64,000 nucleotides of DNA from Aureitalea sp. L0-47 (lineage in GTDB: Bacteria; Bacteroidota; Bacteroidia; Flavobacteriales; Flavobacteriaceae). Position numbers and translations under genes: made by a program. Location of the stretch: the NCBI RefSeq assembly GCF_026126405.1, contig NZ_JAFMTQ010000003.1:124001-188000 (forward strand), read 5' to 3'. The notes under the pieces are model-generated. The model made no database searches. It had not been told where the DNA came from and was given only the letters and a program-made list of their open reading frames with translations. Of this stretch, positions 1-64,000 are shown in pieces (position 1 is the stretch's first letter; every line of letters begins with the position of its first letter).

Positions 1-24
1 ATAAAATTGTTATAACTTCACTTC

Positions 25-1110
25 GTGGCAAAAGCTTCAAAAAATACCGGTGCCATGCACGAAATGAAAGGTGTTCCACAGCCTTCGTCTGTTAGTAAAT
101 CTACGGCCGAAAAGGTAAAAGCCCGCAGAAAAAAAGCTGTAAAACCCGAAGAACTGCTTGAAGGTCTCCTTTCCGGCAACAAAAGTGCCCTGAGTAGGGC
201 GATCACTCTCATTGAAAGTACACATCCTAAACATCGGAAACAAGCCAGCGAACTTCTTGAAAAATCTTTACCACACACCAGACATGCGCTTAGAATAGGG
301 ATCACGGGCGTACCAGGGGTTGGAAAAAGTACCTTTATTGAAAGTTTCGGAAAGCTCTATACTAACAAAGGTCTTAATGTAGCTGTCCTGGCTGTTGACC
401 CGAGTAGTAAACTCAGCAAGGGTAGTATTCTGGGCGACAAAACCCGAATGGAGGAGCTGGTTAAAGATGAACGTGCCTTTATTCGGCCATCGGCGAGCGG
501 CAGCTCACTCGGTGGTGTTGCGAGAAAAACACGTGAAGCTATCATCCTTTGCGAAGCTGCAGGATTCGATATAATTGTCATTGAAACCGTGGGTGTAGGA
601 CAAAGTGAGACCATGGTGCATTCGATGACCGATTTCTTTTTATTACTGAAATTGGCCGGTGCAGGTGACGAGCTTCAGGGAATCAAACGTGGGATCATGG
701 AAATGGCCGATGCTATCGTCATCAATAAAGCGGATGGTGAGAACGTGAAAGCCGCCAAACTCGCAAAAACCGAATTCAACAGGGCGCTTCATCTGTTTCC
801 CGAAAAAGAAAGCGGTTGGACTCCAATAACGCTCACCTGTTCGGCGATTGCAAATGAGGGAATAGAAGATATAGCCGAATTGATCTCGGAATATGTCGAA
901 CTAACAAAGGAAAACGGCTACTTTCAGCAAAGAAGAAACGAGCAAAACAAATTCTGGCTGCTGCAAACCATCGAAAGCGCTTTAAAGAATGACTTCTACG
1001 AAGATCCGGTGATCAAAAAAGCACTTAAAGAACAGCTGACGGCGCTCGACGAAAACAGGACTACTCCTTTTGAGGCGGCGAACCACCTTCTGTCCTTACA
1101 TCAGAAGTAA
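25..1110 (+). CDS. meaB: MeaB/ArgK-type P-loop GTPase, mutase chaperone
   Basis: G3E-family GTPase that loads and protects adenosylcobalamin on acyl-CoA mutases. The Walker A motif GVPGVGKST lies at about residues 95-103, followed by DPSSKLSKGSILGDKTRM, the switch-like ETVGVGQSE and the base-recognition motif NKADGE, all typical of MeaB. An in-frame TAA at 13 limits the start to GTG 25 or ATG 55; the first 40 residues are basic and poorly conserved, so the start is uncertain. Its stop faces the stop of the epimerase gene two bases away. The window also encodes a mutase with its own fused G-domain (31.8-35.2 kb), so this free chaperone presumably serves a separate methylmalonyl-CoA mutase elsewhere (inference). 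Confidence 0.93.
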   Translation: MAKASKNTGAMHEMKGVPQPSSVSKSTAEKVKARRKKAVKPEELLEGLLSGNKSALSRAITLIESTHPKHRKQASELLEKSLPHTRHALRIGITGVPGVGKSTFIESFGKLYTNKGLNVAVLAVDPSSKLSKGSILGDKTRMEELVKDERAFIRPSASGSSLGGVARKTREAIILCEAAGFDIIVIETVGVGQSETMVHSMTDFFLLLKLAGAGDELQGIKRGIMEMADAIVINKADGENVKAAKLAKTEFNRALHLFPEKESGWTPITLTCSAIANEGIEDIAELISEYVELTKENGYFQQRRNEQNKFWLLQTIESALKNDFYEDPVIKKALKEQLTALDENRTTPFEAANHLLSLHQK

Positions 1111-1112
1111 TT

Positions 1113-2054
1113 TTAGCTGAAATTATCCCGAAACCAGGCTTCCTGGGCACGCAATCCATCCTCCAGAGACGTAGTAGGATTATACCCCAGTAATCTTCTG
1201 GCCTTATCGATATTGGCCCTGGTGCGGGACTGATCTCCCGGGCGTGCGGGCTTGTGTTCTATCTGAATTTTTTTCTGAAGAATTTTTTCAACGATTGCGA
1301 TCCCGGTAGCCGTGCTATTCTCTTCTTCGGTACCCAGGTTGAAAATTTCACCGTTAGCGATGTCCTCCTTCCCGATCACACTCACTATACCATCAACTAT
1401 GTCCTGCACATAGGTAAAGCTACGCAAGTGCTTTTCACTACCGTCATACAAAGGAAAAGGCTTGTCATTGATTCCGCAGTCGATCAAACGAGTGTACAAT
1501 TTATCAGGACGCTCCCTGGGTCCATAGACAGAATATAGTCTAAGCGATGTACTCATTAGCAATCCTCGCCTGCTATACGCCAAAACAAGTTGCTCAGCGG
1601 CTAATTTGGTAACACCGTACCACGACGCAGGTAAAGGTGCTTTGTCTTCAGTCATGGTAGCGTGTAACCCATAAATGGAAGAAGTAGCAATATTCACGAA
1701 GAAAGGTTTTTCCTCAAGTTCTTCGATTGCATCCAGTAATTTTTGAGTGGCGATGAAATTATTGCTCAGGTAATCTTCAAAAGTGGAAGTGACTGCAATT
1801 CCAGGTTGTGCAGAGAAATGAAAGATGTAATTTATTGCTTCGGAAAAAAGAGCATCGAGATCATCCTTTCTCAGGTCCAACCGAAGTATCTGTATCCCCT
1901 TTTTTGTCAGCATCTCTGCATTAAGCTCTTTCAGTCTAACATCGTAGTAATCGGAATAGTTGTCTATCCCAACTACCTCGTGACCCATATCGGCAAGTCG
2001 TTCGGCAGTATGAGAACCTATAAACCCGGCAGCTCCTGTAACAAGTATTCGCAT
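1113..2054 (-). CDS. NAD-dependent epimerase/dehydratase, UDP-glucuronate 4-epimerase-like
   Basis: Extended short-chain dehydrogenase of about 313 residues acting on a nucleotide sugar. The Rossmann motif TGAAGFIGS is near the N-terminus, the catalytic tyrosine-lysine pair is in YGVTKLAAEQ, and SVYGPRERPD is the motif usual in UDP-glucuronate epimerases and related GalE-like enzymes. I start it at ATG 2054 (MRILVTGAAG) because the upstream in-frame extension of 19 residues is not epimerase-like. It is divergent from the glycosyltransferase operon that begins at 2153, which suggests it supplies a uronic or hexose donor for envelope glycans. Exact substrate is not determined by the sequence alone. 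Confidence 0.88.
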   Translation of the reverse strand: MRILVTGAAGFIGSHTAERLADMGHEVVGIDNYSDYYDVRLKELNAEMLTKKGIQILRLDLRKDDLDALFSEAINYIFHFSAQPGIAVTSTFEDYLSNNFIATQKLLDAIEELEEKPFFVNIATSSIYGLHATMTEDKAPLPASWYGVTKLAAEQLVLAYSRRGLLMSTSLRLYSVYGPRERPDKLYTRLIDCGINDKPFPLYDGSEKHLRSFTYVQDIVDGIVSVIGKEDIANGEIFNLGTEEENSTATGIAIVEKILQKKIQIEHKPARPGDQSRTRANIDKARRLLGYNPTTSLEDGLRAQEAWFRDNFS

Positions 2055-2119
2055 AAAACTGAATTCGCCTACAAAGAAACATCTTTTCCCGCATACAGTC
2101 GTATTCTTCAAAAAAGAAA

Positions 2120-2127
2120 TACTTTTG
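2120..2127 (+). promoter_or_regulatory. Flavobacterial -7 box upstream of GT2 operon
   Basis: TACTTTTG matches the Bacteroidota -7 consensus TANNTTTG and lies 25 bases before the ATG of the GT2 gene. No clear -33 TTG is seen at the expected spacing. Confidence 0.45.
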
Positions 2128-2152
2128 CAGAAATCTTTTCAGAAACAACCTG

Positions 2153-2863
2153 ATGTACGAGTTTACCATCATTGTGCCGGTCTACAACGAGGAAGACAAC
2201 CTTGAACGGGTTGAAAAAGAGCTTCTTGCCTATACAAAGATAGCTACGCGAAAAACAGCTATTCTGTTTGTAAATGATGGCTCTTCCGATAAAAGTCAGG
2301 AACTCATCGAAGCGATCTGCCAAAGAAACGATGCTTTCAGCTATGTTCTTTTTAAAGAGAATCGAGGGCTTAGTGCTGCTATCAAAGCTGGATTTGATCA
2401 TGTGGAGACGGAACTTCTTGGTTATATCGACTCCGATCTCCAAACGGCTCCTGAAGACTTCAATCTCCTCCTCGAACATATTGGGGATTACGACCTTGTC
2501 ACCGGCGTACGCGCCGACCGAAAGGACTCCTTTGTCAAGAATATGTCTTCCAAGATAGCTAACGGCATTCGCAGGGCCTTTACGCACGACGGCATGGACG
2601 ATACGGGTTGCCCGCTAAAAGTGATAAAAACCGACTACGCCAAGCGCATTCCAATGTTCAGAGGGTTGCACAGATTCCTGCCGGCTATGATAATGCTTCA
2701 GCATGGAAAAGTATTACAAATTCCGGTGCGTCATTTCCCCAGGATAGCCGGGAAAGCTAAATTCGGACTGTGGAACAGGTTACTGGGACCGCTTATGGAT
2801 TGCTTTGCCTACCTTTGGATGAAGAAAAAGTACATTAATTACGAGGTGAAGGAAAAAGGATGA
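2153..2863 (+). CDS. Family 2 glycosyltransferase, polyprenyl-phosphate sugar synthase type
   Basis: GT-A glycosyltransferase of 236 residues. IIVPVYNEEDNL opens the fold, NDGSSDKS and the metal-binding YIDSDLQTAPED (DxD-like) are present, as in DPM1, ArnC and related enzymes that move a sugar from a nucleotide donor to a polyprenyl phosphate. No C-terminal membrane segments are present, so it resembles the soluble DPM1 type. It overlaps the next gene by four bases (ATGA) and heads a three-gene operon with a LAB_N membrane protein and a GT39 transferase. The likely role (inference) is to make the lipid-linked sugar consumed by the GT39 protein in the periplasm. Confidence 0.9.
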   Translation: MYEFTIIVPVYNEEDNLERVEKELLAYTKIATRKTAILFVNDGSSDKSQELIEAICQRNDAFSYVLFKENRGLSAAIKAGFDHVETELLGYIDSDLQTAPEDFNLLLEHIGDYDLVTGVRADRKDSFVKNMSSKIANGIRRAFTHDGMDDTGCPLKVIKTDYAKRIPMFRGLHRFLPAMIMLQHGKVLQIPVRHFPRIAGKAKFGLWNRLLGPLMDCFAYLWMKKKYINYEVKEKG

Positions 2864-3492
2864 GCGACCTGCTTATTTACGGAATAGGTTTTACTGCACA
2901 GATCTTATTTTCGGCCAGGCTACTGGCTCAATGGATACTTTCCGAGAGAAATAAAAAGGTGATAACCCCCACTCTCTTCTGGAAATTGAGCCTATTAGCT
3001 TCTTTTCTCCTATTTGTCTATGGTTACCTTAGGGATGATTTCGCCATCATGCTTGGACAATCGCTCACCTACTTTATTTATATCCGCAATCTCCAGCTTC
3101 AGGGGGAATGGAAACGCGCCCCGGTCTGGTCCAGGTGGTTCCTGATCATTTTCCCAATAGTAATTGTAGTATGGTCCTATAACAACGGTGAATACGACAT
3201 GGAACAGTTCTTCAGTAAGGAGAACATTCCTCTTTGGCTACTGATATTAGGAATAGTTTCTCAGGTGATATTTACACTTAGATTCGTGTACCAATGGCTC
3301 TATTCTGAAAGAACAAAAACATCCCAACTACCGGTTGGCTTTTGGCGAATGAGTGTACTTGGAGCTTCGCTCATCCTCACCTACGCCATATTCAGGAAAG
3401 ACCCTGTGCTTTTTATAGGTCACATCGCTGGTCTTATAATTTATATTCGCAATATCTTTATCTGGAAAAAACAATTCCGTGCAGAAACTTAA
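2860..3492 (+). CDS. LAB_N-domain membrane protein, two tandem copies
   Basis: A 210-residue, very hydrophobic protein made of two copies of the lipid-A-disaccharide synthase N-terminal (LAB_N) domain. Copy one spans about residues 1-85 and copy two about 120-205. Both show the same order of signatures: Q-x-x-F-(S/T)-x-R-(L/F), QW-x-x-SER, (L/V)FWK/WR-(L/M)S, and IYIRN. Each copy should give three membrane segments, six in all, resembling the PQ-loop fold. Such proteins commonly sit beside GT2 and ArnT-like genes and are thought to help flip or modify lipid-linked sugars; that role is inferred. It overlaps both neighbours (4 and 14 bases). Confidence 0.85.
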   Translation: MSDLLIYGIGFTAQILFSARLLAQWILSERNKKVITPTLFWKLSLLASFLLFVYGYLRDDFAIMLGQSLTYFIYIRNLQLQGEWKRAPVWSRWFLIIFPIVIVVWSYNNGEYDMEQFFSKENIPLWLLILGIVSQVIFTLRFVYQWLYSERTKTSQLPVGFWRMSVLGASLILTYAIFRKDPVLFIGHIAGLIIYIRNIFIWKKQFRAET

Positions 3493-5110
3493 GAGAAATC
3501 ATATCCTCCTTCTCATGCTGGCGTGTATTGCAATTTTCTTTGTGAACCTCGACGCCTTGTATGTGAATATCATGGAGGCACGAAATTTCACCACGGCGCG
3601 AGAAATGCTGGACGATGGTAACTGGCTGCTCACCACCTTGAACGGAGAACCACGTTATCAAAAACCGCCGCTACCTACCTGGCTTACGGCTTTCGCAGGG
3701 GCAATATTCGGATTAAAAAACATAGCCGCACTTAGGTTACCCGCGGCACTTATGGGACTCCTACTTGTACTAACCTCCTATTTCTTCGGAAAAAAACTTA
3801 CAGGTGAAAAATTCTATGCCTTCATTTCCTGCCTCATTATGGCTTCTTCCTTTTATGTGGTATCTGCCAGCAGGGATGGGAATTGGGACATATTCACCCA
3901 TGCATTCATGATGGTGTGTATCTGGCAATTGTACCTGTTCTTTACTTCCGAAGAGAAAAAATACCCTCGTGCCCTTCTAGCTGCGCTATTCTTCGGGTTC
4001 TCGTTTATGAGCAAGGGACCTGTGTCGCTGTATGCACTACTCCTGCCTTTTTTGATCGCCTTCGGAATAGTCTACAAATACAAGAACTTTAAGACCCGAA
4101 TCCTTCCTTTAGTCATCTTCCTTATAATAGCCATGGCTATATCCGGTTGGTGGCACTGGTATACCTATACCTTCGATGCGGAAACTGTTGCGGAGATAAC
4201 CAAACGGGAAACTTCCAACTGGACGGGATACAATGTTCGTCCCTTCTATTATTACTGGAGTTTCTTCACCCAGAGTGGGGTTTGGACGATAATGGCGTTC
4301 ATCGGTTTGCTATATCCCTATCTGAAGAAAAGAGTCATCGACCCCAAAGGATATCGTTTTATCTTTCTATGGACAATGCTCTCACTTGTTTTACTCTCTA
4401 TCATTCCCGAAAAGAAATCTCGTTACCTACTTCCTGTACTTATCCCGTTGGCCTTGAATACGGGGTTCTATATTGAATATCTCATCCGAAGATTTAAGGA
4501 GCTAACAAATAAATGGGAAACCATACCGGTCTATTTTAACTTCGGACTCATTGCCACGATTGGCCTGGTATTTCCAATTGGAGGTTATTTTTTTCTGAAG
4601 GATGAGCTGCCGGGTAACTATATTATGTTCTCATTGTTATCGATAGCGTTGTTCTTAACCGGGATTATTATTATTCAAGGCTTATTCCGAAGAAATATCA
4701 AGCGGGTTTTCTTTGCTACCATCTTCTTTATCGCAGCTATTATGTGCTTCGGAATGCCCCTGGCAAAAACCCTTACCGTAAATCCTCAATACACCAGCCT
4801 GGAAAAACTCAACGAATGGCAGCAGGAAACTAATGTTGAAGTTTACGAACTCACCTATTTCACTCCGGAGCTCATCTGGGCATATGGCAAACCCATAGAA
4901 GTTCTAACTCAAGACGGGGAAACAAAAATACCTTCCGAAAATGCATTTGGGGTCCTTGTTTCTAAGGACGATCAGAAGCTCCTCCAAAATACCTTTAAAG
5001 ACTTTGATACTAAGCTAATAAGAAGATACGATATGAATCCGAAGGCTGAAGGCGAACGTTCACACAGGCCACGACTCTACAGGGATCTGTACCTGGTTAC
5101 GAAGCGTTGA
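3479..5110 (+). CDS. GT39/ArnT-like polyprenyl-phosphate glycosyltransferase
   Basis: Integral membrane glycosyltransferase of 543 residues with about eleven to twelve predicted membrane segments. The first periplasmic loop contains an acidic EARNF segment and the KPPLPTWL motif, both characteristic of ArnT/PMT-type enzymes that transfer a sugar from a polyprenyl phosphate to lipid A or protein. A soluble C-terminal domain follows the last membrane helix (about residue 430 on). The start is GTG 3479, inside the previous gene, giving translational coupling. Its end overlaps the PAP2 gene on the other strand by 14 bases. Acceptor is unknown; lipid A is a reasonable guess from the LAB_N neighbour. 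Confidence 0.87.
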   Translation: MQKLKRNHILLLMLACIAIFFVNLDALYVNIMEARNFTTAREMLDDGNWLLTTLNGEPRYQKPPLPTWLTAFAGAIFGLKNIAALRLPAALMGLLLVLTSYFFGKKLTGEKFYAFISCLIMASSFYVVSASRDGNWDIFTHAFMMVCIWQLYLFFTSEEKKYPRALLAALFFGFSFMSKGPVSLYALLLPFLIAFGIVYKYKNFKTRILPLVIFLIIAMAISGWWHWYTYTFDAETVAEITKRETSNWTGYNVRPFYYYWSFFTQSGVWTIMAFIGLLYPYLKKRVIDPKGYRFIFLWTMLSLVLLSIIPEKKSRYLLPVLIPLALNTGFYIEYLIRRFKELTNKWETIPVYFNFGLIATIGLVFPIGGYFFLKDELPGNYIMFSLLSIALFLTGIIIIQGLFRRNIKRVFFATIFFIAAIMCFGMPLAKTLTVNPQYTSLEKLNEWQQETNVEVYELTYFTPELIWAYGKPIEVLTQDGETKIPSENAFGVLVSKDDQKLLQNTFKDFDTKLIRRYDMNPKAEGERSHRPRLYRDLYLVTKR

Positions 5111-5672
5111 ACCGCTGCTGACCCCAGAGATTCAGTTTAAAGAAAAGCCATCCCAGTATCCCACCGAAAAACATTCCGGTGATTATATCCAGAGGGTAAT
5201 GAACTCCCAGGTAAATTCGGCTATAGGCTACAATGACAGCCCAGAACAGTAAAATGAAAGGAAGATAACGGTAGTCTTTCCGAAGTGCTAATCCCAGGAA
5301 TACCGCGGCTGCCATCGAACTGGCTGCATGGGCGGAAAAGAATCCGAATCGCCCGCAACCAACACCTTCCACGAGAGGGCGCATTTGTGCCTGGAGTGCC
5401 TCCACGCGACACGGCCTGGGGCGTTCGATCCCGTACTTGAATAGATTAGCAAGTTGATCGGTGGCGGTGATCATAAGTGCTACCGAAACTATTACAACCA
5501 GGGTTCCTTTCCAGCCGTAGTGACGATGGACCAGGTATAAGAGAATGACATAGATGGGTATGGAAGACCACTTCTCGGTAACGATATGCCAGAAACCATC
5601 CCAGCGTTCGGAGCCCAGGTTGTTGAGATAGAGAAATAACTCGGCGTCATATGTGAGTAAGTTCTCAATCAT
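5097..5672 (-). CDS. PAP2-family membrane phosphatase
   Basis: Membrane phosphatase of 191 residues with all three signature blocks of the acid phosphatase superfamily: KYGIERPRP (block 1), FFSAHAASS in place of PSGH (block 2) and SRIYLGVHYPLD (block 3, catalytic histidine). About five membrane helices. Such enzymes dephosphorylate undecaprenyl pyrophosphate, phosphatidylglycerol phosphate or lipid A. Its start overlaps the stop of the small upstream gene by eight bases, so the two are one transcription unit, convergent with the GT39 operon. The neighbourhood favours an envelope-lipid role. Confidence 0.88.
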   Translation of the reverse strand: MIENLLTYDAELFLYLNNLGSERWDGFWHIVTEKWSSIPIYVILLYLVHRHYGWKGTLVVIVSVALMITATDQLANLFKYGIERPRPCRVEALQAQMRPLVEGVGCGRFGFFSAHAASSMAAAVFLGLALRKDYRYLPFILLFWAVIVAYSRIYLGVHYPLDIITGMFFGGILGWLFFKLNLWGQQRFNAS

Positions 5673-5895
5673 TTTTGTAGCGGGCTACTTCCCTGTCGTA
5701 GAATTCCGAAGCCTCCTTGATACAATTTTCGGTTTCAGACTCGAGTTCTTTCTGGTCGTGTTGATCGAATTCCTCAAGCCACTCCACCTCATCATTGGCG
5801 AGGTTGATCACAAATCTTGGGAATTCGGTATGAACTACAAAGATGGCATCGGGGAAATCGGTGTTATCACCAAGTAGAAATTTCGGGAGTTCCAT
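5665..5895 (-). CDS. Small acidic conserved hypothetical protein
   Basis: A 76-residue acidic protein with no recognised domain. I start it at ATG 5895 (MELPKFLLGDNTDFPD) because the in-frame extension upstream runs through the terminator hairpin at 5930-5954. The sequence begins with a beta-rich part (AIFVVHTEFPRFVI) and ends in a charged helix (EFDQHDQKELESETEN). It overlaps the PAP2 gene start by eight bases. I recall similar small proteins in other flavobacteria but cannot name a family. Confidence 0.7.
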   Translation of the reverse strand: MELPKFLLGDNTDFPDAIFVVHTEFPRFVINLANDEVEWLEEFDQHDQKELESETENCIKEASEFYDREVARYKND

Positions 5896-5929
5896 AAAGA
5901 TGTTTTCCGCTAAAATACAAGGAAAATAA

Positions 5930-5954
5930 AAACCCCGGAACAAGCCCGGGGTTT
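5930..5954 (-). terminator. Rho-independent terminator after the MATE gene
   Basis: Perfect 9-bp stem AAACCCCGG/CCGGGGTTT with a 7-nt loop, followed on the minus strand by TTTTATTTTCC. It lies between the MATE gene (stop at 6145) and the start of the small gene at 5895. The 190 bases between the hairpin and 6145 contain no supported gene. Confidence 0.75.
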
Positions 5955-6144
5955 AATACTAAACAAAAATAACTTTTCAACTAGGAACGCTTATCGGTAT
6001 TTGGATGGTTTGGCTCCCGAATTCTCACCGGGAATTGATTTATTACTAAACGAATCTATTTATAAAAAGCCGTGCTTCAAAATGCTCTTGGTCGGATTTC
6101 ATCAATCCACTGTCCCGATTTATAAATCCAGACCTATTGTATCA

Positions 6145-7527
6145 CTATATCGGATCTGAGTATTTCCTGATCATCCGTTTGGATAAATAATTGAACCGAA
6201 TAAAGAGCATTATACCACTGGCTGTGAGTCCGGCGAGCAGTCCTATCCAGATCCCCGAGCTACCATAATCACTCACCATACTCAAATAATACGAGATAGG
6301 AAATCCTATAAGCCAGTAGGCCACAAAGGTGATCACCGTAGGGATCTTAACATCCTGCATCCCTCTTAAGGCCCCCAGGACAACAACTTGTAATGTATCT
6401 GATATCTGGAAGATAGCCGATATAAGCAACAACTTTGCAGCGATGGTAGCAACCTGGAAATTATCTGCGAATTCGGCCTTGTTATCGTAATCCAGGTATA
6501 ATTTCGGTAGGGCCTCCCTGAAAACAACAAACAGGATAGCAAAAACCAGGGCGAGCATAGTTGAAAGTAAAAATATCGAAAAGGCGATCCTGCGTAATTC
6601 CCTGAACCTTTTTAGTCCTTTCTGATTACCCACACGAACCATAGCGGCTACACTAAAGCCCATGGCAACCATAAAGGTCATGGAGGAGAGATTGAGCGCG
6701 ATCTGGTTGGCCGCCTGCGGATTCTTTCCAAGTATACCGGAAAGCCAAATGGCAGCTGTGAAAATTGCAACTTCGAAGAACATTTGCAATGAGGACGGAA
6801 AACCTAAGCTCATAATCTTATTCAACATCCTTTTCCGCAAGCGGAATAGTTTAATGTGTAAAACGTATTCTCTCGACTTGTGATGCTGTGATAATAGATA
6901 CCATAGATAAGCCACCATGATCACCCTGGAGGCCAGTGTTCCAATGGCAGCACCAACCACCCCAAGTTCTGGCATTCCTAACTTTCCGAAGATAAAAATG
7001 TAGTTGAGTACTACATTCACAATGTTCGCAATGATGGTTGCATACATGGGATAGCGCGTCATGGAAAGTCCGTCACTGAACTGTTTGAAAGCCTGGAAGA
7101 CGATCAACGGAACGAGAGACACCGCTACCAGGTTCAAATAGGGCATTGCAAATTTTACCACCTCTTCGGGTTGATTCATGTGGTACATAAGTGGTTTGGC
7201 TATGAAAACCATCAGGAATAATGCGATCCCCAGCACTGTACAAAGGAAGAGGCCGTGTTTGAAGGTGGATTTACCTTTTTTAAAATTGCCCTCACCATCC
7301 GATTCAGCGATCAGAGGTGTGATGGCCGTGGAAAACCCAATACCCAGTGACATGGCGATGAACAGAAAACTATTTCCGAGGGAAACTGCCGCTAGTTCGG
7401 CGGTTCCCAGCTGACCCACCATGATATTATCAACCAAAGCCACCACCGTATGCCCCAGCATCCCCAGGATCACCGGTGTTGCAAGTCGGTAGTTATATCG
7501 AAATTCTTTGGTGTATTGGGCCAGCAT
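6145..7527 (-). CDS. MATE family multidrug efflux transporter (NorM type)
   Basis: Cation-coupled exporter of 460 residues with about twelve membrane helices arranged as two MatE repeats. The N-terminus shows LATPVILGMLGHTVVALVDN and MVGQLGTAELAAVSLGNS, typical of NorM-like transporters; the second repeat begins near residue 235 with IMSLGFPSSLQMFFE. Length agrees with the family. It stands 60 bases downstream of the DUF2071 gene and may be the last gene of the long minus-strand run, with the terminator at 5930-5954 ending it. Substrate cannot be told from sequence. Confidence 0.92.
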   Translation of the reverse strand: MLAQYTKEFRYNYRLATPVILGMLGHTVVALVDNIMVGQLGTAELAAVSLGNSFLFIAMSLGIGFSTAITPLIAESDGEGNFKKGKSTFKHGLFLCTVLGIALFLMVFIAKPLMYHMNQPEEVVKFAMPYLNLVAVSLVPLIVFQAFKQFSDGLSMTRYPMYATIIANIVNVVLNYIFIFGKLGMPELGVVGAAIGTLASRVIMVAYLWYLLSQHHKSREYVLHIKLFRLRKRMLNKIMSLGFPSSLQMFFEVAIFTAAIWLSGILGKNPQAANQIALNLSSMTFMVAMGFSVAAMVRVGNQKGLKRFRELRRIAFSIFLLSTMLALVFAILFVVFREALPKLYLDYDNKAEFADNFQVATIAAKLLLISAIFQISDTLQVVVLGALRGMQDVKIPTVITFVAYWLIGFPISYYLSMVSDYGSSGIWIGLLAGLTASGIMLFIRFNYLSKRMIRKYSDPI

Positions 7528-7587
7528 TTCGGTTAGTTTTCCCGCAAAGGTAAGGAAGCCTTTTCGTTCTGAATCGACTTATTCAAC

Positions 7588-8298
7588 TTACTTGAGCACC
7601 GATTTAGACTCCACGGTGATGCTCGATCCCTCGGCAAGCATTACAGACAAAGGTTGTTGTTCGTTCAGGAATTCCCAGTGGTTGCCATAGGCGAGACTGA
7701 AGTCGAAATCGATATTGAAGTCCTTTATCTCATAGGCATCCCAGCGAGGATGGGTTACCTGGTATTCGGTGGTACGGTTTTCCGATGTGCCGCTATAGCC
7801 CCAGTAATGTTCAGTTATGAATTCTGTTTCAGATCCAACGGTGATTGGCTGTTTTTCATTGGAACTAACTACCGAGAAGAGTTGTTTCCTGTCCTTTTCC
7901 CAATATCCATAGGTGGTTTCCATGTTTTCTTCGGAATCTTTCCAAGCGTGAAACATCTTTCGGGTTGCATAGTGCTCGTTATATAATGTATTGGCAACAA
8001 AGGTTATAAGTGGTTTTGGGACGATCTCCCGTATAAACACTACCCCACATTTCCATTGCTTTCCGTCGTGATGTCGAACGTAGAAACGCAGATTGATCTC
8101 CTCAAAATTAATGTGATAGGGAACTTTTACACCCAGCACCTTAGTATTCAGAAACAAAAATCCAACAAGGCTAACATAATGGGTGCCATTCCAGCTATCT
8201 AGCTCTGTCCTATAGGGTAAAAAGGGTGATAGTATTTGAGGGTCAACCTCGTAGTTTGCCAGTGCTAAACGTCTCCACTCCGCCTTTAGAAAGCTCAT
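7588..8298 (-). CDS. DUF2071 (YqjF-like) family protein
   Basis: A 236-residue protein of the DUF2071 family, recognised from the N-terminal AEWRRLALANYEVDP and LLPF-like L-x-PFLPYRTELD, the central YVSLVGFLF and the NLRFYVRH strand. The fold is a beta-barrel-like domain related to acetoacetate decarboxylase; function is unknown. It starts two bases after the M28 peptidase gene, so the two are almost certainly co-transcribed. No signal peptide is visible, so it should be cytoplasmic. Confidence 0.82.
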   Translation of the reverse strand: MSFLKAEWRRLALANYEVDPQILSPFLPYRTELDSWNGTHYVSLVGFLFLNTKVLGVKVPYHINFEEINLRFYVRHHDGKQWKCGVVFIREIVPKPLITFVANTLYNEHYATRKMFHAWKDSEENMETTYGYWEKDRKQLFSVVSSNEKQPITVGSETEFITEHYWGYSGTSENRTTEYQVTHPRWDAYEIKDFNIDFDFSLAYGNHWEFLNEQQPLSVMLAEGSSITVESKSVLK

Positions 8299-8300
8299 CT

Positions 8301-9713
8301 TTAATTCTTTATCTCGCCCAGTTCGGTTTTCGTTCCGTATTTATCCATCAGGTACACGAGGCTAGCCATAGTAGCGCCTCCTATTTCCAACTCTCGCTTG
8401 TTCACCGCATCGAATGTGTCGTTTTCGGCGTGGTGATGGTCGAAATACCGCTGAGAGTCGGGTCGCAATCCGGCCAGTACAACAGTGCCATCTTTCAACG
8501 GCCCGATGTCGGCTCCACTCCCACCCCGTAGAAAGGAATGAATCAGGTAGGGTTCAAACAAGGATTTCCAGCTTTCGATCTGGGCAAAATTGGCTTCATC
8601 AGTATCAAAAGAAAATCCTCTGGGAGTAAACCCCCCCGCATCACTTTCCAAAGCAAACACGTGCTTTTCGTTCTTCAACCTGGCTTCTTCAGCATATTTT
8701 CTTCCACCTCTCAAACCATTCTCCTCGTTCATAAAGAGAACTACACGAATGCTGTGTTTAGGCCGATATCCAACTTCTTTGAATAGCCTTAGTACTTCCA
8801 TCGATTGCACACAACCGGCCCCGTCGTCGTGTGAACCATCTCCAAGATCCCATGAATCCAGGTGACCTCCAACTATCATGTACCTATCGGGATAGGTGCT
8901 ACCGGTGATCTCCCCAATTACATTATACGACTGCACATCGGGAAAGGTTTTACAAGTCTGACGAAAATAGAATTTTAGATTGGGCATAAGTTTTAAAGCG
9001 TTACTGAGATAGTCGGCGCCATTTGTACTTATTGCACAGGCCGGGATCCTGAGGTTGGGAGGAGTATCCCCGTAACTCATTGCACCGGTATGAGGCAGAT
9101 CATCTTTTCGAAGGTTCATTGAACGAACCACAACTCCCACTGCCCCGTATTTCGCCGCTTCCATGGCACCTGCATAACGTTGACTAACGCAGCCTCCATA
9201 GGCCTGGAATGTGTTGATAAGATTTGCCTGCATCGGCCGGTTGTAAAAAACGATCTTGCCTTCGATATTCTCTCTGCCTAGTTCGGCTAATTCCTCAAAA
9301 TTCTGCACTTCCACCACATAGGCTTTAAGCCCGCCGGCTGGTGTAGGCACAGATCCTCCCAGGGCACAGATATCGGTGGTGGATGTTATCCCCGGAGCAG
9401 TTTCAATGTAGGCGTATTCTTTCACGCCGCGCGTCCATTTCGGGACCATCACGGGTTGAAGCCACACCTTGTCCAGACCAAGTTTCTTTAGTTCGGATTC
9501 GGTGTACTTCACAGCTAGCTCGGCCTCGAGGGAGCCGGATAGCCTTCCGCCTATTTCATTTGAAAGATGATCGAGCCAATCGTAGCTCTTTCCGTTTAGC
9601 AATGAGGTGTCGTAGATCTTTCTAATCATCAGGGAATCTGCTGTGTTCACTTGCTGACTATACCCTTCAGCGATTCCAATTAAACATATCAGTGCGAAGG
9701 CGATATTTTTCAT
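8301..9713 (-). CDS. M28 family metallopeptidase with PA domain, exported
   Basis: Secreted aminopeptidase/carboxypeptidase-Q type enzyme. I start it at ATG 9713 (MKNIAFALICLIGIAEGYSQ), which gives a clean signal peptide; an upstream in-frame ATG at 9737 adds eight basic residues. A protease-associated insert lies at about residues 130-250. The zinc ligands are in GGHLDSWDLGDGSHDDGAG, MNEENGLRGG (catalytic Glu pair), LESDAGG and FDHHHAENDTFD, all intact, so an active di-zinc peptidase in the periplasm or outside the cell is expected. About 470 residues, normal for the family. It is the penultimate gene of the minus-strand run. Confidence 0.9.
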   Translation of the reverse strand: MKNIAFALICLIGIAEGYSQQVNTADSLMIRKIYDTSLLNGKSYDWLDHLSNEIGGRLSGSLEAELAVKYTESELKKLGLDKVWLQPVMVPKWTRGVKEYAYIETAPGITSTTDICALGGSVPTPAGGLKAYVVEVQNFEELAELGRENIEGKIVFYNRPMQANLINTFQAYGGCVSQRYAGAMEAAKYGAVGVVVRSMNLRKDDLPHTGAMSYGDTPPNLRIPACAISTNGADYLSNALKLMPNLKFYFRQTCKTFPDVQSYNVIGEITGSTYPDRYMIVGGHLDSWDLGDGSHDDGAGCVQSMEVLRLFKEVGYRPKHSIRVVLFMNEENGLRGGRKYAEEARLKNEKHVFALESDAGGFTPRGFSFDTDEANFAQIESWKSLFEPYLIHSFLRGGSGADIGPLKDGTVVLAGLRPDSQRYFDHHHAENDTFDAVNKRELEIGGATMASLVYLMDKYGTKTELGEIKN

Positions 9714-9762
9714 TCGATGCAATTTTATTCTTTTCATAGTTACTGCTGAATTGGGATAGGGC

Positions 9763-10641
9763 TTATTCGTTTTCCAGTCGTTCTTTGTATTCTGATAGTT
9801 GTGCTTTTATCTCGGGATCGAGTTCGGGTTCTTTGATGTCTTTGTATTTTGAGATCTCCTGAAGAAGAATGGAAGCTACGATATATCGCGCCGCAGGTTT
9901 GTTATCTGCGGGTATAGAATACCATGGGCCATGGGAAGTAGACGATCGATTCAAAATGTCTTCATAACATTTCTGGTAATCATCCCACAACTCACGTTCA
10001 TCTAGGTCACCCGGAGAGAATTTCCAGTTTTTTTCTTTCTTTCGGAGACGACGGAGCAATCTGTTCTTTTGTTCCTCTTTGGATAAATTCAGAAAGAACT
10101 TAAAAACCAAGGTTCCGTTTTCTGCAATCGTTTTTTCAAAGGTATTGATCTGCTCAAATCTTCGATCCCAGAATGCCTCATTTATATCACTTACGCTATT
10201 CACATCGGGCAGGTATTCACCCATGATATATTCGGGATGGACACGTGTAACGAGTACATTTTCGTAATGCGTTCTGTTGAAAACACCAAACTTCCCTCTA
10301 GCAGGTAAGGCAATATAATGACGCCACAAGTAATCGTGTTTTCGTTCAATTTCAGTAGGAACCTTAAAACTGTGTACCACGACCCCACGCGCATTGAAAT
10401 CCTTAAAGACTTCGCGTATCAGGCTGTCCTTTCCTGCGGTATCCATTCCCTGCAGGCAAACAAGTACCGCGTATTTTCCGTGGGCGTACAAGGTATCCTG
10501 AAGTTTACCCAGCGCTTTTCGAGTATCCTTAAGCGCATCCTCGAGGGTATCCTTATCACTTCCGAAATCTTCAAATGTTTGCAGTTCCCTAATGTTGACA
10601 GGGCCTTGAATTTTGTAATTATTAATTGAAACTGGTTCCAT
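9763..10641 (-). CDS. ppk2: Polyphosphate kinase 2 family protein
   Basis: PPK2 enzymes transfer phosphate between polyphosphate and nucleoside phosphates. The 292-residue protein has the Walker A motif LQGMDTAGKDS at about residues 63-73, the Walker B-like FNRTHYENVLV and the basic lid helix RLLRRLRKKEKNWKFSPGD. Length and single-domain layout match the class I/III PPK2 group; whether it favours ADP or AMP cannot be read off safely. It is separated by five bases from the upstream response regulator gene, linking polyphosphate chemistry with a two-component regulator in one operon. Confidence 0.9.
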   Translation of the reverse strand: MEPVSINNYKIQGPVNIRELQTFEDFGSDKDTLEDALKDTRKALGKLQDTLYAHGKYAVLVCLQGMDTAGKDSLIREVFKDFNARGVVVHSFKVPTEIERKHDYLWRHYIALPARGKFGVFNRTHYENVLVTRVHPEYIMGEYLPDVNSVSDINEAFWDRRFEQINTFEKTIAENGTLVFKFFLNLSKEEQKNRLLRRLRKKEKNWKFSPGDLDERELWDDYQKCYEDILNRSSTSHGPWYSIPADNKPAARYIVASILLQEISKYKDIKEPELDPEIKAQLSEYKERLENE

Positions 10642-10646
10642 AGAAT

Positions 10647-11810
10647 TTATTTTGAAGCAAATAGCTTAACGTCTTCCTCACTCACTTCTGCATTACCAAG
10701 AATAATAAGGCGTTCTACTACGTTCCGCAGTTCCCTGATATTCCCGGTCCAGTCGTATTCCTTAAGCTTTTTCAGTGCTTTTTCTGAAAATTTCTTTTGG
10801 CCTGTACCGTGCTCACCAGCGATTTTCTTAGTGAAATAATCAACCAGCAAAGGAATATCCTCACGCCGTTCATTGAGTGCGGGTACTTTGATGAGGATCA
10901 CAGCCAAACGGTGGTAGAGATCCTCCCGAAATCTTCCTTCTTCGATCTCCTTCTTCAGATTTTTATTTGTCGCGGCAATCACCCGCACATCTACTTTTAT
11001 ATCCTTATCACTACCAACTCTTTGCACTTTGTTCTCCTGAAGGGCTCGCAGCACTTTCGCCTGGGCCGATAAGCTCATATCACCAACCTCATCAAGGAAG
11101 ATAGTACCACCATTGGCAGCTTCAAATTTTCCGGCCCTGTCCTTATTGGCAGAAGTAAAAGCACCTTTTACATGTCCGAAAAGCTCACTTTCAATCAATT
11201 CGCTGGGGATAGCGGCGCAATTCACTTCAATCATCGGACCACCGGATCTGTCACTCTTTTGGTGTAACCAATGTGCTACCAATTCCTTCCCGGTTCCGTT
11301 AGGGCCGGTAATGAGCACACGAGCCTCGGTAGGTGCCACTTTTTCGATCATATCTTTGATCTGGGATATCGCCTTGGACTCCCCGATCATTTCGTAGTTC
11401 TTACTTACTTTTTTCTTCAGGCGCTTGTTTTCAACTACCAGTTCCTTGCGGTCTAGCGCTATGCGAACCGTGTTTAACAAGCGGTTCAGATCGGGTGGTT
11501 TGGAGATATAATCGAATGCACCCAGCCGCATCGTATTCACCGCAGTGTCGAGATCACCATGTCCGGAGATCATTACAATAGGCACTTCCGGTTTGATCTT
11601 TTTTACAGCTTCCAGGACTTCCACTCCGTCCATCTTCGGCATTTTGATATCACAAAGTATGAGATCATAGTCCTCTTTTCTGATCAGCTCAATTCCTTCC
11701 AGGCCATCTTCCGCTTCCAGCACTTCATAGGTGTCATTTTCTTCAGAAAGTATTTTCACCAGTACTCGTCGAATGGCCGACTCATCTTCGATTATCAATA
11801 TTTTTGGCAT
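10647..11810 (-). CDS. NtrC-like response regulator lacking a DNA-binding domain
   Basis: Receiver domain at residues 1-120 with phospho-acceptor Asp54 in LCDIKMPKMDG, then a sigma-54-interacting AAA+ domain (Walker A GPNGTGKE, Walker B GGTIFLDEVGDM, arginine-finger region RFREDLYHRL). The protein ends 387 residues in, at NVVERLIILGNAEVSEED, so the Fis-type helix-turn-helix usual in NtrC/AtoC regulators is missing. The sigma-54 contact loop reads GAFTSA instead of GAFTGA. It may act from solution or on non-DNA targets. No kinase gene is adjacent. Spacing of 2 and 5 bases to its neighbours places it inside the operon. Confidence 0.9.
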   Translation of the reverse strand: MPKILIIEDESAIRRVLVKILSEENDTYEVLEAEDGLEGIELIRKEDYDLILCDIKMPKMDGVEVLEAVKKIKPEVPIVMISGHGDLDTAVNTMRLGAFDYISKPPDLNRLLNTVRIALDRKELVVENKRLKKKVSKNYEMIGESKAISQIKDMIEKVAPTEARVLITGPNGTGKELVAHWLHQKSDRSGGPMIEVNCAAIPSELIESELFGHVKGAFTSANKDRAGKFEAANGGTIFLDEVGDMSLSAQAKVLRALQENKVQRVGSDKDIKVDVRVIAATNKNLKKEIEEGRFREDLYHRLAVILIKVPALNERREDIPLLVDYFTKKIAGEHGTGQKKFSEKALKKLKEYDWTGNIRELRNVVERLIILGNAEVSEEDVKLFASK

Positions 11811-11812
11811 TG

Positions 11813-12700
11813 TTATATTTTAAGTTTAATTCCGCTTCTAAGATAAAAAGTATTTTCCTCGTTGATCCTGTACAAGGTATTTCTATTATCGTCTCTAAGT
11901 CGTATTTCGTTAAAACCCGTATAAGCCCCATAAAAATAGAACAAAATATGGTCTGTAAAGAAGTATTCATAACCAAGGCCCCCCATCACTGTGGTCATAG
12001 AGATATTGTCTGCAATTTGCGCCACTCCGTTGGGGTTTGGAATAGGCAAATCATTCTGAATATTCGAGAAGAAACCGTCTATGGAAATAAAACTTTGAAC
12101 CGCGCTTTTCCTGGAAATGAAATGTTTTAGGTTCATTTTCGGGACACCTACCGTATACGACCAATTGGGATGGAACTTTCGGTAATAATTCAGAATGGGA
12201 ATCGGGAATGGCCTCCCTGCATTGGTGGAGTATTGTAGTCCGATGATAAGTCGGTCTTCTTTCCGTAACGAATCGGCAGAGCGATCCCGAATAATAAAGC
12301 CACCCCCGGTAAATCGGAGGTCTGAAGCCCTGGCAGTCCGTTGTTCGAAATTCGATACGATCTCCACTCCAACTCTGAAACCCAGTCGCCATCTTTCACT
12401 AGGTTTGTAAGTGTAGCCCATAGACATTCGAAATGTTTGAAATTTACGCAAGTTCTCCGTTTCGAAAGGCACGGGACTCTCTAAATCGAGGTCTACATTT
12501 CTGTATTCAAATCCGGGTACCAGGTATCCATCACCCCATTTCAATGGGATGGGGTAATTTATAAAACCTCGGAATCGATTGATGCTGTTATCCGAATTGT
12601 GCTGTGGAATGAAGGTATATTCGATTCTGGCTATGTCCGAAGTTTGTGAGTATAAGCCGGACAAGCCACAAAAAAAACAAATTGTTATTACATATATCAA
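11813..12700 (-). CDS. DUF6268-like outer membrane beta-barrel protein
   Basis: A 295-residue exported protein with a hydrophobic N-terminus (signal peptide ending near LYSQT) and alternating beta-strand sequence to the end, finishing in YLRSGIKLKI, a typical barrel terminus. It resembles the DUF6268 outer membrane barrels of Bacteroidota (family assigned from memory of their general pattern). Ligand or role is unknown. The stop is two bases before the response regulator gene, so they are translationally linked. Confidence 0.7.
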   Translation of the reverse strand: MIYVITICFFCGLSGLYSQTSDIARIEYTFIPQHNSDNSINRFRGFINYPIPLKWGDGYLVPGFEYRNVDLDLESPVPFETENLRKFQTFRMSMGYTYKPSERWRLGFRVGVEIVSNFEQRTARASDLRFTGGGFIIRDRSADSLRKEDRLIIGLQYSTNAGRPFPIPILNYYRKFHPNWSYTVGVPKMNLKHFISRKSAVQSFISIDGFFSNIQNDLPIPNPNGVAQIADNISMTTVMGGLGYEYFFTDHILFYFYGAYTGFNEIRLRDDNRNTLYRINEENTFYLRSGIKLKI

Positions 12701-12727
12701 TAAACTTCTAACGATACCAATTGTATT

Positions 12728-13633
12728 TTACTTTTTAGCGCCCTCCGTAGGATAGAAATGTACATCTCGTTGTGGAAACGGAATGGTAACGTTGTTAGCT
12801 CGGAATTTTTCGTCAATTCTGAAACGAATTTCACTTTTTATCAAAGGATCAATAAAGCTATCACCTATAAAGAAATTAAGGGTAAATATAAGGGCTGAAT
12901 CCCCAAAATCCTGAAACAGTACAAATGGTTTAGGTCTCTTCATTACCCCTTTGTGCTCGGCAGCAGCTTCTAAAAGTAATTGCTCCACCAAACGCGTATC
13001 ACTTCCGTACTTCACTCCTACTGTAACGCTTTCCCTGGTGGTTTTATGATTTTGGGTATAATTTATTACAGTATCACTAATAAATTTATGATTGGGAATG
13101 ATGATGATCTTATCATCCCTGGTAAGTGCCCTTGTTGTTCGTAATTTAATCTCGATCACCCGGCCTACCTTGCTATCCACTTCGATAATATCACCAACAA
13201 GCACGGATTTATCCGTTATAATAAACATTCCAGCAATTACATCCTGGAACAACTCCTGAAGGGCGAGCCCTAAACCAACCAACAAGGCTGCCGATGCTGC
13301 CAGGAACGGTGTAATATTTACACCCGCAAGGCTCAAGACCGCGAAGACTACAATGATGTAGACTATGTATTTGATAAACTTAAAGACACTAACGAACTTT
13401 TGTGTGTCGATCTCGTCCATCCGTCTCGTGAAGAGTTTCCGGAAAAGTCTCAGAAGAAAACCAACAACCAGGAAGGAAATTATTATAACTAAGAGCAGTC
13501 CGATGGTTAGGTGGATCCTGTTCTCACCTTCCCCGAAATGAAATCCCCAGTCCAGGAACTCCTTGATAGAGCCCCACACGTCTTCCTTAACAACTTCTTC
13601 AATCGTATCGCTAACTTTTGCTTCCTGAAACAT
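12728..13633 (-). CDS. MscS-family mechanosensitive ion channel
   Basis: A 301-residue small-conductance channel. There are two or three N-terminal membrane helices (LLLVIIISFLVVGFLLRLF; YIVYIIVVFAVLSLAGV), followed by the pore helix rich in Ala and Gly (LAASAALLVGLGLALQELFQD) and the beta domain signature VGDIIEVDSKVGRVIEIKLRTT. A C-terminal alpha/beta domain closes the protein at VHFYPTEG. It protects cells from osmotic downshock. Two bases separate it from the ABC permease gene, suggesting shared transcription. Confidence 0.92.
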   Translation of the reverse strand: MFQEAKVSDTIEEVVKEDVWGSIKEFLDWGFHFGEGENRIHLTIGLLLVIIISFLVVGFLLRLFRKLFTRRMDEIDTQKFVSVFKFIKYIVYIIVVFAVLSLAGVNITPFLAASAALLVGLGLALQELFQDVIAGMFIITDKSVLVGDIIEVDSKVGRVIEIKLRTTRALTRDDKIIIIPNHKFISDTVINYTQNHKTTRESVTVGVKYGSDTRLVEQLLLEAAAEHKGVMKRPKPFVLFQDFGDSALIFTLNFFIGDSFIDPLIKSEIRFRIDEKFRANNVTIPFPQRDVHFYPTEGAKK

Positions 13634-13635
13634 TG

Positions 13636-14943
13636 CTAGTATTTAAGCCACTTGATCAGTTCTTTGTAACTGGCCTTTTTACCGTACATAAGAATACCCA
13701 CACGGTAAATTTTAGCTGCGAACCAAACTGTGCCTATAAAAGTAGCAAATAAAATAACTACAGAAAGGATTTGTTGCCATAAAGGAACACCAAATGGAAT
13801 GCGCATCAACATCACCACAGGAGAGGTGAGCGGTATAAATGAAAATACCTGCGAAACCGTTCCGTGCGGATTGTCAATCACTGTAAAGAAGCCAACATAG
13901 ACAGCCAGGATTAATGGCATAAGTATCGGTAGCATAAACTGTTGAGTGTCGGTTTCGCTGTCAACAGCAGCCCCGATTGCCGCATACATGGAAGCGTACA
14001 TAAGATAGCCGCCTACAAAGAACAGTATAAACATGATAACAAGGTTCAGCAATGGAAGTTTAAAGAATTCCGTCATGAATTCCTGTACCATATCGCCTTT
14101 ACCTGATAGTGCCTGCGCCTGTTCTAGTGCCTCCTGTTGCTGCATAGCTCCGGGGTCTATGCCGAAGATGGCCGCAATCACAAAGGAGAAAATTCCGATA
14201 AGGATTACCCAGGCAAGGAACTGTGTAACTCCGGCCAGGGAGGTTCCTATGATCTTTCCAAGTAATAGTTTGATGGGTTTTACTGAAGAGATTATGACCT
14301 CTATGATCCTGCTGGTCTTTTCTTCGATTACCGAGCGCATGATCATGTTTCCATAAATGATGATAAACATAAAAAGCAGGTATCCGGCTAGTCCTCCGAA
14401 GCCAAGTTTTAAGCCTGTGCTTAGCTTGGAGGTCTTTTCCCCTCCGAAGGTCTCAAGCTTGGTATCTACACGAATCCTGAGCTGATCGATCTGGGCCGGA
14501 TCCAGACCCGCATCCACAAGTTTCAGTGAATTCGCTTTATCGGCTATGGCGTCTTCAATATCGTCGAGAACGATGAGTGAAGGTGAATCTTCGGAATAGA
14601 AAGTAATGTTTTCAGCAAGGTCATCCAGCGATTCCATCTTTGGTATGTAGAGAAGTCCGTAATCTCCGGAGGCTTCAACCGACTTCTTTGCTTCCTCAAG
14701 CTGAGTACCTACTATCATTTTATATATGAGGTTCTCATCGCTTTCGAATTCATCCGAGAACATTCCGCTTTCATCAAGTACCGAAATTGTACGGACCTTG
14801 TCATTGTTCAACTGTGAGAGATAAGCTACCAGAGTGAAGATCCCGACCATGATGAGCGGACTAAGAAAAGTCATGATGATAAACGCCCTGTTCTTAACCT
14901 TATTGAGATATTCCCTTTTTATGATTAATTGAAGATGATTCAT
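13636..14943 (-). CDS. ABC-2 type transporter permease (NatB-like)
   Basis: Membrane subunit of 435 residues beginning at ATG 14943 (MNHLQLIIKREYLNKVKNRA); the upstream in-frame extension overlaps the ATPase gene and is not supported. One N-terminal membrane helix, a large periplasmic domain (about residues 45-175) and five to six C-terminal membrane helices give the ABC2 type layout of NatB-like exporters. The EEKTSRIIEVIISSVKP motif that couples the permease to the ATPase is intact. Paired with the ATPase gene ten bases upstream. Substrate is unknown; sodium export is one described role in the family. Confidence 0.88.
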   Translation of the reverse strand: MNHLQLIIKREYLNKVKNRAFIIMTFLSPLIMVGIFTLVAYLSQLNNDKVRTISVLDESGMFSDEFESDENLIYKMIVGTQLEEAKKSVEASGDYGLLYIPKMESLDDLAENITFYSEDSPSLIVLDDIEDAIADKANSLKLVDAGLDPAQIDQLRIRVDTKLETFGGEKTSKLSTGLKLGFGGLAGYLLFMFIIIYGNMIMRSVIEEKTSRIIEVIISSVKPIKLLLGKIIGTSLAGVTQFLAWVILIGIFSFVIAAIFGIDPGAMQQQEALEQAQALSGKGDMVQEFMTEFFKLPLLNLVIMFILFFVGGYLMYASMYAAIGAAVDSETDTQQFMLPILMPLILAVYVGFFTVIDNPHGTVSQVFSFIPLTSPVVMLMRIPFGVPLWQQILSVVILFATFIGTVWFAAKIYRVGILMYGKKASYKELIKWLKY

Positions 14944-14953
14944 GTTGATGAGC

Positions 14954-15880
14954 TTAGTTGTTTTGTACGGTTTGAATGAAAATGTCGTTGGCCGAAGGCA
15001 CAACCTCAACGAAATGAGTTAGCTGTCCTTTTTGAGTAAGGAAATTTACGAGGTCATTGGCTGACGCTGATTCGGGTATCCTGATATTTCGCTGGAATTC
15101 ATCGTTGATAGTTTTGAAATCGGATGGCAGTAATTTAAAGTGCTCTTTGAGGCTGTTTTCAACAGCTGTGTGATCCTCTGCGATAAGGCCCACTTCGTAG
15201 GTGTTCGAGCGATAGGCTCTTTTAATATCGAGTAACTTTCCATCCAGGATCTTGTTCGATTCGTGAATGAGCGCAATATGATCGCACATTTCTTCAACCG
15301 ATTCCATCCTGTGTGTGGAAAATATCACGGTGGCTCCATTATCCCTAAGACGCAGGATCTCATCCTTGATAAGGTTAGCATTAATGGGGTCGAATCCACT
15401 GAAGGGCTCATCGAAGATCAATAATTTTGGCTCGTGCAACACGGTTACCACAAATTGTATCTTCTGCGCCATTCCTTTGGAGAGTTCCTGTATCTTTTTG
15501 TTCCACCAATCTCCAATTTCCAGTCTATCGAACCAGTACTTCAATCGCTTCTTCGCCTCCTGTTTAGAAAGCCCTTTGAGTTGTGAGAGGTATAAAGCCT
15601 GCTCACCTACCTTCATGGATTTGTATAAACCTCTTTCTTCAGGCAGATAACCTATATGACGGATATCATCGGGCTTAAGAGCTTCTCCATCCAGGAAGAC
15701 CGTACCCGTGTCGGGCATAGTGATCTGGTTTATAATTCTGATAAATGTAGTTTTACCAGCTCCGTTCGGACCGAGCAAGCCAAAAACGCTACCACGGGGT
15801 ACCGAAATGGATACGTCATTCAACGCCCTGAATTCACCGAAAGATTTAGAAACGTTGGTCGCAACTAAAAGATTGTCCAT
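14954..15880 (-). CDS. ABC transporter ATP-binding protein
   Basis: ATPase subunit of 308 residues. Walker A GPNGAGKTT, signature ELSKGMAQK (LSGGQ variant), Walker B LLIFDEPFSGFD and the switch histidine in FSTHRMESVEE are all present. The last 80 residues form an extra domain seen in many NatA-like ATPases. It is the first gene of the long minus-strand run that continues through permease, MscS, outer-membrane barrel, regulator, PPK2, M28 peptidase and DUF2071. The only upstream -7-like sequence (TAACTTTA on the minus strand, about 15918-15925) is imperfect. Confidence 0.92.
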   Translation of the reverse strand: MDNLLVATNVSKSFGEFRALNDVSISVPRGSVFGLLGPNGAGKTTFIRIINQITMPDTGTVFLDGEALKPDDIRHIGYLPEERGLYKSMKVGEQALYLSQLKGLSKQEAKKRLKYWFDRLEIGDWWNKKIQELSKGMAQKIQFVVTVLHEPKLLIFDEPFSGFDPINANLIKDEILRLRDNGATVIFSTHRMESVEEMCDHIALIHESNKILDGKLLDIKRAYRSNTYEVGLIAEDHTAVENSLKEHFKLLPSDFKTINDEFQRNIRIPESASANDLVNFLTQKGQLTHFVEVVPSANDIFIQTVQNN

Positions 15881-16205
15881 AGAATTTTTTGTTGGTGTAA
15901 AGTTATTGAATTGCCTAACGATTGTATTACTCCCGTAAACAATGCCCTAGTTTGTAGATTTCCTTCTGAAAATGTTACATTAAATCTTTGTTCCCTTTTC
16001 ATAATTGAAATTTTGCTCGCAAACTGCGCGCTAAACTATTATTCTACTTCATTTTACCGGTGGAAAAGCACCCCCTAAAAATGCAAAACCCACCCTAAAA
16101 TTGCTTATAGGGTGGGAAAAAAATTGCTATGAAAAAGAAAAATTATCACTAAAAGATTAGTGACGAATCAAATATATACAAAATAATTTAATTAGGTCGA
16201 TAATC
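15881..16205. other. Intergenic region between dnaJ and the ABC operon
   Basis: Holds the dnaJ terminator (16089-16116), a second small hairpin TCACTAA-AAGA-TTAGTGA at 16146-16163, and the leader of the ABC operon. I see no gene or mobile element in it. Confidence 0.6.
16089..16116 (-). terminator. Terminator of grpE-dnaJ
   Basis: Perfect 9-bp stem CCCACCCTA/TAGGGTGGG with a 10-nt loop. On the minus strand it is followed by TTTTGCATTTTT. It lies 90 bases past the dnaJ stop; the opposite flank is also A-rich, so it could work in both directions. Confidence 0.65.
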
Positions 16206-17327
16206 TTATGAAAACATGTCTTTCACCTTCTCAAAAAAGGACTTGTCTTCCTTCTCCGGATTCGGCTGAAAATGGTCGTCAGACCGCATGTTTTCAAAGA
16301 ATTCCTTCTGCTCCTTATTCAAAGATTTTGGTGTCCAGACATTTACATGAACAAGGAGGTCTCCTGTACCATAACTATTCAGGCTAGGAACTCCTTTTTT
16401 ACGTAATCTCAATATCTTTCCACTCTGAGTTCCAGGCTCGATCTTGATGCGAACTTTTCCTGTAACTGTGTCAATTTCTTTTGAAGTTCCCAGTGCCGCA
16501 TCAGAAAAACTTATGTACAGATCATAATGCAGATTATCACCTTCACGCTGTAAAGTTGGATGGGGTACTTCTTCAATAACAACCAAAAGGTCTCCTGCCA
16601 CTCCATTACCTCCGGGAGCTTCATTTCCTTTACCCGAAACCTTCAACTGCATTCCATCCACAACACCAGCGGGAATCTTGATTGAAACCGTTTCTTCGCT
16701 TGTCAACATTCCGTGAGCGTCAGCATTAGCGGGTTTCTTATCGATCACCTGACCCGTACCGCCACAAGTGGAGCACGTACTGGCCGTTTGCATTCGTCCT
16801 AATATGGTATTCTGAATTCGGGTTACCTGTCCTTGCCCGTTACAGGTACCGCAAGTCTGGTAGGTAGTTCCCTGAGCGACTTTCTTTCTTTTAACCTTTA
16901 TCTTCTTATCGACGCCGTTCGCGATCTCTTCAAGAGTAAGCTTTACGCGAATCCTGAGATTACTTCCCTTTACGCGTCGCTGACCACCTCCAAAACCACC
17001 GAAACCACTAAAACCGCCGCCACCGCCGAAAGCACTTCCGAAGATATCCCCAAACTGACTGAAAATATCATCCATATTCATGCCTCCACCGCCGAAACCG
17101 CCACCTTCAAAGGCCTGGTGGCCGTATTGATCATAGCGTGCTTTTTTATCAGGGTCACTTAGCACTTCGTAAGCTTCCGCAGCCTTCTTGAACATTTCCT
17201 CTGCCTTGGCATCGCCCGGATTTTTATCGGGATGGTATTCTATGGCTTTTTTGCGGTACGCCTTCTTTATCTCAGCTGCCGTTGCATTCTTGGAAACACC
17301 CAGTATGTCGTAAAAATCCTCTTTCAT
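16206..17327 (-). CDS. dnaJ: Chaperone DnaJ with reduced zinc finger
   Basis: Hsp40 co-chaperone of 373 residues that stimulates DnaK. The J-domain has the HPD motif in [10 protein letters not shown], then a Gly/Phe-rich region (about 75-115) and the substrate-binding domains. The zinc-binding region carries only two CxxCxGxG motifs (CGTCNGQG and CSTCGGTG) instead of the four of E. coli DnaJ, so only one zinc site can form; I believe this is shared by other Flavobacteriia. The protein is otherwise complete. Its start is four bases after the grpE stop. Confidence 0.96.
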
Positions 17328-17331
17328 CTCG

Positions 17332-17886
17332 TTATTGTCCGATCACTACCTTCGGGTAGCGAATTATCTTATCTCCCAGGGTATATCCTCTTTCGATCAC
17401 ATCGATGATCTTACCCTTCATATCATCGGAAGGAGAAGGTATCTGTGTTACTGCTTCGTGAATTTCAGCATCGAAAGTATCCCCGTTTTGCGTGCCAACA
17501 GGTTGTAATCCTTTCGACTTTAATGTTTCACGTAATTTGTTGCTGATGAGTTCTACACCCTTGAACAGACTGTCATCTTCCGATTTCTCGATCTCCTTCA
17601 ACGCTCTGTCGAAATCGTCGATCACGGGTAGCAGGGCCACCATAACTTCTTCGCTGGCCGTCTTGAACAGCTCGATACGCTCCTTGCTGGTGCGCTTCTT
17701 GTAGTTTTCAAATTCGGCAAAGAGACGGAGATAACGGTCCTTCTCAACCTGGACTTCTTCGGAAAGCTTCTCTAATTCACTTTTCCCTTTGTCCTTAGCT
17801 TTCTTTTTTTCTTCTGAAACGGTCTTTTGATCCATCTCCAATTCTTCTTCAGCCACTGCCGTTTCTTTTTTACTCTTTTTACTCAT
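17332..17886 (-). CDS. grpE: Nucleotide exchange factor GrpE
   Basis: A 184-residue DnaK nucleotide exchange factor. A charged N-terminal tail (about 1-45, Lys/Glu-rich) leads into the long dimerising coiled coil ([20 protein letters not shown]) and the C-terminal beta-wing with [18 protein letters not shown] and the ending [20 protein letters not shown], which are the family signatures. First gene of the grpE-dnaJ operon, with a consensus flavobacterial promoter just upstream. Confidence 0.96.
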
Positions 17887-17921
17887 GAAAATTGTACTTT
17901 TTCAATGCATTAATGCGGGTG

Positions 17922-17954
17922 CAAAAGTATTGCCATTTCTGCTATAATGCCAAA
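17922..17954 (-). promoter_or_regulatory. Consensus flavobacterial promoter of grpE-dnaJ
   Basis: On the minus strand TTTG (17954-17951), 21 bases, then TACTTTTG (17929-17922). This fits the Bacteroidota primary sigma consensus TTTG-N17-23-TANNTTTG and ends about 35 bases before the grpE ATG. No CIRCE-like inverted repeat was noticed, so heat-shock control is not evident from sequence. Confidence 0.7.
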
Positions 17955-17994
17955 ATGTCACAAGATTATTTCAGAAAAAATTCAGAAACTATAA

Positions 17995-18894
17995 CTAAAG
18001 TAGATCCTGAAGTGCACCATCGAGATGGGGAAAGTTAAAATTGAATCCTTTGGTCTCCAATTTCTTCGAACTAGCCCTTTGCCCATCCAATACGATATCG
18101 GCCATTTCTCCCAGTATTATACGAAGTACAAAAGAAGGTACATTCGGCAGCCATATCCGTTTTCCAAGGGTCTTTGCAATTTGGTGTGTGAGTTCTTTAT
18201 TCGTGACGGGATTCGGAGCAACCGCGTTGTAAACACCCTCCCAGCCTTTTTTTGTCATATCGAGGTATAGCTGCACCATATCACCAATGTGAATCCAGGA
18301 CTGCCATTGTGTGCCTTTTCCCAGTGGTGCACCAACTCCTTTGCGAATGGGAGCCGACATCTCCTTTAAAGCACCGCCTTCGGTAGATAGTACGATGCCG
18401 GTGCGAACCACGGAGACTTTAATACCGAGATCCTCGAATTTATGCGCTGCCACTTCCCAGGCTTTTACTACTTCGGCTAGAAAACCATCATCGGTCTTAG
18501 TAGTTTCTTCGGAATGTATCTCGTCGTTTGATGGATACAGGCCCACCCCGCTGGCAGAAATGAAATGCTCAACATTGTTAGGGTTGTTCTTCAGAAAAGA
18601 ATACAGGAGATCTGCCGATTTGAGTCGGCTGTCAATGATCTCCTCTTTATAGGCCTTGGTCCAGCGTTTGGAAACGGTTGCACCTGCCAGGTGAATGATG
18701 GCCGAAACCCCTTCCATGGCCGCTGGATCGAGTTCATTATTTGACGGGTTCCAGTAAAATCCTTTGTAGTTTTCTTCGGAAACTATAGCGTTCTTCCGTG
18801 TAGTGAGGTAATGTACGGTATGCCCTTCGCTCTGAAAGGCTTTGCTAAGTTGAGAACCAATGAGCCCGGTAGCTCCGGTTATAAGGACTTTCAT
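17995..18894 (-). CDS. TIGR01777-family NAD(P)-dependent epimerase (SDR39U1-like)
   Basis: Atypical short-chain dehydrogenase of about 299 residues. MKVLITGATGLIGSQL gives the nucleotide-binding loop, FISASGVGLYPS and the SWIHIGDMV segment are characteristic of the TIGR01777/YfcH family, and the C-terminus carries the LVLDGQRASSKKL-like element (VLDGQRASSKKLETKGF) of the extra DUF1731 domain. Start chosen at ATG 18894; an in-frame GTG at 18906 adds four residues. Physiological substrate is unknown. It lies 46 bases downstream of mnmD. Confidence 0.85.
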   Translation of the reverse strand: MKVLITGATGLIGSQLSKAFQSEGHTVHYLTTRKNAIVSEENYKGFYWNPSNNELDPAAMEGVSAIIHLAGATVSKRWTKAYKEEIIDSRLKSADLLYSFLKNNPNNVEHFISASGVGLYPSNDEIHSEETTKTDDGFLAEVVKAWEVAAHKFEDLGIKVSVVRTGIVLSTEGGALKEMSAPIRKGVGAPLGKGTQWQSWIHIGDMVQLYLDMTKKGWEGVYNAVAPNPVTNKELTHQIAKTLGKRIWLPNVPSFVLRIILGEMADIVLDGQRASSKKLETKGFNFNFPHLDGALQDLL

Positions 18895-18952
18895 AATTTT
18901 TTTCACGAAATTAGTTCAATTCAGAAGGAATATCAATCTAATTAACGGAAGT

Positions 18953-19624
18953 TTAGGAAGGCTTAACGGCTCGCAGCATCTCGCGTTTTCCGGGAGGCCC
19001 GGGAAGGCGTTCCACTTCAAAACCAACCGCCTGCATGGCACGTCTTACACTCCCTTTCGCCGAATAGGTAACCAATACTCCACCGGCTTTCAAGGCGATG
19101 AACATTTTCCGGAAAATGTCTTCGGTCCACAGTTCGGGCTGTACGCGAGGTCCGAAAGCATCAAAATAGACGAGGTGATAGCTATCTATTTCGTTAATTT
19201 CTGAAAAGAACTTTTTCTGTTTCAACAATTGAAATTCCGAAGTTAGATCACATGGCTGCTCCCAGTGGAGTTCGTGCATCCTTCCGAACAATTCGGTAGC
19301 ACCGGGCACAAGTTCGGTGTAGTTTAATTTATCCACCTCCTCCATGGCGACCGGGTAGGCTTCTACCCCGGTGTAAACAACAGAGATTCCTATGGTTTGA
19401 GTTTCAAGAAGCGTTAGGAAGGCATTCAGACCTGTCCCAAAGCCAATTTCAAGTATGTTTAGGGATTGATTTGGGAAGTGCTTCAGACAATGATCGAGGC
19501 CTGCTTCGAGGAACACGTGTTTGGCTTCGGCTATAGCACCGTGTTTAGAATGGTATTGTTCATTCCATTCCGGAAGATGGATCGTTATGGATCCATCTCC
19601 GGTGATAAGGAATTGCCGTTTCAA
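18953..19624 (-). CDS. mnmD: tRNA 5-methylaminomethyl-2-thiouridine methyltransferase, MnmD-only form
   Basis: SAM-dependent methyltransferase of 223 residues corresponding to the N-terminal half of E. coli MnmC. Motifs include NILEIGFGTGLNAFLTL (SAM-binding loop), YFDAFGPRVQPELW and GGVLVTYSAKGSVRRAM, all diagnostic for MnmD. The FAD-dependent MnmC oxidase half is absent, as in many Gram-positive bacteria and Bacteroidota. It acts on the wobble uridine of tRNAs. Four bases separate it from the upstream lipoprotein gene. Confidence 0.9.
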   Translation of the reverse strand: MKRQFLITGDGSITIHLPEWNEQYHSKHGAIAEAKHVFLEAGLDHCLKHFPNQSLNILEIGFGTGLNAFLTLLETQTIGISVVYTGVEAYPVAMEEVDKLNYTELVPGATELFGRMHELHWEQPCDLTSEFQLLKQKKFFSEINEIDSYHLVYFDAFGPRVQPELWTEDIFRKMFIALKAGGVLVTYSAKGSVRRAMQAVGFEVERLPGPPGKREMLRAVKPS

Positions 19625-19628
19625 AATT

Positions 19629-20066
19629 CTATTGAATAAGGAGTTTCTTGATTCGGGGAATTGGCCCGATACAAGTTGTATTGTGACAACTAATGCACAG
19701 GTTTATGGCACTGTTATACCTGTCTTCAAGTGGAATCTCACTTTCCTCATCATAGATAATTTTCTGTGTCTCTATGAAATGGTTGGAAAAGAGTTCGAAA
19801 AATTCGTCCCGGTCTGTTGGGTCTGTCAGTTTCGCACTATATAATATCTCAAACTCTTCGGGATAAGATCCCAGGGTATCACCTTTAAGGATCCTATTCT
19901 TAAGTTCCTCGTTGTATTCATACATGAAATTCATGTGATTCGCCATTTCAGAAGGAACATATACCTCCATATCTGCAGGTTTCACCACAGAAACAACAGG
20001 TTCTTCCACCTTAGAATTACAAGAAATTAAAAGGAGAACAGCAGTGCAAAAGAGTAAAAATCTCAT
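19629..20066 (-). CDS. Lipoprotein with CxxCH heme-binding motif
   Basis: A 145-residue protein with a lipoprotein signal (LLLISC, acylated Cys at about 16), so it is anchored in an envelope membrane. Near the C-terminus is CISCHNTTC, which contains a CxxCH heme c attachment motif; a methionine axial ligand is not obvious and the downstream part is short (GPIPRIKKLLIQ). It may be a small cytochrome-like protein or a metal-binding relic. The preceding sequence (about 40-110) is helical and acidic. It is co-transcribed with a DUF4920 gene and mnmD. I do not recognise a named family. Confidence 0.75.
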   Translation of the reverse strand: MRFLLFCTAVLLLISCNSKVEEPVVSVVKPADMEVYVPSEMANHMNFMYEYNEELKNRILKGDTLGSYPEEFEILYSAKLTDPTDRDEFFELFSNHFIETQKIIYDEESEIPLEDRYNSAINLCISCHNTTCIGPIPRIKKLLIQ

Positions 20067-20067
20067 A

Positions 20068-20583
20068 TTACATTTTCACAAGGACGCCGTCGGCTTCAAA
20101 GGAAAGAGTTCGCTTCACCTCGGTGATGGCATCAATCTCTTCCTGCGTTTTACCTGCATCTTCTGCATAATGCTTTTGATCTTCAACAGACATTTCAGAA
20201 ACAAATGCCTTCCCGTTCATCACTACTTCGTTTAAATCACTCTCCGCCAGGTTTTTGGGCATAAAGAAACCGTAATCTTTAAAAGTTACCATTACCTCTT
20301 CGTCACCCATGGCTACTTTCATCCAGCAACCTTTTTTCTGACAAACTTCATTCGCCTTCGACTTGAATTTCAGAGTAACGGTATCACCCGGTTTCATTGA
20401 TTCATACTTTTCGGCAGCCATTTCATAGGAAAGAGCGTCATCCATAGAGATTTCGTCGCCGAACGAAGTGTATTCAGCTTGAGCCACTTCTTCTTTACCG
20501 TCCATACTTACATCTTTATCCTCTGCATTTTTACATGAAAATACTAGTAGTACAGTGACAATTATCAATAAAATTCTTTTCAT
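20068..20583 (-). CDS. DUF4920-domain lipoprotein
   Basis: A 171-residue lipoprotein (signal MKRILLIIVTVLLVFSC). The core matches DUF4920, recognised from GDTVTLKFKSKANEVCQKKG followed by CWM, VTFKDYGFFMPKN and the DVNEVVMNGKA-like segment (SDLNEVVMNGKAFVSEMS). The conserved Cys pair in CQKKGCW may bind metal or be redox active; function is unknown. It is the first gene of the unit DUF4920 - CxxCH lipoprotein - mnmD, and is divergent from ilvE. Confidence 0.85.
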   Translation of the reverse strand: MKRILLIIVTVLLVFSCKNAEDKDVSMDGKEEVAQAEYTSFGDEISMDDALSYEMAAEKYESMKPGDTVTLKFKSKANEVCQKKGCWMKVAMGDEEVMVTFKDYGFFMPKNLAESDLNEVVMNGKAFVSEMSVEDQKHYAEDAGKTQEEIDAITEVKRTLSFEADGVLVKM

Positions 20584-20700
20584 TTTAGGTTATCTTTTGT
20601 GATTTAGTTATAAGCATAAAATATACGGCAATTTTATGAATTTTTTACGTTTTAAATGCTTATTTTTTTACCTAATTTTACACTTTAAACATCCCTTTCC

Positions 20701-21771
20701 ATGAGCATTACGATACCCGCTAATATTTCAGTTGAACAAACTTCAAAATCAAGAATTCAGGACGTTAATTTCAATTCTTTGCAATTTGGAACAGTCTTCA
20801 CGGATCACATGTTTTGTTGTGATTTTAAGGATGGTAAATGGCAGGATGCCCGTATTGTTCCTTTCGGTCCGATGACCATATCCCCTGCCGCAAAAGTATT
20901 TCACTACGGACAGGCGGTATTTGAAGGTATGAAGGCCTATAAAGATGAAAATGGCGGCGTGTTCATGTTCCGCCCGGATGAGAACTTCAGAAGGATCAAT
21001 AAATCCTCTAAGCGACTTGCAATACCCGAATTTCCAGAAGACTTATTCTTCGGAGCCTTGCACAGAATGCTTGAGATGGACAAGGACTGGATCAAACCCG
21101 GATTGGGCAATTCGCTTTACATCAGGCCGTTTGCTATTGCCACACAGGTTGGAGTTTCCGCCTCCGCTGCAAATGAATACCGATTCTATATTATTCTATC
21201 TCCGGCGCAGGCCTATTATACCGGTGAGGTAAAAGTGGTCTTCTCTGAACATTACAGCAGGGCCGCCGATGGCGGTGTAGGTTTCGCTAAGGCAGCCGGT
21301 AACTACGGCGCCCAGTTCTACCCTACCAATCTTGCGAAGGAAAAAGGCTTTAACCAGGTGATTTGGACAGATTCGCATACCCATGAATATCTTGAAGAAG
21401 CCGGTACCATGAATATTTTCTTCCGAATTGACGACACTCTTCTTACAGCTCCTACCAGCGATAGAATACTGGATGGAGTGACAAGAAAGAGCTTGCTGAA
21501 GCTGGCAGACTATCTCGGTATCAATGCTGAAGTGAAACGCGTGAGAGTAGACGAGATCAAGCAGGCACATCGCGAAGGGCGCCTGATGGAGATCTTTGGA
21601 GCTGGAACGGCGGCGGTAATTAGTCCGATAAGCGCTTTCAGCCATGGAGATGAGACCTTCGATCTGCCCGTGCTGGAAGATAGCTATGCCTCGATGTTCA
21701 AACAGAAGTTAATGGACATTCAATACAACCGATCTGAAGATCCATTTAACTGGAGACACCAGGTGTGTTAA
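20701..21771 (+). CDS. ilvE: Branched-chain amino acid aminotransferase
   Basis: Fold-type IV PLP enzyme of 356 residues, BCAT group II (BCAT-like of eukaryotes and Bacteroidota). MTISPAAKVFHYGQAVFEGMKAY is the N-terminal signature in shortened form, the PLP lysine lies in FAKAAGNYGAQFYPTNLAKE, and YLEEAGTMNIFF and LDGVTRKSLL are the other family blocks. It transfers the amino group in the last step of Leu, Ile and Val synthesis. ATG 20701 starts 117 bases from the divergent DUF4920 gene; TAATTTTA upstream resembles a -7 box. Confidence 0.95.
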   Translation: MSITIPANISVEQTSKSRIQDVNFNSLQFGTVFTDHMFCCDFKDGKWQDARIVPFGPMTISPAAKVFHYGQAVFEGMKAYKDENGGVFMFRPDENFRRINKSSKRLAIPEFPEDLFFGALHRMLEMDKDWIKPGLGNSLYIRPFAIATQVGVSASAANEYRFYIILSPAQAYYTGEVKVVFSEHYSRAADGGVGFAKAAGNYGAQFYPTNLAKEKGFNQVIWTDSHTHEYLEEAGTMNIFFRIDDTLLTAPTSDRILDGVTRKSLLKLADYLGINAEVKRVRVDEIKQAHREGRLMEIFGAGTAAVISPISAFSHGDETFDLPVLEDSYASMFKQKLMDIQYNRSEDPFNWRHQVC

Positions 21772-21790
21772 GTTCAGCATAACAACTATC

Positions 21791-21893
21791 AAATAACAAA
21801 TAAATTACAAGTATCAAATTCCATTGTTCAACGAATTATGATCATTGGTGTTTGCTTATTATTTGTAGTCTGATTAATTGAGATTTGTTATTT
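21791..21893. repeat. Short element with 11-bp terminal inverted repeats
   Basis: AAATAACAAAT at 21791-21801 is matched by its exact reverse complement ATTTGTTATTT at 21883-21893, 81 bases apart, in an AT-rich filler downstream of ilvE. The right arm runs six bases into the end of the MazG-like gene. It looks like a small interspersed or MITE-like repeat, or a weak bidirectional terminator. Confidence 0.4.
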
Positions 21894-22274
21894 ATCCAGT
21901 ATACTCTTGAGGTCCGGCTTGAAGTAGTTAGGTCCTTTTAGCACTTTACCGTCTTCCCTGTAAATAGGCTTACCGTCCGCTCCCAGCTTGCTCATATTGC
22001 TGCGCTGGATTTCCTCAAACACCTCTTCAATCTTGTGCTGCATGCCGTGTTCGATAATCGTCCCACAAAGGATGTAGAGCATATCGCCCAGGGCATCGGC
22101 CACCTCAACAAGGTCGTTGTCATTGGCTGCTTCCAGGTACTCTTCGTTTTCCTCCCTCATCAGCTTGTAGCGAAGCAAGTTTTTGGATTCTCCCAGGTCT
22201 GCAGTGGGTGTATTTTTTATTCCTAATCCGAAAGCGGAGTGAAATTCGTGTACGGCGGCAATTTTGTCCTTCAT
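21888..22274 (-). CDS. MazG-like nucleotide pyrophosphohydrolase
   Basis: All-alpha NTP pyrophosphohydrolase of 128 residues (PRA-PH/MazG-like superfamily). The metal-binding helix signature is LMREENEEYLEA followed by EVADALGDMLYIL, i.e. ExxE...ExxD spacing. The C-terminal part SNMSKLGADGKPIYREDGKV resembles the HAD-associated or phosphoribosyl-ATP pyrophosphohydrolase-like family found in Bacteroidota. It probably cleaves noncanonical nucleoside triphosphates (inference). Divergent from the small membrane-protein gene at 22323. Confidence 0.85.
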   Translation of the reverse strand: MKDKIAAVHEFHSAFGLGIKNTPTADLGESKNLLRYKLMREENEEYLEAANDNDLVEVADALGDMLYILCGTIIEHGMQHKIEEVFEEIQRSNMSKLGADGKPIYREDGKVLKGPNYFKPDLKSILDK

Positions 22275-22292
22275 AAAGTGGGTTTAAGGTTG

Positions 22293-22300
22293 TATTTTTG
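22293..22300 (+). promoter_or_regulatory. -7 box for small membrane protein gene
   Basis: TATTTTTG matches TANNTTTG, 22 bases before the ATG at 22323. A -33 element is not clear. Confidence 0.45.
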
Positions 22301-22322
22301 CAGCTGTAAAACTACGAATTTT

Positions 22323-22511
22323 ATGTTCACCACCGGCCAACTTATCTTTGCCATTTGCTTTGTGATCGCCTTTGTGATCATTATGATCTTTGCCTACAAG
22401 CGCGACAAAAAACTTCACAAAAAACACTATCGTGGCAGCCTGTGGATCCTGGTTGGATTCCTTGTTTTTGTGGGCCTCTTACTAATGGCGAAGTGGTTGT
22501 TGAAACAATAA
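22323..22511 (+). CDS. Small two-helix membrane protein
   Basis: A 62-residue protein with two membrane helices (LIFAICFVIAFVIIMIFAY and LWILVGFLVFVGLLLMAKW) joined by a short basic loop (KRDKKLHKKHYRG). The start at ATG 22323 is supported by the -7 box just upstream and a terminator right after the stop. Similar small proteins are common in Flavobacteriaceae, but I know no function. Confidence 0.75.
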   Translation: MFTTGQLIFAICFVIAFVIIMIFAYKRDKKLHKKHYRGSLWILVGFLVFVGLLLMAKWLLKQ

Positions 22512-22512
22512 A

Positions 22513-22540
22513 AAACCTCCCTGCTTCCACAAGGAGGTTT
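22513..22540 (+). terminator. Terminator after small membrane protein gene
   Basis: Stem AAACCTCC/GGAGGTTT with a 12-nt loop directly after the stop; the T-run is short (TTTCGTTATT). The convergent peptidase gene ends at 22563 and may use the same hairpin. Confidence 0.6.
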
Positions 22541-22562
22541 CGTTATTAACACTAAAATTATC

Positions 22563-24593
22563 CTAATCTAAATACCCATACTCCTTGGAGTAATTGAGCA
22601 TTTGCTCTTCAAAACTTCCAGGTTGTTTGATAGTAAATCCGGTTATTTCACCAGTGTCGTCTGTATCAGGCACAATCACAGGATTTACAAATCCACTATA
22701 AGGCGCAGACTTGAACTTGCTGTTACGATCAAGAACCTGTTTGTGTAATTCCTGATCTACCTTCACTCCGTAGTCTTCTACCAGGGCCTTAGCCGCCTCG
22801 TAGTCACCTTCCGAAGTAATTCTTTGCGTCTCCCTCAACAGTCTACCGAAGATCTCCCTTAGCTTGGTGTAATCCTTAATATCGTAGTGGGTATTACCGT
22901 CACGTGTGACCTTTTCGATCACGCCGTCTGCCTCTCCTTGCTCAAACGCCCAGGCACTTACCCACTGCCGGTTGCGCATGTGAGATTCTTCCACATCGTC
23001 ACCCAACTCCAATCGAACGAGCTGTGTGATCAATCCATTTCGGATGTACCCGTCGTAAGCCGCTTTTCCGGTGGCTTCCCAGTCTTCTACCAGGCCTAGT
23101 TCCTGTAACTTCGGATCCATTAGGTAGTACAATCCGAATAGGTCGGCACGACCTTCCTCGATAGTTGATTTATAACTCTTAAGGGTCTCCTTCGGAGTAC
23201 CAACGCCGGGATTGATCTGCCCGGAAGCATGTCCTACCACCTCGTGTAAGGCAGTGTGCAATTTATCGGCCAACTGACCGTATTTCTTCTCAAGTTCAAT
23301 TTCTTCCTCATCGTGAGCGAATTCCTGAAGTCGGCCACTACCACCCGCATTGTTGTAAGCGTCAATAATGTTTCCAAGGGAAACCGACTTACTTCCGTGG
23401 TTCTGACGGATCCAGTTATTGTTTGGAAGGTTCACACCAATCGGAGTAGCTGGGGAAGCATCTCCCGCTTCTCCGGCTACGATCACTGTCTTGTATGAAA
23501 CTCCTTTTACTTCTTTCTTTTTGTGCTCCTCCATCAAAGGTGAATTGTCCTCGAACCACTGAGCTTCTTTAGACAATACAGCCATCTTTTTCGACATGTC
23601 GAAATCCTTGATCTCAACGATGGTCTCGTAAGATCCTTTATAACCTTTTGGGTCGTTGTACACTTCGATAAATCCATTGATCCAGTCGATATCACCTTCC
23701 GTAGAATTCACCCAGGCTACAGCGTAATCGTCCCAGGTTTCAAGGCTTCCTGTTTTGTAGTATTCCACTAGAAGACTAAGTGCTTTCGCCTGATTCTCGT
23801 CTTCAGCAACACCTTCGGCTTTTTCTAACCAATAAATGATCTTATCGATGGCTTCGCCATATAGGCCACCACTTTTGTACACTTTTTCAACCAGCTTGCC
23901 ATTTTCCTTAACAAGCTTAGTGTTCAGTCCTTTTTCAATAGGCTCATTGGCATCCACTTCAATAGCTCCGTAAAAAGCTTCTACGTCCGCCGTAGTTACA
24001 TCTGGACCGTAGAAGTTGATGGCACTTTCGAGTACTATATCGGCATCCTTGGATAGGTTTACTTTCTTCGAATCCTTGTCGTTAAAGATCACATCGAAAG
24101 CTTCGCCTTCAAGGGTGGTATTTGTTGCTGTAAGGATCTCCTGAAGATATTCAGCAGAAAAATCAGGCTTTAGCTTAGCTGTACTGTAATGATGGTGAAT
24201 TCCGTTTGAGAACCAAACTCTTTTCAGGTAGACCTCGAAGTTTTTCCAGTCTTCCGAATTTTTATCTCCATCGTATTTGGTATACACATTTTCCAGGGCC
24301 TTTCTGATAGTTAGGTTGTGACGGTAGTTCTGAGCCCACATGATATCTCTTCCCGCTAGTCCAGCTTGGGTAAGGTAATACACCAGCTTTTGTTCGTCCA
24401 GCGAAAGATCTGCCCATCCCGGGATCTTGTAGCGTAACACTTTCAAGTCGGCAAACTGGTCAACCTGGTAACTGAAATCATCGGTGGCGACCTCTTCCAC
24501 TTTCGGCATTGCATCCTCTTGCTTCTTATCCTCTCCACATGAATAAAACAGCATCCCGAAAAGGGTGATCGCTATAAAAAATCTTAACTTCAT
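22563..24593 (-). CDS. Dipeptidyl-peptidase III-like M49 metallopeptidase, lipoprotein
   Basis: A 676-residue peptidase with a lipoprotein signal (LFGMLFYSC). The zinc site is HEVVGH, the six-residue HExxGH motif specific to M49, and the third ligand region is EEGRADLFGLYYL (EECRAD equivalent with Gly for Cys). Family enzymes remove dipeptides from the N-terminus of oligopeptides. Bacterial DPP III from Bacteroides is similarly long. The lipobox implies attachment to the periplasmic face or outer membrane rather than the cytosol. The first 30 residues are acidic linker. Complete, no frameshift seen. Confidence 0.9.
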   Translation of the reverse strand: MKLRFFIAITLFGMLFYSCGEDKKQEDAMPKVEEVATDDFSYQVDQFADLKVLRYKIPGWADLSLDEQKLVYYLTQAGLAGRDIMWAQNYRHNLTIRKALENVYTKYDGDKNSEDWKNFEVYLKRVWFSNGIHHHYSTAKLKPDFSAEYLQEILTATNTTLEGEAFDVIFNDKDSKKVNLSKDADIVLESAINFYGPDVTTADVEAFYGAIEVDANEPIEKGLNTKLVKENGKLVEKVYKSGGLYGEAIDKIIYWLEKAEGVAEDENQAKALSLLVEYYKTGSLETWDDYAVAWVNSTEGDIDWINGFIEVYNDPKGYKGSYETIVEIKDFDMSKKMAVLSKEAQWFEDNSPLMEEHKKKEVKGVSYKTVIVAGEAGDASPATPIGVNLPNNNWIRQNHGSKSVSLGNIIDAYNNAGGSGRLQEFAHDEEEIELEKKYGQLADKLHTALHEVVGHASGQINPGVGTPKETLKSYKSTIEEGRADLFGLYYLMDPKLQELGLVEDWEATGKAAYDGYIRNGLITQLVRLELGDDVEESHMRNRQWVSAWAFEQGEADGVIEKVTRDGNTHYDIKDYTKLREIFGRLLRETQRITSEGDYEAAKALVEDYGVKVDQELHKQVLDRNSKFKSAPYSGFVNPVIVPDTDDTGEITGFTIKQPGSFEEQMLNYSKEYGYLD

Positions 24594-24614
24594 ATTATTG
24601 GTTTTTTATTTACG

Positions 24615-24622
24615 CAAATGTA
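24615..24622 (-). promoter_or_regulatory. -7 box upstream of the DPP III gene
   Basis: Minus strand TACATTTG, a TANNTTTG match, 21 bases before the start codon. Confidence 0.4.
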
Positions 24623-24703
24623 GCAAATCATTTCCTCCTTTTAAAGATTTTAGGCGCGTATAAAATTGATTATCTTCGCTTAAGAAACCAACGCCTATCC
24701 AAA

Positions 24704-25765
24704 ATGAAAATCTTAAAGTACATCCTGTTCTTATTGCTGATTGTTATCATTGCCGGTGGAATTTACTTCGGAACCCAGGACGGTAATTATGATGTGGCAA
24801 AATCGAAAGAATTCAATGCACCCGCAGCGGTAGTCTACGATAATGTAAAGGATTTTAAAAGCTGGAAGGAATGGGGGCCATGGTTAGAAGAGGACGAATC
24901 CATGGAATTTACTTATGCTGAAAAAACCGAAGGTGAAGGGGCCAGCTATTCCTGGAAGAGTGAGAAAGCCGGAGATGGTTCTATACAAACTGTTAAAGTG
25001 GTACCCAACAAAGAGATCGATCAGAAGATCACTTTCAACACGCCCATGGGCGATTCCGAAAGTGATATCTACTGGCGTTTTGAACCTTCTGAAACAGCCG
25101 GTAAATCTAAAGTTACCTGGGGGATGAAAGGTAAGCATTCGTTTATGGAAAAGGTGTTCCTGGCCTTTCAAAGTGAGGATTTCGAGACCAGCCTGGGCGA
25201 CATGTACGCAAAAGGACTGGACAACCTGGAAGCCGAAGTAGAAGAGTCTATGAACGCTTATGAAATTACGGTAGACGGTATCACTCGTCATGGAGGCGGA
25301 TTCTATATGTACAATACTACCTCATCGAAAATTTCTGAGATCGGCTCTAAAATGGCCCCGATGTTGGGCCAGGTCTCAAAATTCATGAGCGAGGGAAATA
25401 TTAACGCAGCAGGCATGCCATTCACTATATATAACAATGTGGACCAGGTAAACGGCACCGTGATCTTCTCAACGGCCATACCCGTTACTTCTGAAGTAAT
25501 TACCCCTCCCGGAAGCCCTGTGCTTTGCAGCTATATGGCTCCGTCAAACGCCCTCAAGACCACCTTGAAGGGCAAATACGAAAATCTTGGGGAAGCGTAC
25601 GAAAAGGCTAATGCCTATCTCACAAAGAACAACCTGGTAGCAGACCCCTCCAGAAGCATGTTCGAGATCTATGCGAACGATCCGGGCGAAGTACCTAATC
25701 CGGCTAATTGGATCACCGAGATCTATATCCCTGTAATTACTCCAACCGCTCCAGGATTTAACTAA
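24704..25765 (+). CDS. SRPBCC domain plus GyrI-like effector-binding domain protein
   Basis: A 353-residue protein with an N-terminal membrane anchor (YILFLLLIVIIAGGIYFGTQ), a START/SRPBCC ligand-binding domain at about 30-165 (SKEFNAPAAVVYDNVKDFKSW) and a C-terminal GyrI/AraC effector-binding domain at about 190-350 (GGGFYMYN ... ITEIYIPV). It lacks any DNA-binding part, so it probably senses or binds small molecules at the membrane. The stop overlaps the ATG of crcB (TAATG), indicating translational coupling. Confidence 0.85.
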   Translation: MKILKYILFLLLIVIIAGGIYFGTQDGNYDVAKSKEFNAPAAVVYDNVKDFKSWKEWGPWLEEDESMEFTYAEKTEGEGASYSWKSEKAGDGSIQTVKVVPNKEIDQKITFNTPMGDSESDIYWRFEPSETAGKSKVTWGMKGKHSFMEKVFLAFQSEDFETSLGDMYAKGLDNLEAEVEESMNAYEITVDGITRHGGGFYMYNTTSSKISEIGSKMAPMLGQVSKFMSEGNINAAGMPFTIYNNVDQVNGTVIFSTAIPVTSEVITPPGSPVLCSYMAPSNALKTTLKGKYENLGEAYEKANAYLTKNNLVADPSRSMFEIYANDPGEVPNPANWITEIYIPVITPTAPGFN

Positions 25766-26136
25766 TGAAGCAAGTTCTTCTCGTATTTCTCGGAGGTGGT
25801 TTAGGAAGCGCATTGCGATACCTTGTGGGTCGCTGGACAGAAGATACTTTTGCCGTGTTTCCCTTCGGAACCTTCCTTGTGAATATTATAGGCTGCCTTA
25901 TTATTGGAGCCATCATGGGGGCGAGTCTGAAATTTACATCGTTCTCACAGAATACGGTGTTGTTCGTGGCCACGGGCTTTTGTGGTGGATTTACCACCTT
26001 TTCTGCCTTCGCTTACGAAAACTATGCCTTTCTGAAGAATGGAGACTATCTCTCTTTTTCGTTGTATACCTTCGGAAGTTTGGCACTTGGCTTCGGGGCG
26101 GTGCTCATCGGACTATGGCTCTCCCGACTTATTTAG
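25765..26136 (+). CDS. crcB: Fluoride efflux channel CrcB (Fluc)
   Basis: A 123-residue, four-helix membrane protein with the family signatures GGGLGSALRYLVGR, FPFGTFLVNIIGCLIIG and GFCGGFTTFSAFAYE (the Phe-box and central Na+/F- site). It exports fluoride as a dual-topology dimer. The ATG overlaps the stop of the SRPBCC/GyrI gene. Its end overlaps the DUF1684 gene on the other strand by eight bases. No fluoride riboswitch was recognised upstream of the two-gene unit. Confidence 0.95.
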   Translation: MKQVLLVFLGGGLGSALRYLVGRWTEDTFAVFPFGTFLVNIIGCLIIGAIMGASLKFTSFSQNTVLFVATGFCGGFTTFSAFAYENYAFLKNGDYLSFSLYTFGSLALGFGAVLIGLWLSRLI

Positions 26137-26734
26137 TTTTATCATAATCTTTTACACCCGCTTCAATTCGGATGAAGAGGTCGTTTTCCCGTGGTGGGAT
26201 CGGACAGGAATAGCGATCGCTATATACACAATACGGATTGAAAGCCTTATTAAAATCTAGGTAGAATTTCTTTTTCTTCGGAATGGGGAACTCGAGATAA
26301 CGTCCACCCCCGTAGGAACCATCTCCACTGGTCAGGTCGGTAAAAGGAACAAATAGAATGTCTTCATCCGATTCATTTCCCCTGGGATCGCGATAGAGAT
26401 TCAACTTGAGTTCTTTACCGTCGATCTCAAAATGTGCTTCCCCGTATTTTACGTATTCGGCTAGTCGTTCGGTACTGGTGCGAAGAAAGAAGGGTTCTTC
26501 ATCGGGAGTTCGCACCAAGGTCGCTTTAACACAGAAATTTAAATCAATAGGATAAACCTCAAGTTCTGTAAACGATGCGATCTTGTTGTACTTGAGTGGA
26601 GACGTTTCCGGGTTGCGGAATCGCTCATTCTCAGAAGCGTGAAAGGCTTCGATTTCACTTATCAATTTTCGTTTGCTCTGGGCAAACGAAGGAGCTATTA
26701 TCAGTAAAGCCAAAAGCACGAACAGCGTTCTCAT
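26129..26734 (-). CDS. DUF1684 family exported protein
   Basis: A 201-residue protein with a signal peptide (LFVLLALLIIAPSFAQS). The C-terminal half carries the diagnostic DUF1684 blocks: FTDLTSGDGSYGGGRYLE, LDFNKAFNPYCVYSDRYSC and PIPPREN. Function is unknown; the domain is a split beta-barrel related to FMN-binding folds. Convergent with crcB. Confidence 0.87.
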   Translation of the reverse strand: MRTLFVLLALLIIAPSFAQSKRKLISEIEAFHASENERFRNPETSPLKYNKIASFTELEVYPIDLNFCVKATLVRTPDEEPFFLRTSTERLAEYVKYGEAHFEIDGKELKLNLYRDPRGNESDEDILFVPFTDLTSGDGSYGGGRYLEFPIPKKKKFYLDFNKAFNPYCVYSDRYSCPIPPRENDLFIRIEAGVKDYDKTK

Positions 26735-26806
26735 ATCGGGATTTTAAGTAAATATACATATTCAACTTCAGAAATAATTCCTACTTTTAACATTCAGACA
26801 CAGAAA

Positions 26807-26881
26807 ATGAAAACCAATACATATATCGTACAAACCACAGAGTTCGCTCAAAGAGGAACCTACCGGAGATGTATGTATTGA
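26807..26881 (+). CDS. Possible 24-residue peptide, or small RNA, with own terminator
   Basis: ATG 26807 opens a 24-codon frame (begins MKTNTYIVQTTEFAQRG, ends RRCMY, TGA). It sits alone between the divergent DUF1684 gene and the MFS gene, is preceded by TACTTTTA (26781-26788, one mismatch to TANNTTTG) and is followed by a very strong terminator at 26911-26940. The unit could be a small peptide gene, a small RNA, or a leader of the MFS gene. Alternative: a decayed gene remnant. Confidence 0.35.
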   Translation: MKTNTYIVQTTEFAQRGTYRRCMY

Positions 26882-26910
26882 TCTATAATAAGATAATAGA
26901 ATTCAATTGA

Positions 26911-26940
26911 AAAACGTCCCGGCAATAACCGGGACGTTTT
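26911..26940 (+). terminator. Strong rho-independent terminator
   Basis: Perfect 12-bp stem AAAACGTCCCGG/CCGGGACGTTTT, 6-nt loop CAATAA, followed by ATTTTTAAT. It lies 25 bases before the MFS start, so it either ends the small transcript upstream or attenuates the MFS gene. Confidence 0.8.
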
Positions 26941-26964
26941 ATTTTTAATAACATCCAACCAATA

Positions 26965-28188
26965 ATGAAAAGGCTCTTTGCTTCTTATATCAACAATTTC
27001 ACGGGATTGACTCGTGAGATCTGGTATTTGTCGCTGGTTACATTTATCAATCGTGCCGGGGCTATGGTGATTCCGTTTCTGTCGTTATACCTCGTAAACG
27101 ACAAAGGATTCACCTTGCCGCAAGTGGGTTGGATAATGTCATTTTATGGACTCGGTTCCCTTGCCGGGACCTATGTGGGAGGCCGACTCACGGATAAGAT
27201 CGGTTACCACAAAGTAATCGTAATGAGTCTTTTATTTGGCGGACTCGGGTTTATTTGTATTCAGTTCTTAAGCGGTCTCTACGCTATTTGCCTGGGCATA
27301 TTCGTTGTGATCTTCCTGGTCGACTCCTACCGTCCGGCAATGTTCGTGGCTTGCGATGCATATAGCAAACCCGAAAATGTTACCCGGAGTATTGCCTTGA
27401 TCCGACTAGCAATCAACCTCGGCTTTTCTATTGGCCCGGTGATAGGGGGATTAATCATCGCAAGTATAAGTTACAGTGCACTTTTCTGGATAGACGGGCT
27501 TACTTGTGTGCTGGCATCCTGCCTATTGTATATTTTACTAAAACCAAAGCGCGTAAGCAGGAAAGAGGAAGTTAAAGTTGAAATCAAGGAAGGACTGCCA
27601 CCTTTCAGAAATTTCGCCTATTTGCTGTTCTTTTTGATCATGATCGCCAATGGCCTTATGTTCATACAGTATTTTTCGGTTATGCCCCTCTACTACAAAG
27701 AGGTTCATTTCCTTTCTGAAGACCTCATTGGCGGACTCCTCTTTATCAACGGGGCCATGATCGTGGTTCTGGAAATGCCTCTGGTTGGTTGGCTGGAACG
27801 ACTGCAGGTTACAAGGACCATGGCAACATTCTGGGGAATCGTATTCCTCGCTCTGAGTTTTATAGTATTGAATCTAAGTAGCTGGACCGGAGTACTCGTT
27901 ATTGGTATGATACTCATGACCCTGGGTGAAATGATCGGTGCGCCTTTTGCAAATGCACTGGCTCTGTCGATGTCACCCAAAGGAAGAAAGGGTGCTTATA
28001 TGGGCGTGTATAGTATGAGTTTTTCACTCTCTCATATAATTGGCCATAACGGGGGAATGAACCTGGTAAATTCTTATGGATACGATACCACAATGTATAC
28101 TATGTTCTACGCATTGATAGTAACAGCTGTGCTCACATTGTTTCTTTATCGATTCCTGAAAAAATCTCCTAATTTTACCTCTTATTGA
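26965..28188 (+). CDS. MFS transporter
   Basis: A 407-residue, twelve-helix major facilitator. The loop 2-3 motif is GGRLTDKIGYHKVI (G-x-L-x-D-x-x-G-x-(R/K)), and PVIGGLIIA fits helix 5. It resembles the peptide or drug exporter group; substrate cannot be assigned. Translation begins just after the strong hairpin at 26911-26940 and the next gene begins seven bases after its stop. Confidence 0.9.
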   Translation: MKRLFASYINNFTGLTREIWYLSLVTFINRAGAMVIPFLSLYLVNDKGFTLPQVGWIMSFYGLGSLAGTYVGGRLTDKIGYHKVIVMSLLFGGLGFICIQFLSGLYAICLGIFVVIFLVDSYRPAMFVACDAYSKPENVTRSIALIRLAINLGFSIGPVIGGLIIASISYSALFWIDGLTCVLASCLLYILLKPKRVSRKEEVKVEIKEGLPPFRNFAYLLFFLIMIANGLMFIQYFSVMPLYYKEVHFLSEDLIGGLLFINGAMIVVLEMPLVGWLERLQVTRTMATFWGIVFLALSFIVLNLSSWTGVLVIGMILMTLGEMIGAPFANALALSMSPKGRKGAYMGVYSMSFSLSHIIGHNGGMNLVNSYGYDTTMYTMFYALIVTAVLTLFLYRFLKKSPNFTSY

Positions 28189-28195
28189 TAAGGTC

Positions 28196-28951
28196 ATGAG
28201 AAAATTCATTGTTATTCTTTTTTCCTTCGGAATGATTAGCTGCGGAAACGTTGCCGAAGAGAAAACACCGCTTGAAGAAGCTTCGGCAAGCACACAGAAG
28301 TCCTTTCCCAAACTGGACCCGAACAGCTACAATGTTGCCTTTCTTATCATGGAAGGTGTCTACAATACCGAACTAACTGCGCCCTACGATATTTTTCAGC
28401 ACACTGTCTTCCGGGATAGCATAAAGGCCATGAACGTATTTACGGTTGCAAATACAGATGACCCAATTACAAGTTTTGAAGGACTGCGAATACTACCGGA
28501 TTTTAACTATCTGAAGGATTCCATTCCACCTATCGATATTCTGGTGGTCCCCAGTGCCGAATATCACCTCGACACCGACCTTGAAGACGAAGCGATGATC
28601 GCCTTTGTTCAAAGGGCAGACAAAGAGGCAATGTTCGTTACTTCGCATTGTGACGGAGCATTCGTGCTTGCCAAAGCGGGATTACTGGATAACTCGGTGT
28701 CTACCACTTTTCCAAGCGATATCGATGCGATGCGCGAGATGTTTCCTAAGCTTGATATTCGGAAGGATGTACTGTTTGTGCATGATGGCAAGTATATCAC
28801 TTCGGTAGGTGGAGCGAAGAGTTTTGAGGCGGCACTTTACCTGTGCGAACACCTTTACGGAAAAAAGATTGCGGAATCACTGGCCGACGGATTGGTTATC
28901 GATTGGGATCTTTCACTTTTGCATTACATTGTGGTCGACAGGCTTGATTGA
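28196..28951 (+). CDS. DJ-1/PfpI-like lipoprotein
   Basis: A 251-residue protein with a lipobox (FSFGMISC) in front of a DJ-1/PfpI glutamine-amidotransferase-like domain (about 45-250). The nucleophile elbow is TSHCDGAFVLAKAG, with the conserved Cys, and the early acidic residue is in FLIMEGVYNTELTAPYD. Members of the class are usually cytosolic or AraC-linked; here the lipobox predicts a periplasmic location. Probably co-transcribed with the MFS gene. Reaction unknown. Confidence 0.85.
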   Translation: MRKFIVILFSFGMISCGNVAEEKTPLEEASASTQKSFPKLDPNSYNVAFLIMEGVYNTELTAPYDIFQHTVFRDSIKAMNVFTVANTDDPITSFEGLRILPDFNYLKDSIPPIDILVVPSAEYHLDTDLEDEAMIAFVQRADKEAMFVTSHCDGAFVLAKAGLLDNSVSTTFPSDIDAMREMFPKLDIRKDVLFVHDGKYITSVGGAKSFEAALYLCEHLYGKKIAESLADGLVIDWDLSLLHYIVVDRLD

Positions 28952-29051
28952 AAATGGAATCAGATAAACCGTTTCATACATATGTTGATCCTTTATCTAA
29001 AGTAATAAAAATTTAACTATCTTTCTTTTGTAATCAACTAACAATCAACCA

Positions 29052-30509
29052 ATGCAACATTTCCACTTGATCCGTCCGATAATTTCTAAATTTTTGTTAC
29101 TCGTCATCATACTCTTCTCAAGTTGCCAAAAAGATGATTCCGCAGAACAATTAAACGAACCAGATCCAGCACAGGTCGATGGTCGATTTTCTGTCGCCAT
29201 TAGTTGTTCTGTAATCTCTCCTCCAGCAGAAGTAAACCTGAATAGCTATTACAAAAAATACATCAATTGCAACGGAATTCCCGTGATTGGCTCGGAAGAT
29301 GTACCTGATGAGGCGCTTGAAATTGCCAGTGAGACAATCAATTTTCTTCTTACCAACCTTACACAAGTTCGCAACAAGTTAATCCTGGATGGCAACTACG
29401 TAGCGCTCTATCCGGAAGGAGGGAGTCTGGCAAGTTTGCCAGAGAATTTCCCTATTTCAGGGAGTGCCTCTACGGGCAGTTACACCTACGGCCCTGATTT
29501 GAGAGCAGCTGCGAGTGATGTTACAAGTTTGCTGTGTAAGCCTGAAGGAGGAGTTGGGCACACGCTCGTACATGAAATGGGACATATGATCCACCTAGGA
29601 GGATTTCGGCAGCTTGACGGCAGTTTTCAGAGTCAACTTAATAATGCTTACAACAATGCCCGTTCCAATGGCTTATGGGATAATACGTACGCTGCCACCA
29701 ATGCTAATGAATATTTAGCCGAGGCATATACCATTTGGTATGGTGTGAATTGGATTGGTCCTGAAGGTGGAGATGGCGTCCGAAACGACATAGGGACACG
29801 GCTTGAGTTACAAGGATACGATGCTGGTATTCACGGCTTGTTAAATGCTAACGTCAACTCATTAACTAATATCCCCGGCTGCAGGCTACCAGTTCAATCC
29901 GGAGCATCTGCCAATTGCCCCTCGACAATATCCGACATTGACGGCAATGTATATGAAGTCGTAAATATCGGTCCCATGTGCTGGATGAAAGAAAACCTGA
30001 GAACGACACGATACAGAAATGGCAATCCGATTCCGAATATTCAGGATGGAGGTCAGTGGCAAAATACATCTATCGGTGCATGGGCACATTTTGACAATGA
30101 CAGCGGGAATGATGCCGTCTACGGAAAATTATACAATGGGATTGCGCTTGTGAATCCAGCCGGATTATGTCCGGAAGGATGGCATGTACCATCCATCCAA
30201 GAACTGCAGGATCTTGTTAATTATGCAGGGGGCGACCATAAGTCATTTAATCTTCGATCTACTCAAAACTGGGGGGATAACCCTCCAATTCCCGGTACGA
30301 ATACTTCGGGATTCAATCTGTTTGCCGGAGGCATCAGAACAGCAGATGGGGGATTCAATGGTTTGGGGTCACGGTCAAATTTAGGGTCGGTTACCGCGGT
30401 GTCTGATGCCAACAATTATTCGAAAGCCATATTCGACAACCACGAATTTGTCTTCACCGATAATATTCCGAAGAATACGGGATACACCTGTCGTTGTATC
30501 AAGGATTAA
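29052..30509 (+). CDS. Lipoprotein with HExxH peptidase-like domain fused to FISUMP domain
   Basis: A 485-residue lipoprotein (LLLVIILFSSC). Residues about 65-285 hold a metallopeptidase-like region with HEMGHMIHLGG and a downstream NEYLAEAYTIWYG that could supply the third zinc ligand, as in anthrax-lethal-factor-type or related gluzincins. Residues about 300-485 are a FISUMP domain (Fibrobacter succinogenes major paralogous domain), with DIDGNVYEVVNIGPMCWMKE, CPEGWHVPS and the final GYTCRCIKD. The combination suggests a surface-exposed enzyme or adhesin; activity is inference. Its stop lies two bases from the Lrp gene. Confidence 0.85.
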   Translation: MQHFHLIRPIISKFLLLVIILFSSCQKDDSAEQLNEPDPAQVDGRFSVAISCSVISPPAEVNLNSYYKKYINCNGIPVIGSEDVPDEALEIASETINFLLTNLTQVRNKLILDGNYVALYPEGGSLASLPENFPISGSASTGSYTYGPDLRAAASDVTSLLCKPEGGVGHTLVHEMGHMIHLGGFRQLDGSFQSQLNNAYNNARSNGLWDNTYAATNANEYLAEAYTIWYGVNWIGPEGGDGVRNDIGTRLELQGYDAGIHGLLNANVNSLTNIPGCRLPVQSGASANCPSTISDIDGNVYEVVNIGPMCWMKENLRTTRYRNGNPIPNIQDGGQWQNTSIGAWAHFDNDSGNDAVYGKLYNGIALVNPAGLCPEGWHVPSIQELQDLVNYAGGDHKSFNLRSTQNWGDNPPIPGTNTSGFNLFAGGIRTADGGFNGLGSRSNLGSVTAVSDANNYSKAIFDNHEFVFTDNIPKNTGYTCRCIKD

Positions 30510-30510
30510 A

Positions 30511-30966
30511 TCAGGATTGTACACTGCGCAAAGGTGTCACAGGATTGTTCTCAATCACTTGTGACAGCACGATTTGCGTTTTTGTTTCACCGTAAACAAT
30601 GAGTTGATCGATAAATGTTTCCAGGTGGTTTTGGTTCTTTAACACGACTTCCATCACGATATTCTCGTTGCCTGTTATCCTGTAACAATTAAGTACCTCA
30701 TCGTACTCTTTTACTTTCTGTAGGAACGGTTTTAGCTTCCCCATAAAGGCCCGAAGAATAATTATGGCTTTTAGCTGATAACCCGCCTCATAAGGCGATA
30801 CCAAAGTTTTGTATCCTAAAATGAGTCCGGAGTCCTCCATCTTCCGAATTCTCTCAGCCACTGCCGGTGAACTTACTCCCACTCGCCTTCCAATCTCGGC
30901 ATTTGATAACCGTGCATTCTCCTGTAAATAATTGAGAATCTTCTGGTTTAGCAAATCAACTTTCAT
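30511..30966 (-). CDS. Lrp/AsnC family transcriptional regulator
   Basis: A 151-residue feast/famine regulator. The N-terminal helix-turn-helix reads LNYLQENARLSNAEIGRRVG-type sequence (about 10-45, ending VSSPAVAERIRKME), followed by the RAM ligand-binding domain (about 65-145) with the NIVMEVVLKN strand. Usually controls amino acid metabolism or transport in response to an amino acid. Divergent from the small gene at 31091, which it may regulate. Confidence 0.92.
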   Translation of the reverse strand: MKVDLLNQKILNYLQENARLSNAEIGRRVGVSSPAVAERIRKMEDSGLILGYKTLVSPYEAGYQLKAIIILRAFMGKLKPFLQKVKEYDEVLNCYRITGNENIVMEVVLKNQNHLETFIDQLIVYGETKTQIVLSQVIENNPVTPLRSVQS

Positions 30967-31055
30967 TTATAAGTTTTTACTGAAAATTATTTAAATATTA
31001 AAGTAAAAATAAACATTTAATTTAAATTCAATACCTAAATCCCTTTCGTTCGTAG

Positions 31056-31063
31056 TAAATTTG
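31056..31063 (+). promoter_or_regulatory. -7 box deciding the start of the 31091 gene
   Basis: TAAATTTG is a full TANNTTTG match. A transcript starting a few bases downstream would exclude the in-frame TTG at 31061 and supports ATG 31091. Confidence 0.45.
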
Positions 31064-31090
31064 AGTAAAATAAAAATTGCTTGCTCCAAA

Positions 31091-31486
31091 ATGTATCCTA
31101 GTTTTCCAAATAGACTACCGCATTCGCCTATCTACCGAAAGGCGCAGGAGATTTTTACCCTATCGCGACATATTTCTAACTACCTGACAGACGACTTAGC
31201 TGTGCTCCGGGAAGATGGAAATGAAGACCCGAATATTTACTTCGGGGGAGATATCGTGCAGCAGTCGGTTTCCCTTGCTCCGCAAATACTCAAAGCAGAA
31301 AGCGAACCCTATGCAGAGCAGAAACACAAACACGCAGCTTCGGTAACGCGACTTGTGAATCGTATCCACAAAAACTGCGAGCGCCTTGAACGCGCCAACA
31401 CCAACGGAAAGGATTTTCTTCCCATCCTACGAGGGGAGATCAAAAAATTCAGGAAACTGCAGCGCAGGTGGATGCTTACGTTCTAG
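31091..31486 (+). CDS. Conserved-looking hypothetical protein, basic, helical
   Basis: A 131-residue protein starting MYPSFPNRLPHSPIYRKAQE. Predicted to be mostly alpha-helical, with a helix of the type IYRKAQEIFTLSRHISNYLT and a basic C-terminus (EIKKFRKLQRRWMLTF). No signal peptide or membrane segment. It is divergent from the Lrp regulator. I do not recognise the family and give no function. Confidence 0.65.
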   Translation: MYPSFPNRLPHSPIYRKAQEIFTLSRHISNYLTDDLAVLREDGNEDPNIYFGGDIVQQSVSLAPQILKAESEPYAEQKHKHAASVTRLVNRIHKNCERLERANTNGKDFLPILRGEIKKFRKLQRRWMLTF

Positions 31487-31652
31487 TCTTCCGTTAATTA
31501 TTCAGATTTAGATAATACAAAATGTAGTTCTCGGGATAGCACCATCCCATTGTTGATGCGTTGATTCGAAACGTATCACATCCGACTTTCAACATCTTCC
31601 GAAGCAAATAATGTTTGTGATGGAAGACCGGCTTCCGACTTCAAACTTCTAC

Positions 31653-31710
31653 CCTTCGACTCCGCTCAGGATAAGCGACTCTCACACTATTGGATTCCCA
31701 AAAAGTGGTT
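31653..31710. repeat. 58-bp interspersed repeat, copy 1
   Basis: Begins CCTTCGACTCCGCTCAGGAT and ends AAAAAGTGGTT. The opening motif is a widely dispersed flavobacterial intergenic repeat. Nearly matches copy 2 along its length. Confidence 0.7.
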
Positions 31711-31744
31711 CTATCGAGATTCTTCTATAAACTTCATAAAAGAT

Positions 31745-31802
31745 CCTTCGACTACGCTCAGGATAAGTGACTCACACACTTTTTCGTTCCGAAAAAGTGG
31801 TT
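31745..31802. repeat. 58-bp interspersed repeat, copy 2
   Basis: Begins CCTTCGACTACGCTCAGGAT and ends AAAAAGTGGTT, same length as copy 1 and 92 bases downstream of it. It ends seven bases before the icmF stop codon and includes a small hairpin (CACTTTTTCGTTCCGAAAAAGTG) that may terminate icmF. Confidence 0.7.
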
Positions 31803-31808
31803 CGCTGC

Positions 31809-34800
31809 TTACATATTCCGTCTATATTGTCCACCTACATCAAAGAGTGCACTGGTAATCTCACCCAGGGAACAATACTTGGTGGCTTCCATCAACTTCT
31901 CAAACAAGTTCTCATTCTGAATTGCAGCCTGCTGTACTTGCTTCAGAGATTCCAACGCTTTTTCCTGGTAGGTCTTGTGAAGATTATTCAGCGTAGCAAT
32001 TTGCTGTTGTTTTTCGTCTTCTGTCGCCCGAATCACTTCCGCAGGAAGAATGGTTGGAGAACCTTTACTGCTCAAGAAGGTATTCACCCCAATGATAGGA
32101 AACTCACCTGTGTGCTTCAAGGTTTCGTAATACAGGCTTTCTTCCTGGATCTTGCTTCGCTGGTACATGGTTTCCATAGCACCTAGTACTCCTCCTCGCT
32201 CGGTAATTCGGTCGAATTCCTCAAGCACAGCCTCTTCAACTAGATCGGTAAGCTCTTCGATTATAAAAGAACCCTGGATTGGGTTCTCGTTCTTGGCGAG
32301 CCCTAATTCTTTATTGATGATCAGCTGGATCGCCATGGCTCTTCGAACACTCTCCTCGGTTGGGGTAGTGATCGCTTCATCATAGGCGTTGGTGTGCAGC
32401 GAATTACAATTGTCGTATATGGCGTATAGCGCCTGTAGCGTAGTTCGGATGTCGTTAAAATCGATCTCCTGGGCGTGAAGTGACCTTCCTGAAGTCTGAA
32501 TATGATACTTCAGCATCTGCGCCCTTGGATTCGCGCCGTATTTGTTTTTCAGTGCTTTAGCCCAGATTCTCCTAGCAACTCTGCCGATCACCGAATATTC
32601 AGGATCGATCCCGTTACTGAAGAAGAACGAGAGGTTTGGACCAAATTTATTGATGTCCATTCCTCGGGACAAATAGTATTCAACATAGGTAAACCCATTG
32701 GAGAGGGTAAACGCTAATTGTGTGATCGGGTTGGCACCTGCTTCTGCAATGTGATAGCCGGAAATAGATACAGAATAAAAGTTCCTAACACTGTTGTTAA
32801 TGAAATAATCCTGTACATCCCCCATGAGTCGGAGGGCAAATTCAGTGGAGAAAATACAGGTATTCTGCGCCTGGTCTTCTTTGAGTATATCCGCCTGTAC
32901 AGTACCTCTCACCTGGTTAAGGGTCTCAGCCTTGATACGCTGATACACATCGGCGGGTAAAACCTGGTCACCCGTTACACCGAGAAGGATGAGTCCGAGA
33001 CCGTCATTCCCTTCCGGTAATTCGCCTTGGTATCTGGGTCGTTCACTGCTCTTCTCTTTATATATTTTCTGAATCTTCTTTTCCACTTCTGCTTCCATTC
33101 CCTGCTCGCGGATGTACTTTTCACAGTTCTGGTCGATGGCAGCATTCATGAAGAAACCGAGCAACATTGGTGCAGGGCCGTTAATGGTCATACTCACTGA
33201 TGTCATGGGATCGCTAAGATCGAAACCCGAATACAACTTCTTTGCATCGTCCAGACAGCAAATAGAAACTCCCGCATTACCGATCTTACCGTAGATATCC
33301 GGCCTGTGATCCGGGTCATTTCCGTAGAGAGTTACACTGTCGAAAGCTGTCGACAATCGCTTGGCTTGCATCCCCAGACTTACGTAGTGAAAACGTCTGT
33401 TGGTGCGTTCAGGACCACCTTCGCCGGCGAACATTCTTGTGGGGTCTTCTCCTGTTCTTTTGAAAGGATACAGTCCGGAAGTATATGGAAACTCTCCCGG
33501 AACATTTTCCTGCAGGGACCAACGCAGTATGTCTCCCCAGGCCTCGTATCTAGGCAGCGCAACCTTAGGAATCTGGGAATGTGAAAGTGATTCGGTGTGG
33601 GTTTCTATATCGATCTGTTTGTCACGAACCTTAAAACTATAGACTGGCGCCTTATAACGGGCAACCTTTTCATCCCAACCGGTGATCACCTCCCAATTGT
33701 AAGGATCAAGGTTCATTTTTACACGATCGAATTCACCTAAGAGTAATTTCAGGAATTGTTTGTTTTCTTCTGAACTAGCTTCGGAATTGAATTCGAGTCC
33801 GGTTTTGGTCATTTCCGGCTTAGCATCGAGGACCGATTCTATCGTCTTATATATTCCGAAGAGCTTTTGAGCCACCTTCACCTGTGCTTCAGCAGTAGTA
33901 TCGTAGGCTCGGTTGTTTTCGGCGATCTCCGACAAGTACCTTGTCCGAGCCGGTGGGATCACAAAAATCTTCTCCGACATTTCGTCACTTATCTGGTAGT
34001 TGCTTTCCAGCGCACTGTCTGTCTTCTCGTTCAGCAGGTCCATAACCGCTTTGTACAGCTGGTTCATCCCCGGATCATTGAACTGGGATGCAATGGTACC
34101 ATAAACCGGAAGGTCGTCCTGCGGGGTATCCCACAGATTGTGATTCCGCATGTACTGCTTCTTCACATCGCGCAGGGCATCCAGCGATCCTCTTTTATCA
34201 AACTTATTGATAGCCACCAGGTCTGCAAAATCGAGCATATCGATCTTTTCAAGCTGGGTTGCAGCTCCAAATTCAGGAGTCATTACATATAATGAGACAT
34301 CACTGTGTTCCAGGATCTCCGTATCACTTTGGCCAATTCCTGAAGTTTCCAGGATGATAAGGTCGAATTCGGCCGCCTTGATTACTTCGATAGCTTCCGA
34401 AACATATTTTGAGAGCGCGAGATTGCTTTGTCGGGTAGCAAGACTGCGCATATACACCCTGGGAGAATTAATAGCATTCATCCTGATACGGTCTCCGAGG
34501 AGTGCGCCACCGGTCTTACGCTTGGAAGGGTCTACGGAAATTAAACCAATGGTTTTTTCAGGGAAGTCTAAAAGAAACCTCCGAACCAGCTCGTCTACCA
34601 GTGATGACTTCCCGGCTCCTCCGGTTCCAGTAATACCCAGAACAGGCGTGTTAATGTCTTTATTCTTGTTGTGTATCTCGTCCAGGGCTTCTTTGGCGAT
34701 ATCAGGGAAATTTTCAGCAGATGAGATTACCCGCGCAATTGCACCAGGATCTCGGGAATGTAAGCGGTCGATCGCACCATTTAATGAGTCTCCAACAGGG

Positions 34801-35234
34801 AAATCGGATTTCTCCACCAAGTCGTTTATCATACCCTGCAGCCCCATTTCACGGCCATCGTCCGGAGAGTAGATCCGCGCAATACCATAATCCATGAGGT
34901 CTTTTATTTCATCGGGTAGGATAACACCTCCACCACCACCGAAGATCTTGATATGCCCGGCCCCTTTTTGCTGGAGGAGGTCGTACATATATTTGAAATA
35001 CTCATTATGACCACCCTGGTAGGAGGTCATCGCAATAGCATTCGCATCCTCCTGAATCGCGGTATTCACTACCTCTTCCACGCTTCTGTCGTGTCCCAGG
35101 TGTATAACTTCAACCCCTGTGGATTGAATAATTCGCCGCATAATATTTATGGCAGCATCGTGGCCGTCAAACAGCGAAGCTGCTGTTACAATTCGAACTT
35201 TATTCTTGGGCTGATAAGGAGCGGTTTGCTGCAT
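31809..35234 (-). CDS. icmF: Fused isobutyryl-CoA mutase (IcmF), B12-dependent
   Basis: An 1141-residue protein joining a B12-binding domain (1-140; DGHD at 23-26), a MeaB-like GTPase chaperone (about 195-420; Walker [10 protein letters not shown] at 203-211, NKFDKRG) and a mutase catalytic domain (about 490-1110). Two substrate-site positions favour isobutyryl-CoA over methylmalonyl-CoA: Phe591 in [12 protein letters not shown], where methylmalonyl-CoA mutases have Tyr, and Gln790 in [11 protein letters not shown], where they have Arg (VRNTYI). About 50 extra residues lie between them (about 705-760). It interconverts isobutyryl- and n-butyryl-CoA and possibly related branched acyl-CoAs. Stands alone; repeats lie downstream. 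Confidence 0.9.
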
Positions 35235-35261
35235 TTTTAATTTCAGTTAGAAATTCAATGG

Positions 35262-35269
35262 CAAATTTA
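35262..35269 (-). promoter_or_regulatory. -7 box upstream of icmF
   Basis: Minus strand TAAATTTG, matching TANNTTTG, 27 bases before the icmF ATG. No good -33 seen. Confidence 0.4.
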
Positions 35270-35399
35270 CGAAAAACGTAATAAAAATAGCCTCAGAGCG
35301 CGAATTTGCTAAGGGTTAAATAATTTTAATTTTTTTTTAACAAAAGAAATATTTTGTATATTGCAAGTTCAATATTAAACAACAAATAACTTATTTATT

Positions 35400-36311
35400 A
35401 TGAAAAAAATTTACTTTTTAGCTTTAGCATTATTTGCTTTTACTTTTGTAAATGCTCAAATAATCGATGACAGCATGGAGTTCTACACCCTAGGTGAAAT
35501 GGGAACTCAGAATCCAGGAACTTGGTCAAGTTGGACGAATGACGGTGGTGCATCTAACGATGGATTTGTAGTTGTAGACACTCAAAGTAATTCAGGTGAC
35601 CAATCAATTGTTGCCGTAGCAGATGAAGGTAGAGACCCAATGCTACTGCTAGGTAATCTAACTTCTGGAGACTACACGTTAAGATGGGAATTCTACATCC
35701 CTACAGGAAAAGAAGGATATTTTAACATTCAAGGAGAAGTTCCTGCAGTTGGAACAGCTCTTAGTGGAGTTTGGAATTCAGGTGACATCTACTTCAACGA
35801 AGGTGGAAGTAACCCAGGAGCAGTTTCTGATACTAACGGAGACATGTCTATGTTGAGTTTCCCACACGATGAGTGGTTTACATGTATTCTTTACGTAGAT
35901 ATCGACAACCTTACTTACAGATTGTCTATGGGAGGAAATTCTACTGCTGATATTGCTTTCCAAGGTTCTGGTGATTCAACTCTAGGTGGAATTAACTTCT
36001 ACCCTGGATCTACTGGTCTTTCTGAAATGTATGTTGACGATGCTTACTTCGTACAAGGTGCTCTTAGTACTACTGACTTCGAAGAAGCTGCTGTAACAGT
36101 TTATCCTAACCCAGTGAAAGACATCCTTAACATCAGCACTACTACTGTTGTAGACTCTGTTGTTGTTTATGACGTTCTTGGAAAAGTTGTTCTTCAGGCT
36201 CAGCCTGACGCTGTTTCTCCAAGCATCGACATGAGTGCTCTTTCTTCTGGAGCTTACATGGTACAAGTTACTACTGAAAGAGGAGCTAAAACTGTGAAAG
36301 TTGTAAAATAA
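35400..36311 (+). CDS. Secreted protein with T9SS type A sorting domain
   Basis: A 303-residue exported protein. Signal peptide MKKIYFLALALFAFTFVNAQ; central beta-sandwich domain (about 25-215, concanavalin/laminin-G-like pattern); C-terminal sorting domain of about 70 residues (AVTVYPNPVKDILNIS ... GAYMVQVTTERG ... KTVKVVK), used by the type IX secretion system for export and surface attachment. Codon choice is unusually uniform (GCT, TCT, GTT, CTT, GGA), unlike the neighbours, which suggests very high expression. A strong terminator follows. Ligand or function of the N-terminal domain is unknown. Confidence 0.87.
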   Translation: MKKIYFLALALFAFTFVNAQIIDDSMEFYTLGEMGTQNPGTWSSWTNDGGASNDGFVVVDTQSNSGDQSIVAVADEGRDPMLLLGNLTSGDYTLRWEFYIPTGKEGYFNIQGEVPAVGTALSGVWNSGDIYFNEGGSNPGAVSDTNGDMSMLSFPHDEWFTCILYVDIDNLTYRLSMGGNSTADIAFQGSGDSTLGGINFYPGSTGLSEMYVDDAYFVQGALSTTDFEEAAVTVYPNPVKDILNISTTTVVDSVVVYDVLGKVVLQAQPDAVSPSIDMSALSSGAYMVQVTTERGAKTVKVVK

Positions 36312-36332
36312 ACATCACAATATAGTTTAGAG

Positions 36333-36358
36333 AAAGCCCTTCAATATTGAAGGGCTTT
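36333..36358 (+). terminator. Terminator after T9SS cargo gene
   Basis: Perfect palindrome starting AAAGCCCTTCA and ending TGAAGGGCTTT with an AT-rich centre, followed by TTTTTTATC. Confidence 0.85.
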
Positions 36359-36390
36359 TTTTTATCTTTATCCGAAATAATCTCCAAACA

Positions 36391-37107
36391 ATGCGACTTA
36401 CTAAAATTGCTTTCGTCCTTACTTTATTATTTATTTCTACCTCATGCGCCGAACTACAAACAGTGGTAGGCTCCATGCCTGGCGGACAAGGTGGAATAGA
36501 TCCAGTTATGATCGGTAATGGCTTGCGCCAGGCCCTGGATTTCGGAATTGACAAACAGGTGACCAAACTTACCAAGAGGGACGGTTTTTATAAAAATCCG
36601 TTGGTAAAAATTCTTCTTCCCGAGGAATTACAGAAAGTAGATAAAACTTTGCGTGATATCGGACTGGATAATCTAGCCGATGATGGTCTTAGGATACTTA
36701 ATCGTGCAGCGGAAGACGCGGTAAAGGAAGCAACTCCAATCTTCGTAGACGCAGTGAAGGGAATCACATTCAACGACGCTAAGAATATTTTGTTAGGATC
36801 GGACAATGCAGCCACATCATACCTCAGAAACAGAACCAACCAGGCCCTGTACAACAAATTTAACCCGGTAATTCAGAATTCATTCAGTAAAGTAGGTGCC
36901 GACCAGATTTGGACGAACATAATCAACAAATACAACACCATTCCCTTTGTTGAAAAAGTAAACCCGGATCTTACCGACTATGTTACTAATGAAGCCCTTA
37001 AAGGCGTCTATAAAATGATTGCGGTAGAAGAAAAAAATATCCGAACCAAGATCAATTCACGGACCACTACACTTTTAAAACAAGTGTTTGCCCTTCAGGA
37101 TAACTAA
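36391..37107 (+). CDS. DUF4197 family lipoprotein
   Basis: A 238-residue protein with a lipoprotein-type signal (LLFISTSC). The body matches DUF4197: GIDPVMIGNGLRQALDFGID, FYKNPLVKILLPEELQKV, AAEDAVKEATPIFVDAVKG and the C-terminal DLTDYVTNEALKGVY. All-helical, function unknown, common in Bacteroidota and Proteobacteria. Confidence 0.88.
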   Translation: MRLTKIAFVLTLLFISTSCAELQTVVGSMPGGQGGIDPVMIGNGLRQALDFGIDKQVTKLTKRDGFYKNPLVKILLPEELQKVDKTLRDIGLDNLADDGLRILNRAAEDAVKEATPIFVDAVKGITFNDAKNILLGSDNAATSYLRNRTNQALYNKFNPVIQNSFSKVGADQIWTNIINKYNTIPFVEKVNPDLTDYVTNEALKGVYKMIAVEEKNIRTKINSRTTTLLKQVFALQDN

Positions 37108-37198
37108 ACGTTAAGTTATTTAACGCAACTGCGGAATATCACTTCGATTTTATTATTGTTTTAACCAGGAGTTCATAAAATTTAGTAACTCCGGGTCC

Positions 37199-37206
37199 TA
37201 CCTTTG
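37199..37206 (+). promoter_or_regulatory. -7 box for the Lacal_2735-like gene
   Basis: TACCTTTG, a TANNTTTG match, 17 bases before ATG 37224. Confidence 0.45.
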
Positions 37207-37223
37207 CAATAAAATAAAGACCG

Positions 37224-37403
37224 ATGAATTGGCTGGAAGAGAATTCCGAGCTTCAGAAGCTCAAAAAACAATATTCAGATCTAATGCGGCTATCCTATGA
37301 AATCGCTCTAAAGGATAAAAAAGAAAGTGACCGTATTAATCGCGAGGCAAAAGAAATATATGAGAAGATAATGCTATATCAGGCAAAAGAAAGTTTGCTA
37401 TAA
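37224..37403 (+). CDS. Small Lacal_2735-like protein
   Basis: A 59-residue protein beginning MNWLEENSELQKLKKQYSDL and rich in Lys/Glu, one amphipathic helix or helical hairpin with coiled-coil character. It resembles the Lacal_2735 family of short flavobacterial proteins (recognised from general pattern: MNW start, LxxxYxxLMRxxYExx). Supported by the -7 box upstream. No function known. Confidence 0.7.
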   Translation: MNWLEENSELQKLKKQYSDLMRLSYEIALKDKKESDRINREAKEIYEKIMLYQAKESLL

Positions 37404-37439
37404 TCTCTGTATCTTTTAAAACTAAACCTAAAAGTATTC

Positions 37440-38249
37440 TTATAGAAGCTTACTCATCTGTTGTTGCAGACCGGCAGCAGCTTCCCTGGCCTTCTCAGCG
37501 AAATCGAACTCACTGGAGGCATAAATGATCCCCCTGGAAGAATTAACCAGTAATCCCACCTGATCATTCATACCGTACTTGCAAACATCTTGTAAACTTC
37601 CACCTTGCGCTCCAACACCAGGAACCAGCAAGAAGCTTTCGGGAATGATCTTTCGTATCTCGGCCAGGTATTCGGCCTTGGTCGCGCCAACAACGTACAT
37701 TAGGCGATTAGAGTTCTCCCATTCTACCGATGTTTCCAGCACTCGTTTGTACAACTCAATACCTCCCACATCTAATGTCTGAAAATCGAAAGCCCCTTTG
37801 TTGGAGGTAAGCGCAAGCAATATAGTGTGCTTCTCTTCGTACTTCAGAAAAGGTTCTACAGAATCCGCTCCCATATACGGTGCCACAGTGATGCTGTCGA
37901 AATTCAATTCTTTCAGAAAAGCATGGGCATACATGTTTGAGGTATTCCCAATATCTCCTCGTTTTGCATCCGCGATAGTAAAAACCGTTGGGTACTCCTC
38001 ATTTAGGTAATCGATCGTCTTTTCAAGGGAGCGCCAACCTTTCAAGCCATAGGCCTCATAGAAAGCAGTATTAGGTTTGTAAGCAACCGCCAGGTCGTGT
38101 GTAGCATCGATGATCGCCTTATTGAACGCGAACATAGGGTCTTCGTCCTCAAGGAGAAAAGGAGGAATCTTGTTGAGATCCACATCCAAACCTACACAGA
38201 GAAAGGATTGTTTTTTTTTAATTTCAGAAACAAGTGTGTCTATCTTCAT
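37440..38249 (-). CDS. pyrF: Orotidine 5'-phosphate decarboxylase, type 2
   Basis: A 269-residue enzyme of the long (type 2) bacterial subfamily, making UMP from [19 protein letters not shown] opens it; the catalytic D-x-K-R-x-D-x motif is [19 protein letters not shown] and [12 protein letters not shown] form the phosphate site. Two bases downstream of prfA and the last gene of purM-prfA-pyrF. Confidence 0.95.
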
Positions 38250-38251
38250 GC

Positions 38252-39328
38252 TTAGAAGGTTTCTCCTGCTTCTTTTAATTTCTCGGTATTGCTCACCAAC
38301 TGAAGTTCATCAATGATCTTCTGAATATCCCCATCGATAATATTACTGAGATCGTATAAGGTGAGATTTATACGGTGATCGGTAACCCGTCCCTGTGGAT
38401 AGTTATAGGTACGGATCTTTGCACTTCGGTCACCACTCGTTACCATAGAGCCACGTTTTTCAGCGTCTTCTGCTTGTTTCTTAGCAAGTTCAAGATCAAA
38501 TAACCTGGATCTTAGCACTTTAAATGCTTTTTCTTTGTTCTTATGCTGTGATTTCTGATCCTGGCACTGGGCAACCAATCCCGTAGGTTCATGTGTTAAA
38601 CGTACGGCAGAATAAGTTGTATTTACCGACTGCCCTCCTGGTCCGGAAGAACAGAAATAATCGATACGCACATCCTTTGGATCGATCTCCACATCAAATT
38701 CTTCAGCTTCGGGAAAGACCATCACAGTTGCTGCACTCGTATGCACCCTTCCCTGGGTCTCCGTTTGAGGAACTCTTTGAACTCGGTGTACACCAGCTTC
38801 AAATTTCAGTGTTCCGTACACGTCATCTCCTTCCACTTCAAACTGGATCTCTTTAAAACCACCGCTGGTCCCTTCACTGAAATCCACTACACTTACTTTC
38901 CATCCTCTACCCTCACAATATTTGGTATACATTCGGTGTAGATCACCGGCAAAAATACTAGCTTCATCACCTCCGGTACCAGCTCTGATCTCCATCACAG
39001 CGTTCTTAGTATCTTCAGGATCCTTCGGAATCAACAGGAACTTAATCTCGTCTTCCAGTTTAGGAATCTCAGAACTAGCCTCATCCAGTTGCATTTTTGC
39101 CATTTCCACCATCTCCTCGTCACCGCCATCCTTGATGATCTCTTCGGCCTCCTGGATACGCTCGGTAGCGGTTAAGTATGCCTCTCTTTTGTCCATGAGG
39201 ACTCGCAGATCCTTATACTCTTTATTCAACTGAATATATCGTTTCTGGTCGGAAATGATATCCGGCTGGATGATGAGATCACTCACCTCGTCGAACCTTT
39301 GTTTTACTATCTGAAGTTTTTCTAACAT
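38252..39328 (-). CDS. prfA: Peptide chain release factor 1
   Basis: A 358-residue class I release factor reading UAA and UAG. GGQ is in [17 protein letters not shown] and the codon-recognition element of RF1 type is at REVPQTETQ-like position ([16 protein letters not shown]). Lies between purM and pyrF; a -7 box sits upstream in the gap to purM, so it may also be transcribed alone. Confidence 0.96.
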
Positions 39329-39345
39329 AAATCTATCTACTGCTG

Positions 39346-39353
39346 CAAATTTA
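39346..39353 (-). promoter_or_regulatory. -7 box upstream of prfA
   Basis: Minus strand TAAATTTG (TANNTTTG), 17 bases before the prfA start. Confidence 0.4.
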
Positions 39354-39392
39354 CAATTTTACAGCGTAACGAATAACGCTTATACTTTAGCC

Positions 39393-40574
39393 TTAATACT
39401 GAAAATCCCCGTGAGGAGTATGGATGCTAAGCTTTTTTCCTTCGGAAGAGTTTTCAACCCTTCCCACGATTTGAGCATCAACACCGAATGATCGTGATAT
39501 ACCAATAATTTCTGTCGCAACTTCTTCAGAAACATATAATTCCATACGGTGTCCCATATTGAACACCTGGTACATCTCTTTCCAACTCGTACCGCTTTCC
39601 TTTTGAATAAGTTCAAAAAGCGGAGGAATTGGGAACATATTGTCCTTAATGATATGAAGGTCTTCCACAAAATGAAGAATTTTTGTCTGGGCGCCACCAC
39701 TGCAATGAATCATGCCGTGGATTTTTTCTTTGTTTACTTCGGAAAGTATTTTTTTGATTATGGGGGCGTAGGTGCGGGTTGGTGATAATACGAGCTTTCC
39801 AGCATCCAGCGGACTGCCATTTACTGAATCGGTTAATTTTTTTGTGCCAGAATAGACCAAATCCTCTGGAACCTGGTGATCAAAACTTTCGGGGTATTTG
39901 GTGGCAAGGTATTTGTGAAACACATCGTGCCTGGCCGATGTTAGCCCGTTACTTCCCATTCCTCCATTGTATTCGGTTTCGTAGGAGGCTGTTCCAAAGG
40001 AACTCAATCCAACGATCACATCTCCTGACTGAATATTGGCGTTGTCGATCACATCTGCTCTTTTCATTCTGGCGGTAACCGTAGAATCTACAATTATTGT
40101 TCTTACCAGGTCTCCGACGTCGGCTGTTTCACCCCCGGTGCTGTGGATCTGAACTCCGAATCCGGCGAGGTCCGAAATCAATTCCTCAGTACCATTGATA
40201 ATAGCCGAGATCACTTCACCAGGAATGAGGTTTTTATTCCTTCCAATAGTGGAGGATAGCAGGATATTGTCGGTAGCCCCAACACAAAGCAGATCGTCTA
40301 TGTTCATGATCAATGCGTCTTGTGCTATACCCTTCCATACAGAAATATCGCCGGTCTCTTTCCAGTACATATAGGCCAGTGACGACTTGGTTCCCGCTCC
40401 ATCGGCGTGCATTACCAGACAATAATCTTCATCGCCGGTAAGGTGATCCGTGACTATTTTACAAAATGCTTTTGGGAACAGGCCCTTGTCGACATTCTTT
40501 ATCGCATTGTGCACATCCTCCTTGGAAGCTGAGACTCCGCGTTGTGCGTATCGTTTTGAAATTTCCTGACTCAT
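39393..40574 (-). CDS. purM: Phosphoribosylformylglycinamidine cyclo-ligase (AIR synthase)
   Basis: A 393-residue enzyme of purine synthesis. ATP-grasp-like PurM fold with MHADGAGTKSSLAYMYW, the GGETADVGDLV segment and the C-terminal NMGHRMELYV. Slightly longer than the E. coli enzyme (345) as usual in Bacteroidota. A -7 box is at 40590-40597. First gene of a purM-prfA-pyrF run. Confidence 0.94.
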   Translation of the reverse strand: MSQEISKRYAQRGVSASKEDVHNAIKNVDKGLFPKAFCKIVTDHLTGDEDYCLVMHADGAGTKSSLAYMYWKETGDISVWKGIAQDALIMNIDDLLCVGATDNILLSSTIGRNKNLIPGEVISAIINGTEELISDLAGFGVQIHSTGGETADVGDLVRTIIVDSTVTARMKRADVIDNANIQSGDVIVGLSSFGTASYETEYNGGMGSNGLTSARHDVFHKYLATKYPESFDHQVPEDLVYSGTKKLTDSVNGSPLDAGKLVLSPTRTYAPIIKKILSEVNKEKIHGMIHCSGGAQTKILHFVEDLHIIKDNMFPIPPLFELIQKESGTSWKEMYQVFNMGHRMELYVSEEVATEIIGISRSFGVDAQIVGRVENSSEGKKLSIHTPHGDFQY

Positions 40575-40589
40575 ATTCGGCTTTGATTA

Positions 40590-40597
40590 CAAAAGTA
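40590..40597 (-). promoter_or_regulatory. -7 box upstream of purM
   Basis: Minus strand TACTTTTG (TANNTTTG), 15 bases before the purM start; no -33 TTG at 17-23 bases, where the terminator of the upstream operon lies. Confidence 0.4.
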
Positions 40598-40608
40598 AGG
40601 AATAAAAA

Positions 40609-40630
40609 AAAGCTCAGCGAACTGAGCTTT
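40609..40630 (-). terminator. Terminator of curli operon 1
   Basis: Stem AAAGCTCAG/CTGAGCTTT with CGAA tetraloop, followed on the minus strand by a run of seven T. It ends the six-gene operon that starts at 46222. Confidence 0.85.
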
Positions 40631-40653
40631 ATTTTAATTTTTAGGGTTATTCA

Positions 40654-42147
40654 CTATTGCCAATCCGGCATAAAAGCATCCTCATGCCTAACCTCTCTCG
40701 TATCCTGGGTGTTAAGATCCAGGCGCAAGACATTTCTCTGAGAAAGACCGTCATTAGATGTGTTGGTAAAGATCACAAAGGCCTCATTTGGTGCAAAAAT
40801 TGGATCCAGATCTATAGTTCCAGCAGGTTTATTATCTGAAACATCGGTCGTTTCCATAGTGGACCTGTCGTAAATGAACAATCTCGTATCTAATTGTCGG
40901 TAGTCTTCATTCTCAAATCCAGACACATCATAGGAGTAAAGAATCTTTTGGTCGTCTATGGATAGGTCTAGACCTCCTACTGCACCATCCACTCCATCTA
41001 TTACCGTGTCGATCACGGTTCCGGCTTCATTAATGGTGAAGATCTTCGCATCGTATCCCTGTAGATTATTAGTCTTCAATACAATGAGGTCACTGGTTTC
41101 ACTTACTACTACTTCAGATATAAGCGACCCGTCTGGTGTTTGATACAATTCCACTGTTCCCAAACCGTTGAATTGAACTCGATAAAGCTTATCGAATCTA
41201 GGGTAGTAAATACTTACCCTGTCTTCAGGCCAGTCGATATCAAGTTCTTCAAGGTTGAAACCATTGGGTTTTACGGGCCCGGTTATCTTTCGTTTGTTCG
41301 ATCCATCCCTGTCCATTATAAAGATATCCACGTTGGATCCGTCATTTTGTAGATAGGCAATCTTGTTAGCCCGGACATTTCTGCGCGGACGGTAACTGTT
41401 CACTTCGGAAGAAGTAAGTTGAAATTCATCACCGTTCTCATCGGCGGAGAATATCACATTATTACCGTTGATCTTGCGCACGAAGAGAACTCGGTTGTCA
41501 ACAGGTGCCGCAATTACTTCGAACGCACTAACCGGGCTAATCACCGGATCATTGATCTCGTCGGTCGCGGTTACTTGCCACACATATGAAGTTCCCAATG
41601 TCAACGGAGAATACGTAAGAGTGGTATCCGTTAAATTCTCAAATAACATCGTTTCATTGGTGTCCACATTTCTTAATTCAAGGGTATATATTATCGGATC
41701 ACCTTCAGGATCTGTTGAATTCCAACTAAACATCGCTTCGATACTTTGCAGGACTTCATTGTCCATAGGAGTTATGAGCTCCGGTGCCGAAGGTGGCCTG
41801 TTGTTAGCCGTAGACGGATCTAATTCGAAAACTACATTAGAAGAAACATTTCCATTGATAGTTGCAGGTTCAAAATCGGCGATATAACCTTCTTTTCTCG
41901 CTTCCACCGAATATTCACCCACCACGATATTTTCAATAATAAATGTTCCCGATGAATCTGTAAATACAGTACTCGAAACAGGGTTGGTGGAAATCCGAAC
42001 ATTCTCCAGAGGCGCATTGGATCCGGAAACCACTACTTTACCCGTAAGTGTTCCAAATTCATTCTCCCCGATTTTATCCTCATTACAGGAATACACCAGA
42101 AGAAATGCTAATGAAACGAACGCGATATATTGTAAACTCCTTTTCAT
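40654..42147 (-). CDS. Curli-operon lipoprotein: carboxypeptidase-regulatory + FnIII + TolB-like propeller (copy 1)
   Basis: A 497-residue lipoprotein (LAFLLVYSC). Residues about 33-110 form a carboxypeptidase-regulatory-like beta sandwich (GKVVVSGSNAPLENVRIS); about 115-215 an FnIII-like domain (PEGDPIIYTLELRN ... YVWQVTATDE); about 220-497 WD40/TolB-like PD40 repeats (VLFVRKINGNNVIFSADENG, KIAYLQNDGSNVDIFIMDRD). Last gene of curli operon 1; a close paralogue of equal length occupies the same place in operon 2. Curli operons of proteobacteria lack it. A role in fibre anchoring, nucleation or assembly at the surface is inferred from position only. Confidence 0.85.
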   Translation of the reverse strand: MKRSLQYIAFVSLAFLLVYSCNEDKIGENEFGTLTGKVVVSGSNAPLENVRISTNPVSSTVFTDSSGTFIIENIVVGEYSVEARKEGYIADFEPATINGNVSSNVVFELDPSTANNRPPSAPELITPMDNEVLQSIEAMFSWNSTDPEGDPIIYTLELRNVDTNETMLFENLTDTTLTYSPLTLGTSYVWQVTATDEINDPVISPVSAFEVIAAPVDNRVLFVRKINGNNVIFSADENGDEFQLTSSEVNSYRPRRNVRANKIAYLQNDGSNVDIFIMDRDGSNKRKITGPVKPNGFNLEELDIDWPEDRVSIYYPRFDKLYRVQFNGLGTVELYQTPDGSLISEVVVSETSDLIVLKTNNLQGYDAKIFTINEAGTVIDTVIDGVDGAVGGLDLSIDDQKILYSYDVSGFENEDYRQLDTRLFIYDRSTMETTDVSDNKPAGTIDLDPIFAPNEAFVIFTNTSNDGLSQRNVLRLDLNTQDTREVRHEDAFMPDWQ

Positions 42148-42153
42148 AATTCG

Positions 42154-43569
42154 CTACTTATCTTTTTTAGTCTTTAGTTTAGTTTTTTTCGAACCGAAGT
42201 GATAGTTAATACCGGCCGAAAAAGTAAAGAAGAAATCGTCTCTCCTTCCGCGAACCTCATTATCGATCTCGTCGGAAAAAGAAGGGTTCCAGTCTCCCTT
42301 GGCAATAAATGAAATCCGGTCGGTCACCTGGTATTCAAGTCCGGCCCCAGCCTTCATAAAGAAGTAGGTATCCATTCTCTCAAGTAGGCCATCCGGTGCT
42401 TCATCCACAAAAAGCATTACTCCCGGTCCCGCATACAGGAAGGGTGATAGCTTATCATGTGGTAAAAGATTGTATTCCAGCGTTGCTGCTTCAGAAACCC
42501 ACCAGTGGCGTGTTGTGGTATTTGAGTTTAAACGGAAAAAATTCGTAGTAAGTCCCAAACTGAAGTTAGGGATAAACCTGTACTTGTATCCAAGTTCGAA
42601 GTTATGATCCACTTCATTTGTGTTGAAATCACCATCCACATAAGCTACACCGTATGAAGCATGTGCTGAGTGACGATAATCGTGATCCTGGAACTCTCTT
42701 TCGTACAATTCTGTGCTAGCTTCGAGTTCTTTCTCCAGAAGGTACTGCTCCACGATTTCCTTGTCTTTCTCCGGACCTTCAAGAGTAACCCAAAGTTGAT
42801 CTTTGATACCCTCATAGATAAGAACCTCAACTGCTTTTTCGATAGCTTCCTGCACTGCCAGCTGCGTGGGTTCATTTTTAGTAAAACCTGTTTCAGCTTC
42901 GAGAAGTCGTTGAAAATTCACAAATCTGAATATTCCTACATCTACGGCCTGTGAAAGTATTGTTTTTGAAACGTTCACCGTCTTCAATATCTCTCCAGTC
43001 GATGTTGAAACCGCTCGCAGATAGATGGTTATTCTATCCTGGCGATACTGCGCAGACCCGCCAGTCCCAAAATAACGAGCTCCTACTCCACCGGTCATGA
43101 TGTTAGTATCGTAAGAAACGATACCACCTTCCAGTAAAATTCCCGCAAATAATAGCGGACTAAGACGCTGGGCTCTTTGTTCGTCCTCTCTAAGATATTC
43201 CTGTCGAGTGGTTCGAATGATATTACGTTCATTAAGAAGGTTGGCAAAACTCTCCCTTTCAATAGGTTTAAACCATTTTGAATCTTCAAGGGCTTTGATA
43301 AGGATAGTGGTTGCCCCTTGTGTTACAGCTGTACTAAACGTACTCCCTGCCTCAATATTTTTATACTGACCCGTTTGATCTTTGAAGTTATAAACTCCCA
43401 CCACGATAGGTTTATCCGGTGGCGGCAGTTCCAGCAATCGTTCGGTGGAAGAGGTATTTTCAGCAATCCTGGCCTCCTGATTCCCAGTGGGCTGGTTATA
43501 GTATGCTCCGCAACCGGTTAAAAGCAGGAACGCGAGCATAACACTCAATTTACCTGTAATGTATCTCAT
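42154..43569 (-). CDS. csgG: CsgG-type curli secretion channel with C-terminal barrel-like extension (copy 1)
   Basis: Outer-membrane lipoprotein (LLLTGC) of 471 residues. About residues 50-285 match CsgG: VVGVYNFKDQTGQYKN, GATTILIKALEDSKWFKPIER, LLNERNIIRTTRQEY and LLFAGILLEGGIVSYDTN. E. coli CsgG is about 277 residues; here about 170 extra residues (about 300-471) show the alternating pattern of an eight-stranded OmpA/OmpW-like barrel (HNFELGYKYRFIPNFSLGLT ... GINYHFGSK). The channel exports curlin subunits; the extra barrel is unexplained. Four bases upstream of csgF, seven from the accessory gene. Confidence 0.93.
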   Translation of the reverse strand: MRYITGKLSVMLAFLLLTGCGAYYNQPTGNQEARIAENTSSTERLLELPPPDKPIVVGVYNFKDQTGQYKNIEAGSTFSTAVTQGATTILIKALEDSKWFKPIERESFANLLNERNIIRTTRQEYLREDEQRAQRLSPLLFAGILLEGGIVSYDTNIMTGGVGARYFGTGGSAQYRQDRITIYLRAVSTSTGEILKTVNVSKTILSQAVDVGIFRFVNFQRLLEAETGFTKNEPTQLAVQEAIEKAVEVLIYEGIKDQLWVTLEGPEKDKEIVEQYLLEKELEASTELYEREFQDHDYRHSAHASYGVAYVDGDFNTNEVDHNFELGYKYRFIPNFSLGLTTNFFRLNSNTTTRHWWVSEAATLEYNLLPHDKLSPFLYAGPGVMLFVDEAPDGLLERMDTYFFMKAGAGLEYQVTDRISFIAKGDWNPSFSDEIDNEVRGRRDDFFFTFSAGINYHFGSKKTKLKTKKDK

Positions 43570-43572
43570 AAG

Positions 43573-43956
43573 TTATCCGTTTGGAATAATCACTTGGGTT
43601 TGTTCTCCTGTTGTAATGTCCAGGACATTAATAACCAATCCTTCAGTGGATTCAAAAACTTCATATTCGAAATTTCCGCTTCTTGAAGTTCCTAAAGGAG
43701 GGTTATCTCCCCCGAACTGATTGTTGAATTGGTTGTTGAGAAGATTATCGAGATCGTTCAAGTCGCTTAAGCCTTCCAGTCCCCCGATCGCATTATCCGA
43801 AAACGGATTCTGTGCATTGGCTGAATTCAACATCCATGTATAGTTGAAAGGATCACCTCCGAATGCAGGATTCTTTGGAGTATAGGTAAGCTGCTGTGCC
43901 ATACCATAAGACCCGATCGAAAGAAACACAATTAATACTGTTAGTCTCATAATCAA
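43573..43956 (-). CDS. csgF: CsgF-type curli assembly protein (copy 1)
   Basis: Exported protein of 127 residues. The CsgF hallmark QLTYTPKNPAFGGDPFNYTW directly follows the signal peptide, then an Asn-rich stretch (NAQNPFSDN, LLNNQFNNQFGGDN) and the C-terminal YEVFESTEGLVINVLD and GEQTQVIIPNG. CsgF plugs the CsgG pore and guides subunits to the nucleator. Start could be ATG 43956 or 43950. Spacing to csgE and csgG is three to four bases. Confidence 0.92.
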   Translation of the reverse strand: MIMRLTVLIVFLSIGSYGMAQQLTYTPKNPAFGGDPFNYTWMLNSANAQNPFSDNAIGGLEGLSDLNDLDNLLNNQFNNQFGGDNPPLGTSRSGNFEYEVFESTEGLVINVLDITTGEQTQVIIPNG

Positions 43957-43960
43957 TATT

Positions 43961-44737
43961 TTAATACTGTCTTACTATGTTCTTTTGTTTTTCCAGATTA
44001 TTAAAGTAGGCTATCGTGCGTCGTACCGCCATCTCAGCCATGCCCTTAATATAATCATTCTGGGGTCTTACAAAAAATTCAAGGATGATCTCATCTCCAA
44101 CTAGCACCTCTATTTTGGTGTTATTAGCGATGGCAAGAACCTCCTTCACTGTAACTATTTTGGACCCATTTATATTATAATATGTATAACCGGTATAATA
44201 TTCTTTATAGAAATCGCTACCCGGCTTGGTTTTGGTATCTTCCAGAACAATTCCCCTTAATTCCACACCGTCACTAGCTGCAAATTCATCGCGTACGTCG
44301 TTGTCTTGCTTTGGTTTAAGGACAATTTTTTTCTCTTCTGAATCATCATTCAAAACGACACGGTCTTTACCCAACAATTGATCTTCCAGGTTGTACACCA
44401 GCAGAAGTACGATCATCCTGGATTGGTCCTGATTACTAATAGTAGTATTGGAAAGTTTTTTCTTCTCACCTGTTTGAAGAACAAAGCGATTGCTTTGCTC
44501 GTTCTTGGATTTGTTTCCGGAAGGATCGGTTCTGAATACGGTGAAGATATATCGCAAACTTTGGCTGATCCGCGTTTTATTGTAGGCGTAAGCCGAAACA
44601 TTCATGAATTCGGAATTACCGGTAATTTTGATCTCAGCTTCGATCTGGGTGTTGTACACCTGACCTTGAATTGAAGTAGTGAAAATTGAGATCAAAAAAA
44701 CCAACATACTCTGTAGTATGTGATCTTTTTTAAACAT
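43961..44737 (-). CDS. csgE: CsgE-type chaperone with N-terminal CsgH-like domain (copy 1)
   Basis: Exported protein of 258 residues, about twice the length of E. coli CsgE (129). Residues about 155-258 match CsgE: VLEDTKTKPGSDFYKEYYTG, SKIVTVKEVLAIANNTKIEV, FFVRPQNDYIKGMAEMAVRR. Residues about 28-135 form a separate Ig-like beta domain (YAYNKTRISQSLRYIFTVFR, NEQSNRFVLQTGEKKKLS) whose pattern resembles CsgH/CsgC amyloid inhibitors. CsgE caps CsgG and selects curlins. The ATG overlaps the csgB stop by one base. Confidence 0.88.
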   Translation of the reverse strand: MFKKDHILQSMLVFLISIFTTSIQGQVYNTQIEAEIKITGNSEFMNVSAYAYNKTRISQSLRYIFTVFRTDPSGNKSKNEQSNRFVLQTGEKKKLSNTTISNQDQSRMIVLLLVYNLEDQLLGKDRVVLNDDSEEKKIVLKPKQDNDVRDEFAASDGVELRGIVLEDTKTKPGSDFYKEYYTGYTYYNINGSKIVTVKEVLAIANNTKIEVLVGDEIILEFFVRPQNDYIKGMAEMAVRRTIAYFNNLEKQKNIVRQY

Positions 44738-45267
44738 TACTGTCTCTTAACGTTTCGTATGATAACCGTTTGGTTATTGCCGCGCATATTTATTTTCATT
44801 CTATCCGACATCGAATTACTACCTATTACATATAGTTCCTGATTCGATCCATTCTGAACCACTCGACCACTGTGAAACAGTTGTGCGCTGGTCCCTATAT
44901 CGTAAAATACGTTATTAAATCCACGTTGCAAAATTTGTTCGTCTATACCAACGGCTTCTAGATCCAAATAGGCTTCATTATTGTTCCCAAACTGAAAAGC
45001 CGAAACGTTGCTGACTGCAGAACGCAATTCCGCTTGAAAGGCATTGTTGTTACCAATTTGGCGAACAAATACATCATTAGATACCGAATTTGCTTGAGGA
45101 GTACTGTTTTGTAAGAATTGAGATGTGTAAAGATTGATCTCCTGGACCTTGCTTCCTACCGCAGTCCTTGGAGTAATCTCCACGTTTTTATAAGTCTGAC
45201 CCATGGTCAGTGATACCATCGTGAAGGTAAGTAACGCAAAAAGGAGTATGCTGTTACGTATTTTCAT
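44737..45267 (-). CDS. csgB: CsgB-like minor curlin/nucleator (copy 1)
   Basis: Exported protein of 176 residues with a signal peptide (LLFALLTFTMVSLTMGQ). After a non-repetitive N-terminus it has about five imperfect curlin repeats, e.g. DVFVRQIGNNNAFQAELR, SNVSAFQFGNNNEAYL, EQILQRGFNNVFYD, GRVVQNGSNQELYV. It ends in the basic VIIRNVKRQ, reminiscent of the surface-retaining C-terminal repeat of E. coli CsgB. Between csgA and csgB lie 124 bases containing a strong hairpin. Confidence 0.85.
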   Translation of the reverse strand: MKIRNSILLFALLTFTMVSLTMGQTYKNVEITPRTAVGSKVQEINLYTSQFLQNSTPQANSVSNDVFVRQIGNNNAFQAELRSAVSNVSAFQFGNNNEAYLDLEAVGIDEQILQRGFNNVFYDIGTSAQLFHSGRVVQNGSNQELYVIGSNSMSDRMKINMRGNNQTVIIRNVKRQ

Positions 45268-45346
45268 ATCAACTTAGTTAGGTTTATGTTGATGCCCCGG
45301 TTTCCCAAGGCTGAAATATTTAATACAAAATCACTTTTAAAAGAGG

Positions 45347-45379
45347 AATTTACAGGGGTGCGAAACACCCCCGTAAATT
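45347..45379 (-). terminator. Hairpin between csgA1 and csgB1 (attenuator)
   Basis: 14-bp stem with one mismatch (AATTTACAGGGGTG/CACCCCCGTAAATT), loop CGAAA. Minus-strand flank CTCTTTTAAAAG is only moderately T-rich, so partial termination or mRNA end protection is likely. Confidence 0.65.
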
Positions 45380-45391
45380 ACCTAAAGCTTA

Positions 45392-46222
45392 TTATAGTCC
45401 TCCACCATTATGTTGGTTAACGATAGAAGTGTTTCCTGCACCAAACTGAGTAACTGTACTCATGTGTCCAAGACCGTGCTGATGCGTGTAACTAAAGTTG
45501 TAAAGTCCAACTTGTAGTACATCAGAGTCATTGTAGCGTCCGTACTGCTCGGTCCAAGCTCCGTTTCTGTATCCCAGTTGAAGAACATCAGAATCGTTAC
45601 TCTTACCATGCTGATCTGTTACTGTCCAGTTCTGAACTCCAAACTGAAGTGTAGTAGAAGTATTCTTTCTTCCTAACTGATGTGTCCAAGCATAGTTATC
45701 TACACCAATTTGAAGGGCATAAGAATCATTCTTTCTTCCTTCCTGAAGAGTCCAAACAGTGTTGTCTTTTCCAACCTGCACCGCGTCCGCATCATTTTTT
45801 CTTCCTCTCTGGATGATGTCTGCTTCGTTACGTTTTCCTCTTTGGTAAACATTTGCATCGTTACGACGACCGATTTGGTCTACTCGAGAATCATTCTTCT
45901 TTCCTTTCTGGTCTACGTTAGAAATGTTGCCTATTCCAATTTGAGTTGTAACAGACTTGTTCTTTTTTCCACGTTGAAGAACATCAGACTCGTTACCAGC
46001 ACCAAGCTGAGCAACATAAGAATCATTCTTTTTTCCGTACTGGTCTACATCAGAATCGTTGAAGAAACCAATTTGGTTGGCGTCAGAATCATTCATGTAA
46101 CCAACCTGGTTAACATCAGAGTAGTTTCCAACTCCTAATTGTACAACGTCACTGTCGTTGTATTGAGCGAACCCAACAGTTGCGAATAATAGTGCCGCAG
46201 CACCTAAAATCACTTTTTTCAT
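45392..46222 (-). CDS. csgA: Major curlin CsgA-like, basic-loop variant
   Basis: Exported amyloid subunit of 276 residues. Signal peptide MKKVILGAAALLFATVGFAQ, then about 22-23 tandem repeats of an 11-residue half-unit N-D-S-x-V-x-Q-x-G-x-x, each with Ser/Asn...Gln-x-Gly as in curlin repeats. Central units (about 4-15) have Lys/Arg-rich turns (GKKNDS, GRRNDA, GKRNEA). By eye the mature part has about 26 Lys/Arg and 29 Asp/Glu. The C-terminus (GLYNFSYTHQHGLG ... NTSIVNQHNGGGL) is shared with the other curlin. First gene of operon 1. Confidence 0.92.
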   Translation of the reverse strand: MKKVILGAAALLFATVGFAQYNDSDVVQLGVGNYSDVNQVGYMNDSDANQIGFFNDSDVDQYGKKNDSYVAQLGAGNESDVLQRGKKNKSVTTQIGIGNISNVDQKGKKNDSRVDQIGRRNDANVYQRGKRNEADIIQRGRKNDADAVQVGKDNTVWTLQEGRKNDSYALQIGVDNYAWTHQLGRKNTSTTLQFGVQNWTVTDQHGKSNDSDVLQLGYRNGAWTEQYGRYNDSDVLQVGLYNFSYTHQHGLGHMSTVTQFGAGNTSIVNQHNGGGL

Positions 46223-46496
46223 AATTTAAAAAATTTAGAGGTTATATATTGATTAATAAAAAAGTTCAGTATTTCAATTGCAATATTAGTTGACAACTCC
46301 TACATAGAAGTTAAAACAACGTATTACTAACGTTAAATATCAGGGGATAAATTTCAATCTGGCAGTTATTTTACTAACTTTCCAGATAATCGGAACCAGA
46401 ACTTCGGAGATAAGTTATAAGTGAGATTCGGGGGCTCATTTTTTAACTTGGTCTGTTTTAAACCTAAAAAATCTTTTGGAGGAGTAATGCTTGATT

Positions 46497-46629
46497 AATT
46501 AGGATAGTCAAATATCTCCATTATATAAGTCATATGAAATACGAGTATATACGTATATTTCTCAAAATCAGTAATTTGTACTATTTTTCCTACAAGTTTT
46601 GAGAGTGTTATCGGACGACTATCCTAATT
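46497..46629. repeat. 13-bp perfect inverted repeats flanking a 107-bp segment
   Basis: AATTAGGATAGTC at 46497-46509 is matched exactly by GACTATCCTAATT at 46617-46629. The segment between contains the promoter-like sequence at 46563-46595 directed at csgA1. The layout is that of a phase-variable invertible promoter, or alternatively a large regulatory stem. Confidence 0.55.
46544..46595 (-). promoter_or_regulatory. Promoter-like sequence of csgA1, conserved with csgA2
   Basis: Minus strand: TTG (46595-46593), 22 bases, TGATTTTG (46570-46563; one mismatch to TANNTTTG), then AGAAATATACGTATATAC. The same order and sequence occur upstream of csgA2 (52582-52635). A start here would give a leader of about 330 bases. 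Confidence 0.45.
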
Positions 46630-46695
46630 CAACCGCCAAATCACTTAGTATTCAAGGATTTCCATAAATGTTAAATTTATGTTAAGTACTTTTAA

Positions 46696-46715
46696 TTCCG
46701 AAAACGTTTTCGGAA
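46696..46715. promoter_or_regulatory. 20-bp perfect palindrome, operator-like
   Basis: TTCCGAAAACGTTTTCGGAA, a perfect dyad with central CG as in LacI-family operators. It lies 474 bases upstream of csgA1. A related split dyad TCCGAAAC/GTTTCGGA (52626-52657) lies upstream of csgA2. No LacI-type regulator is encoded in the window. Confidence 0.5.
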
Positions 46716-46807
46716 ATCGATAAAAGTATACCGTTAATCTGTCTTTTCTGTATGTCCAGGAAGCGCACATCATAGCTATTGTCTCGCCAAAAATCTAAAT
46801 AAAAGAA

Positions 46808-46827
46808 AAAGCCCGCCTAAGCGGGCT
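46808..46827 (-). terminator. Terminator of curli operon 2
   Basis: Stem AAGCCCGC/GCGGGCTT with CTAA loop, followed on the minus strand by TTTCTTTTATTT. It lies 20 bases past the last gene of operon 2. Confidence 0.85.
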
Positions 46828-46846
46828 TCTTTTTAAATAGGATTAT

Positions 46847-48340
46847 TTATTGCCAGTCCGGCATAAAGGCATCTTCGTGTATGACTTCTCTCGAATCCTG
46901 GTTAGCAGGATCCAAAAGCAGGACATCTCTCCGCGAAAGACCGTCATTAGATGTGTTGGTAAAGATAATAGACGCTTCATTCGGTGAGAATAAAGGATCT
47001 ATATCTATCGTTCCTTCAGGTTTATTATCGGAAACATCCGTTGTTTCCATAGTGGTCCTGTCGTAAACGAACAATCTGGTATCCAGTTGACGGTAGTCCT
47101 CATTCTCAAATCCGGACACATCATAGGAATAAAGTACCTTTTGATCATCTATAGAAAGGTCCAATCCTCCAACAGCTCCATCCACATCTTCTAAGACAGT
47201 ATCGATTACGGCCCCAGCTTCATTGATGAGATAGATCTTTGCATCGTAGCCTTGTAGATTATTGGTCTTCAATACGATCAGATCACTGGTTTCACTTACC
47301 ACTACCTGTGATATCAGAGATCCGTCCGGTGTTTGATACAATTCTACTGTACCTAAACCATTGTATTGAACTCGATAAAGCTTATCAAATCTGGGGTAGT
47401 AAATACTTACCCTGTCTTCAGGCCAGTCAATATCTATTTCTTCAAGATTGAAACCATTGGGTTTTACCGGTCCGGTTATCTTTCGTTTGTTCAGTCCGTC
47501 CCTATCCATTATATAAATATCAACGTTCGATCCATCATTTTGCAGATAGGCGATCTTGTTGGCCCGAACATTTCTACGCGGACGGTAACTGTTCACTTCG
47601 GAAGAAGTAAGTTGAAATTCTTCACCGTCTTCATCTGCCGAAAATATCACATTGTTATCATTGATCTTTCTAACGAACAATATCCTGTTATCCACCGGTG
47701 GCGGTGCAACTTCAAATGCGCTCAGCTCACTGGTCACTGGCACGTTGATGTCATCGGTGGCTGTAACTTGCCATACGTACTTGGTACCAAGCGTTAATGG
47801 AGAATAAGTCAATGTAGAATCGGTAATCTCTTCAAAGAGCGTCACTTCATTGTTATCCAAATTACGTAGTTCCAGAGTATAGGTAATAGGATCGTCCTCC
47901 GGATCCACAGATTCCCAGCTAAAGATCACTTCTATACCTTGCAGCACCTCATTATCTTCCGGAGTTAGCAGTTCCGGTGCTGATGGCGGCCTGTTATTAA
48001 AGGTAGAAACCAGTAACTCGAAGACCACAGTGGAAGTCCTGTTACCTTCAACGGTAGCCGGAGTGAAATCGGCCAGGTAGCCATCTTTTTTAGCTTCAAC
48101 GGCGTATTCACCTACCAATAGGGATTCAATAATAAAGTTTCCTGAACTATCTGTAAATACGGTACTGGAGACCGGATTGGTAGAGATCTTTGTATTAGGC
48201 AGCGGCTCATTAGAACCTGAAGCGACAACCTTGCCTTTCAGTGATCCAAATTCATTTTCATCGATCTTGTCTTCGTTACAAGAATATACAATAAGGAGCG
48301 ACGCTGCTATAAGGACTAAATATTTAAATATGTTTTTCAT
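46847..48340 (-). CDS. Curli-operon lipoprotein: carboxypeptidase-regulatory + FnIII + TolB-like propeller (copy 2)
   Basis: A 497-residue paralogue of the protein at 40654-42147 with the same domains and lipobox (SLLIVYSC). Amino acid identity is high throughout and very high in the propeller; for example 54 of 60 bases agree between 41221-41280 and 47414-47473. Differences concentrate in the signal peptide, the FnIII-like domain and the final residues. It ends operon 2, 16 bases after csgG2. Conservation of the full-length gene in both operons argues that it belongs to the curli machinery. Confidence 0.85.
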   Translation of the reverse strand: MKNIFKYLVLIAASLLIVYSCNEDKIDENEFGSLKGKVVASGSNEPLPNTKISTNPVSSTVFTDSSGNFIIESLLVGEYAVEAKKDGYLADFTPATVEGNRTSTVVFELLVSTFNNRPPSAPELLTPEDNEVLQGIEVIFSWESVDPEDDPITYTLELRNLDNNEVTLFEEITDSTLTYSPLTLGTKYVWQVTATDDINVPVTSELSAFEVAPPPVDNRILFVRKINDNNVIFSADEDGEEFQLTSSEVNSYRPRRNVRANKIAYLQNDGSNVDIYIMDRDGLNKRKITGPVKPNGFNLEEIDIDWPEDRVSIYYPRFDKLYRVQYNGLGTVELYQTPDGSLISQVVVSETSDLIVLKTNNLQGYDAKIYLINEAGAVIDTVLEDVDGAVGGLDLSIDDQKVLYSYDVSGFENEDYRQLDTRLFVYDRTTMETTDVSDNKPEGTIDIDPLFSPNEASIIFTNTSNDGLSRRDVLLLDPANQDSREVIHEDAFMPDWQ

Positions 48341-48356
48341 GATTCTTTCCTCTTAA

Positions 48357-49757
48357 TTAGCGTGTATTCTTCTTACTCGTACCGAAATGAAAGTTTAAAC
48401 CTCCTGCAAATGTGAAGAAGTAATCATCCCTTCGGCCACGTATCTCATTGTCAATTTTATCGGTAAATGTTGGGTTCCAGTCACCTTTCAGAACAAAAGA
48501 TATTTTATCTGAAACCACATACTCGAGTCCTGCTCCTAATTTCAGGGTTAGGAAGGTATCCCCGTTCTGTAAATACATCCCGTCCGATTCGTCCGTGAAA
48601 TACATATACCCTCCTCCCGCATAAGCAAACGGTGTTAACCTGTCATGAGGCAGAACGGTATATTCTGCGAAAAGTGCATGGTTCAACCACCAGTGATTAG
48701 TATCATTGGTAGAATTCAGCCTGAAGAATTGATTGGTCAATCCTATACTAAATCGATCTACGATCTTGAACTTATAGCCCAATTCGAAATTATAATCCAG
48801 GATTCCGGAAGTGTAATCACCATCAACCAGCGCTAAGCCGGCAGAGACATTAAGTGTATGACGGTGATCATTTTTGAGGTATCTCCTATCGTAAAGGCTC
48901 GTATTAGCTTCCAATTCTTTCTCGAGTTCAAATGCTGAAATAATCTCTGCATCTTTTTCGGGACCATCCTTGGTCTTCCAGAGCTGATCTTTGATACCTT
49001 CCAGGATGAGTTGTTCCACTGCTTTTTCAATGGCCTCCTGAACTGCAAGCTGAGTAGGTTCGTTTTTAGTGAAGCCTGTTTCTGCTTCCAGCAGTCGTTG
49101 AAATTTCACATATCGGAAAATCCCGACGTCAACCGCCTGGGAAAGTATGGTCTTGGATACATTTACTGTCTTAATAATTTCACCTGTGGAAGTTGAAACC
49201 GCTCGAAGATAAATAGTGATTCGGTCCTGGCGGTATTGAGATGATCCTCCAGCTCCGAAATAACGCGCTCCTACCCCACCGGTAAGGACATTGGTATCGT
49301 ACGATATTATTCCGCCTTCTAAAAGGATACCCGCGAACAACAAGGGACTAAGCTTCTGTGCCTGTGCATCCTCTGTATTCAGGTATTCCTGCCGGGTCGT
49401 CCTAATGATATTCCGTTCGTTCAATAGATTTCCGAAGTTCTCTCTTTCTATGGGAGTGAACCATTTGGAATCCTCTAGTGCTTTGATAAGAATGGTAGTC
49501 GCACCTTGTGTTACAGCCGTACTAAACGTACTTCCGTTCTCGATGTTCTTGTATTGCCCTGTTTGATCTTTGAAATTGTAAACCCCTACAACGATAAGTT
49601 TTTCGGGTTCAGGCAGATTGAAAAGTTTTTCGGTTTGTTTTGTTGTTTCTGCGATTCTTGCATCTTCATTTATAATGGGTTGGTTAAAATATGCACCACA
49701 ACCGCTTAAAACCACAAACCAAGCCAGAATAACTAATTTGGTTATAAGTGGTCTCAT
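48357..49757 (-). CDS. csgG: CsgG-type curli secretion channel with C-terminal barrel-like extension (copy 2)
   Basis: A 466-residue lipoprotein (FVVLSGC). The CsgG domain (about 50-285) is almost the same as in copy 1 (YNFKDQTGQYKNIENGSTFS, LLNERNIIRTTRQEYL), while the C-terminal barrel-like domain (about 300-466) is less alike but ends in the same GDWNPTFTDKIDNEIRGRRD pattern. Four bases separate it from csgF2. Two channels with well-conserved pores but divergent barrels suggest parallel secretion units rather than a decayed copy. Confidence 0.93.
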   Translation of the reverse strand: MRPLITKLVILAWFVVLSGCGAYFNQPIINEDARIAETTKQTEKLFNLPEPEKLIVVGVYNFKDQTGQYKNIENGSTFSTAVTQGATTILIKALEDSKWFTPIERENFGNLLNERNIIRTTRQEYLNTEDAQAQKLSPLLFAGILLEGGIISYDTNVLTGGVGARYFGAGGSSQYRQDRITIYLRAVSTSTGEIIKTVNVSKTILSQAVDVGIFRYVKFQRLLEAETGFTKNEPTQLAVQEAIEKAVEQLILEGIKDQLWKTKDGPEKDAEIISAFELEKELEANTSLYDRRYLKNDHRHTLNVSAGLALVDGDYTSGILDYNFELGYKFKIVDRFSIGLTNQFFRLNSTNDTNHWWLNHALFAEYTVLPHDRLTPFAYAGGGYMYFTDESDGMYLQNGDTFLTLKLGAGLEYVVSDKISFVLKGDWNPTFTDKIDNEIRGRRDDYFFTFAGGLNFHFGTSKKNTR

Positions 49758-49761
49758 AATA

Positions 49762-50136
49762 TTATCCGTTTGGAATGATTATTTGTGTCTGTTCACCCGT
49801 GAGGATGTCCAGAACATTGATCACCAATCCTTCTACGGATTCGAATACTTCATATTCGAAGTTGCCGCTTCGGGAGGTTCCTAGCTCGGGAACACCTGTT
49901 CCAAATTGATTCTGAAACTGATTGTTCAGCAAATTGTCCAATCCGGTCAATTCATCGAATCCCTGTAGTCCCAGTTGATCATCTGAAAACGGGTTCTGGG
50001 CGTTGGCCGAATTAAGCATCCACGTATAGTTGAAAGGATCTCCGCCAAAAGCGGGATTCTTCGGGGTATACGTGAGTTGTTGGGCATATCCGTAAACGCT
50101 CATACCAAGCATCAGTAAATACATCACATGTTTCAT
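49762..50136 (-). CDS. csgF: CsgF-type curli assembly protein (copy 2)
   Basis: A 124-residue exported protein with the same QLTYTPKNPAFGGDPFNYTW segment after the signal peptide (LMLGMSVYGYAQ) and the same C-terminus (GEQTQIIIPNG) as copy 1. The variable middle (DDQLGLQGFDELTGLDNLL) is three residues shorter. Intact frame. Confidence 0.92.
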   Translation of the reverse strand: MKHVMYLLMLGMSVYGYAQQLTYTPKNPAFGGDPFNYTWMLNSANAQNPFSDDQLGLQGFDELTGLDNLLNNQFQNQFGTGVPELGTSRSGNFEYEVFESVEGLVINVLDILTGEQTQIIIPNG

Positions 50137-50146
50137 AAGCCCTTTG

Positions 50147-50923
50147 TTAAAAATGTTTAATCATATCTTCTTCCTTCTTAAGTCTTTCGAAATACCCCAT
50201 CGTTCTCCGGATGGCTTCGTAAGACATGGCTTTCAAATAGTCGTTGCTGGGTTGCACCAGGAACGCCATTACAGTGTCATCGTCAACGATCAATTCTATA
50301 GCGGTGTTATTCCCTATGGTTAGCACCTCTTTGACCGTGACTATTTTGGGGCCGTTGATATTATTAGCCAGGTAACTGGTATAGTAATATTGATAGAAGT
50401 CCCTACCGGGTTTGGTCTTGGTGTCTTCAAGCACAATCCCTCTAAGAATCACCCCGTCGTTTTCCAGGTATATACCTTTGATTTCTTCTATTTCTTCTTG
50501 TGATATTGCTCCTTCTTTGTTTTCATCACTGTCGTTTAAGACGATTCTGTCTTTCCCTAACAATTTATCTTCCAGATCGTAAACGAGTAACAGGATGATG
50601 ATTCTCTTTTCTTCGGAAACATTTAGAACGGTACTGGCCAATTCACGTTTTTCACCAGGTTTCAGGACAAACCTGCCGGTTTGGTCAGATTTGGAGTGGT
50701 TATTGGATTCAATTTCATTGCTTATTACAGATAGGATGTAACGCAAACTGTGATTCAACATTGTTTTGTTAAAGGCGAATGCTGTGATGGAGATGAATTC
50801 GGTATTGGGCTCCATAACGATTTCTGCCTCGATCTCGCTATTATAGATCTGGGCACAAATCGCGTCGGTTTGCATCAACTGTAGACAGAGCGCAGTAAAT
50901 AATATAAATACTGCTTTTCTCAT
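50147..50923 (-). CDS. csgE: CsgE-type chaperone with N-terminal CsgH-like domain (copy 2)
   Basis: A 258-residue exported protein, equal in length to copy 1. The CsgE half (about 155-258; VLEDTKTKPGRDFYQYYYTS, PKIVTVKEVLTIGNNTAIEL) is close to copy 1. The N-terminal Ig-like half (FAFNKTMLNHSLRYILSVIS, DQTGRFVLKPGEKRELAS) is more divergent but keeps the framework. The linker between the halves (about 135-155) is acidic and variable. Confidence 0.88.
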   Translation of the reverse strand: MRKAVFILFTALCLQLMQTDAICAQIYNSEIEAEIVMEPNTEFISITAFAFNKTMLNHSLRYILSVISNEIESNNHSKSDQTGRFVLKPGEKRELASTVLNVSEEKRIIILLLVYDLEDKLLGKDRIVLNDSDENKEGAISQEEIEEIKGIYLENDGVILRGIVLEDTKTKPGRDFYQYYYTSYLANNINGPKIVTVKEVLTIGNNTAIELIVDDDTVMAFLVQPSNDYLKAMSYEAIRRTMGYFERLKKEEDMIKHF

Positions 50924-50927
50924 TACT

Positions 50928-51455
50928 TTAATTCCTTTTTATATTTCGTATAATCACTGTTTGATTGTTTCCTGTCATGTAGACCCGAATCCGTTCTGAA
51001 AGTGAATTGCTACCTATATTAAATAGTCTTTGATTATTCCCTTTCTGGTAGTACAGACCCTGATGGGTCCTTTTGAGAGTGTTTCCCATATCGTAAAGAA
51101 CATTGCCGTTGCCCTGTTGAAAAATCAACTCATTTATATTTACGGCACTTCTTTGCAGATATGCATCATTTTTACTTCCCTGCTGAACGAATCCAACATT
51201 TGAGAAGACACTCCTGATATCGGCCCTGGCCATATTGTCCAAACCAACTTGCCGTATATAAACATTCCTAGAGCTAAGATGTTGAGAAGACCTCTTATAA
51301 TCCAGGAATTGGGCTGTATACGGACTAAAAGGAAGCACATGGCTATTCGCCGAATTTCGAGGCCTGATCTCTAAATTCTTATAGGTCTGGCCCATCATGC
51401 ATCCGAAAAAGCTCATTAACAGAAGTACAATACCAATATGGATATTAACTTTCAT
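50928..51455 (-). CDS. csgB: CsgB-like minor curlin/nucleator (copy 2)
   Basis: A 175-residue exported protein aligning with copy 1 over its whole length (QTYKNLEIRPRNSANSHV ... TGNNQTVIIRNIKRN). About five degenerate curlin repeats, e.g. NVYIRQVGLDNMARADIR, NVGFVQQGSKNDAYLQ, ELIFQQGNGNVLYDMG. Preceded by a terminator-like hairpin after csgA2, so it would be reached by read-through. Confidence 0.85.
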   Translation of the reverse strand: MKVNIHIGIVLLLMSFFGCMMGQTYKNLEIRPRNSANSHVLPFSPYTAQFLDYKRSSQHLSSRNVYIRQVGLDNMARADIRSVFSNVGFVQQGSKNDAYLQRSAVNINELIFQQGNGNVLYDMGNTLKRTHQGLYYQKGNNQRLFNIGSNSLSERIRVYMTGNNQTVIIRNIKRN

Positions 51456-51481
51456 AATTTATATGGTCTTTAAAAGAAAAA

Positions 51482-51522
51482 AGTAGTGCACAAGTGATCT
51501 TGAGAGACCCTTGTACACTACT
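51482..51522 (-). terminator. Terminator between csgA2 and csgB2
   Basis: 13-bp stem with one mismatch (AGTAGTGCACAAG/CTTGTACACTACT), 15-nt loop, followed on the minus strand by TTTTTTCTTTT. A good intrinsic terminator placed between major and minor subunit genes. Confidence 0.75.
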
Positions 51523-51562
51523 CATCCTCACAGAAACTACTGTGACAATCTACCTAAGGACG

Positions 51563-52300
51563 TTAGAATCCTCCTCCTCCAGCATTATATTGATTAACAC
51601 TAGACGTGTTTCCAGCGCCAAGCTGTACAACGGTACTCATGTGACCTAGGCCTTCTTGGTGAACGTAGCTAAAGTTGTACAATCCAACTTGCAATACGTC
51701 TGAATCATTGATCACACCAAATTGTTCTGTCCATTGTCCATTACCCCATCCAATTTGCCATACATCGGAGTCGTTAACCCAGCCAAACTGACCTACTGCA
51801 CCCCAGTTTTCATGACCTAATTGAATTGAAGTAGAAGTATTACCAAATCCTTCTTGCCATACGCCTACTAAGTTGTCACCACCTAATTGTAGTGCGTAAG
51901 AGTCGTTAGCGTGAATGAACTGTCGAACATAGGCTTCGTTATCGTAGCCTAGCTGTACAACATCAGAGTCGTTGATCCAGCCATATTGTCCAACATCAGC
52001 TTTGTTAGTAACACCTAATTGGAAAACGAATGAGTCATTAAGCCATCCGATTTGTTCAACATCAGCATCGTTACCAGCACCTAACTGAACTACCAATGAT
52101 TGGTTGTCAATTCCTTCTTGGAACACTTTGGAATCATTTAATAATCCGAATTGTAGAACGTCGGAATCATTTATCCAACCAATTTGATCTACGTCGGAAT
52201 TGTTCATCATACCCACTTGGAGTACGTCACTGTCGTTAAATTGGGCGAACCCAACAGTCGCTACTAAGAGCGCAAGCAAACTTAACAATAACTTTTTCAT
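51563..52300 (-). CDS. csgA: Major curlin CsgA-like, acidic/hydrophobic variant
   Basis: Exported amyloid subunit of 245 residues from ATG 52300 (MKKLLLSLLALLVATVGFAQ); the in-frame extension upstream is rejected because it precedes this clear signal peptide. About 20 tandem 11-residue units N-D-S-D-V-x-Q-x-G-x-x follow, with Trp, Ile and Leu at turn positions (QIGWIND, QFGLLND). By eye the mature part has about 3 Lys/Arg against about 28 Asp/Glu, so it is strongly acidic, unlike the other curlin. The C-terminus (GLYNFSYVHQEGLGHMST) is shared. First gene of operon 2. Confidence 0.92.
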   Translation of the reverse strand: MKKLLLSLLALLVATVGFAQFNDSDVLQVGMMNNSDVDQIGWINDSDVLQFGLLNDSKVFQEGIDNQSLVVQLGAGNDADVEQIGWLNDSFVFQLGVTNKADVGQYGWINDSDVVQLGYDNEAYVRQFIHANDSYALQLGGDNLVGVWQEGFGNTSTSIQLGHENWGAVGQFGWVNDSDVWQIGWGNGQWTEQFGVINDSDVLQVGLYNFSYVHQEGLGHMSTVVQLGAGNTSSVNQYNAGGGGF

Positions 52301-52758
52301 GATATATATATTTAGAGGTCGTGATACGCATTTCAGCATATCGATTAAATTCACGTTCGATGCGTCGTGTAATTCCTGACGCATTATCCACGTCAAACAA
52401 GTGAAGAATTTGAATAGTAAAGCAGGCGTTATCTCTGCTATTGAAATCCATTTCGGCTCAAAGTCATTACAACTTATTTAACCTGGATGTTCAATCTTCT
52501 GATAATAGTTAGGAAGGAGTGAGATTCTATTATCAATTTGATACTTGAATATCGCAAAGAATACGCTAAAAAGCAATAAGCGTATACACGTATTTTCTTA
52601 CAAAAGCACGTAAAATATGGGAATGTCCGAAACAACCATAGATACTGACGTTTCGGAATATTGCCGCAAAATATTCAAAAGAAAGACTACTGAATAACCA
52701 TCAAAAGTTGATTTGTTAACGGCATTTTCAGAAGAATTAATAATGAATAACTACTCTT
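52301..52758. other. Upstream region of curli operon 2
   Basis: 458 bases without a gene. Contains two small hairpins in the presumed leader (52360-52384, ATGCGTC/GACGCAT; 52501-52534, GATAATAG/CTATTATC), the promoter-like sequence at 52582-52635, and the dyad at 52626-52657. No clear terminator for the GSIII gene was found in it. Confidence 0.6.
52582..52635 (-). promoter_or_regulatory. Promoter-like sequence of csgA2, conserved with csgA1
   Basis: Minus strand: TTG (52635-52633), 24 bases, TGCTTTTG (52608-52601), then TAAGAAAATACGTGTATAC. Matches the csgA1 sequence at 46544-46595 in content, order and distance to the gene (about 290 bases). Confidence 0.45.
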
Positions 52759-54945
52759 CTACCTGGTAAAAAGCAGTTCCCGGTATTTGGTCAATGGCCA
52801 TATCGCATCGTCCACCAATAATTCAAGTTTGTCGCAATGATATCGAATTGAATCGAAGAAGGGCTTCACTCTGTTACAATAGGCATTGGCCCTTTTTTCG
52901 GTGTCCTCCAACTTATTGGCCTTTTTGCGCTCTTCCACCATATCATTGATCCCTTTGTTGATCTCGGCAATATGCTCGCTGATCTCCTCGATAATTCGAA
53001 TTTGTTCAAACGCGTAGGTCTGGAACGAACTTCCGTAGATCTCCTTTAACCCGCGTACGTTTTCTATCAGGATATTCTGATAGCGAATGGCCGTGGGTAT
53101 CACATGATTCCTGGCCAGGTCACCCAATACCCTCCCCTCTATCTGTATATGCATGGCATATTCTTCCACCTGTATCTCGTAACGGGCTTCGATCTCTACC
53201 CGTGTCATGATATTGAGTTCTTCGAAAAGATTAATAGTCTTGTTAGATATATTGGCTTTCAGGGCTTCGGGTGTTGTCTTGTTATTGCTCAAACCGCGCT
53301 TGCTGGCTTCTTTCTCCCAGGCATCTCCATATCCATCTCCCTCAAAACGGATTTTCTTCGACTCTTTAATGTACTCCCTCAATACATTAAATATAGCATC
53401 GTCCTTTTTCATTTTCTTGTCCTGAACAAGAGCGTCCACACTTTTTTTAAATTCAATCAATTGCTTGGCAACAATAGAATTTAAAACCGTCATGGGCAAA
53501 GCACAGTTTGCCATGGAACCCACTGCCCTTAATTCGAACTTATTCCCGGTAAAGGCAAAAGGTGACGTACGGTTCCTGTCGGTATTATCCAGAAGTATTT
53601 CCGGGATCTTACCTACAACGTTCAGTTTAAGTTCGGTCTTTTCCTGGGGAGATAATTTTCCATCGGTTACTTTCTCCAGCTCGTCCAGGACCGCAGTTAG
53701 TTGTGATCCTATAAATACTGAAATGATAGCAGGAGGTGCCTCATTCGCTCCCAGACGGTGATCGTTACTGGCACTCGCAATGGATGCTCGGATCAATTCT
53801 TCGTAATCGTGAACGGCTTTAATAGTATTGACAAAAAATGTGAGAAACTGAAGATTCTTCATAGGTGTGCTACCCGGACTCAGCAAATTAACACCGGTAT
53901 TCGTTGCAAGTGACCAGTTGTTGTGTTTTCCACTACCGTTGATTCCGGCAAACGGTTTCTCATGGAACAGTACCTTGAAGTTGTGCCTATCGGCTACCTT
54001 ATCCATAAGGTCCATAAGCAGCGAATTGTGATCCACGGCCAGGTTGGCTTCCTCAAAGATGGGGGCGAGCTCGAACTGATTTGGCGCCACCTCGTTGTGA
54101 CGGGTTTTCACCGGGATACCCAGTTTCATACATTCAAGTTCAAGGTCTCGCATATAATTAAGGACACGAGTTGGAATAGAACCGAAATAATGATCGTCCA
54201 ACTGCTGCCCTTTAGCCGAAGCATGACCTATTAAGGTCCTGCCAGATTGAACCAGGTCCGGCCTTGCAGCTGCCAACGCCTTATCTACCAAAAAATACTC
54301 CTGTTCCCAGCCTAGTGTGGCATTTACCTTGGACACATTCTTGTCGAAGTATTTCGCCACAGAAGTCGCCGCCTGGTCCACCGCCTGCAATGCCCTTAGC
54401 AAGGGTGTCTTATTGTCAAGCGCCTCCCCGGTATAGGCAACAAATACGGTTGGGATGCATAGTGTAGTCTCAAACAGAAATGCGGGAGAAGTTGGATCCC
54501 ATGCTGTATACCCTCTTGCTTCAAAGGTGTTTCGAATTCCTCCGTGTGGAAAACTGGAAGCGTCAGGCTCCTGTTGGGCCAACTGACTCCCCTCGAAATT
54601 CTCAATTGCAGATCCATCGCTTAAAGTCTCGAAGAAAGCGTCGTGTTTTTCGGCGGTGGCTCCGGTGAGTGGTTGAAACCAGTGGGTGTAATGCGTAGCT
54701 CCATGCTGAATGGCCCATTCTTTCATTCCGGCAGCGATCTGTCCCGCAATGGACCTGTCTATCTTACTTCCTTTTTCGATCGCATCGTTAACGGCTTCAT
54801 AGGCCTCCCTGGCAACATATTGACGCATGGTAGAAAGGTCGAAAACGTTCGACATGAACAACTCGGATCGTCTCCCTTCTTCTTTAATACTTTTAGTGGG
54901 TCTGTCTATGGCCTGTAACAAGGCGTTGAATCTCAAATTTGACAT
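52759..54945 (-). CDS. glnN: Glutamine synthetase type III
   Basis: A 728-residue GSIII enzyme from ATG 54945 (MSNLRFNALLQAIDRPTKSI). Characteristic blocks: HGATHYTHWFQPLTG, SSFPHGGIRNTFEARGYTAW, GWEQEYFLVD, VPGGSGKHNN-like INGSGKHNNWSL and NRTSPFAFTGNKFELRAVGS. It makes glutamine from glutamate and ammonia as a large dodecamer. Divergent from a type II glutamine synthetase gene 189 bases away. Common nitrogen-assimilation enzyme in Bacteroidota. Confidence 0.95.
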   Translation of the reverse strand: MSNLRFNALLQAIDRPTKSIKEEGRRSELFMSNVFDLSTMRQYVAREAYEAVNDAIEKGSKIDRSIAGQIAAGMKEWAIQHGATHYTHWFQPLTGATAEKHDAFFETLSDGSAIENFEGSQLAQQEPDASSFPHGGIRNTFEARGYTAWDPTSPAFLFETTLCIPTVFVAYTGEALDNKTPLLRALQAVDQAATSVAKYFDKNVSKVNATLGWEQEYFLVDKALAAARPDLVQSGRTLIGHASAKGQQLDDHYFGSIPTRVLNYMRDLELECMKLGIPVKTRHNEVAPNQFELAPIFEEANLAVDHNSLLMDLMDKVADRHNFKVLFHEKPFAGINGSGKHNNWSLATNTGVNLLSPGSTPMKNLQFLTFFVNTIKAVHDYEELIRASIASASNDHRLGANEAPPAIISVFIGSQLTAVLDELEKVTDGKLSPQEKTELKLNVVGKIPEILLDNTDRNRTSPFAFTGNKFELRAVGSMANCALPMTVLNSIVAKQLIEFKKSVDALVQDKKMKKDDAIFNVLREYIKESKKIRFEGDGYGDAWEKEASKRGLSNNKTTPEALKANISNKTINLFEELNIMTRVEIEARYEIQVEEYAMHIQIEGRVLGDLARNHVIPTAIRYQNILIENVRGLKEIYGSSFQTYAFEQIRIIEEISEHIAEINKGINDMVEERKKANKLEDTEKRANAYCNRVKPFFDSIRYHCDKLELLVDDAIWPLTKYRELLFTR

Positions 54946-55092
54946 CTGGAGTAATTTTGGATCAAAGATATGGATAATTAAAAAAGGAGCAATTTTAAAC
55001 AACACCCCCTATTTTTTAGGGGTATTAACAAGAATATCAATATTGTTAATAATTTACCCCCCTGTTTTTTACCGCTTTGATATATAAACACT

Positions 55093-55100
55093 TATATTTG
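55093..55100 (+). promoter_or_regulatory. -7 box upstream of type II glutamine synthetase
   Basis: TATATTTG, a TANNTTTG match, 34 bases before the ATG at 55135. Upstream, 55016-55070 has imperfect dyads (GGGGTATTAAC ... GTTAATAATTTACCCC) that could be an operator shared with the divergent GSIII gene. Confidence 0.5.
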
Positions 55101-55134
55101 GCCCATCAAAATTCATTCATTCAATAGTAATATT

Positions 55135-56163
55135 ATGAGCAAATCAAAATTAGAGTACATATGGCTGGATGGGTACAAGCCAACCCAGAATATGCGCAGC
55201 AAAACAAAAGTAGTTGACGATTTCAACGGAACATTAGAGGAGTGCCCGATCTGGTCTTTTGATGGTTCTTCTACCAAACAAGCGGAAGGAAGTGATTCTG
55301 ATTGCCTTCTGAAACCCGTAGCTATTTACCCGGATCCGGCAAGAGAAGACGGCTGGCTGGTAATGACCGAAGTACTAAAGGCCGATGGAACTCCCCACGA
55401 GTCTAATGCAAGGGCTCAGATTGATGACAATGACGATGATTTCTGGTTCGGTTTCGAGCAGGAATACTTCATTATGGATAGACACACTCAACTACCTCTT
55501 GGTTTCCCAATTGGTGGATACCCGGGACCACAGGGTATGTATTATTGCTCAGTAGGAGGGAGAAATACTCGCGGACGTGATTTCGTAGAAGAACACGCTG
55601 ACCTATGTATTGCAGCAGGATTGAATTTTGAAGGGATCAACCAGGAGGTAGCGAGTGGTCAATGGGAATTCCAACTCTTCGCGAAAGGAGCACGTAAAGC
55701 CGGTGATGAGATATGGGTAGCTCGTTACTTGCTTGACCGACTTACAGAAAAATACGATTATTATATAGAGTATCACCCAAAACCTGTAAAAGGTGATTGG
55801 AACGGTAGTGGTATGCACGCGAATTTCTCCAATACGACATTGAGAACATGTGGTTCCAAAGAGGTATATATGCAGATCTGCGAGGCATTCCGTCCGGTGA
55901 CCAAAGAACACATAGCAGTTTACGGTGAATTTAACGATGAGCGTTTAACGGGGCTGCACGAAACTGCTTCTATAGATGATTTCAGTTATGGGATATCCGA
56001 TCGTGGTGCTTCGATCCGAATTCCAATTATCACAGTTGAAAAAGGCTGGAAAGGATGGCTGGAAGACAGAAGGCCGGCTTCAAACGGGGATCCCTACAAG
56101 ATCGCTGCGAGAATAATCAAGACCGTTAAAGGTGCCGAGATCACCGCTGGTGTTGGAGCATAG
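55135..56163 (+). CDS. glnA: Glutamine synthetase, type II (eukaryote-like)
   Basis: A 342-residue GS of the compact type II class. Signatures: EYIWLDGYKPTQNMRSKTKV, WSFDGSSTKQAEGSDSDC, FWFGFEQEYFIMD (metal site) and WNGSGMHANFSNTTLR (ATP/ammonia site), and GAASIDDFSYGISDRGASIRI-like ETASIDDFSYGISDRGASI. No adenylylation-site tyrosine loop of GSI-beta is expected. A terminator follows. Codon use suggests high expression. Confidence 0.95.
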   Translation: MSKSKLEYIWLDGYKPTQNMRSKTKVVDDFNGTLEECPIWSFDGSSTKQAEGSDSDCLLKPVAIYPDPAREDGWLVMTEVLKADGTPHESNARAQIDDNDDDFWFGFEQEYFIMDRHTQLPLGFPIGGYPGPQGMYYCSVGGRNTRGRDFVEEHADLCIAAGLNFEGINQEVASGQWEFQLFAKGARKAGDEIWVARYLLDRLTEKYDYYIEYHPKPVKGDWNGSGMHANFSNTTLRTCGSKEVYMQICEAFRPVTKEHIAVYGEFNDERLTGLHETASIDDFSYGISDRGASIRIPIITVEKGWKGWLEDRRPASNGDPYKIAARIIKTVKGAEITAGVGA

Positions 56164-56188
56164 TTATTTTAGTTAAATACCTTTTGAA

Positions 56189-56216
56189 AGGGCGCCATTT
56201 CGGCGCTCTTTTTTTA
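56189..56216 (+). terminator. Terminator of type II glutamine synthetase gene
   Basis: Stem AGGGCGCC/GGCGCTCT (one G-U pair) with a 5-nt loop, followed by a run of eight T. Six bases from the stop of the convergent antiporter gene. Confidence 0.8.
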
Positions 56217-56221
56217 CACAT

Positions 56222-57181
56222 TTATTTCGCGCCCAGAAATGCCAGGCCGATAAAAGTTGCATACCCAACAAATATAACCACTCCTTTATACCTGCCAAGC
56301 TCAAACGACCTGGGCAGGAAAGCGAGCGGAATGAGTATAAAGGCAAACGCCAGCATCCAGAAGATATCATTATTTAATAGACTAGGATCTTTTACGTTTA
56401 TCGGTTGAATCAAAGCAGTAATCCCTAATACTGAAGCGATATTGAAGATATTTGAACCTATGAGGTTACCCAGGGAAATAGCTTTCTCTCGTTTGAGGGC
56501 GGCTATTACAGAAGCCGCTAGTTCCGGAACACTGGTTCCTATAGCGATCATGGTAACGGCGATCACCCGCTCACTTACACCCATCTGTTGCGCAAGGTCC
56601 ACCGCTCCTTTTACAAGCAGTTCACTTCCACCCCAAAGTGCCACACCACCGATGAGAAGCCATATAAAAATCTTTACGTTGGAAACCTTCGAAAGCGCGT
56701 CGTTAACTTCTTCCGCTTCAACTTTGATATCGCCCCCTTTTCGTGCCCTTCGTATAAGCAGGAAGAGGTAAAGAAATAATAGAAAAACCAATACCCCACC
56801 TTCCAAACGATCGAGAACCATACCGGTGGAGAGTAAGAGATAAAGAACCAGCGACAAGAACATCATCACCGGCCAATTGAATTTGTAGAAATCCCTGTCG
56901 ATCGCCAGGGGCGTAATTATCGCAGTAATTCCCAACACCAGACCTATATTAGCGATGTTGGAACCTATTACATTCCCAAGTGAAATATCGCTAAACCCAT
57001 CCAGGGCTGCATTAACACTCACCAGTAATTCGGGAGCGGACGTCGCAAATGAAACTACCGTGAGGCCAATGACCATCTTAGAAAGCTTCAGTTTAAATGA
57101 TAAAGCAACAGAAGATCGAACCAGGTACTCCCCACCTACAACCAACAACACAAGTCCGACAAGAATAAAAAGTATACTCAT
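56222..57181 (-). CDS. Calcium/sodium antiporter, CaCA family (YrbG-like)
   Basis: A 319-residue membrane exchanger from ATG 57181 (MSILFILVGLVLLVVGGEYL). Ten to eleven helices; the two inverted alpha repeats are GLTVVSFATSAPELLVSVNA with LGNVIGSNIANIGLVLG, and AVTMIAIGTSVPELAASVIA with LGNLIGSNIFNIASVLG, containing the ion-binding Glu and Asn residues. Exports Ca2+ in exchange for Na+ or H+. Tail to tail with glnA. Confidence 0.93.
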   Translation of the reverse strand: MSILFILVGLVLLVVGGEYLVRSSVALSFKLKLSKMVIGLTVVSFATSAPELLVSVNAALDGFSDISLGNVIGSNIANIGLVLGITAIITPLAIDRDFYKFNWPVMMFLSLVLYLLLSTGMVLDRLEGGVLVFLLFLYLFLLIRRARKGGDIKVEAEEVNDALSKVSNVKIFIWLLIGGVALWGGSELLVKGAVDLAQQMGVSERVIAVTMIAIGTSVPELAASVIAALKREKAISLGNLIGSNIFNIASVLGITALIQPINVKDPSLLNNDIFWMLAFAFILIPLAFLPRSFELGRYKGVVIFVGYATFIGLAFLGAK

Positions 57182-57305
57182 AGATAGCAATAAGTCTTGC
57201 GAAGATAGCAAGAATTGCGGTTATGGATGTATCCTTAATTCGACAAAAAAAGTTTCAGCAAAACAATAATTAACTAAACTTTAAGTTACATAACTATAAA
57301 ATCAG

Positions 57306-57336
57306 TTGTATAACTATAAAAATAGTTTTAAGTTTG
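57306..57336 (+). promoter_or_regulatory. Promoter and dyad operator of the blaI-like gene
   Basis: TTG (57306-57308), 20 bases, TAAGTTTG (57329-57336), a full flavobacterial promoter, ending four bases before the ATG. The spacer holds the dyad AACTATAAAAATAGTT (57312-57327). TAACTATAAAA occurs at 57291-57301 and again at 57311-57321, twenty bases apart. This fits autorepression by the BlaI-like product. Confidence 0.6.
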
Positions 57337-57340
57337 TTAC

Positions 57341-57697
57341 ATGGAACGATTAACAAATAAAGAAGAGGAAGTAATGCAGGCACTATGGAAGTTGGAAAAG
57401 GCTTTTGTAAAAGAGATCCTTGCCGAACTGCCCGGAAAGCAGCATTACAATACTATTTCCACCATAGTGAGAAATCTCGAGGACAAAGGATATGTGTCTT
57501 ATAATGCCTTCGGAAAGACACATCAGTACTTTCCTATTGTTAGCAAAGAAGATTATACCAAGCGATTTATGAACCTGGCCATGAAGCGCTATTTCAACAA
57601 CAATTATAAGAACCTGGTTTCCTTCTTCGCCAAGGAAGAAAAGATCAGCGCGGAAGAACTTCGGGAGATACTCGAAATAATCGAAAACAAGAAGTAA
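57341..57697 (+). CDS. BlaI/MecI/CopY family repressor
   Basis: A 118-residue winged-helix repressor. The N-terminus MERLTNKEEEVMQALWKLEK and the recognition region YNTISTIVRNLEDKGYVSYN are typical; the C-terminal helices (about 80-118) mediate dimerisation and contain the site usually cleaved on induction. It represses its own operon with the M56 peptidase gene, which starts two bases downstream. The start codon lies so close to its -7 box that the transcript may be leaderless. Confidence 0.93.
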   Translation: MERLTNKEEEVMQALWKLEKAFVKEILAELPGKQHYNTISTIVRNLEDKGYVSYNAFGKTHQYFPIVSKEDYTKRFMNLAMKRYFNNNYKNLVSFFAKEEKISAEELREILEIIENKK

Positions 57698-57698
57698 T

Positions 57699-59672
57699 AT
57701 GGAACCGGCCACTTACCTTTTAAAATCGGCAGCCATCCTTGCGATGTTCTACCTTATATATATACTCTTTCTTCGGAAGGAAACACATTTTAAAGCACAC
57801 AGGATATTTCTGATAACCGGAATAGTAGCTTCCTTTCTTTTGCCCTTCCTATATTTTACTCAGACAATTTATATAGATGTACCCGCGGTAAGCAATCTTA
57901 TTATACCAACGCCGACTGGCAACTCGGTAGAAGTTATCACCGAACCTATAATTGAGCCTGTTAACTGGTGGAATGTAGGCCTTTACGCCTACCTCACCGG
58001 CCTGGGTCTAATGCTCCTGCGTTTTGTGGTTCAGCTATTGTCTCTTTGGATGATCATTTATAGGAACCCGGTAAGAAAACTAGATGGATTCCGTTATGTG
58101 AGAGTTTCCAGGAAGATCGCTCCTTTTTCCTTCTTTAACTATATTGTTTACAACCCGGAGCTTCACACCGAGGATGAACTCCAAATGATCCTAAAGCACG
58201 AACAGGCCCACGCCTTTCAGTGGCATTCGGCAGATATATTACTTTCGAATTTGCTATTGATACTACAATGGGCAAACCCCTTTGCATGGTTGTACAAAAA
58301 GAGCGTAGAGGAAAACCTGGAGTTTTTGGCCGACAACGCCACTATTATAGCCGTACCCGACAAAAAAGATTATCAGCTGGCATTGGTTAAGGCTTCATCA
58401 GCCGAATATATTCCAGCCCTGACCACTAATTTTTATAAATCATTTATCAAAAAACGAATCATTATGTTAAACAAACGCACGTCAAAAAAATACCATGTGT
58501 TAAAAGTGGCAACCGTGTTGCCTCTGCTTGCCATTTTCCTTTGGAGTTTTAATGTGAAGCAAGACATTGCTTACAATGTTATTCCTTCGGAAGTTGAGCC
58601 GGAAACTCCTGTTACCGAAACTTCAGTGGCAGAGATCACAACTTCAGAAACACCCGAGGACCACCCAACCGAAGCTTTAGTAATGGTTACCACCGAGAGC
58701 GCTGCTTCAGGAGCAACCCTTGAGAAATCAAGAGAAAGTGAGCCAGTAGTAGCAAAAGTAAACAGTGCTGCCAGCCTGGCCATGGTCCTTCAGGATCTGG
58801 AACTAAAGATCACTAAGAACACCACCGACGCTCAGCTTAATGAGATCAAGACCAAGGTAAAAAAAGAACACGGTATTGACCTGTCATATAGTGTTGAACG
58901 AAATAGTAACGACGAGATCACCGGTATCCAACTCTCTTATTCGGGGAATGGTAATAACGGTAACTATTCCATACAGGACGATGAAGGCATCTCCGACTTT
59001 GTCTTCTATATAGACGAAGACGGCCGTTCTGGGTTTTATTCCGAAGAGGTAGAAGCGAGACGAGCAGAAAGAGCCTACGCAAGGGCCGCCCGACTTAGTG
59101 AACGGGCAAACGAACGTAGGCGTGAAATGCGAGAAGGAAGGAAGCAACAAGAGAGAACGAGGGAAGAGATCATCGTGGAGCGTGAGGCCATGCGGAAAGA
59201 AATAGACAAGCGACGCAAAGAAATGGACGAGCAGCGAAAAGAAATGAGAGACCAGATGCGCGAAAAAAGGAGAGCCATTCGAATTGAGAGTGACGGCGAT
59301 GATGGAGGACTTTTTGATGATGATGAGGATGTGATCAAGGAATATGTCATTGCCGGATATGATGGAAACCAGGGAGAGAGTGATATTCTCGTCATCGATT
59401 CAAACAGCGGAAAGCTTGCGCTCTTCGGAGAGGGTTCCGAACATGCGATCATGATCGACAAGGACACTACCAATGATCACCTTTCAAAGATCAAGAAGAA
59501 GATGAAGGCCCAAGGTGTTGATTTTAAATACAGTAAGGTTAAGCGCAATTCGAATGGTGAGATCACGGGGATCAAGATCACCTTGGACAATAAAAAAGGA
59601 AGTAGAAAAACTGTTGTGACTAAAGCGGACGATGGCGAACCCATTGAAGAAATGCTTATTGAGCTTCAATAG
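57699..59672 (+). CDS. M56 (BlaR1-like) membrane metallopeptidase with long cytoplasm-like tail
   Basis: A 657-residue protein. Three or four N-terminal membrane helices and the gluzincin site LKHEQAHAFQWHS with ENLEFLAD downstream make the M56 domain (about 1-265); a further helix near 275-295 follows. Residues about 450-545 are an extremely Arg/Glu-rich coiled coil (RRREMREGRKQQERTREE). Two copies of a roughly 40-residue motif flank it: about 370-415 (DLSYSVERNSNDEITGIQLSY) and about 590-640 (DFKYSKVKRNSNGEITGIKI). Senses a signal and inactivates the BlaI-like repressor; ligand unknown. Confidence 0.88.
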   Translation: MEPATYLLKSAAILAMFYLIYILFLRKETHFKAHRIFLITGIVASFLLPFLYFTQTIYIDVPAVSNLIIPTPTGNSVEVITEPIIEPVNWWNVGLYAYLTGLGLMLLRFVVQLLSLWMIIYRNPVRKLDGFRYVRVSRKIAPFSFFNYIVYNPELHTEDELQMILKHEQAHAFQWHSADILLSNLLLILQWANPFAWLYKKSVEENLEFLADNATIIAVPDKKDYQLALVKASSAEYIPALTTNFYKSFIKKRIIMLNKRTSKKYHVLKVATVLPLLAIFLWSFNVKQDIAYNVIPSEVEPETPVTETSVAEITTSETPEDHPTEALVMVTTESAASGATLEKSRESEPVVAKVNSAASLAMVLQDLELKITKNTTDAQLNEIKTKVKKEHGIDLSYSVERNSNDEITGIQLSYSGNGNNGNYSIQDDEGISDFVFYIDEDGRSGFYSEEVEARRAERAYARAARLSERANERRREMREGRKQQERTREEIIVEREAMRKEIDKRRKEMDEQRKEMRDQMREKRRAIRIESDGDDGGLFDDDEDVIKEYVIAGYDGNQGESDILVIDSNSGKLALFGEGSEHAIMIDKDTTNDHLSKIKKKMKAQGVDFKYSKVKRNSNGEITGIKITLDNKKGSRKTVVTKADDGEPIEEMLIELQ

Positions 59673-59719
59673 TTCTTCCGGGTGTTGAAATGTTTTAGGG
59701 GCTGTTTTTACTGAATCCA

Positions 59720-59798
59720 TGTCAATCTGAACTTGATTCAGATTCTAATTATAACGATATTAGAATCATTTAGTTTCTGAATTAAATTCAGAATGACA
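59720..59798. repeat. Imperfect inverted repeat of the flavobacterial GTCAnTCTGA type
   Basis: Left arm TGTCAATCTGAACTTGATTC followed by AGATTCTA (59720-59747); right arm TAGAATC ... CTGAATTAAATTCAGAATGA plus CA (59761-59798). The arms are complementary with a nine-base insertion. Typical of intergenic REP-like sequences in Bacteroidota; may also terminate the M56 transcript. Confidence 0.6.
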
Positions 59799-59841
59799 AA
59801 CTGCGTTCTTTTAAGACGGCCTCGTTTTGTACTTTTACCCT

Positions 59842-59994
59842 ATGAAAAAAAGCCTGTTCAGCACTCTGGCGAAAGTCAACAAGGCCATATTACCAAGCTT
59901 TTCAAAACGGCAATTGGATCTTACCAAAGCCAAGAAATGGCAATTGGCACTTTTCGGATACAGGTTATGGGTGACTAAGAATGCTCTTGACTAG
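59842..59994 (+). CDS. Small conserved flavobacterial protein
   Basis: A 50-residue basic protein (MKKSLFSTLAKVNKAILPSF, then a Lys-rich stretch, ending YRLWVTKNALD). Short proteins of this pattern are recurrent in Flavobacteriaceae and sometimes misnamed SsrA-binding protein. Preceded by TACTTTTA, a near -7 box, and a TTTTG. Stop overlaps that of apt by four bases. Function unknown. Confidence 0.7.
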   Translation: MKKSLFSTLAKVNKAILPSFSKRQLDLTKAKKWQLALFGYRLWVTKNALD

Positions 59995-60506
59995 TACGTT
60001 ATCAGGGAACGGATATCGTATCGCCTAAGTTTATCACTCCCCTTTAGGAAAGAAAGCTCGATAAGGAAGTTACACTGAATGATCTCCCCTCCCAGTTTTT
60101 CAATGAGTTTGCAGGCCGCCTGGGCCGTTCCGCCGGTAGCCAGGACATCATCGTGGAGGATCACCTTATCCCCTGGCTTGATAGCATCCTCGTGTATCTC
60201 CAGGGCGTCCATACCGTACTCAAGCATATAAGGTTCCTTCAGGGTATCGAAGGGTAACTTGCCCGCTTTTCTCAGCGGAACAAAACCTGCTTTCAATTCC
60301 TGAGCGATCAGCGGTGCAAAAAAGAAGCCGCGAGATTCGATCCCCACCACTTTATCTATGGGTTGCATTTCGGTGAGTGCGATCAACCCCTCGGTACTAA
60401 AGGCCATAGCTTCCGGGTTATTTAGGAGTGGAGTGATGTCTTTAAAAGTAACACCGGGTTTGGGAAAGTCCGGAATATCCCGGATAAAGGCTTCGAGGTT
60501 GATCAT
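59991..60506 (-). CDS. apt: Adenine phosphoribosyltransferase
   Basis: A 171-residue purine salvage enzyme converting adenine and PRPP to AMP. The PRPP loop is VILHDDVLATGGTAQAA; FKDITPLLNNPEAM and GIESRGFFFAP are family blocks. I start it at ATG 60506 (MINLEAFIRDIPDFPKPG). The longer in-frame reading upstream (GLVAQLNSASDYGSEGYRFE) is translation through the tRNA gene and is an artefact. A terminator and tRNA-Arg lie upstream. Confidence 0.95.
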   Translation of the reverse strand: MINLEAFIRDIPDFPKPGVTFKDITPLLNNPEAMAFSTEGLIALTEMQPIDKVVGIESRGFFFAPLIAQELKAGFVPLRKAGKLPFDTLKEPYMLEYGMDALEIHEDAIKPGDKVILHDDVLATGGTAQAACKLIEKLGGEIIQCNFLIELSFLKGSDKLRRYDIRSLITY

Positions 60507-60566
60507 AGTAAAAAATAAGAAAAAGTAAAAGTACGGTAAATTCGAATTGTATTCTTCGGAAAAGAA

Positions 60567-60593
60567 AAAATCCACCACAAAGTGATGGATTTT
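60567..60593 (-). terminator. Terminator of tRNA-Arg
   Basis: Stem AAAATCCACCA/TGATGGATTTT with one mismatch and a 5-nt loop, followed on the minus strand by TTCTTTTCC. Eleven bases past the tRNA 3' end. Confidence 0.7.
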
Positions 60594-60603
60594 CTGCTTA
60601 TTG

Positions 60604-60677
60604 TGACCTCGACAGGATTCAAACCTGTAACCTTCTGAGCCGTAATCAGATGCGCTATTCAGTTGCGCCACGAGGCC
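60604..60677 (-). tRNA. tRNA-Arg (anticodon ACG)
   Basis: 74 bases. Acceptor GGCCTCG pairs with CGAGGTC, discriminator A. Anticodon stem TCTGA/TCAGA encloses loop TTACGGC, anticodon ACG (A34 deaminated to inosine to read CGU, CGC, CGA). T-arm GGTTTGAATCC is present (GTTACAGGTTTGAATCCTGT). CCA is not encoded. Confidence 0.95.
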
Positions 60678-60912
60678 TTTTTCGGGGGGCAAATATAAGT
60701 ATTTTTACCTCCTTTCAAATACAAAAATACAAAAAATGTAAGCTTTATAGACTTGCTTTTTTCAATTACATATTGCTAATAAGTTGGAATTAATCTTACT
60801 CCTAAAAATGAGTCTCTAATAATAAATTGGAGCTTTTTGCTTGCTTCAACTGACACTGTATAGTTTTACCACAGTTAGTTTGAGTCAATTTGAGACAATT
60901 ATGCAAATTTAT

Positions 60913-62112
60913 TTACTTCGGAATATAAAACTCAAAGGTACTACCCTCTCCCAGTTCAGAAGTAAGGCGAATTTCCCCACCCAGCGTCTCTATCACCTTC
61001 TTAACCGTGGCAAGGCCAATCCCGGATCCTTCCTTGCCGTACCGATCCATTTCGTGAAGCTTCGAAAAAAGCTCGAATATCTCCGATGCCGACTCCTCCG
61101 GGATACCGGGTCCGTTGTCTGCAATTGCAAAATGATAGGCTTCGTCAGTACCGCTAATTGAGATATTGATTATCTGTTGATTCTTGTCGTTGTATTTAAT
61201 GGCATTTGAAATAAGGTTGACAAACACCTGGGTAAGGGCAGCCTTGTTTACATGCAGCTTCTCCACGGAAACCAACGTATTGATGGTGGCCTTTTTATCG
61301 CCCTTAAACATACCCTGGATCTCGTTAGTGAATTCCGTTGCATCTATCCAGTCCTTCTTCTTTTCAAGGTCCTTGTCGGTCTTATAGAATCTCAAAATTC
61401 CATCTATATAGCCTCTTAGCGAATCTGAAGATTCCTTAATATACTCAAGATATTGCCGACTGTCTTCGTTTAAGTCCGCTTCCATATCCTGTTCCAGCAA
61501 TTCGGAAAGTGCCTTGATCTGGGCAAGTGGCGATTTTAGATCGTGGGATACAACTCCCGCAAATTTTTCAAGATTCCGATTGCGTTGTTCCAGTTGCAGA
61601 CGCAATTTTTGCAGTTGTATATTCTTATAGTGTTCCTCCATCAGTCGAATGACCTGCTTCGACATAGCTTTCAATGCCACTCTCTGGGCTTCGGAAAGTT
61701 GTTTAGGTTTAGTATCATACACACACAAGGTCCCCAGTTTATAGCCTTCAGGATTAACCAAGGGAACTCCGGCGTAAAAAATGGCATTGTGATCGGTAAC
61801 TAAAGGATTGTCATGAAACCTCTCATCCACCCTGGCATCCTCTATCACCGTAATTGCTTCTGGCGAATTGATAGCATGACCACAAAAAGAAATCTCTCTT
61901 GGGGATTCATTGAACGGAACACCGAGATGTGACTTAAGGAAATTTCGATCCTTATCTAATAGTGTTATCAATGAGATGGGAGTATCACATATATAAGCCA
62001 TTAGACTTGTGATGTTGTCATAACTTTCCTCTGGAAGGGTATCCAGCAGTTCGTATTTCTCAACGGCCTTCTGTCGTTCTTTCTCGTTATCGGGGAATTT
62101 CGGGGCTATCAT
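60913..62112 (-). CDS. GAF-domain sensor histidine kinase
   Basis: A 399-residue cytosolic kinase. N-terminal GAF domain (about 20-165; ICDTPISLITLLDKDRNFLK, REISFCGHAI), HisKA with phospho-acceptor His in VVSHDLKSPLAQIKAL (about 190-205) and HATPase with NLISNAIKYND (N box), DNGPGIPEE (G1) and GSGIGLATVKKVIETLGG (G2). No membrane helices and no adjacent response regulator, so an orphan kinase. Closely resembles the GAF/HisKA proteins common in Flavobacteria. Signal unknown. Confidence 0.92.
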   Translation of the reverse strand: MIAPKFPDNEKERQKAVEKYELLDTLPEESYDNITSLMAYICDTPISLITLLDKDRNFLKSHLGVPFNESPREISFCGHAINSPEAITVIEDARVDERFHDNPLVTDHNAIFYAGVPLVNPEGYKLGTLCVYDTKPKQLSEAQRVALKAMSKQVIRLMEEHYKNIQLQKLRLQLEQRNRNLEKFAGVVSHDLKSPLAQIKALSELLEQDMEADLNEDSRQYLEYIKESSDSLRGYIDGILRFYKTDKDLEKKKDWIDATEFTNEIQGMFKGDKKATINTLVSVEKLHVNKAALTQVFVNLISNAIKYNDKNQQIINISISGTDEAYHFAIADNGPGIPEESASEIFELFSKLHEMDRYGKEGSGIGLATVKKVIETLGGEIRLTSELGEGSTFEFYIPK

Positions 62113-62421
62113 AAAGTGATTAAAACTAGAAGAATTTCGGGTAATATAAGTAAAATTGAATTAGTTTGAAGACACATATCTTTCAATAGAGATCATAAAG
62201 TTCAGCACGTCATAAATTCGGTACACATAATTTATTGATGTTAAATAATTAACGTCTTCACTCTTCTCTTAACCCTTTTTAAGTTAATTATTTCTATTCA
62301 GGGTTAAAGCCCGTTAAATGGCTTGACAAGAGGCTTTTCAAATGTTATGTTGACCTCGCTAGAGTGAAAGTCTCACTCGATAAAAGCAGATTATTTTTTT
62401 AAGAACCATAAAAACTTTTCA
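62113..62421. other. Regulatory region between histidine kinase and dps
   Basis: 309 bases without a gene. Contains an inverted repeat TAACCCT ... AGGGTTA (62270-62305), an E. coli-like promoter (62323-62351) and a small hairpin GAGTGA-AAGTC-TCACTC (62362-62378) in the presumed dps leader. Confidence 0.55.
62323..62351 (+). promoter_or_regulatory. Sigma-70-like promoter of dps
   Basis: TTGACA (62323-62328), 17 bases, TATGTT (62346-62351). This matches the E. coli consensus better than the flavobacterial one, unusual in this window. Confidence 0.45.
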
Positions 62422-62925
62422 ATGAACTATTTGAATATGAATGAAAAAAAATTAACACCGGTAGTGGTAGAATTGAATACGCTATTGGCAGAATACAATG
62501 TATACTATCAGAAATTGAGGAATTTTCACTGGAATATCCAGGGAAAGGCATTTTTCGACCTTCATAATCAATTTGAAGAGATGTATTCGGATGCACGATT
62601 AAAGATCGATGAAATAGCAGAGCGTATTCTTACTCTAAATTTCCGTCCGCTTAGCAGGATGAAAGAATATCTCGATATTTCGAAAATTGAAGAATCACCC
62701 AATGCTTTGTCCGACAACGAAATGGTATCGATGATATTAAATGATCATAGAATGTTATTAAAACAGATGAAGATCGTGATAAACCACGCCTCCAATGCTG
62801 AGGATGAAGGAACCATAGATCTGTTAGGAGCGTACATCAGGGAACTGGAAAAAGCCAGCTGGATGCTAAGCGCCTGGATGAAAAAGGAATACAAGGAAGT
62901 AGAAATAAGAGTACTTCAGAACTAA
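62422..62925 (+). CDS. dps: Dps-family ferritin-like protein
   Basis: A 167-residue miniferritin that stores iron and protects DNA during starvation and oxidative stress. The ferroxidase site is in NFHWNIQGKAFFDLHNQFEE with MYSDARLKIDEIAERI (His, His, Asp, Glu). Start ATG 62422 or the second ATG at 62437 (MNEKKLTPVVVELN). No long basic tail, so DNA binding by tail is not evident. A perfect terminator follows. Confidence 0.92.
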   Translation: MNYLNMNEKKLTPVVVELNTLLAEYNVYYQKLRNFHWNIQGKAFFDLHNQFEEMYSDARLKIDEIAERILTLNFRPLSRMKEYLDISKIEESPNALSDNEMVSMILNDHRMLLKQMKIVINHASNAEDEGTIDLLGAYIRELEKASWMLSAWMKKEYKEVEIRVLQN

Positions 62926-62950
62926 GGAAAAAGTTCTTCTCCTAAAAATC

Positions 62951-62979
62951 AGAAAGCAAGCCATAAAGGCTTGCTTTCT
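62951..62979 (+). terminator. Terminator of dps, probably bidirectional
   Basis: Perfect 12-bp stem AGAAAGCAAGCC/GGCTTGCTTTCT with ATAAA loop. The flank on the minus strand (GATTTTTAGG) is also T-rich, so it may end the convergent protease gene too. Confidence 0.8.
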
Positions 62980-63006
62980 TCGTTTACACGCTGATGGTTA
63001 GATAGG

Positions 63007-63864
63007 CTAATACATTTCCTGAAGTGCGCGTATGTCGTTGGAATTGAACTCACCGTCCTCACTGGAACTGAAACAGGCCAGCATAATAGAAGTAGGATCA
63101 TACCCTGTAGGCGTACCATTGATATGTACAGCTCCTACTCCAGCTGAACCTTCGTTCACATTCTGCCCACAACTTTGTCTACTGAACCAATCCGTGTGAC
63201 GGAATCCTACCGAATGCCCGATCTCGTGAGTGATCACGTGCTCGTTAACATTGGTAGAGTAAGGCGATAATCCGTAGATCTGTACCCACTTGTATGGTAA
63301 TCCGTTTGCCGGGAAACCGGCACTTCCACCGGCACCTCCCTGGTTCGGATTGTGATACACTACCATGTCCTTGTTCTGGTAATTGGTTCCGAAGGAAAGA
63401 TTAAAACTGATGGACACTCCACCTAGGCGATTGTAATTGTTTACCGCCCATTGCAATGCAGTCCGTTCCTTACTGGAAAGGCCAAACCCTCCGCCACCGG
63501 TATAACCGATGATCGAAATATTCCTGCCCTGACTCACAAGATTAAAGGTGCGATACTGACGATTACCCCCCGCTTCTTCAACGGCTTTGGCTAAGGTAAA
63601 AAGTTCGTTTTCCGTCATCACGATATCTTCTTCAAAAAAGAGCCTCACTTCGCTAGTTCCGTCGGGGAAGTAAAAGTCGTCGTAGCGAATGAAGTTAGTG
63701 TTCAGCTCAAGGATAATTGCCGCCTCGATGACCTTTTGCGGAATTTCCTGAGTTAAGTTCGAATTGGGATTTTCTTCTGGTAATGTTTCGGCGTCTTTGG
63801 AACAAGAGGCCAATAGTAGCCCTAGGCAGAAACTGCCTATGAGGCCTAATCTGGTAATTCTCAT
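63007..63864 (-). CDS. M57-like 'HEIGH' metalloprotease, lipoprotein
   Basis: A 285-residue lipoprotein (LGLLLASC) with a metzincin-type protease domain (about 130-285). Zinc site HEIGHSVGFRH fits HExxHxxGxxH, and SIMLACF forms the Met-turn. This pattern identifies the dual-action HEIGH metallopeptidase group (M57) common in Bacteroidota. The N-terminal part (about 45-125) resembles an inhibitory prodomain. Degradation of proteins at the cell surface is the likely role; targets unknown. Confidence 0.88.
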   Translation of the reverse strand: MRITRLGLIGSFCLGLLLASCSKDAETLPEENPNSNLTQEIPQKVIEAAIILELNTNFIRYDDFYFPDGTSEVRLFFEEDIVMTENELFTLAKAVEEAGGNRQYRTFNLVSQGRNISIIGYTGGGGFGLSSKERTALQWAVNNYNRLGGVSISFNLSFGTNYQNKDMVVYHNPNQGGAGGSAGFPANGLPYKWVQIYGLSPYSTNVNEHVITHEIGHSVGFRHTDWFSRQSCGQNVNEGSAGVGAVHINGTPTGYDPTSIMLACFSSSEDGEFNSNDIRALQEMY

Positions 63865-63896
63865 TGTTGATGGTTTAAATTAGTAAATATACTTGT

Positions 63897-63908
63897 TAGG
63901 TTAACCTA
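63897..63908. promoter_or_regulatory. 12-bp palindrome upstream of the M57 gene
   Basis: TAGGTTAACCTA, perfect dyad, 33 bases before the start codon. Could be an operator; no promoter box was recognised beside it. From 63909 to 64000 nothing else was seen. Confidence 0.3.
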
Positions 63909-64000
63909 TTTAAACTTACGAAAATTTAAACATAATGCAATACATTGTTAATATTTTTACATATAAATCAATGTTGATGGCTTATTGATGAGAATATTTT

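Follow-up and report, generated by a model that had tools for sequence, protein, structure and literature searches.

Two complete curli-type gene sets stand in tandem in the 64-kb stretch of Aureitalea sp. L0-47 DNA that we analyzed (the window). Twelve intact minus-strand ORFs form two operons in the same order, csgA-B-E-F-G followed by a lipoprotein gene (acc), as a first-pass annotation had proposed and as ORF calling and Pfam searches confirmed (Table 1). The pair is flanked by a type III glutamine synthetase gene on one side and a purM-like gene on the other, an interval that is the standard curli site. We consider it probable that both curli (type VIII, nucleation-precipitation) gene sets are functional and stem from a tandem duplication, within one genus, of the whole six-gene flavobacterial operon, and that they are differently regulated and specify chemically different fibers with partly shared machinery. 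Computation supports the gene content, the age and orthology of the copies, the constraint on them, their distinct upstream regions, the homogenization of the last gene, and the pattern of loss.

Table 1. Features of the twin curli operons in the window
Feature	Coordinates	Strand	Remarks
Operon 2 promoter-region block	52574..52597	-	Invariant 24-nt stretch across operon 2 of 3 species; TACGT-N6-GCTTA at 52592-52577
csgA2	51563..52300	-	Major subunit, operon 2; 17 Q-x-G-x-x-N repeats; start is ATG 52300, TTG 52396 being a mechanical ORF extension
csgB2	50928..51455	-	Minor/nucleator-type subunit, operon 2; assigned from its position, its orthology, and three Q-x-G-x-x-N motifs
csgE2	50147..50923	-	CsgH/CsgC-like N-terminal domain (about aa 33-112) and CsgE domain (160-253)
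csgF2	49762..50136	-	Pfam CsgF
csgG2	48357..49757	-	CsgG channel core (aa 49-262) and predicted C-terminal 8-stranded barrel (about aa 300-458)
acc2	46847..48340	-	Predicted lipoprotein; CarboxypepD_reg, Fn3-like part (below cut-off), and propeller; propeller half homogenized with acc1
Terminator-like hairpin after operon 2	46806..46831	-	Just past acc2
Operon 1 promoter-region block	46534..46562	-	Invariant 29-nt stretch across operon 1 of 4 species; TACGT-N6-TCGTA at 46555-46540
csgA1	45392..46222	-	Major subunit, operon 1; 21 Q-x-G-x-x-N repeats
csgB1	44737..45267	-	Minor/nucleator-type subunit, operon 1; Pfam score below cut-off
csgE1	43961..44737	-	CsgH/CsgC-like N-terminal domain (aa 35-113) and CsgE domain (160-253)
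csgF1	43573..43950	-	ATG start two codons inside listed TTG
csgG1	42154..43569	-	CsgG core and putative C-terminal barrel (from sequence similarity)
acc1	40654..42147	-	Predicted lipoprotein; CarboxypepD_reg, Fn3-like part (below cut-off), and propeller
Terminator-like hairpin after operon 1	40609..40630	-	Just past acc1; T-tailed on both strands

The secretion genes were assigned by Pfam. The CsgG profile matched csgG1 at 222.9 bits (E = 3.6e-66) and csgG2 at 231.7 bits (7.1e-69; cut-off, 20.8), CsgF matched csgF1 at 86.1 bits (2.9e-24) and csgF2 at 82.6 bits (3.7e-23; cut-off, 25.8), and CsgE matched csgE1 at 41.8 bits (1.5e-10) and csgE2 at 39.6 bits (6.8e-10; cut-off, 25). When the predicted fold of csgG2 was searched with Foldseek, the best matches were solved CsgG structures; the extra barrel at its C terminus is a feature of this model. 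Among solved structures, the CsgE profile matched CsgE 2na4 (E = 8.4e-6). CsgH and CsgC are amyloid-inhibiting chaperones, and the N-terminal domain of the window CsgE proteins resembles them in sequence. Its two copies scored 25.2 and 25.9 bits against the CsgH family, below the curated cut-off of 35, and its profile gave a weak match to CsgC in the PDB (E = 1.8). Of 56 homologues, 40 matched CsgH in this domain at an E value of ≤0.01 (best, 1.3e-10) and 8 matched CsgC. Unlike the chaperones described by Taylor et al. in 2016 (PMC4838910), the domain here precedes CsgE within one protein; the accessible passages of that paper report a Bacteroidetes CsgH subfamily and do not mention a fusion, and those of PMC5135000 mention neither a fusion nor Bacteroidetes. 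No consistent charge match between the CsgH-like domain and its own CsgA was found.

Both major subunits matched the Pfam curlin repeat above the cut-off of 20.7 bits (csgA1, 111.3 bits, 2e-32; csgA2, 79.7 bits, 1.5e-22). The proposed minor subunits occupy the usual place of csgB in the operon; csgB1 reached 14.5 bits (E = 0.035) and also carries three Q-x-G-x-x-N motifs, and csgB2 had no curlin match. CsgA2 is acidic, with a net charge of -25 over the 225 aa that follow the signal, whereas CsgA1 is near neutral (-3 over 255 aa, with 26 K/R). CsgB2 is basic (+12 over 154 aa). Counting thus did not bear out a candidate idea that CsgA1 is cationic and the fibers oppositely charged, which we keep as a lead. 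A gap at least as large as that between CsgA1 and CsgA2 was found in 9.1% of random csgA pairs, and in a second species of the genus (G398) the operon-2 CsgA is only slightly more acidic than one of the two CsgAs of operon 1 (-9.9 versus -8.7 per 100 aa). The idea that CsgB complements CsgA in charge was likewise contradicted: across 58 single-copy loci, the two charges correlated positively (rho = +0.28, P = 0.03).

The locus shares CsgG, CsgF, CsgE, a curlin-repeat CsgA, and a putative CsgB-like minor subunit with the curli system of E. coli (csgBAC-csgDEFG, type VIII). It differs in that each operon is unidirectional and contains neither csgD nor a separate csgC, no gene beyond the six being present in either; in the putative extra domains of CsgG and CsgE; and in having an added tail lipoprotein and the whole operon twice. 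The absence of csgD is no bar to curli membership. In the passages of Dueholm et al. published in 2012 (PMC3521004) that we draw on, Bacteroidetes curli loci are likewise without csgC and csgD, csgD being absent from every genus except Spirosoma. Multiple csgA/B copies are reported there, many of them in extra operons that "may therefore be regulated independently," and a section on multiple amyloid operons covers curli plus Fap; none of these passages describes a full second csgEFG set. Flavobacteriaceae are named among csg carriers in a passage of PMC5745457. Titles, abstract openings, and passages of the open PMC literature yielded no complete second csg set.

In the samples searched, curli normally occur as one locus, as the first-pass annotation had stated: of the 86 strongly positive genomes in the family sample, 3 have two strong CsgG genes, and of 44 in the phylum sample, 1 has two CsgF genes. 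A class-wide CsgE search, kept out of these copy-number counts, is in agreement, with matches in 13 of 396 genomes and two matches only in G000, plus G737 (two pieces of one frame). Many loci contain two to seven csgA genes with one csgEFG. Within Flavobacteriaceae, UBA3611 (L078/G284) has a second csgA-B-F-G-acc set in tandem at the same site, differing in that its extra operon lies upstream and lacks csgE. A second csg set is also found in G359 (L036 and L037), where they are split between two contigs whose breaks fall within acc. In the CsgG tree these two pairs form clades of their own (100/100 and 100/99) and represent events independent of that in the window.

Protein identity between the window copies is 60.5% for csgA, 45.7% for csgB, 49.0% for csgE, 75.8% for csgF, and 70.2% for csgG. 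The subunits differ, as had been noted from the first reading. The proportion of synonymous differences (pS) is 0.72 to 0.83 for the five csg genes, near or past saturation, and the duplication is therefore neither recent nor made by assembly. The window genome is in 67 contigs, which would allow for a collapsed, chimeric, or wrongly binned sequence, and the first-pass annotation had itself named an assembly collapse or duplication as an objection; however, the near-saturated differences and the same arrangement in the assembly of another species (G398; JABDNT010000028.1) make such an artifact almost certainly wrong, and we rejected it. Between the window genome and G398, synonymous sites are again near or past saturation, all six genes are open in both, and in either operon each of the six has a pN far lower than its pS. 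Every gene has accordingly been retained under constraint in both copies, as anticipated.

The CsgG, csgB, and csgE trees all place the duplication within the genus (read as Pukyongia), later than the split of one species from the rest. In the CsgG tree (41/98 rows), the operon-2 genes of the window genome and G398 form one clade (100/100) and the operon-1 genes another (99/94), and both join inside the genus (99/97; 97/95 in a second analysis) after Pukyongia sp. BWSM_151. The same split was recovered for csgB (joined at 97/94) and more weakly for csgE (85/86). AU tests against pairing the two window copies gave 3.3e-5 for csgG, 2.9e-6 for csgB, and 1.5e-4 for csgE; csgF does not resolve (p-AU, 0.35). 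In these and the other AU tests given here, the groups were picked after the trees were seen, which weakens the P values. The csgA2 gene grouped with L065 (95/93) and not with csgA1, and a single clade of the genus copies without L065 received a p-AU of 0.0025. The csgA2 lineage thus seems to be older than the operon duplication. This placement, together with the long operon-2 stems in the CsgG, csgB, and csgE trees, could indicate that operon 2 was gained by transfer from another lineage and not duplicated in place. We regard this as very unlikely, since CsgG2 is sister to the operon-1 clade within the genus and the pair occupies the standard site; a donor within the genus is possible.

The tail lipoprotein genes have a different history. 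acc follows csgG in 96 of 96 copies examined, and Cys21 of its product is invariant in 51 aligned sequences; compared with solved structures, the sequence gave only weak matches, to single beta domains. The acc1 and acc2 proteins are 80.9% identical (pS, 0.64). In the acc trees the copies pair within each genome and not by operon, and orthology of the operon-2 copies was rejected (p-AU, 3.6e-10). acc1 and acc2 have been homogenized in both two-operon species, for which gene conversion would be the plain reading. Because of this homogenization, descent has not been fully separate in the two systems: csgG, csgB, and csgE have descended separately since the duplication and acc has not. On these trees, the pair is not orthogonal in the sense of separate descent for every gene of both curli sets.

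Each operon has its own conserved block upstream of csgA (Table 1), and both blocks hold variants of the inverted repeat TACGT-N6-ACGTA, with one and two mismatches; neither is exact. The exact repeat lies upstream of 27 of 144 csgA genes (19 of 89 loci), and 29 copies occur across 1.815 Mb of loci. In G398, the region preceding the second operon-1 csgA yielded no such block. Elsewhere in the genome, seven exact palindromic TACGT sites and one with a mismatch fall in or near genes for an HYR-domain surface protein, RF3, RuvB, a LacI-type regulator, a LuxR-type response regulator, and family-less genes; as these are unrelated, no regulon is claimed. Sigma-70-type promoter-like sites were not enriched (30 observed versus 35.6 ± 5.6 expected), and a comparison of 38000-55500 with Rfam, taken to E = 1, gave no known structured RNA for the leaders. 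As to the terminator that the first-pass annotation gave each set, terminator-like hairpins were no more frequent than in shuffled sequences (12 versus 11.0 ± 3.9), so their support is their place directly after each last gene.

By CsgF count, both sets are present in two of seven species of the genus and one set in five. Since one of these five split off ahead of the duplication, the remaining four have lost or reduced operon 2. It is absent from the fully covered locus of G198, and in G399 only csgA2-csgB2 are left, beside operon 1 and with the operon-2 block retained. Together with the longer operon-2 stem branch in the CsgG tree (0.24 versus 0.066), this pattern could mean that operon 2 is redundant and has no function of its own, either adding dosage or being on its way to loss, and that its intactness is a snapshot. 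We find that rather unlikely: six open, constrained genes have persisted in two species at near- or past-saturated synonymous distance, the distinct upstream blocks were kept, and G399 retained precisely the two subunit genes. Per-gene trees, which bear on the counter-reading of old paralogues that are always adjacent, returned old paralogues that are not always both kept.

The survival of csgA2-csgB2 with only operon-1 csgE/F/G suggests a single channel able to handle the subunits of both sets. It is quite possible, at less than an even chance, that there is one curli system with extra subunits, in which CsgA2 and CsgB2 are exported by any channel present and the second csgE/F/G/acc matter little. 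The loci with several csgA genes and one csgEFG, the missing csgE in the extra operon of UBA3611, and the apparent age of the csgA2 lineage fit this reading, which overlaps with the one we favor. However, csgE2 and csgG2 are intact and constrained in the window genome and G398, and CsgG2 and CsgE2 each form a well-supported clade of their own. The first-pass view of two parallel fiber systems rather than a decaying duplication is partly supported, by intact sets, differing subunits, and separate upstream blocks, and qualified by the homogenized lipoprotein, by subunit genes that outlive the channel genes, and by the completeness of both sets in two species only.

For the favored reading of two functional, partly connected gene sets, we infer expression, export, and fiber formation, a role for the lipoprotein, and a functional difference between the sets. 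CsgA and CsgB would enter the periplasm, where CsgE, through its CsgH/CsgC-like domain, would hold the subunits unfolded and hand them to CsgG. CsgG and CsgF would carry them out, CsgB and CsgF would nucleate the fiber at the surface, and the tail lipoprotein may anchor the fiber or the channel at the outer membrane. Each set would be fired from its own promoter, giving a near-neutral CsgA1 fiber and an acidic CsgA2 fiber. The machinery would not be strictly separate, as gene conversion would keep the lipoproteins alike and set-2 subunits could persist with only set-1 export genes. A more specific version is tentative: two separately switched lines would produce two amyloids of different charge on one shared lipoprotein anchor, gene conversion would keep this anchor uniform while subunits, channel barrel, and CsgH-CsgE chaperone diverge, and operon-specific operator variants would time each fiber.

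The locus looks like a rare two-fiber variant of the known curli system and not like a new system. Work on curli secretion has largely centered on a single channel with a single major subunit. A diverged, intact pair, sister species with a single operon, and a species with the subunits only provide a comparative set for the cargo specificity of CsgA, CsgE, and CsgG, and the same species bear on the question of whether amyloid fibers specialize as pili do. The tail lipoprotein, with its concerted evolution, is a candidate sixth curli component, and TACGT-N6-ACGTA offers a handle on curli regulation where the locus is without csgD.

ORF calling recovered the twelve genes of the first-pass annotation, with order, strand, and coordinates all as it had described them. 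They form two tandem minus-strand operons, csgA1-csgB1-csgE1-csgF1-csgG1-acc1 (operon 1) and the corresponding csgA2 to acc2 (operon 2), each ending with a gene (acc) for a lipoprotein with CarboxypepD_reg, Fn3-like, and propeller domains. In both sets, Pfam identified CsgG, CsgF, CsgE, and curlin repeats; csgB fell under the curlin cutoff in each. Searches of the whole genome (G000; 3.38 Mb, 67 contigs; window at G000:C33:124001-188000) for CsgG and for curlin repeats returned just the window's two csgG and two csgA genes. A terminator-like hairpin, possibly an attenuator, lies between csgA1 and csgB1; a hairpin scan of the window listed none in the csgA2-csgB2 gap.

The premise that curli systems normally occur as one locus held up in both surveys. 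A CsgG match was present in 100 of 397 family genomes, and 86 of these reached E ≤ 1e-45. Two strong matches were found in 3 of the 86, namely G000 and two other Flavobacteriaceae, UBA3611 (G284) and G359; G146 has one CsgG gene divided between contigs, not two copies. CsgF was matched in 51 of 392 phylum genomes (44 strong, 7 with E above 1e-6), with two genes in G000 alone among the strong 44. All seven genomes of the genus had CsgF, and two (G000 and G398) had it twice, the copy number in G397 and G400 coming from the CsgF search alone because their contigs end near the locus. Curli operons are called widespread in Bacteroidota in a passage of a 2025 genome-screening study (PMC12822426), and up to 30 CsgA copies in one genome are reported in a section of PMC10192328. 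No description of a complete second csg set was found in the open PMC literature searched; extra csgA/B copies, often in additional operons, and loci without csgC/csgD were already known in Bacteroidetes from an excerpt of Dueholm et al. 2012 (PMC3521004).

The gene order csgA(s)-csgB-csgE-csgF-csgG-lipoprotein recurred across 94 distinct loci besides the window, counted after eight duplicates had been taken out, with exceptions such as L044, L104, L113, and L124. The lipoprotein gene followed csgG in 96/96 csgG copies of at least 300 aa, and CsgG measured 455 to 525 aa in all 96. Relatives of the flanking purM-like and glutamine synthetase genes were visible in 80 and 68 loci, respectively. 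Two loci (L040 and L041) carry a csgE of 398 and 395 aa, about 140 aa above most others.

Features of the tandem csg operons, their surroundings, and the reduced operon 2 of G399 (window positions unless a locus is named)
Feature	Location	Detail
CsgG with extra C-terminal barrel	42154-43569 and 48357-49757	
CsgE with CsgH/CsgC-like N-terminal domain	43961-44737 and 50147-50923	
Inverted-repeat variants	46540-46555 and 52577-52592	
Terminator-like hairpin	45347-45379	15 pairs
Conserved csgA1 leader	46223-46535	
Type III glutamine synthetase gene	upstream neighbor	GSIII_N, 2.9e-76
AIR-synthase family gene	downstream neighbor	purM match under cutoff, 109 of 236 bits
prfA, then pyrF	downstream, beyond purM-like gene	
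csgA2-csgB2 region of G399	L064:5357-6738	loci L064 / L142

Synonymous sites between csg copies were near or past saturation; only the latter half of the lipoprotein gene departed from this, with pS 0.35 to 0.52 over aa 241-360 and 401-480. The CsgG tree showed the genus as one clade (100/99), with BWSM_151 branching first, followed by a split between operon 2 of G000 and G398 (100/100) and the operon 1 sequences of six genomes (99/94), the two sides joining at 99/97. The same split appeared in the csgB tree (97/94) and, more weakly, in the csgE tree (85/86). Pairing of the two window copies was rejected in AU tests with groups chosen once the trees were known (csgG, 3.3e-5; csgB, 2.9e-6; csgE, 1.5e-4); tree tests did not settle the relationships of the csgF copies. 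These trees and rejections place the operon duplication within the genus. The fully covered locus of its member G198 is without operon 2, and the second sets of G359 and UBA3611 derive from independent duplications (own CsgG clades, 100/99 and 100/100). csgA2 joined the single csgA of BWSM_151 (95/93); one clade of genus csgA was rejected without the BWSM_151 sequence (p = 0.0025) and gave p = 0.044 with it. There are hints here that two csgA types are older than the operon duplication, but repeat proteins give weak trees.

The gene-by-gene trees proposed in the first-pass annotation gave a divided answer: the csgG, csgB, and csgE copies group by operon, but the lipoproteins pair within the genome (G398 pair, 100/100; G000 pair, 97/96), and orthology of the operon 2 lipoproteins was rejected (p-AU 3.6e-10). 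The N-terminal half of the G000 lipoproteins follows operon history (acc1 with G399, 99/96; acc2 with the G398 pair, 95/89), and the propeller half joins acc1 with acc2 (99/98). The plain reading of this pattern is gene conversion of the propeller. The separately duplicated UBA3611 lipoproteins (L078) are not homogenized (65.5% identity, pS 0.79); homogenization is therefore not general. In G359 (L036, L037), the contigs carrying the second set break inside acc; the acc copies may therefore match in some stretch, and the assembly could conceal operons beyond these two, but the sole comparable overlap, 91 N-terminal aa, is just 82% identical. An AlphaFold2 model of the lipoprotein (mean pLDDT 90.6, pTM 0.75) matched the large eukaryotic propeller proteins teneurin, ROS1, and Sevenless best among solved structures, followed by TolB (E = 1.7e-12; TM by target, 0.54). 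Cys21 was invariant across 51 sequences and is followed by N-E-D, which presumably fits the Bacteroidota surface-lipoprotein signal.

In the related genome G399, all that is left of operon 2 is csgA2 and csgB2, both intact and lying upstream of operon 1, with the operon 2 promoter-region block kept. The best csg protein match in the 604-nt gap after csgB2 had an E value of 0.25, and the last ~500 nt of this gap matched the G000 operon 1 upstream region at 78%. G399 is a natural case of cargo without channel. Its locus and the homogenized lipoprotein argue for parts being shared between sets.

Between G000 and G398, pN was 0.10 to 0.29 and pS 0.65 to 0.78 in operon 2, and 0.11 to 0.22 and 0.61 to 0.96 in operon 1; with most dS values close to or beyond saturation, the dN/dS values are rough. 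CsgG1 and CsgG2 share 85% identity in the core and 57% in the barrel. The barrel also evolves faster in orthologues (75 to 81% versus 92 to 93%), and in the CsgG tree operon 2 has a longer stem (0.24) than operon 1 (0.066). Residues 300-458 are predicted to form an eight-stranded barrel (pLDDT 74 to 95 by blocks) near OmpA and NspA. The core was badly modeled as a monomer (whole model, 68.3), and Foldseek still grouped it with solved CsgG. If CsgG is nonameric as in Escherichia coli, nine small barrels could ring the pore. The CsgE N terminus matched CsgH in 40 and CsgC in 8 of 56 homologues; the window copies were under the curated CsgH cutoff, with a match to solved CsgC at only E = 1.8. In these Flavobacteriaceae, a CsgH/CsgC-like chaperone domain seems to be fused to CsgE, which would account for the apparent lack of csgC. 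The Bacteroidetes CsgH subfamily noted in a passage of Taylor et al. (PMC4838910) may be this domain.

Upstream of csgA1, operon 1 has the same 29-nt block, without a change, in four species (G000, G399, G398, and G198), and upstream of csgA2, three species (G000, G399, and G398) share a different, equally unchanged 24-nt block in operon 2; for this comparison only 177 nt upstream were in view in G400, and the G397 contig stops short of csgA. Both blocks hold variants of the inverted repeat TACGT-N6-ACGTA; the operon 1 variant has one mismatch to it and the operon 2 variant has two. The exact repeat occurred in 27/144 csgA upstream regions and 19/89 loci (some close relatives), against a total of 29 in 1.815 Mb of all loci and 0 or 1 upstream for other spacer lengths, counts that are descriptive because the motif was derived from the same data. 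Elsewhere in G000, seven other exact copies lie in or near unrelated genes; a reversed control pattern had one match. The long csgA1 leader contains several further blocks invariant in four species. No Rfam family was matched at up to E = 1 between window positions 38000 and 55500.

Each set would export and assemble its subunits in the curli manner, with the chaperone-like domain as a built-in part of CsgE. The earlier claim of two parallel fiber systems is weakened by the parts apparently shared, but it stands in that both sets are intact and their subunits and upstream regions differ. For this reason we consider, with moderate confidence, that two fibers would be the likeliest outcome in this organism.
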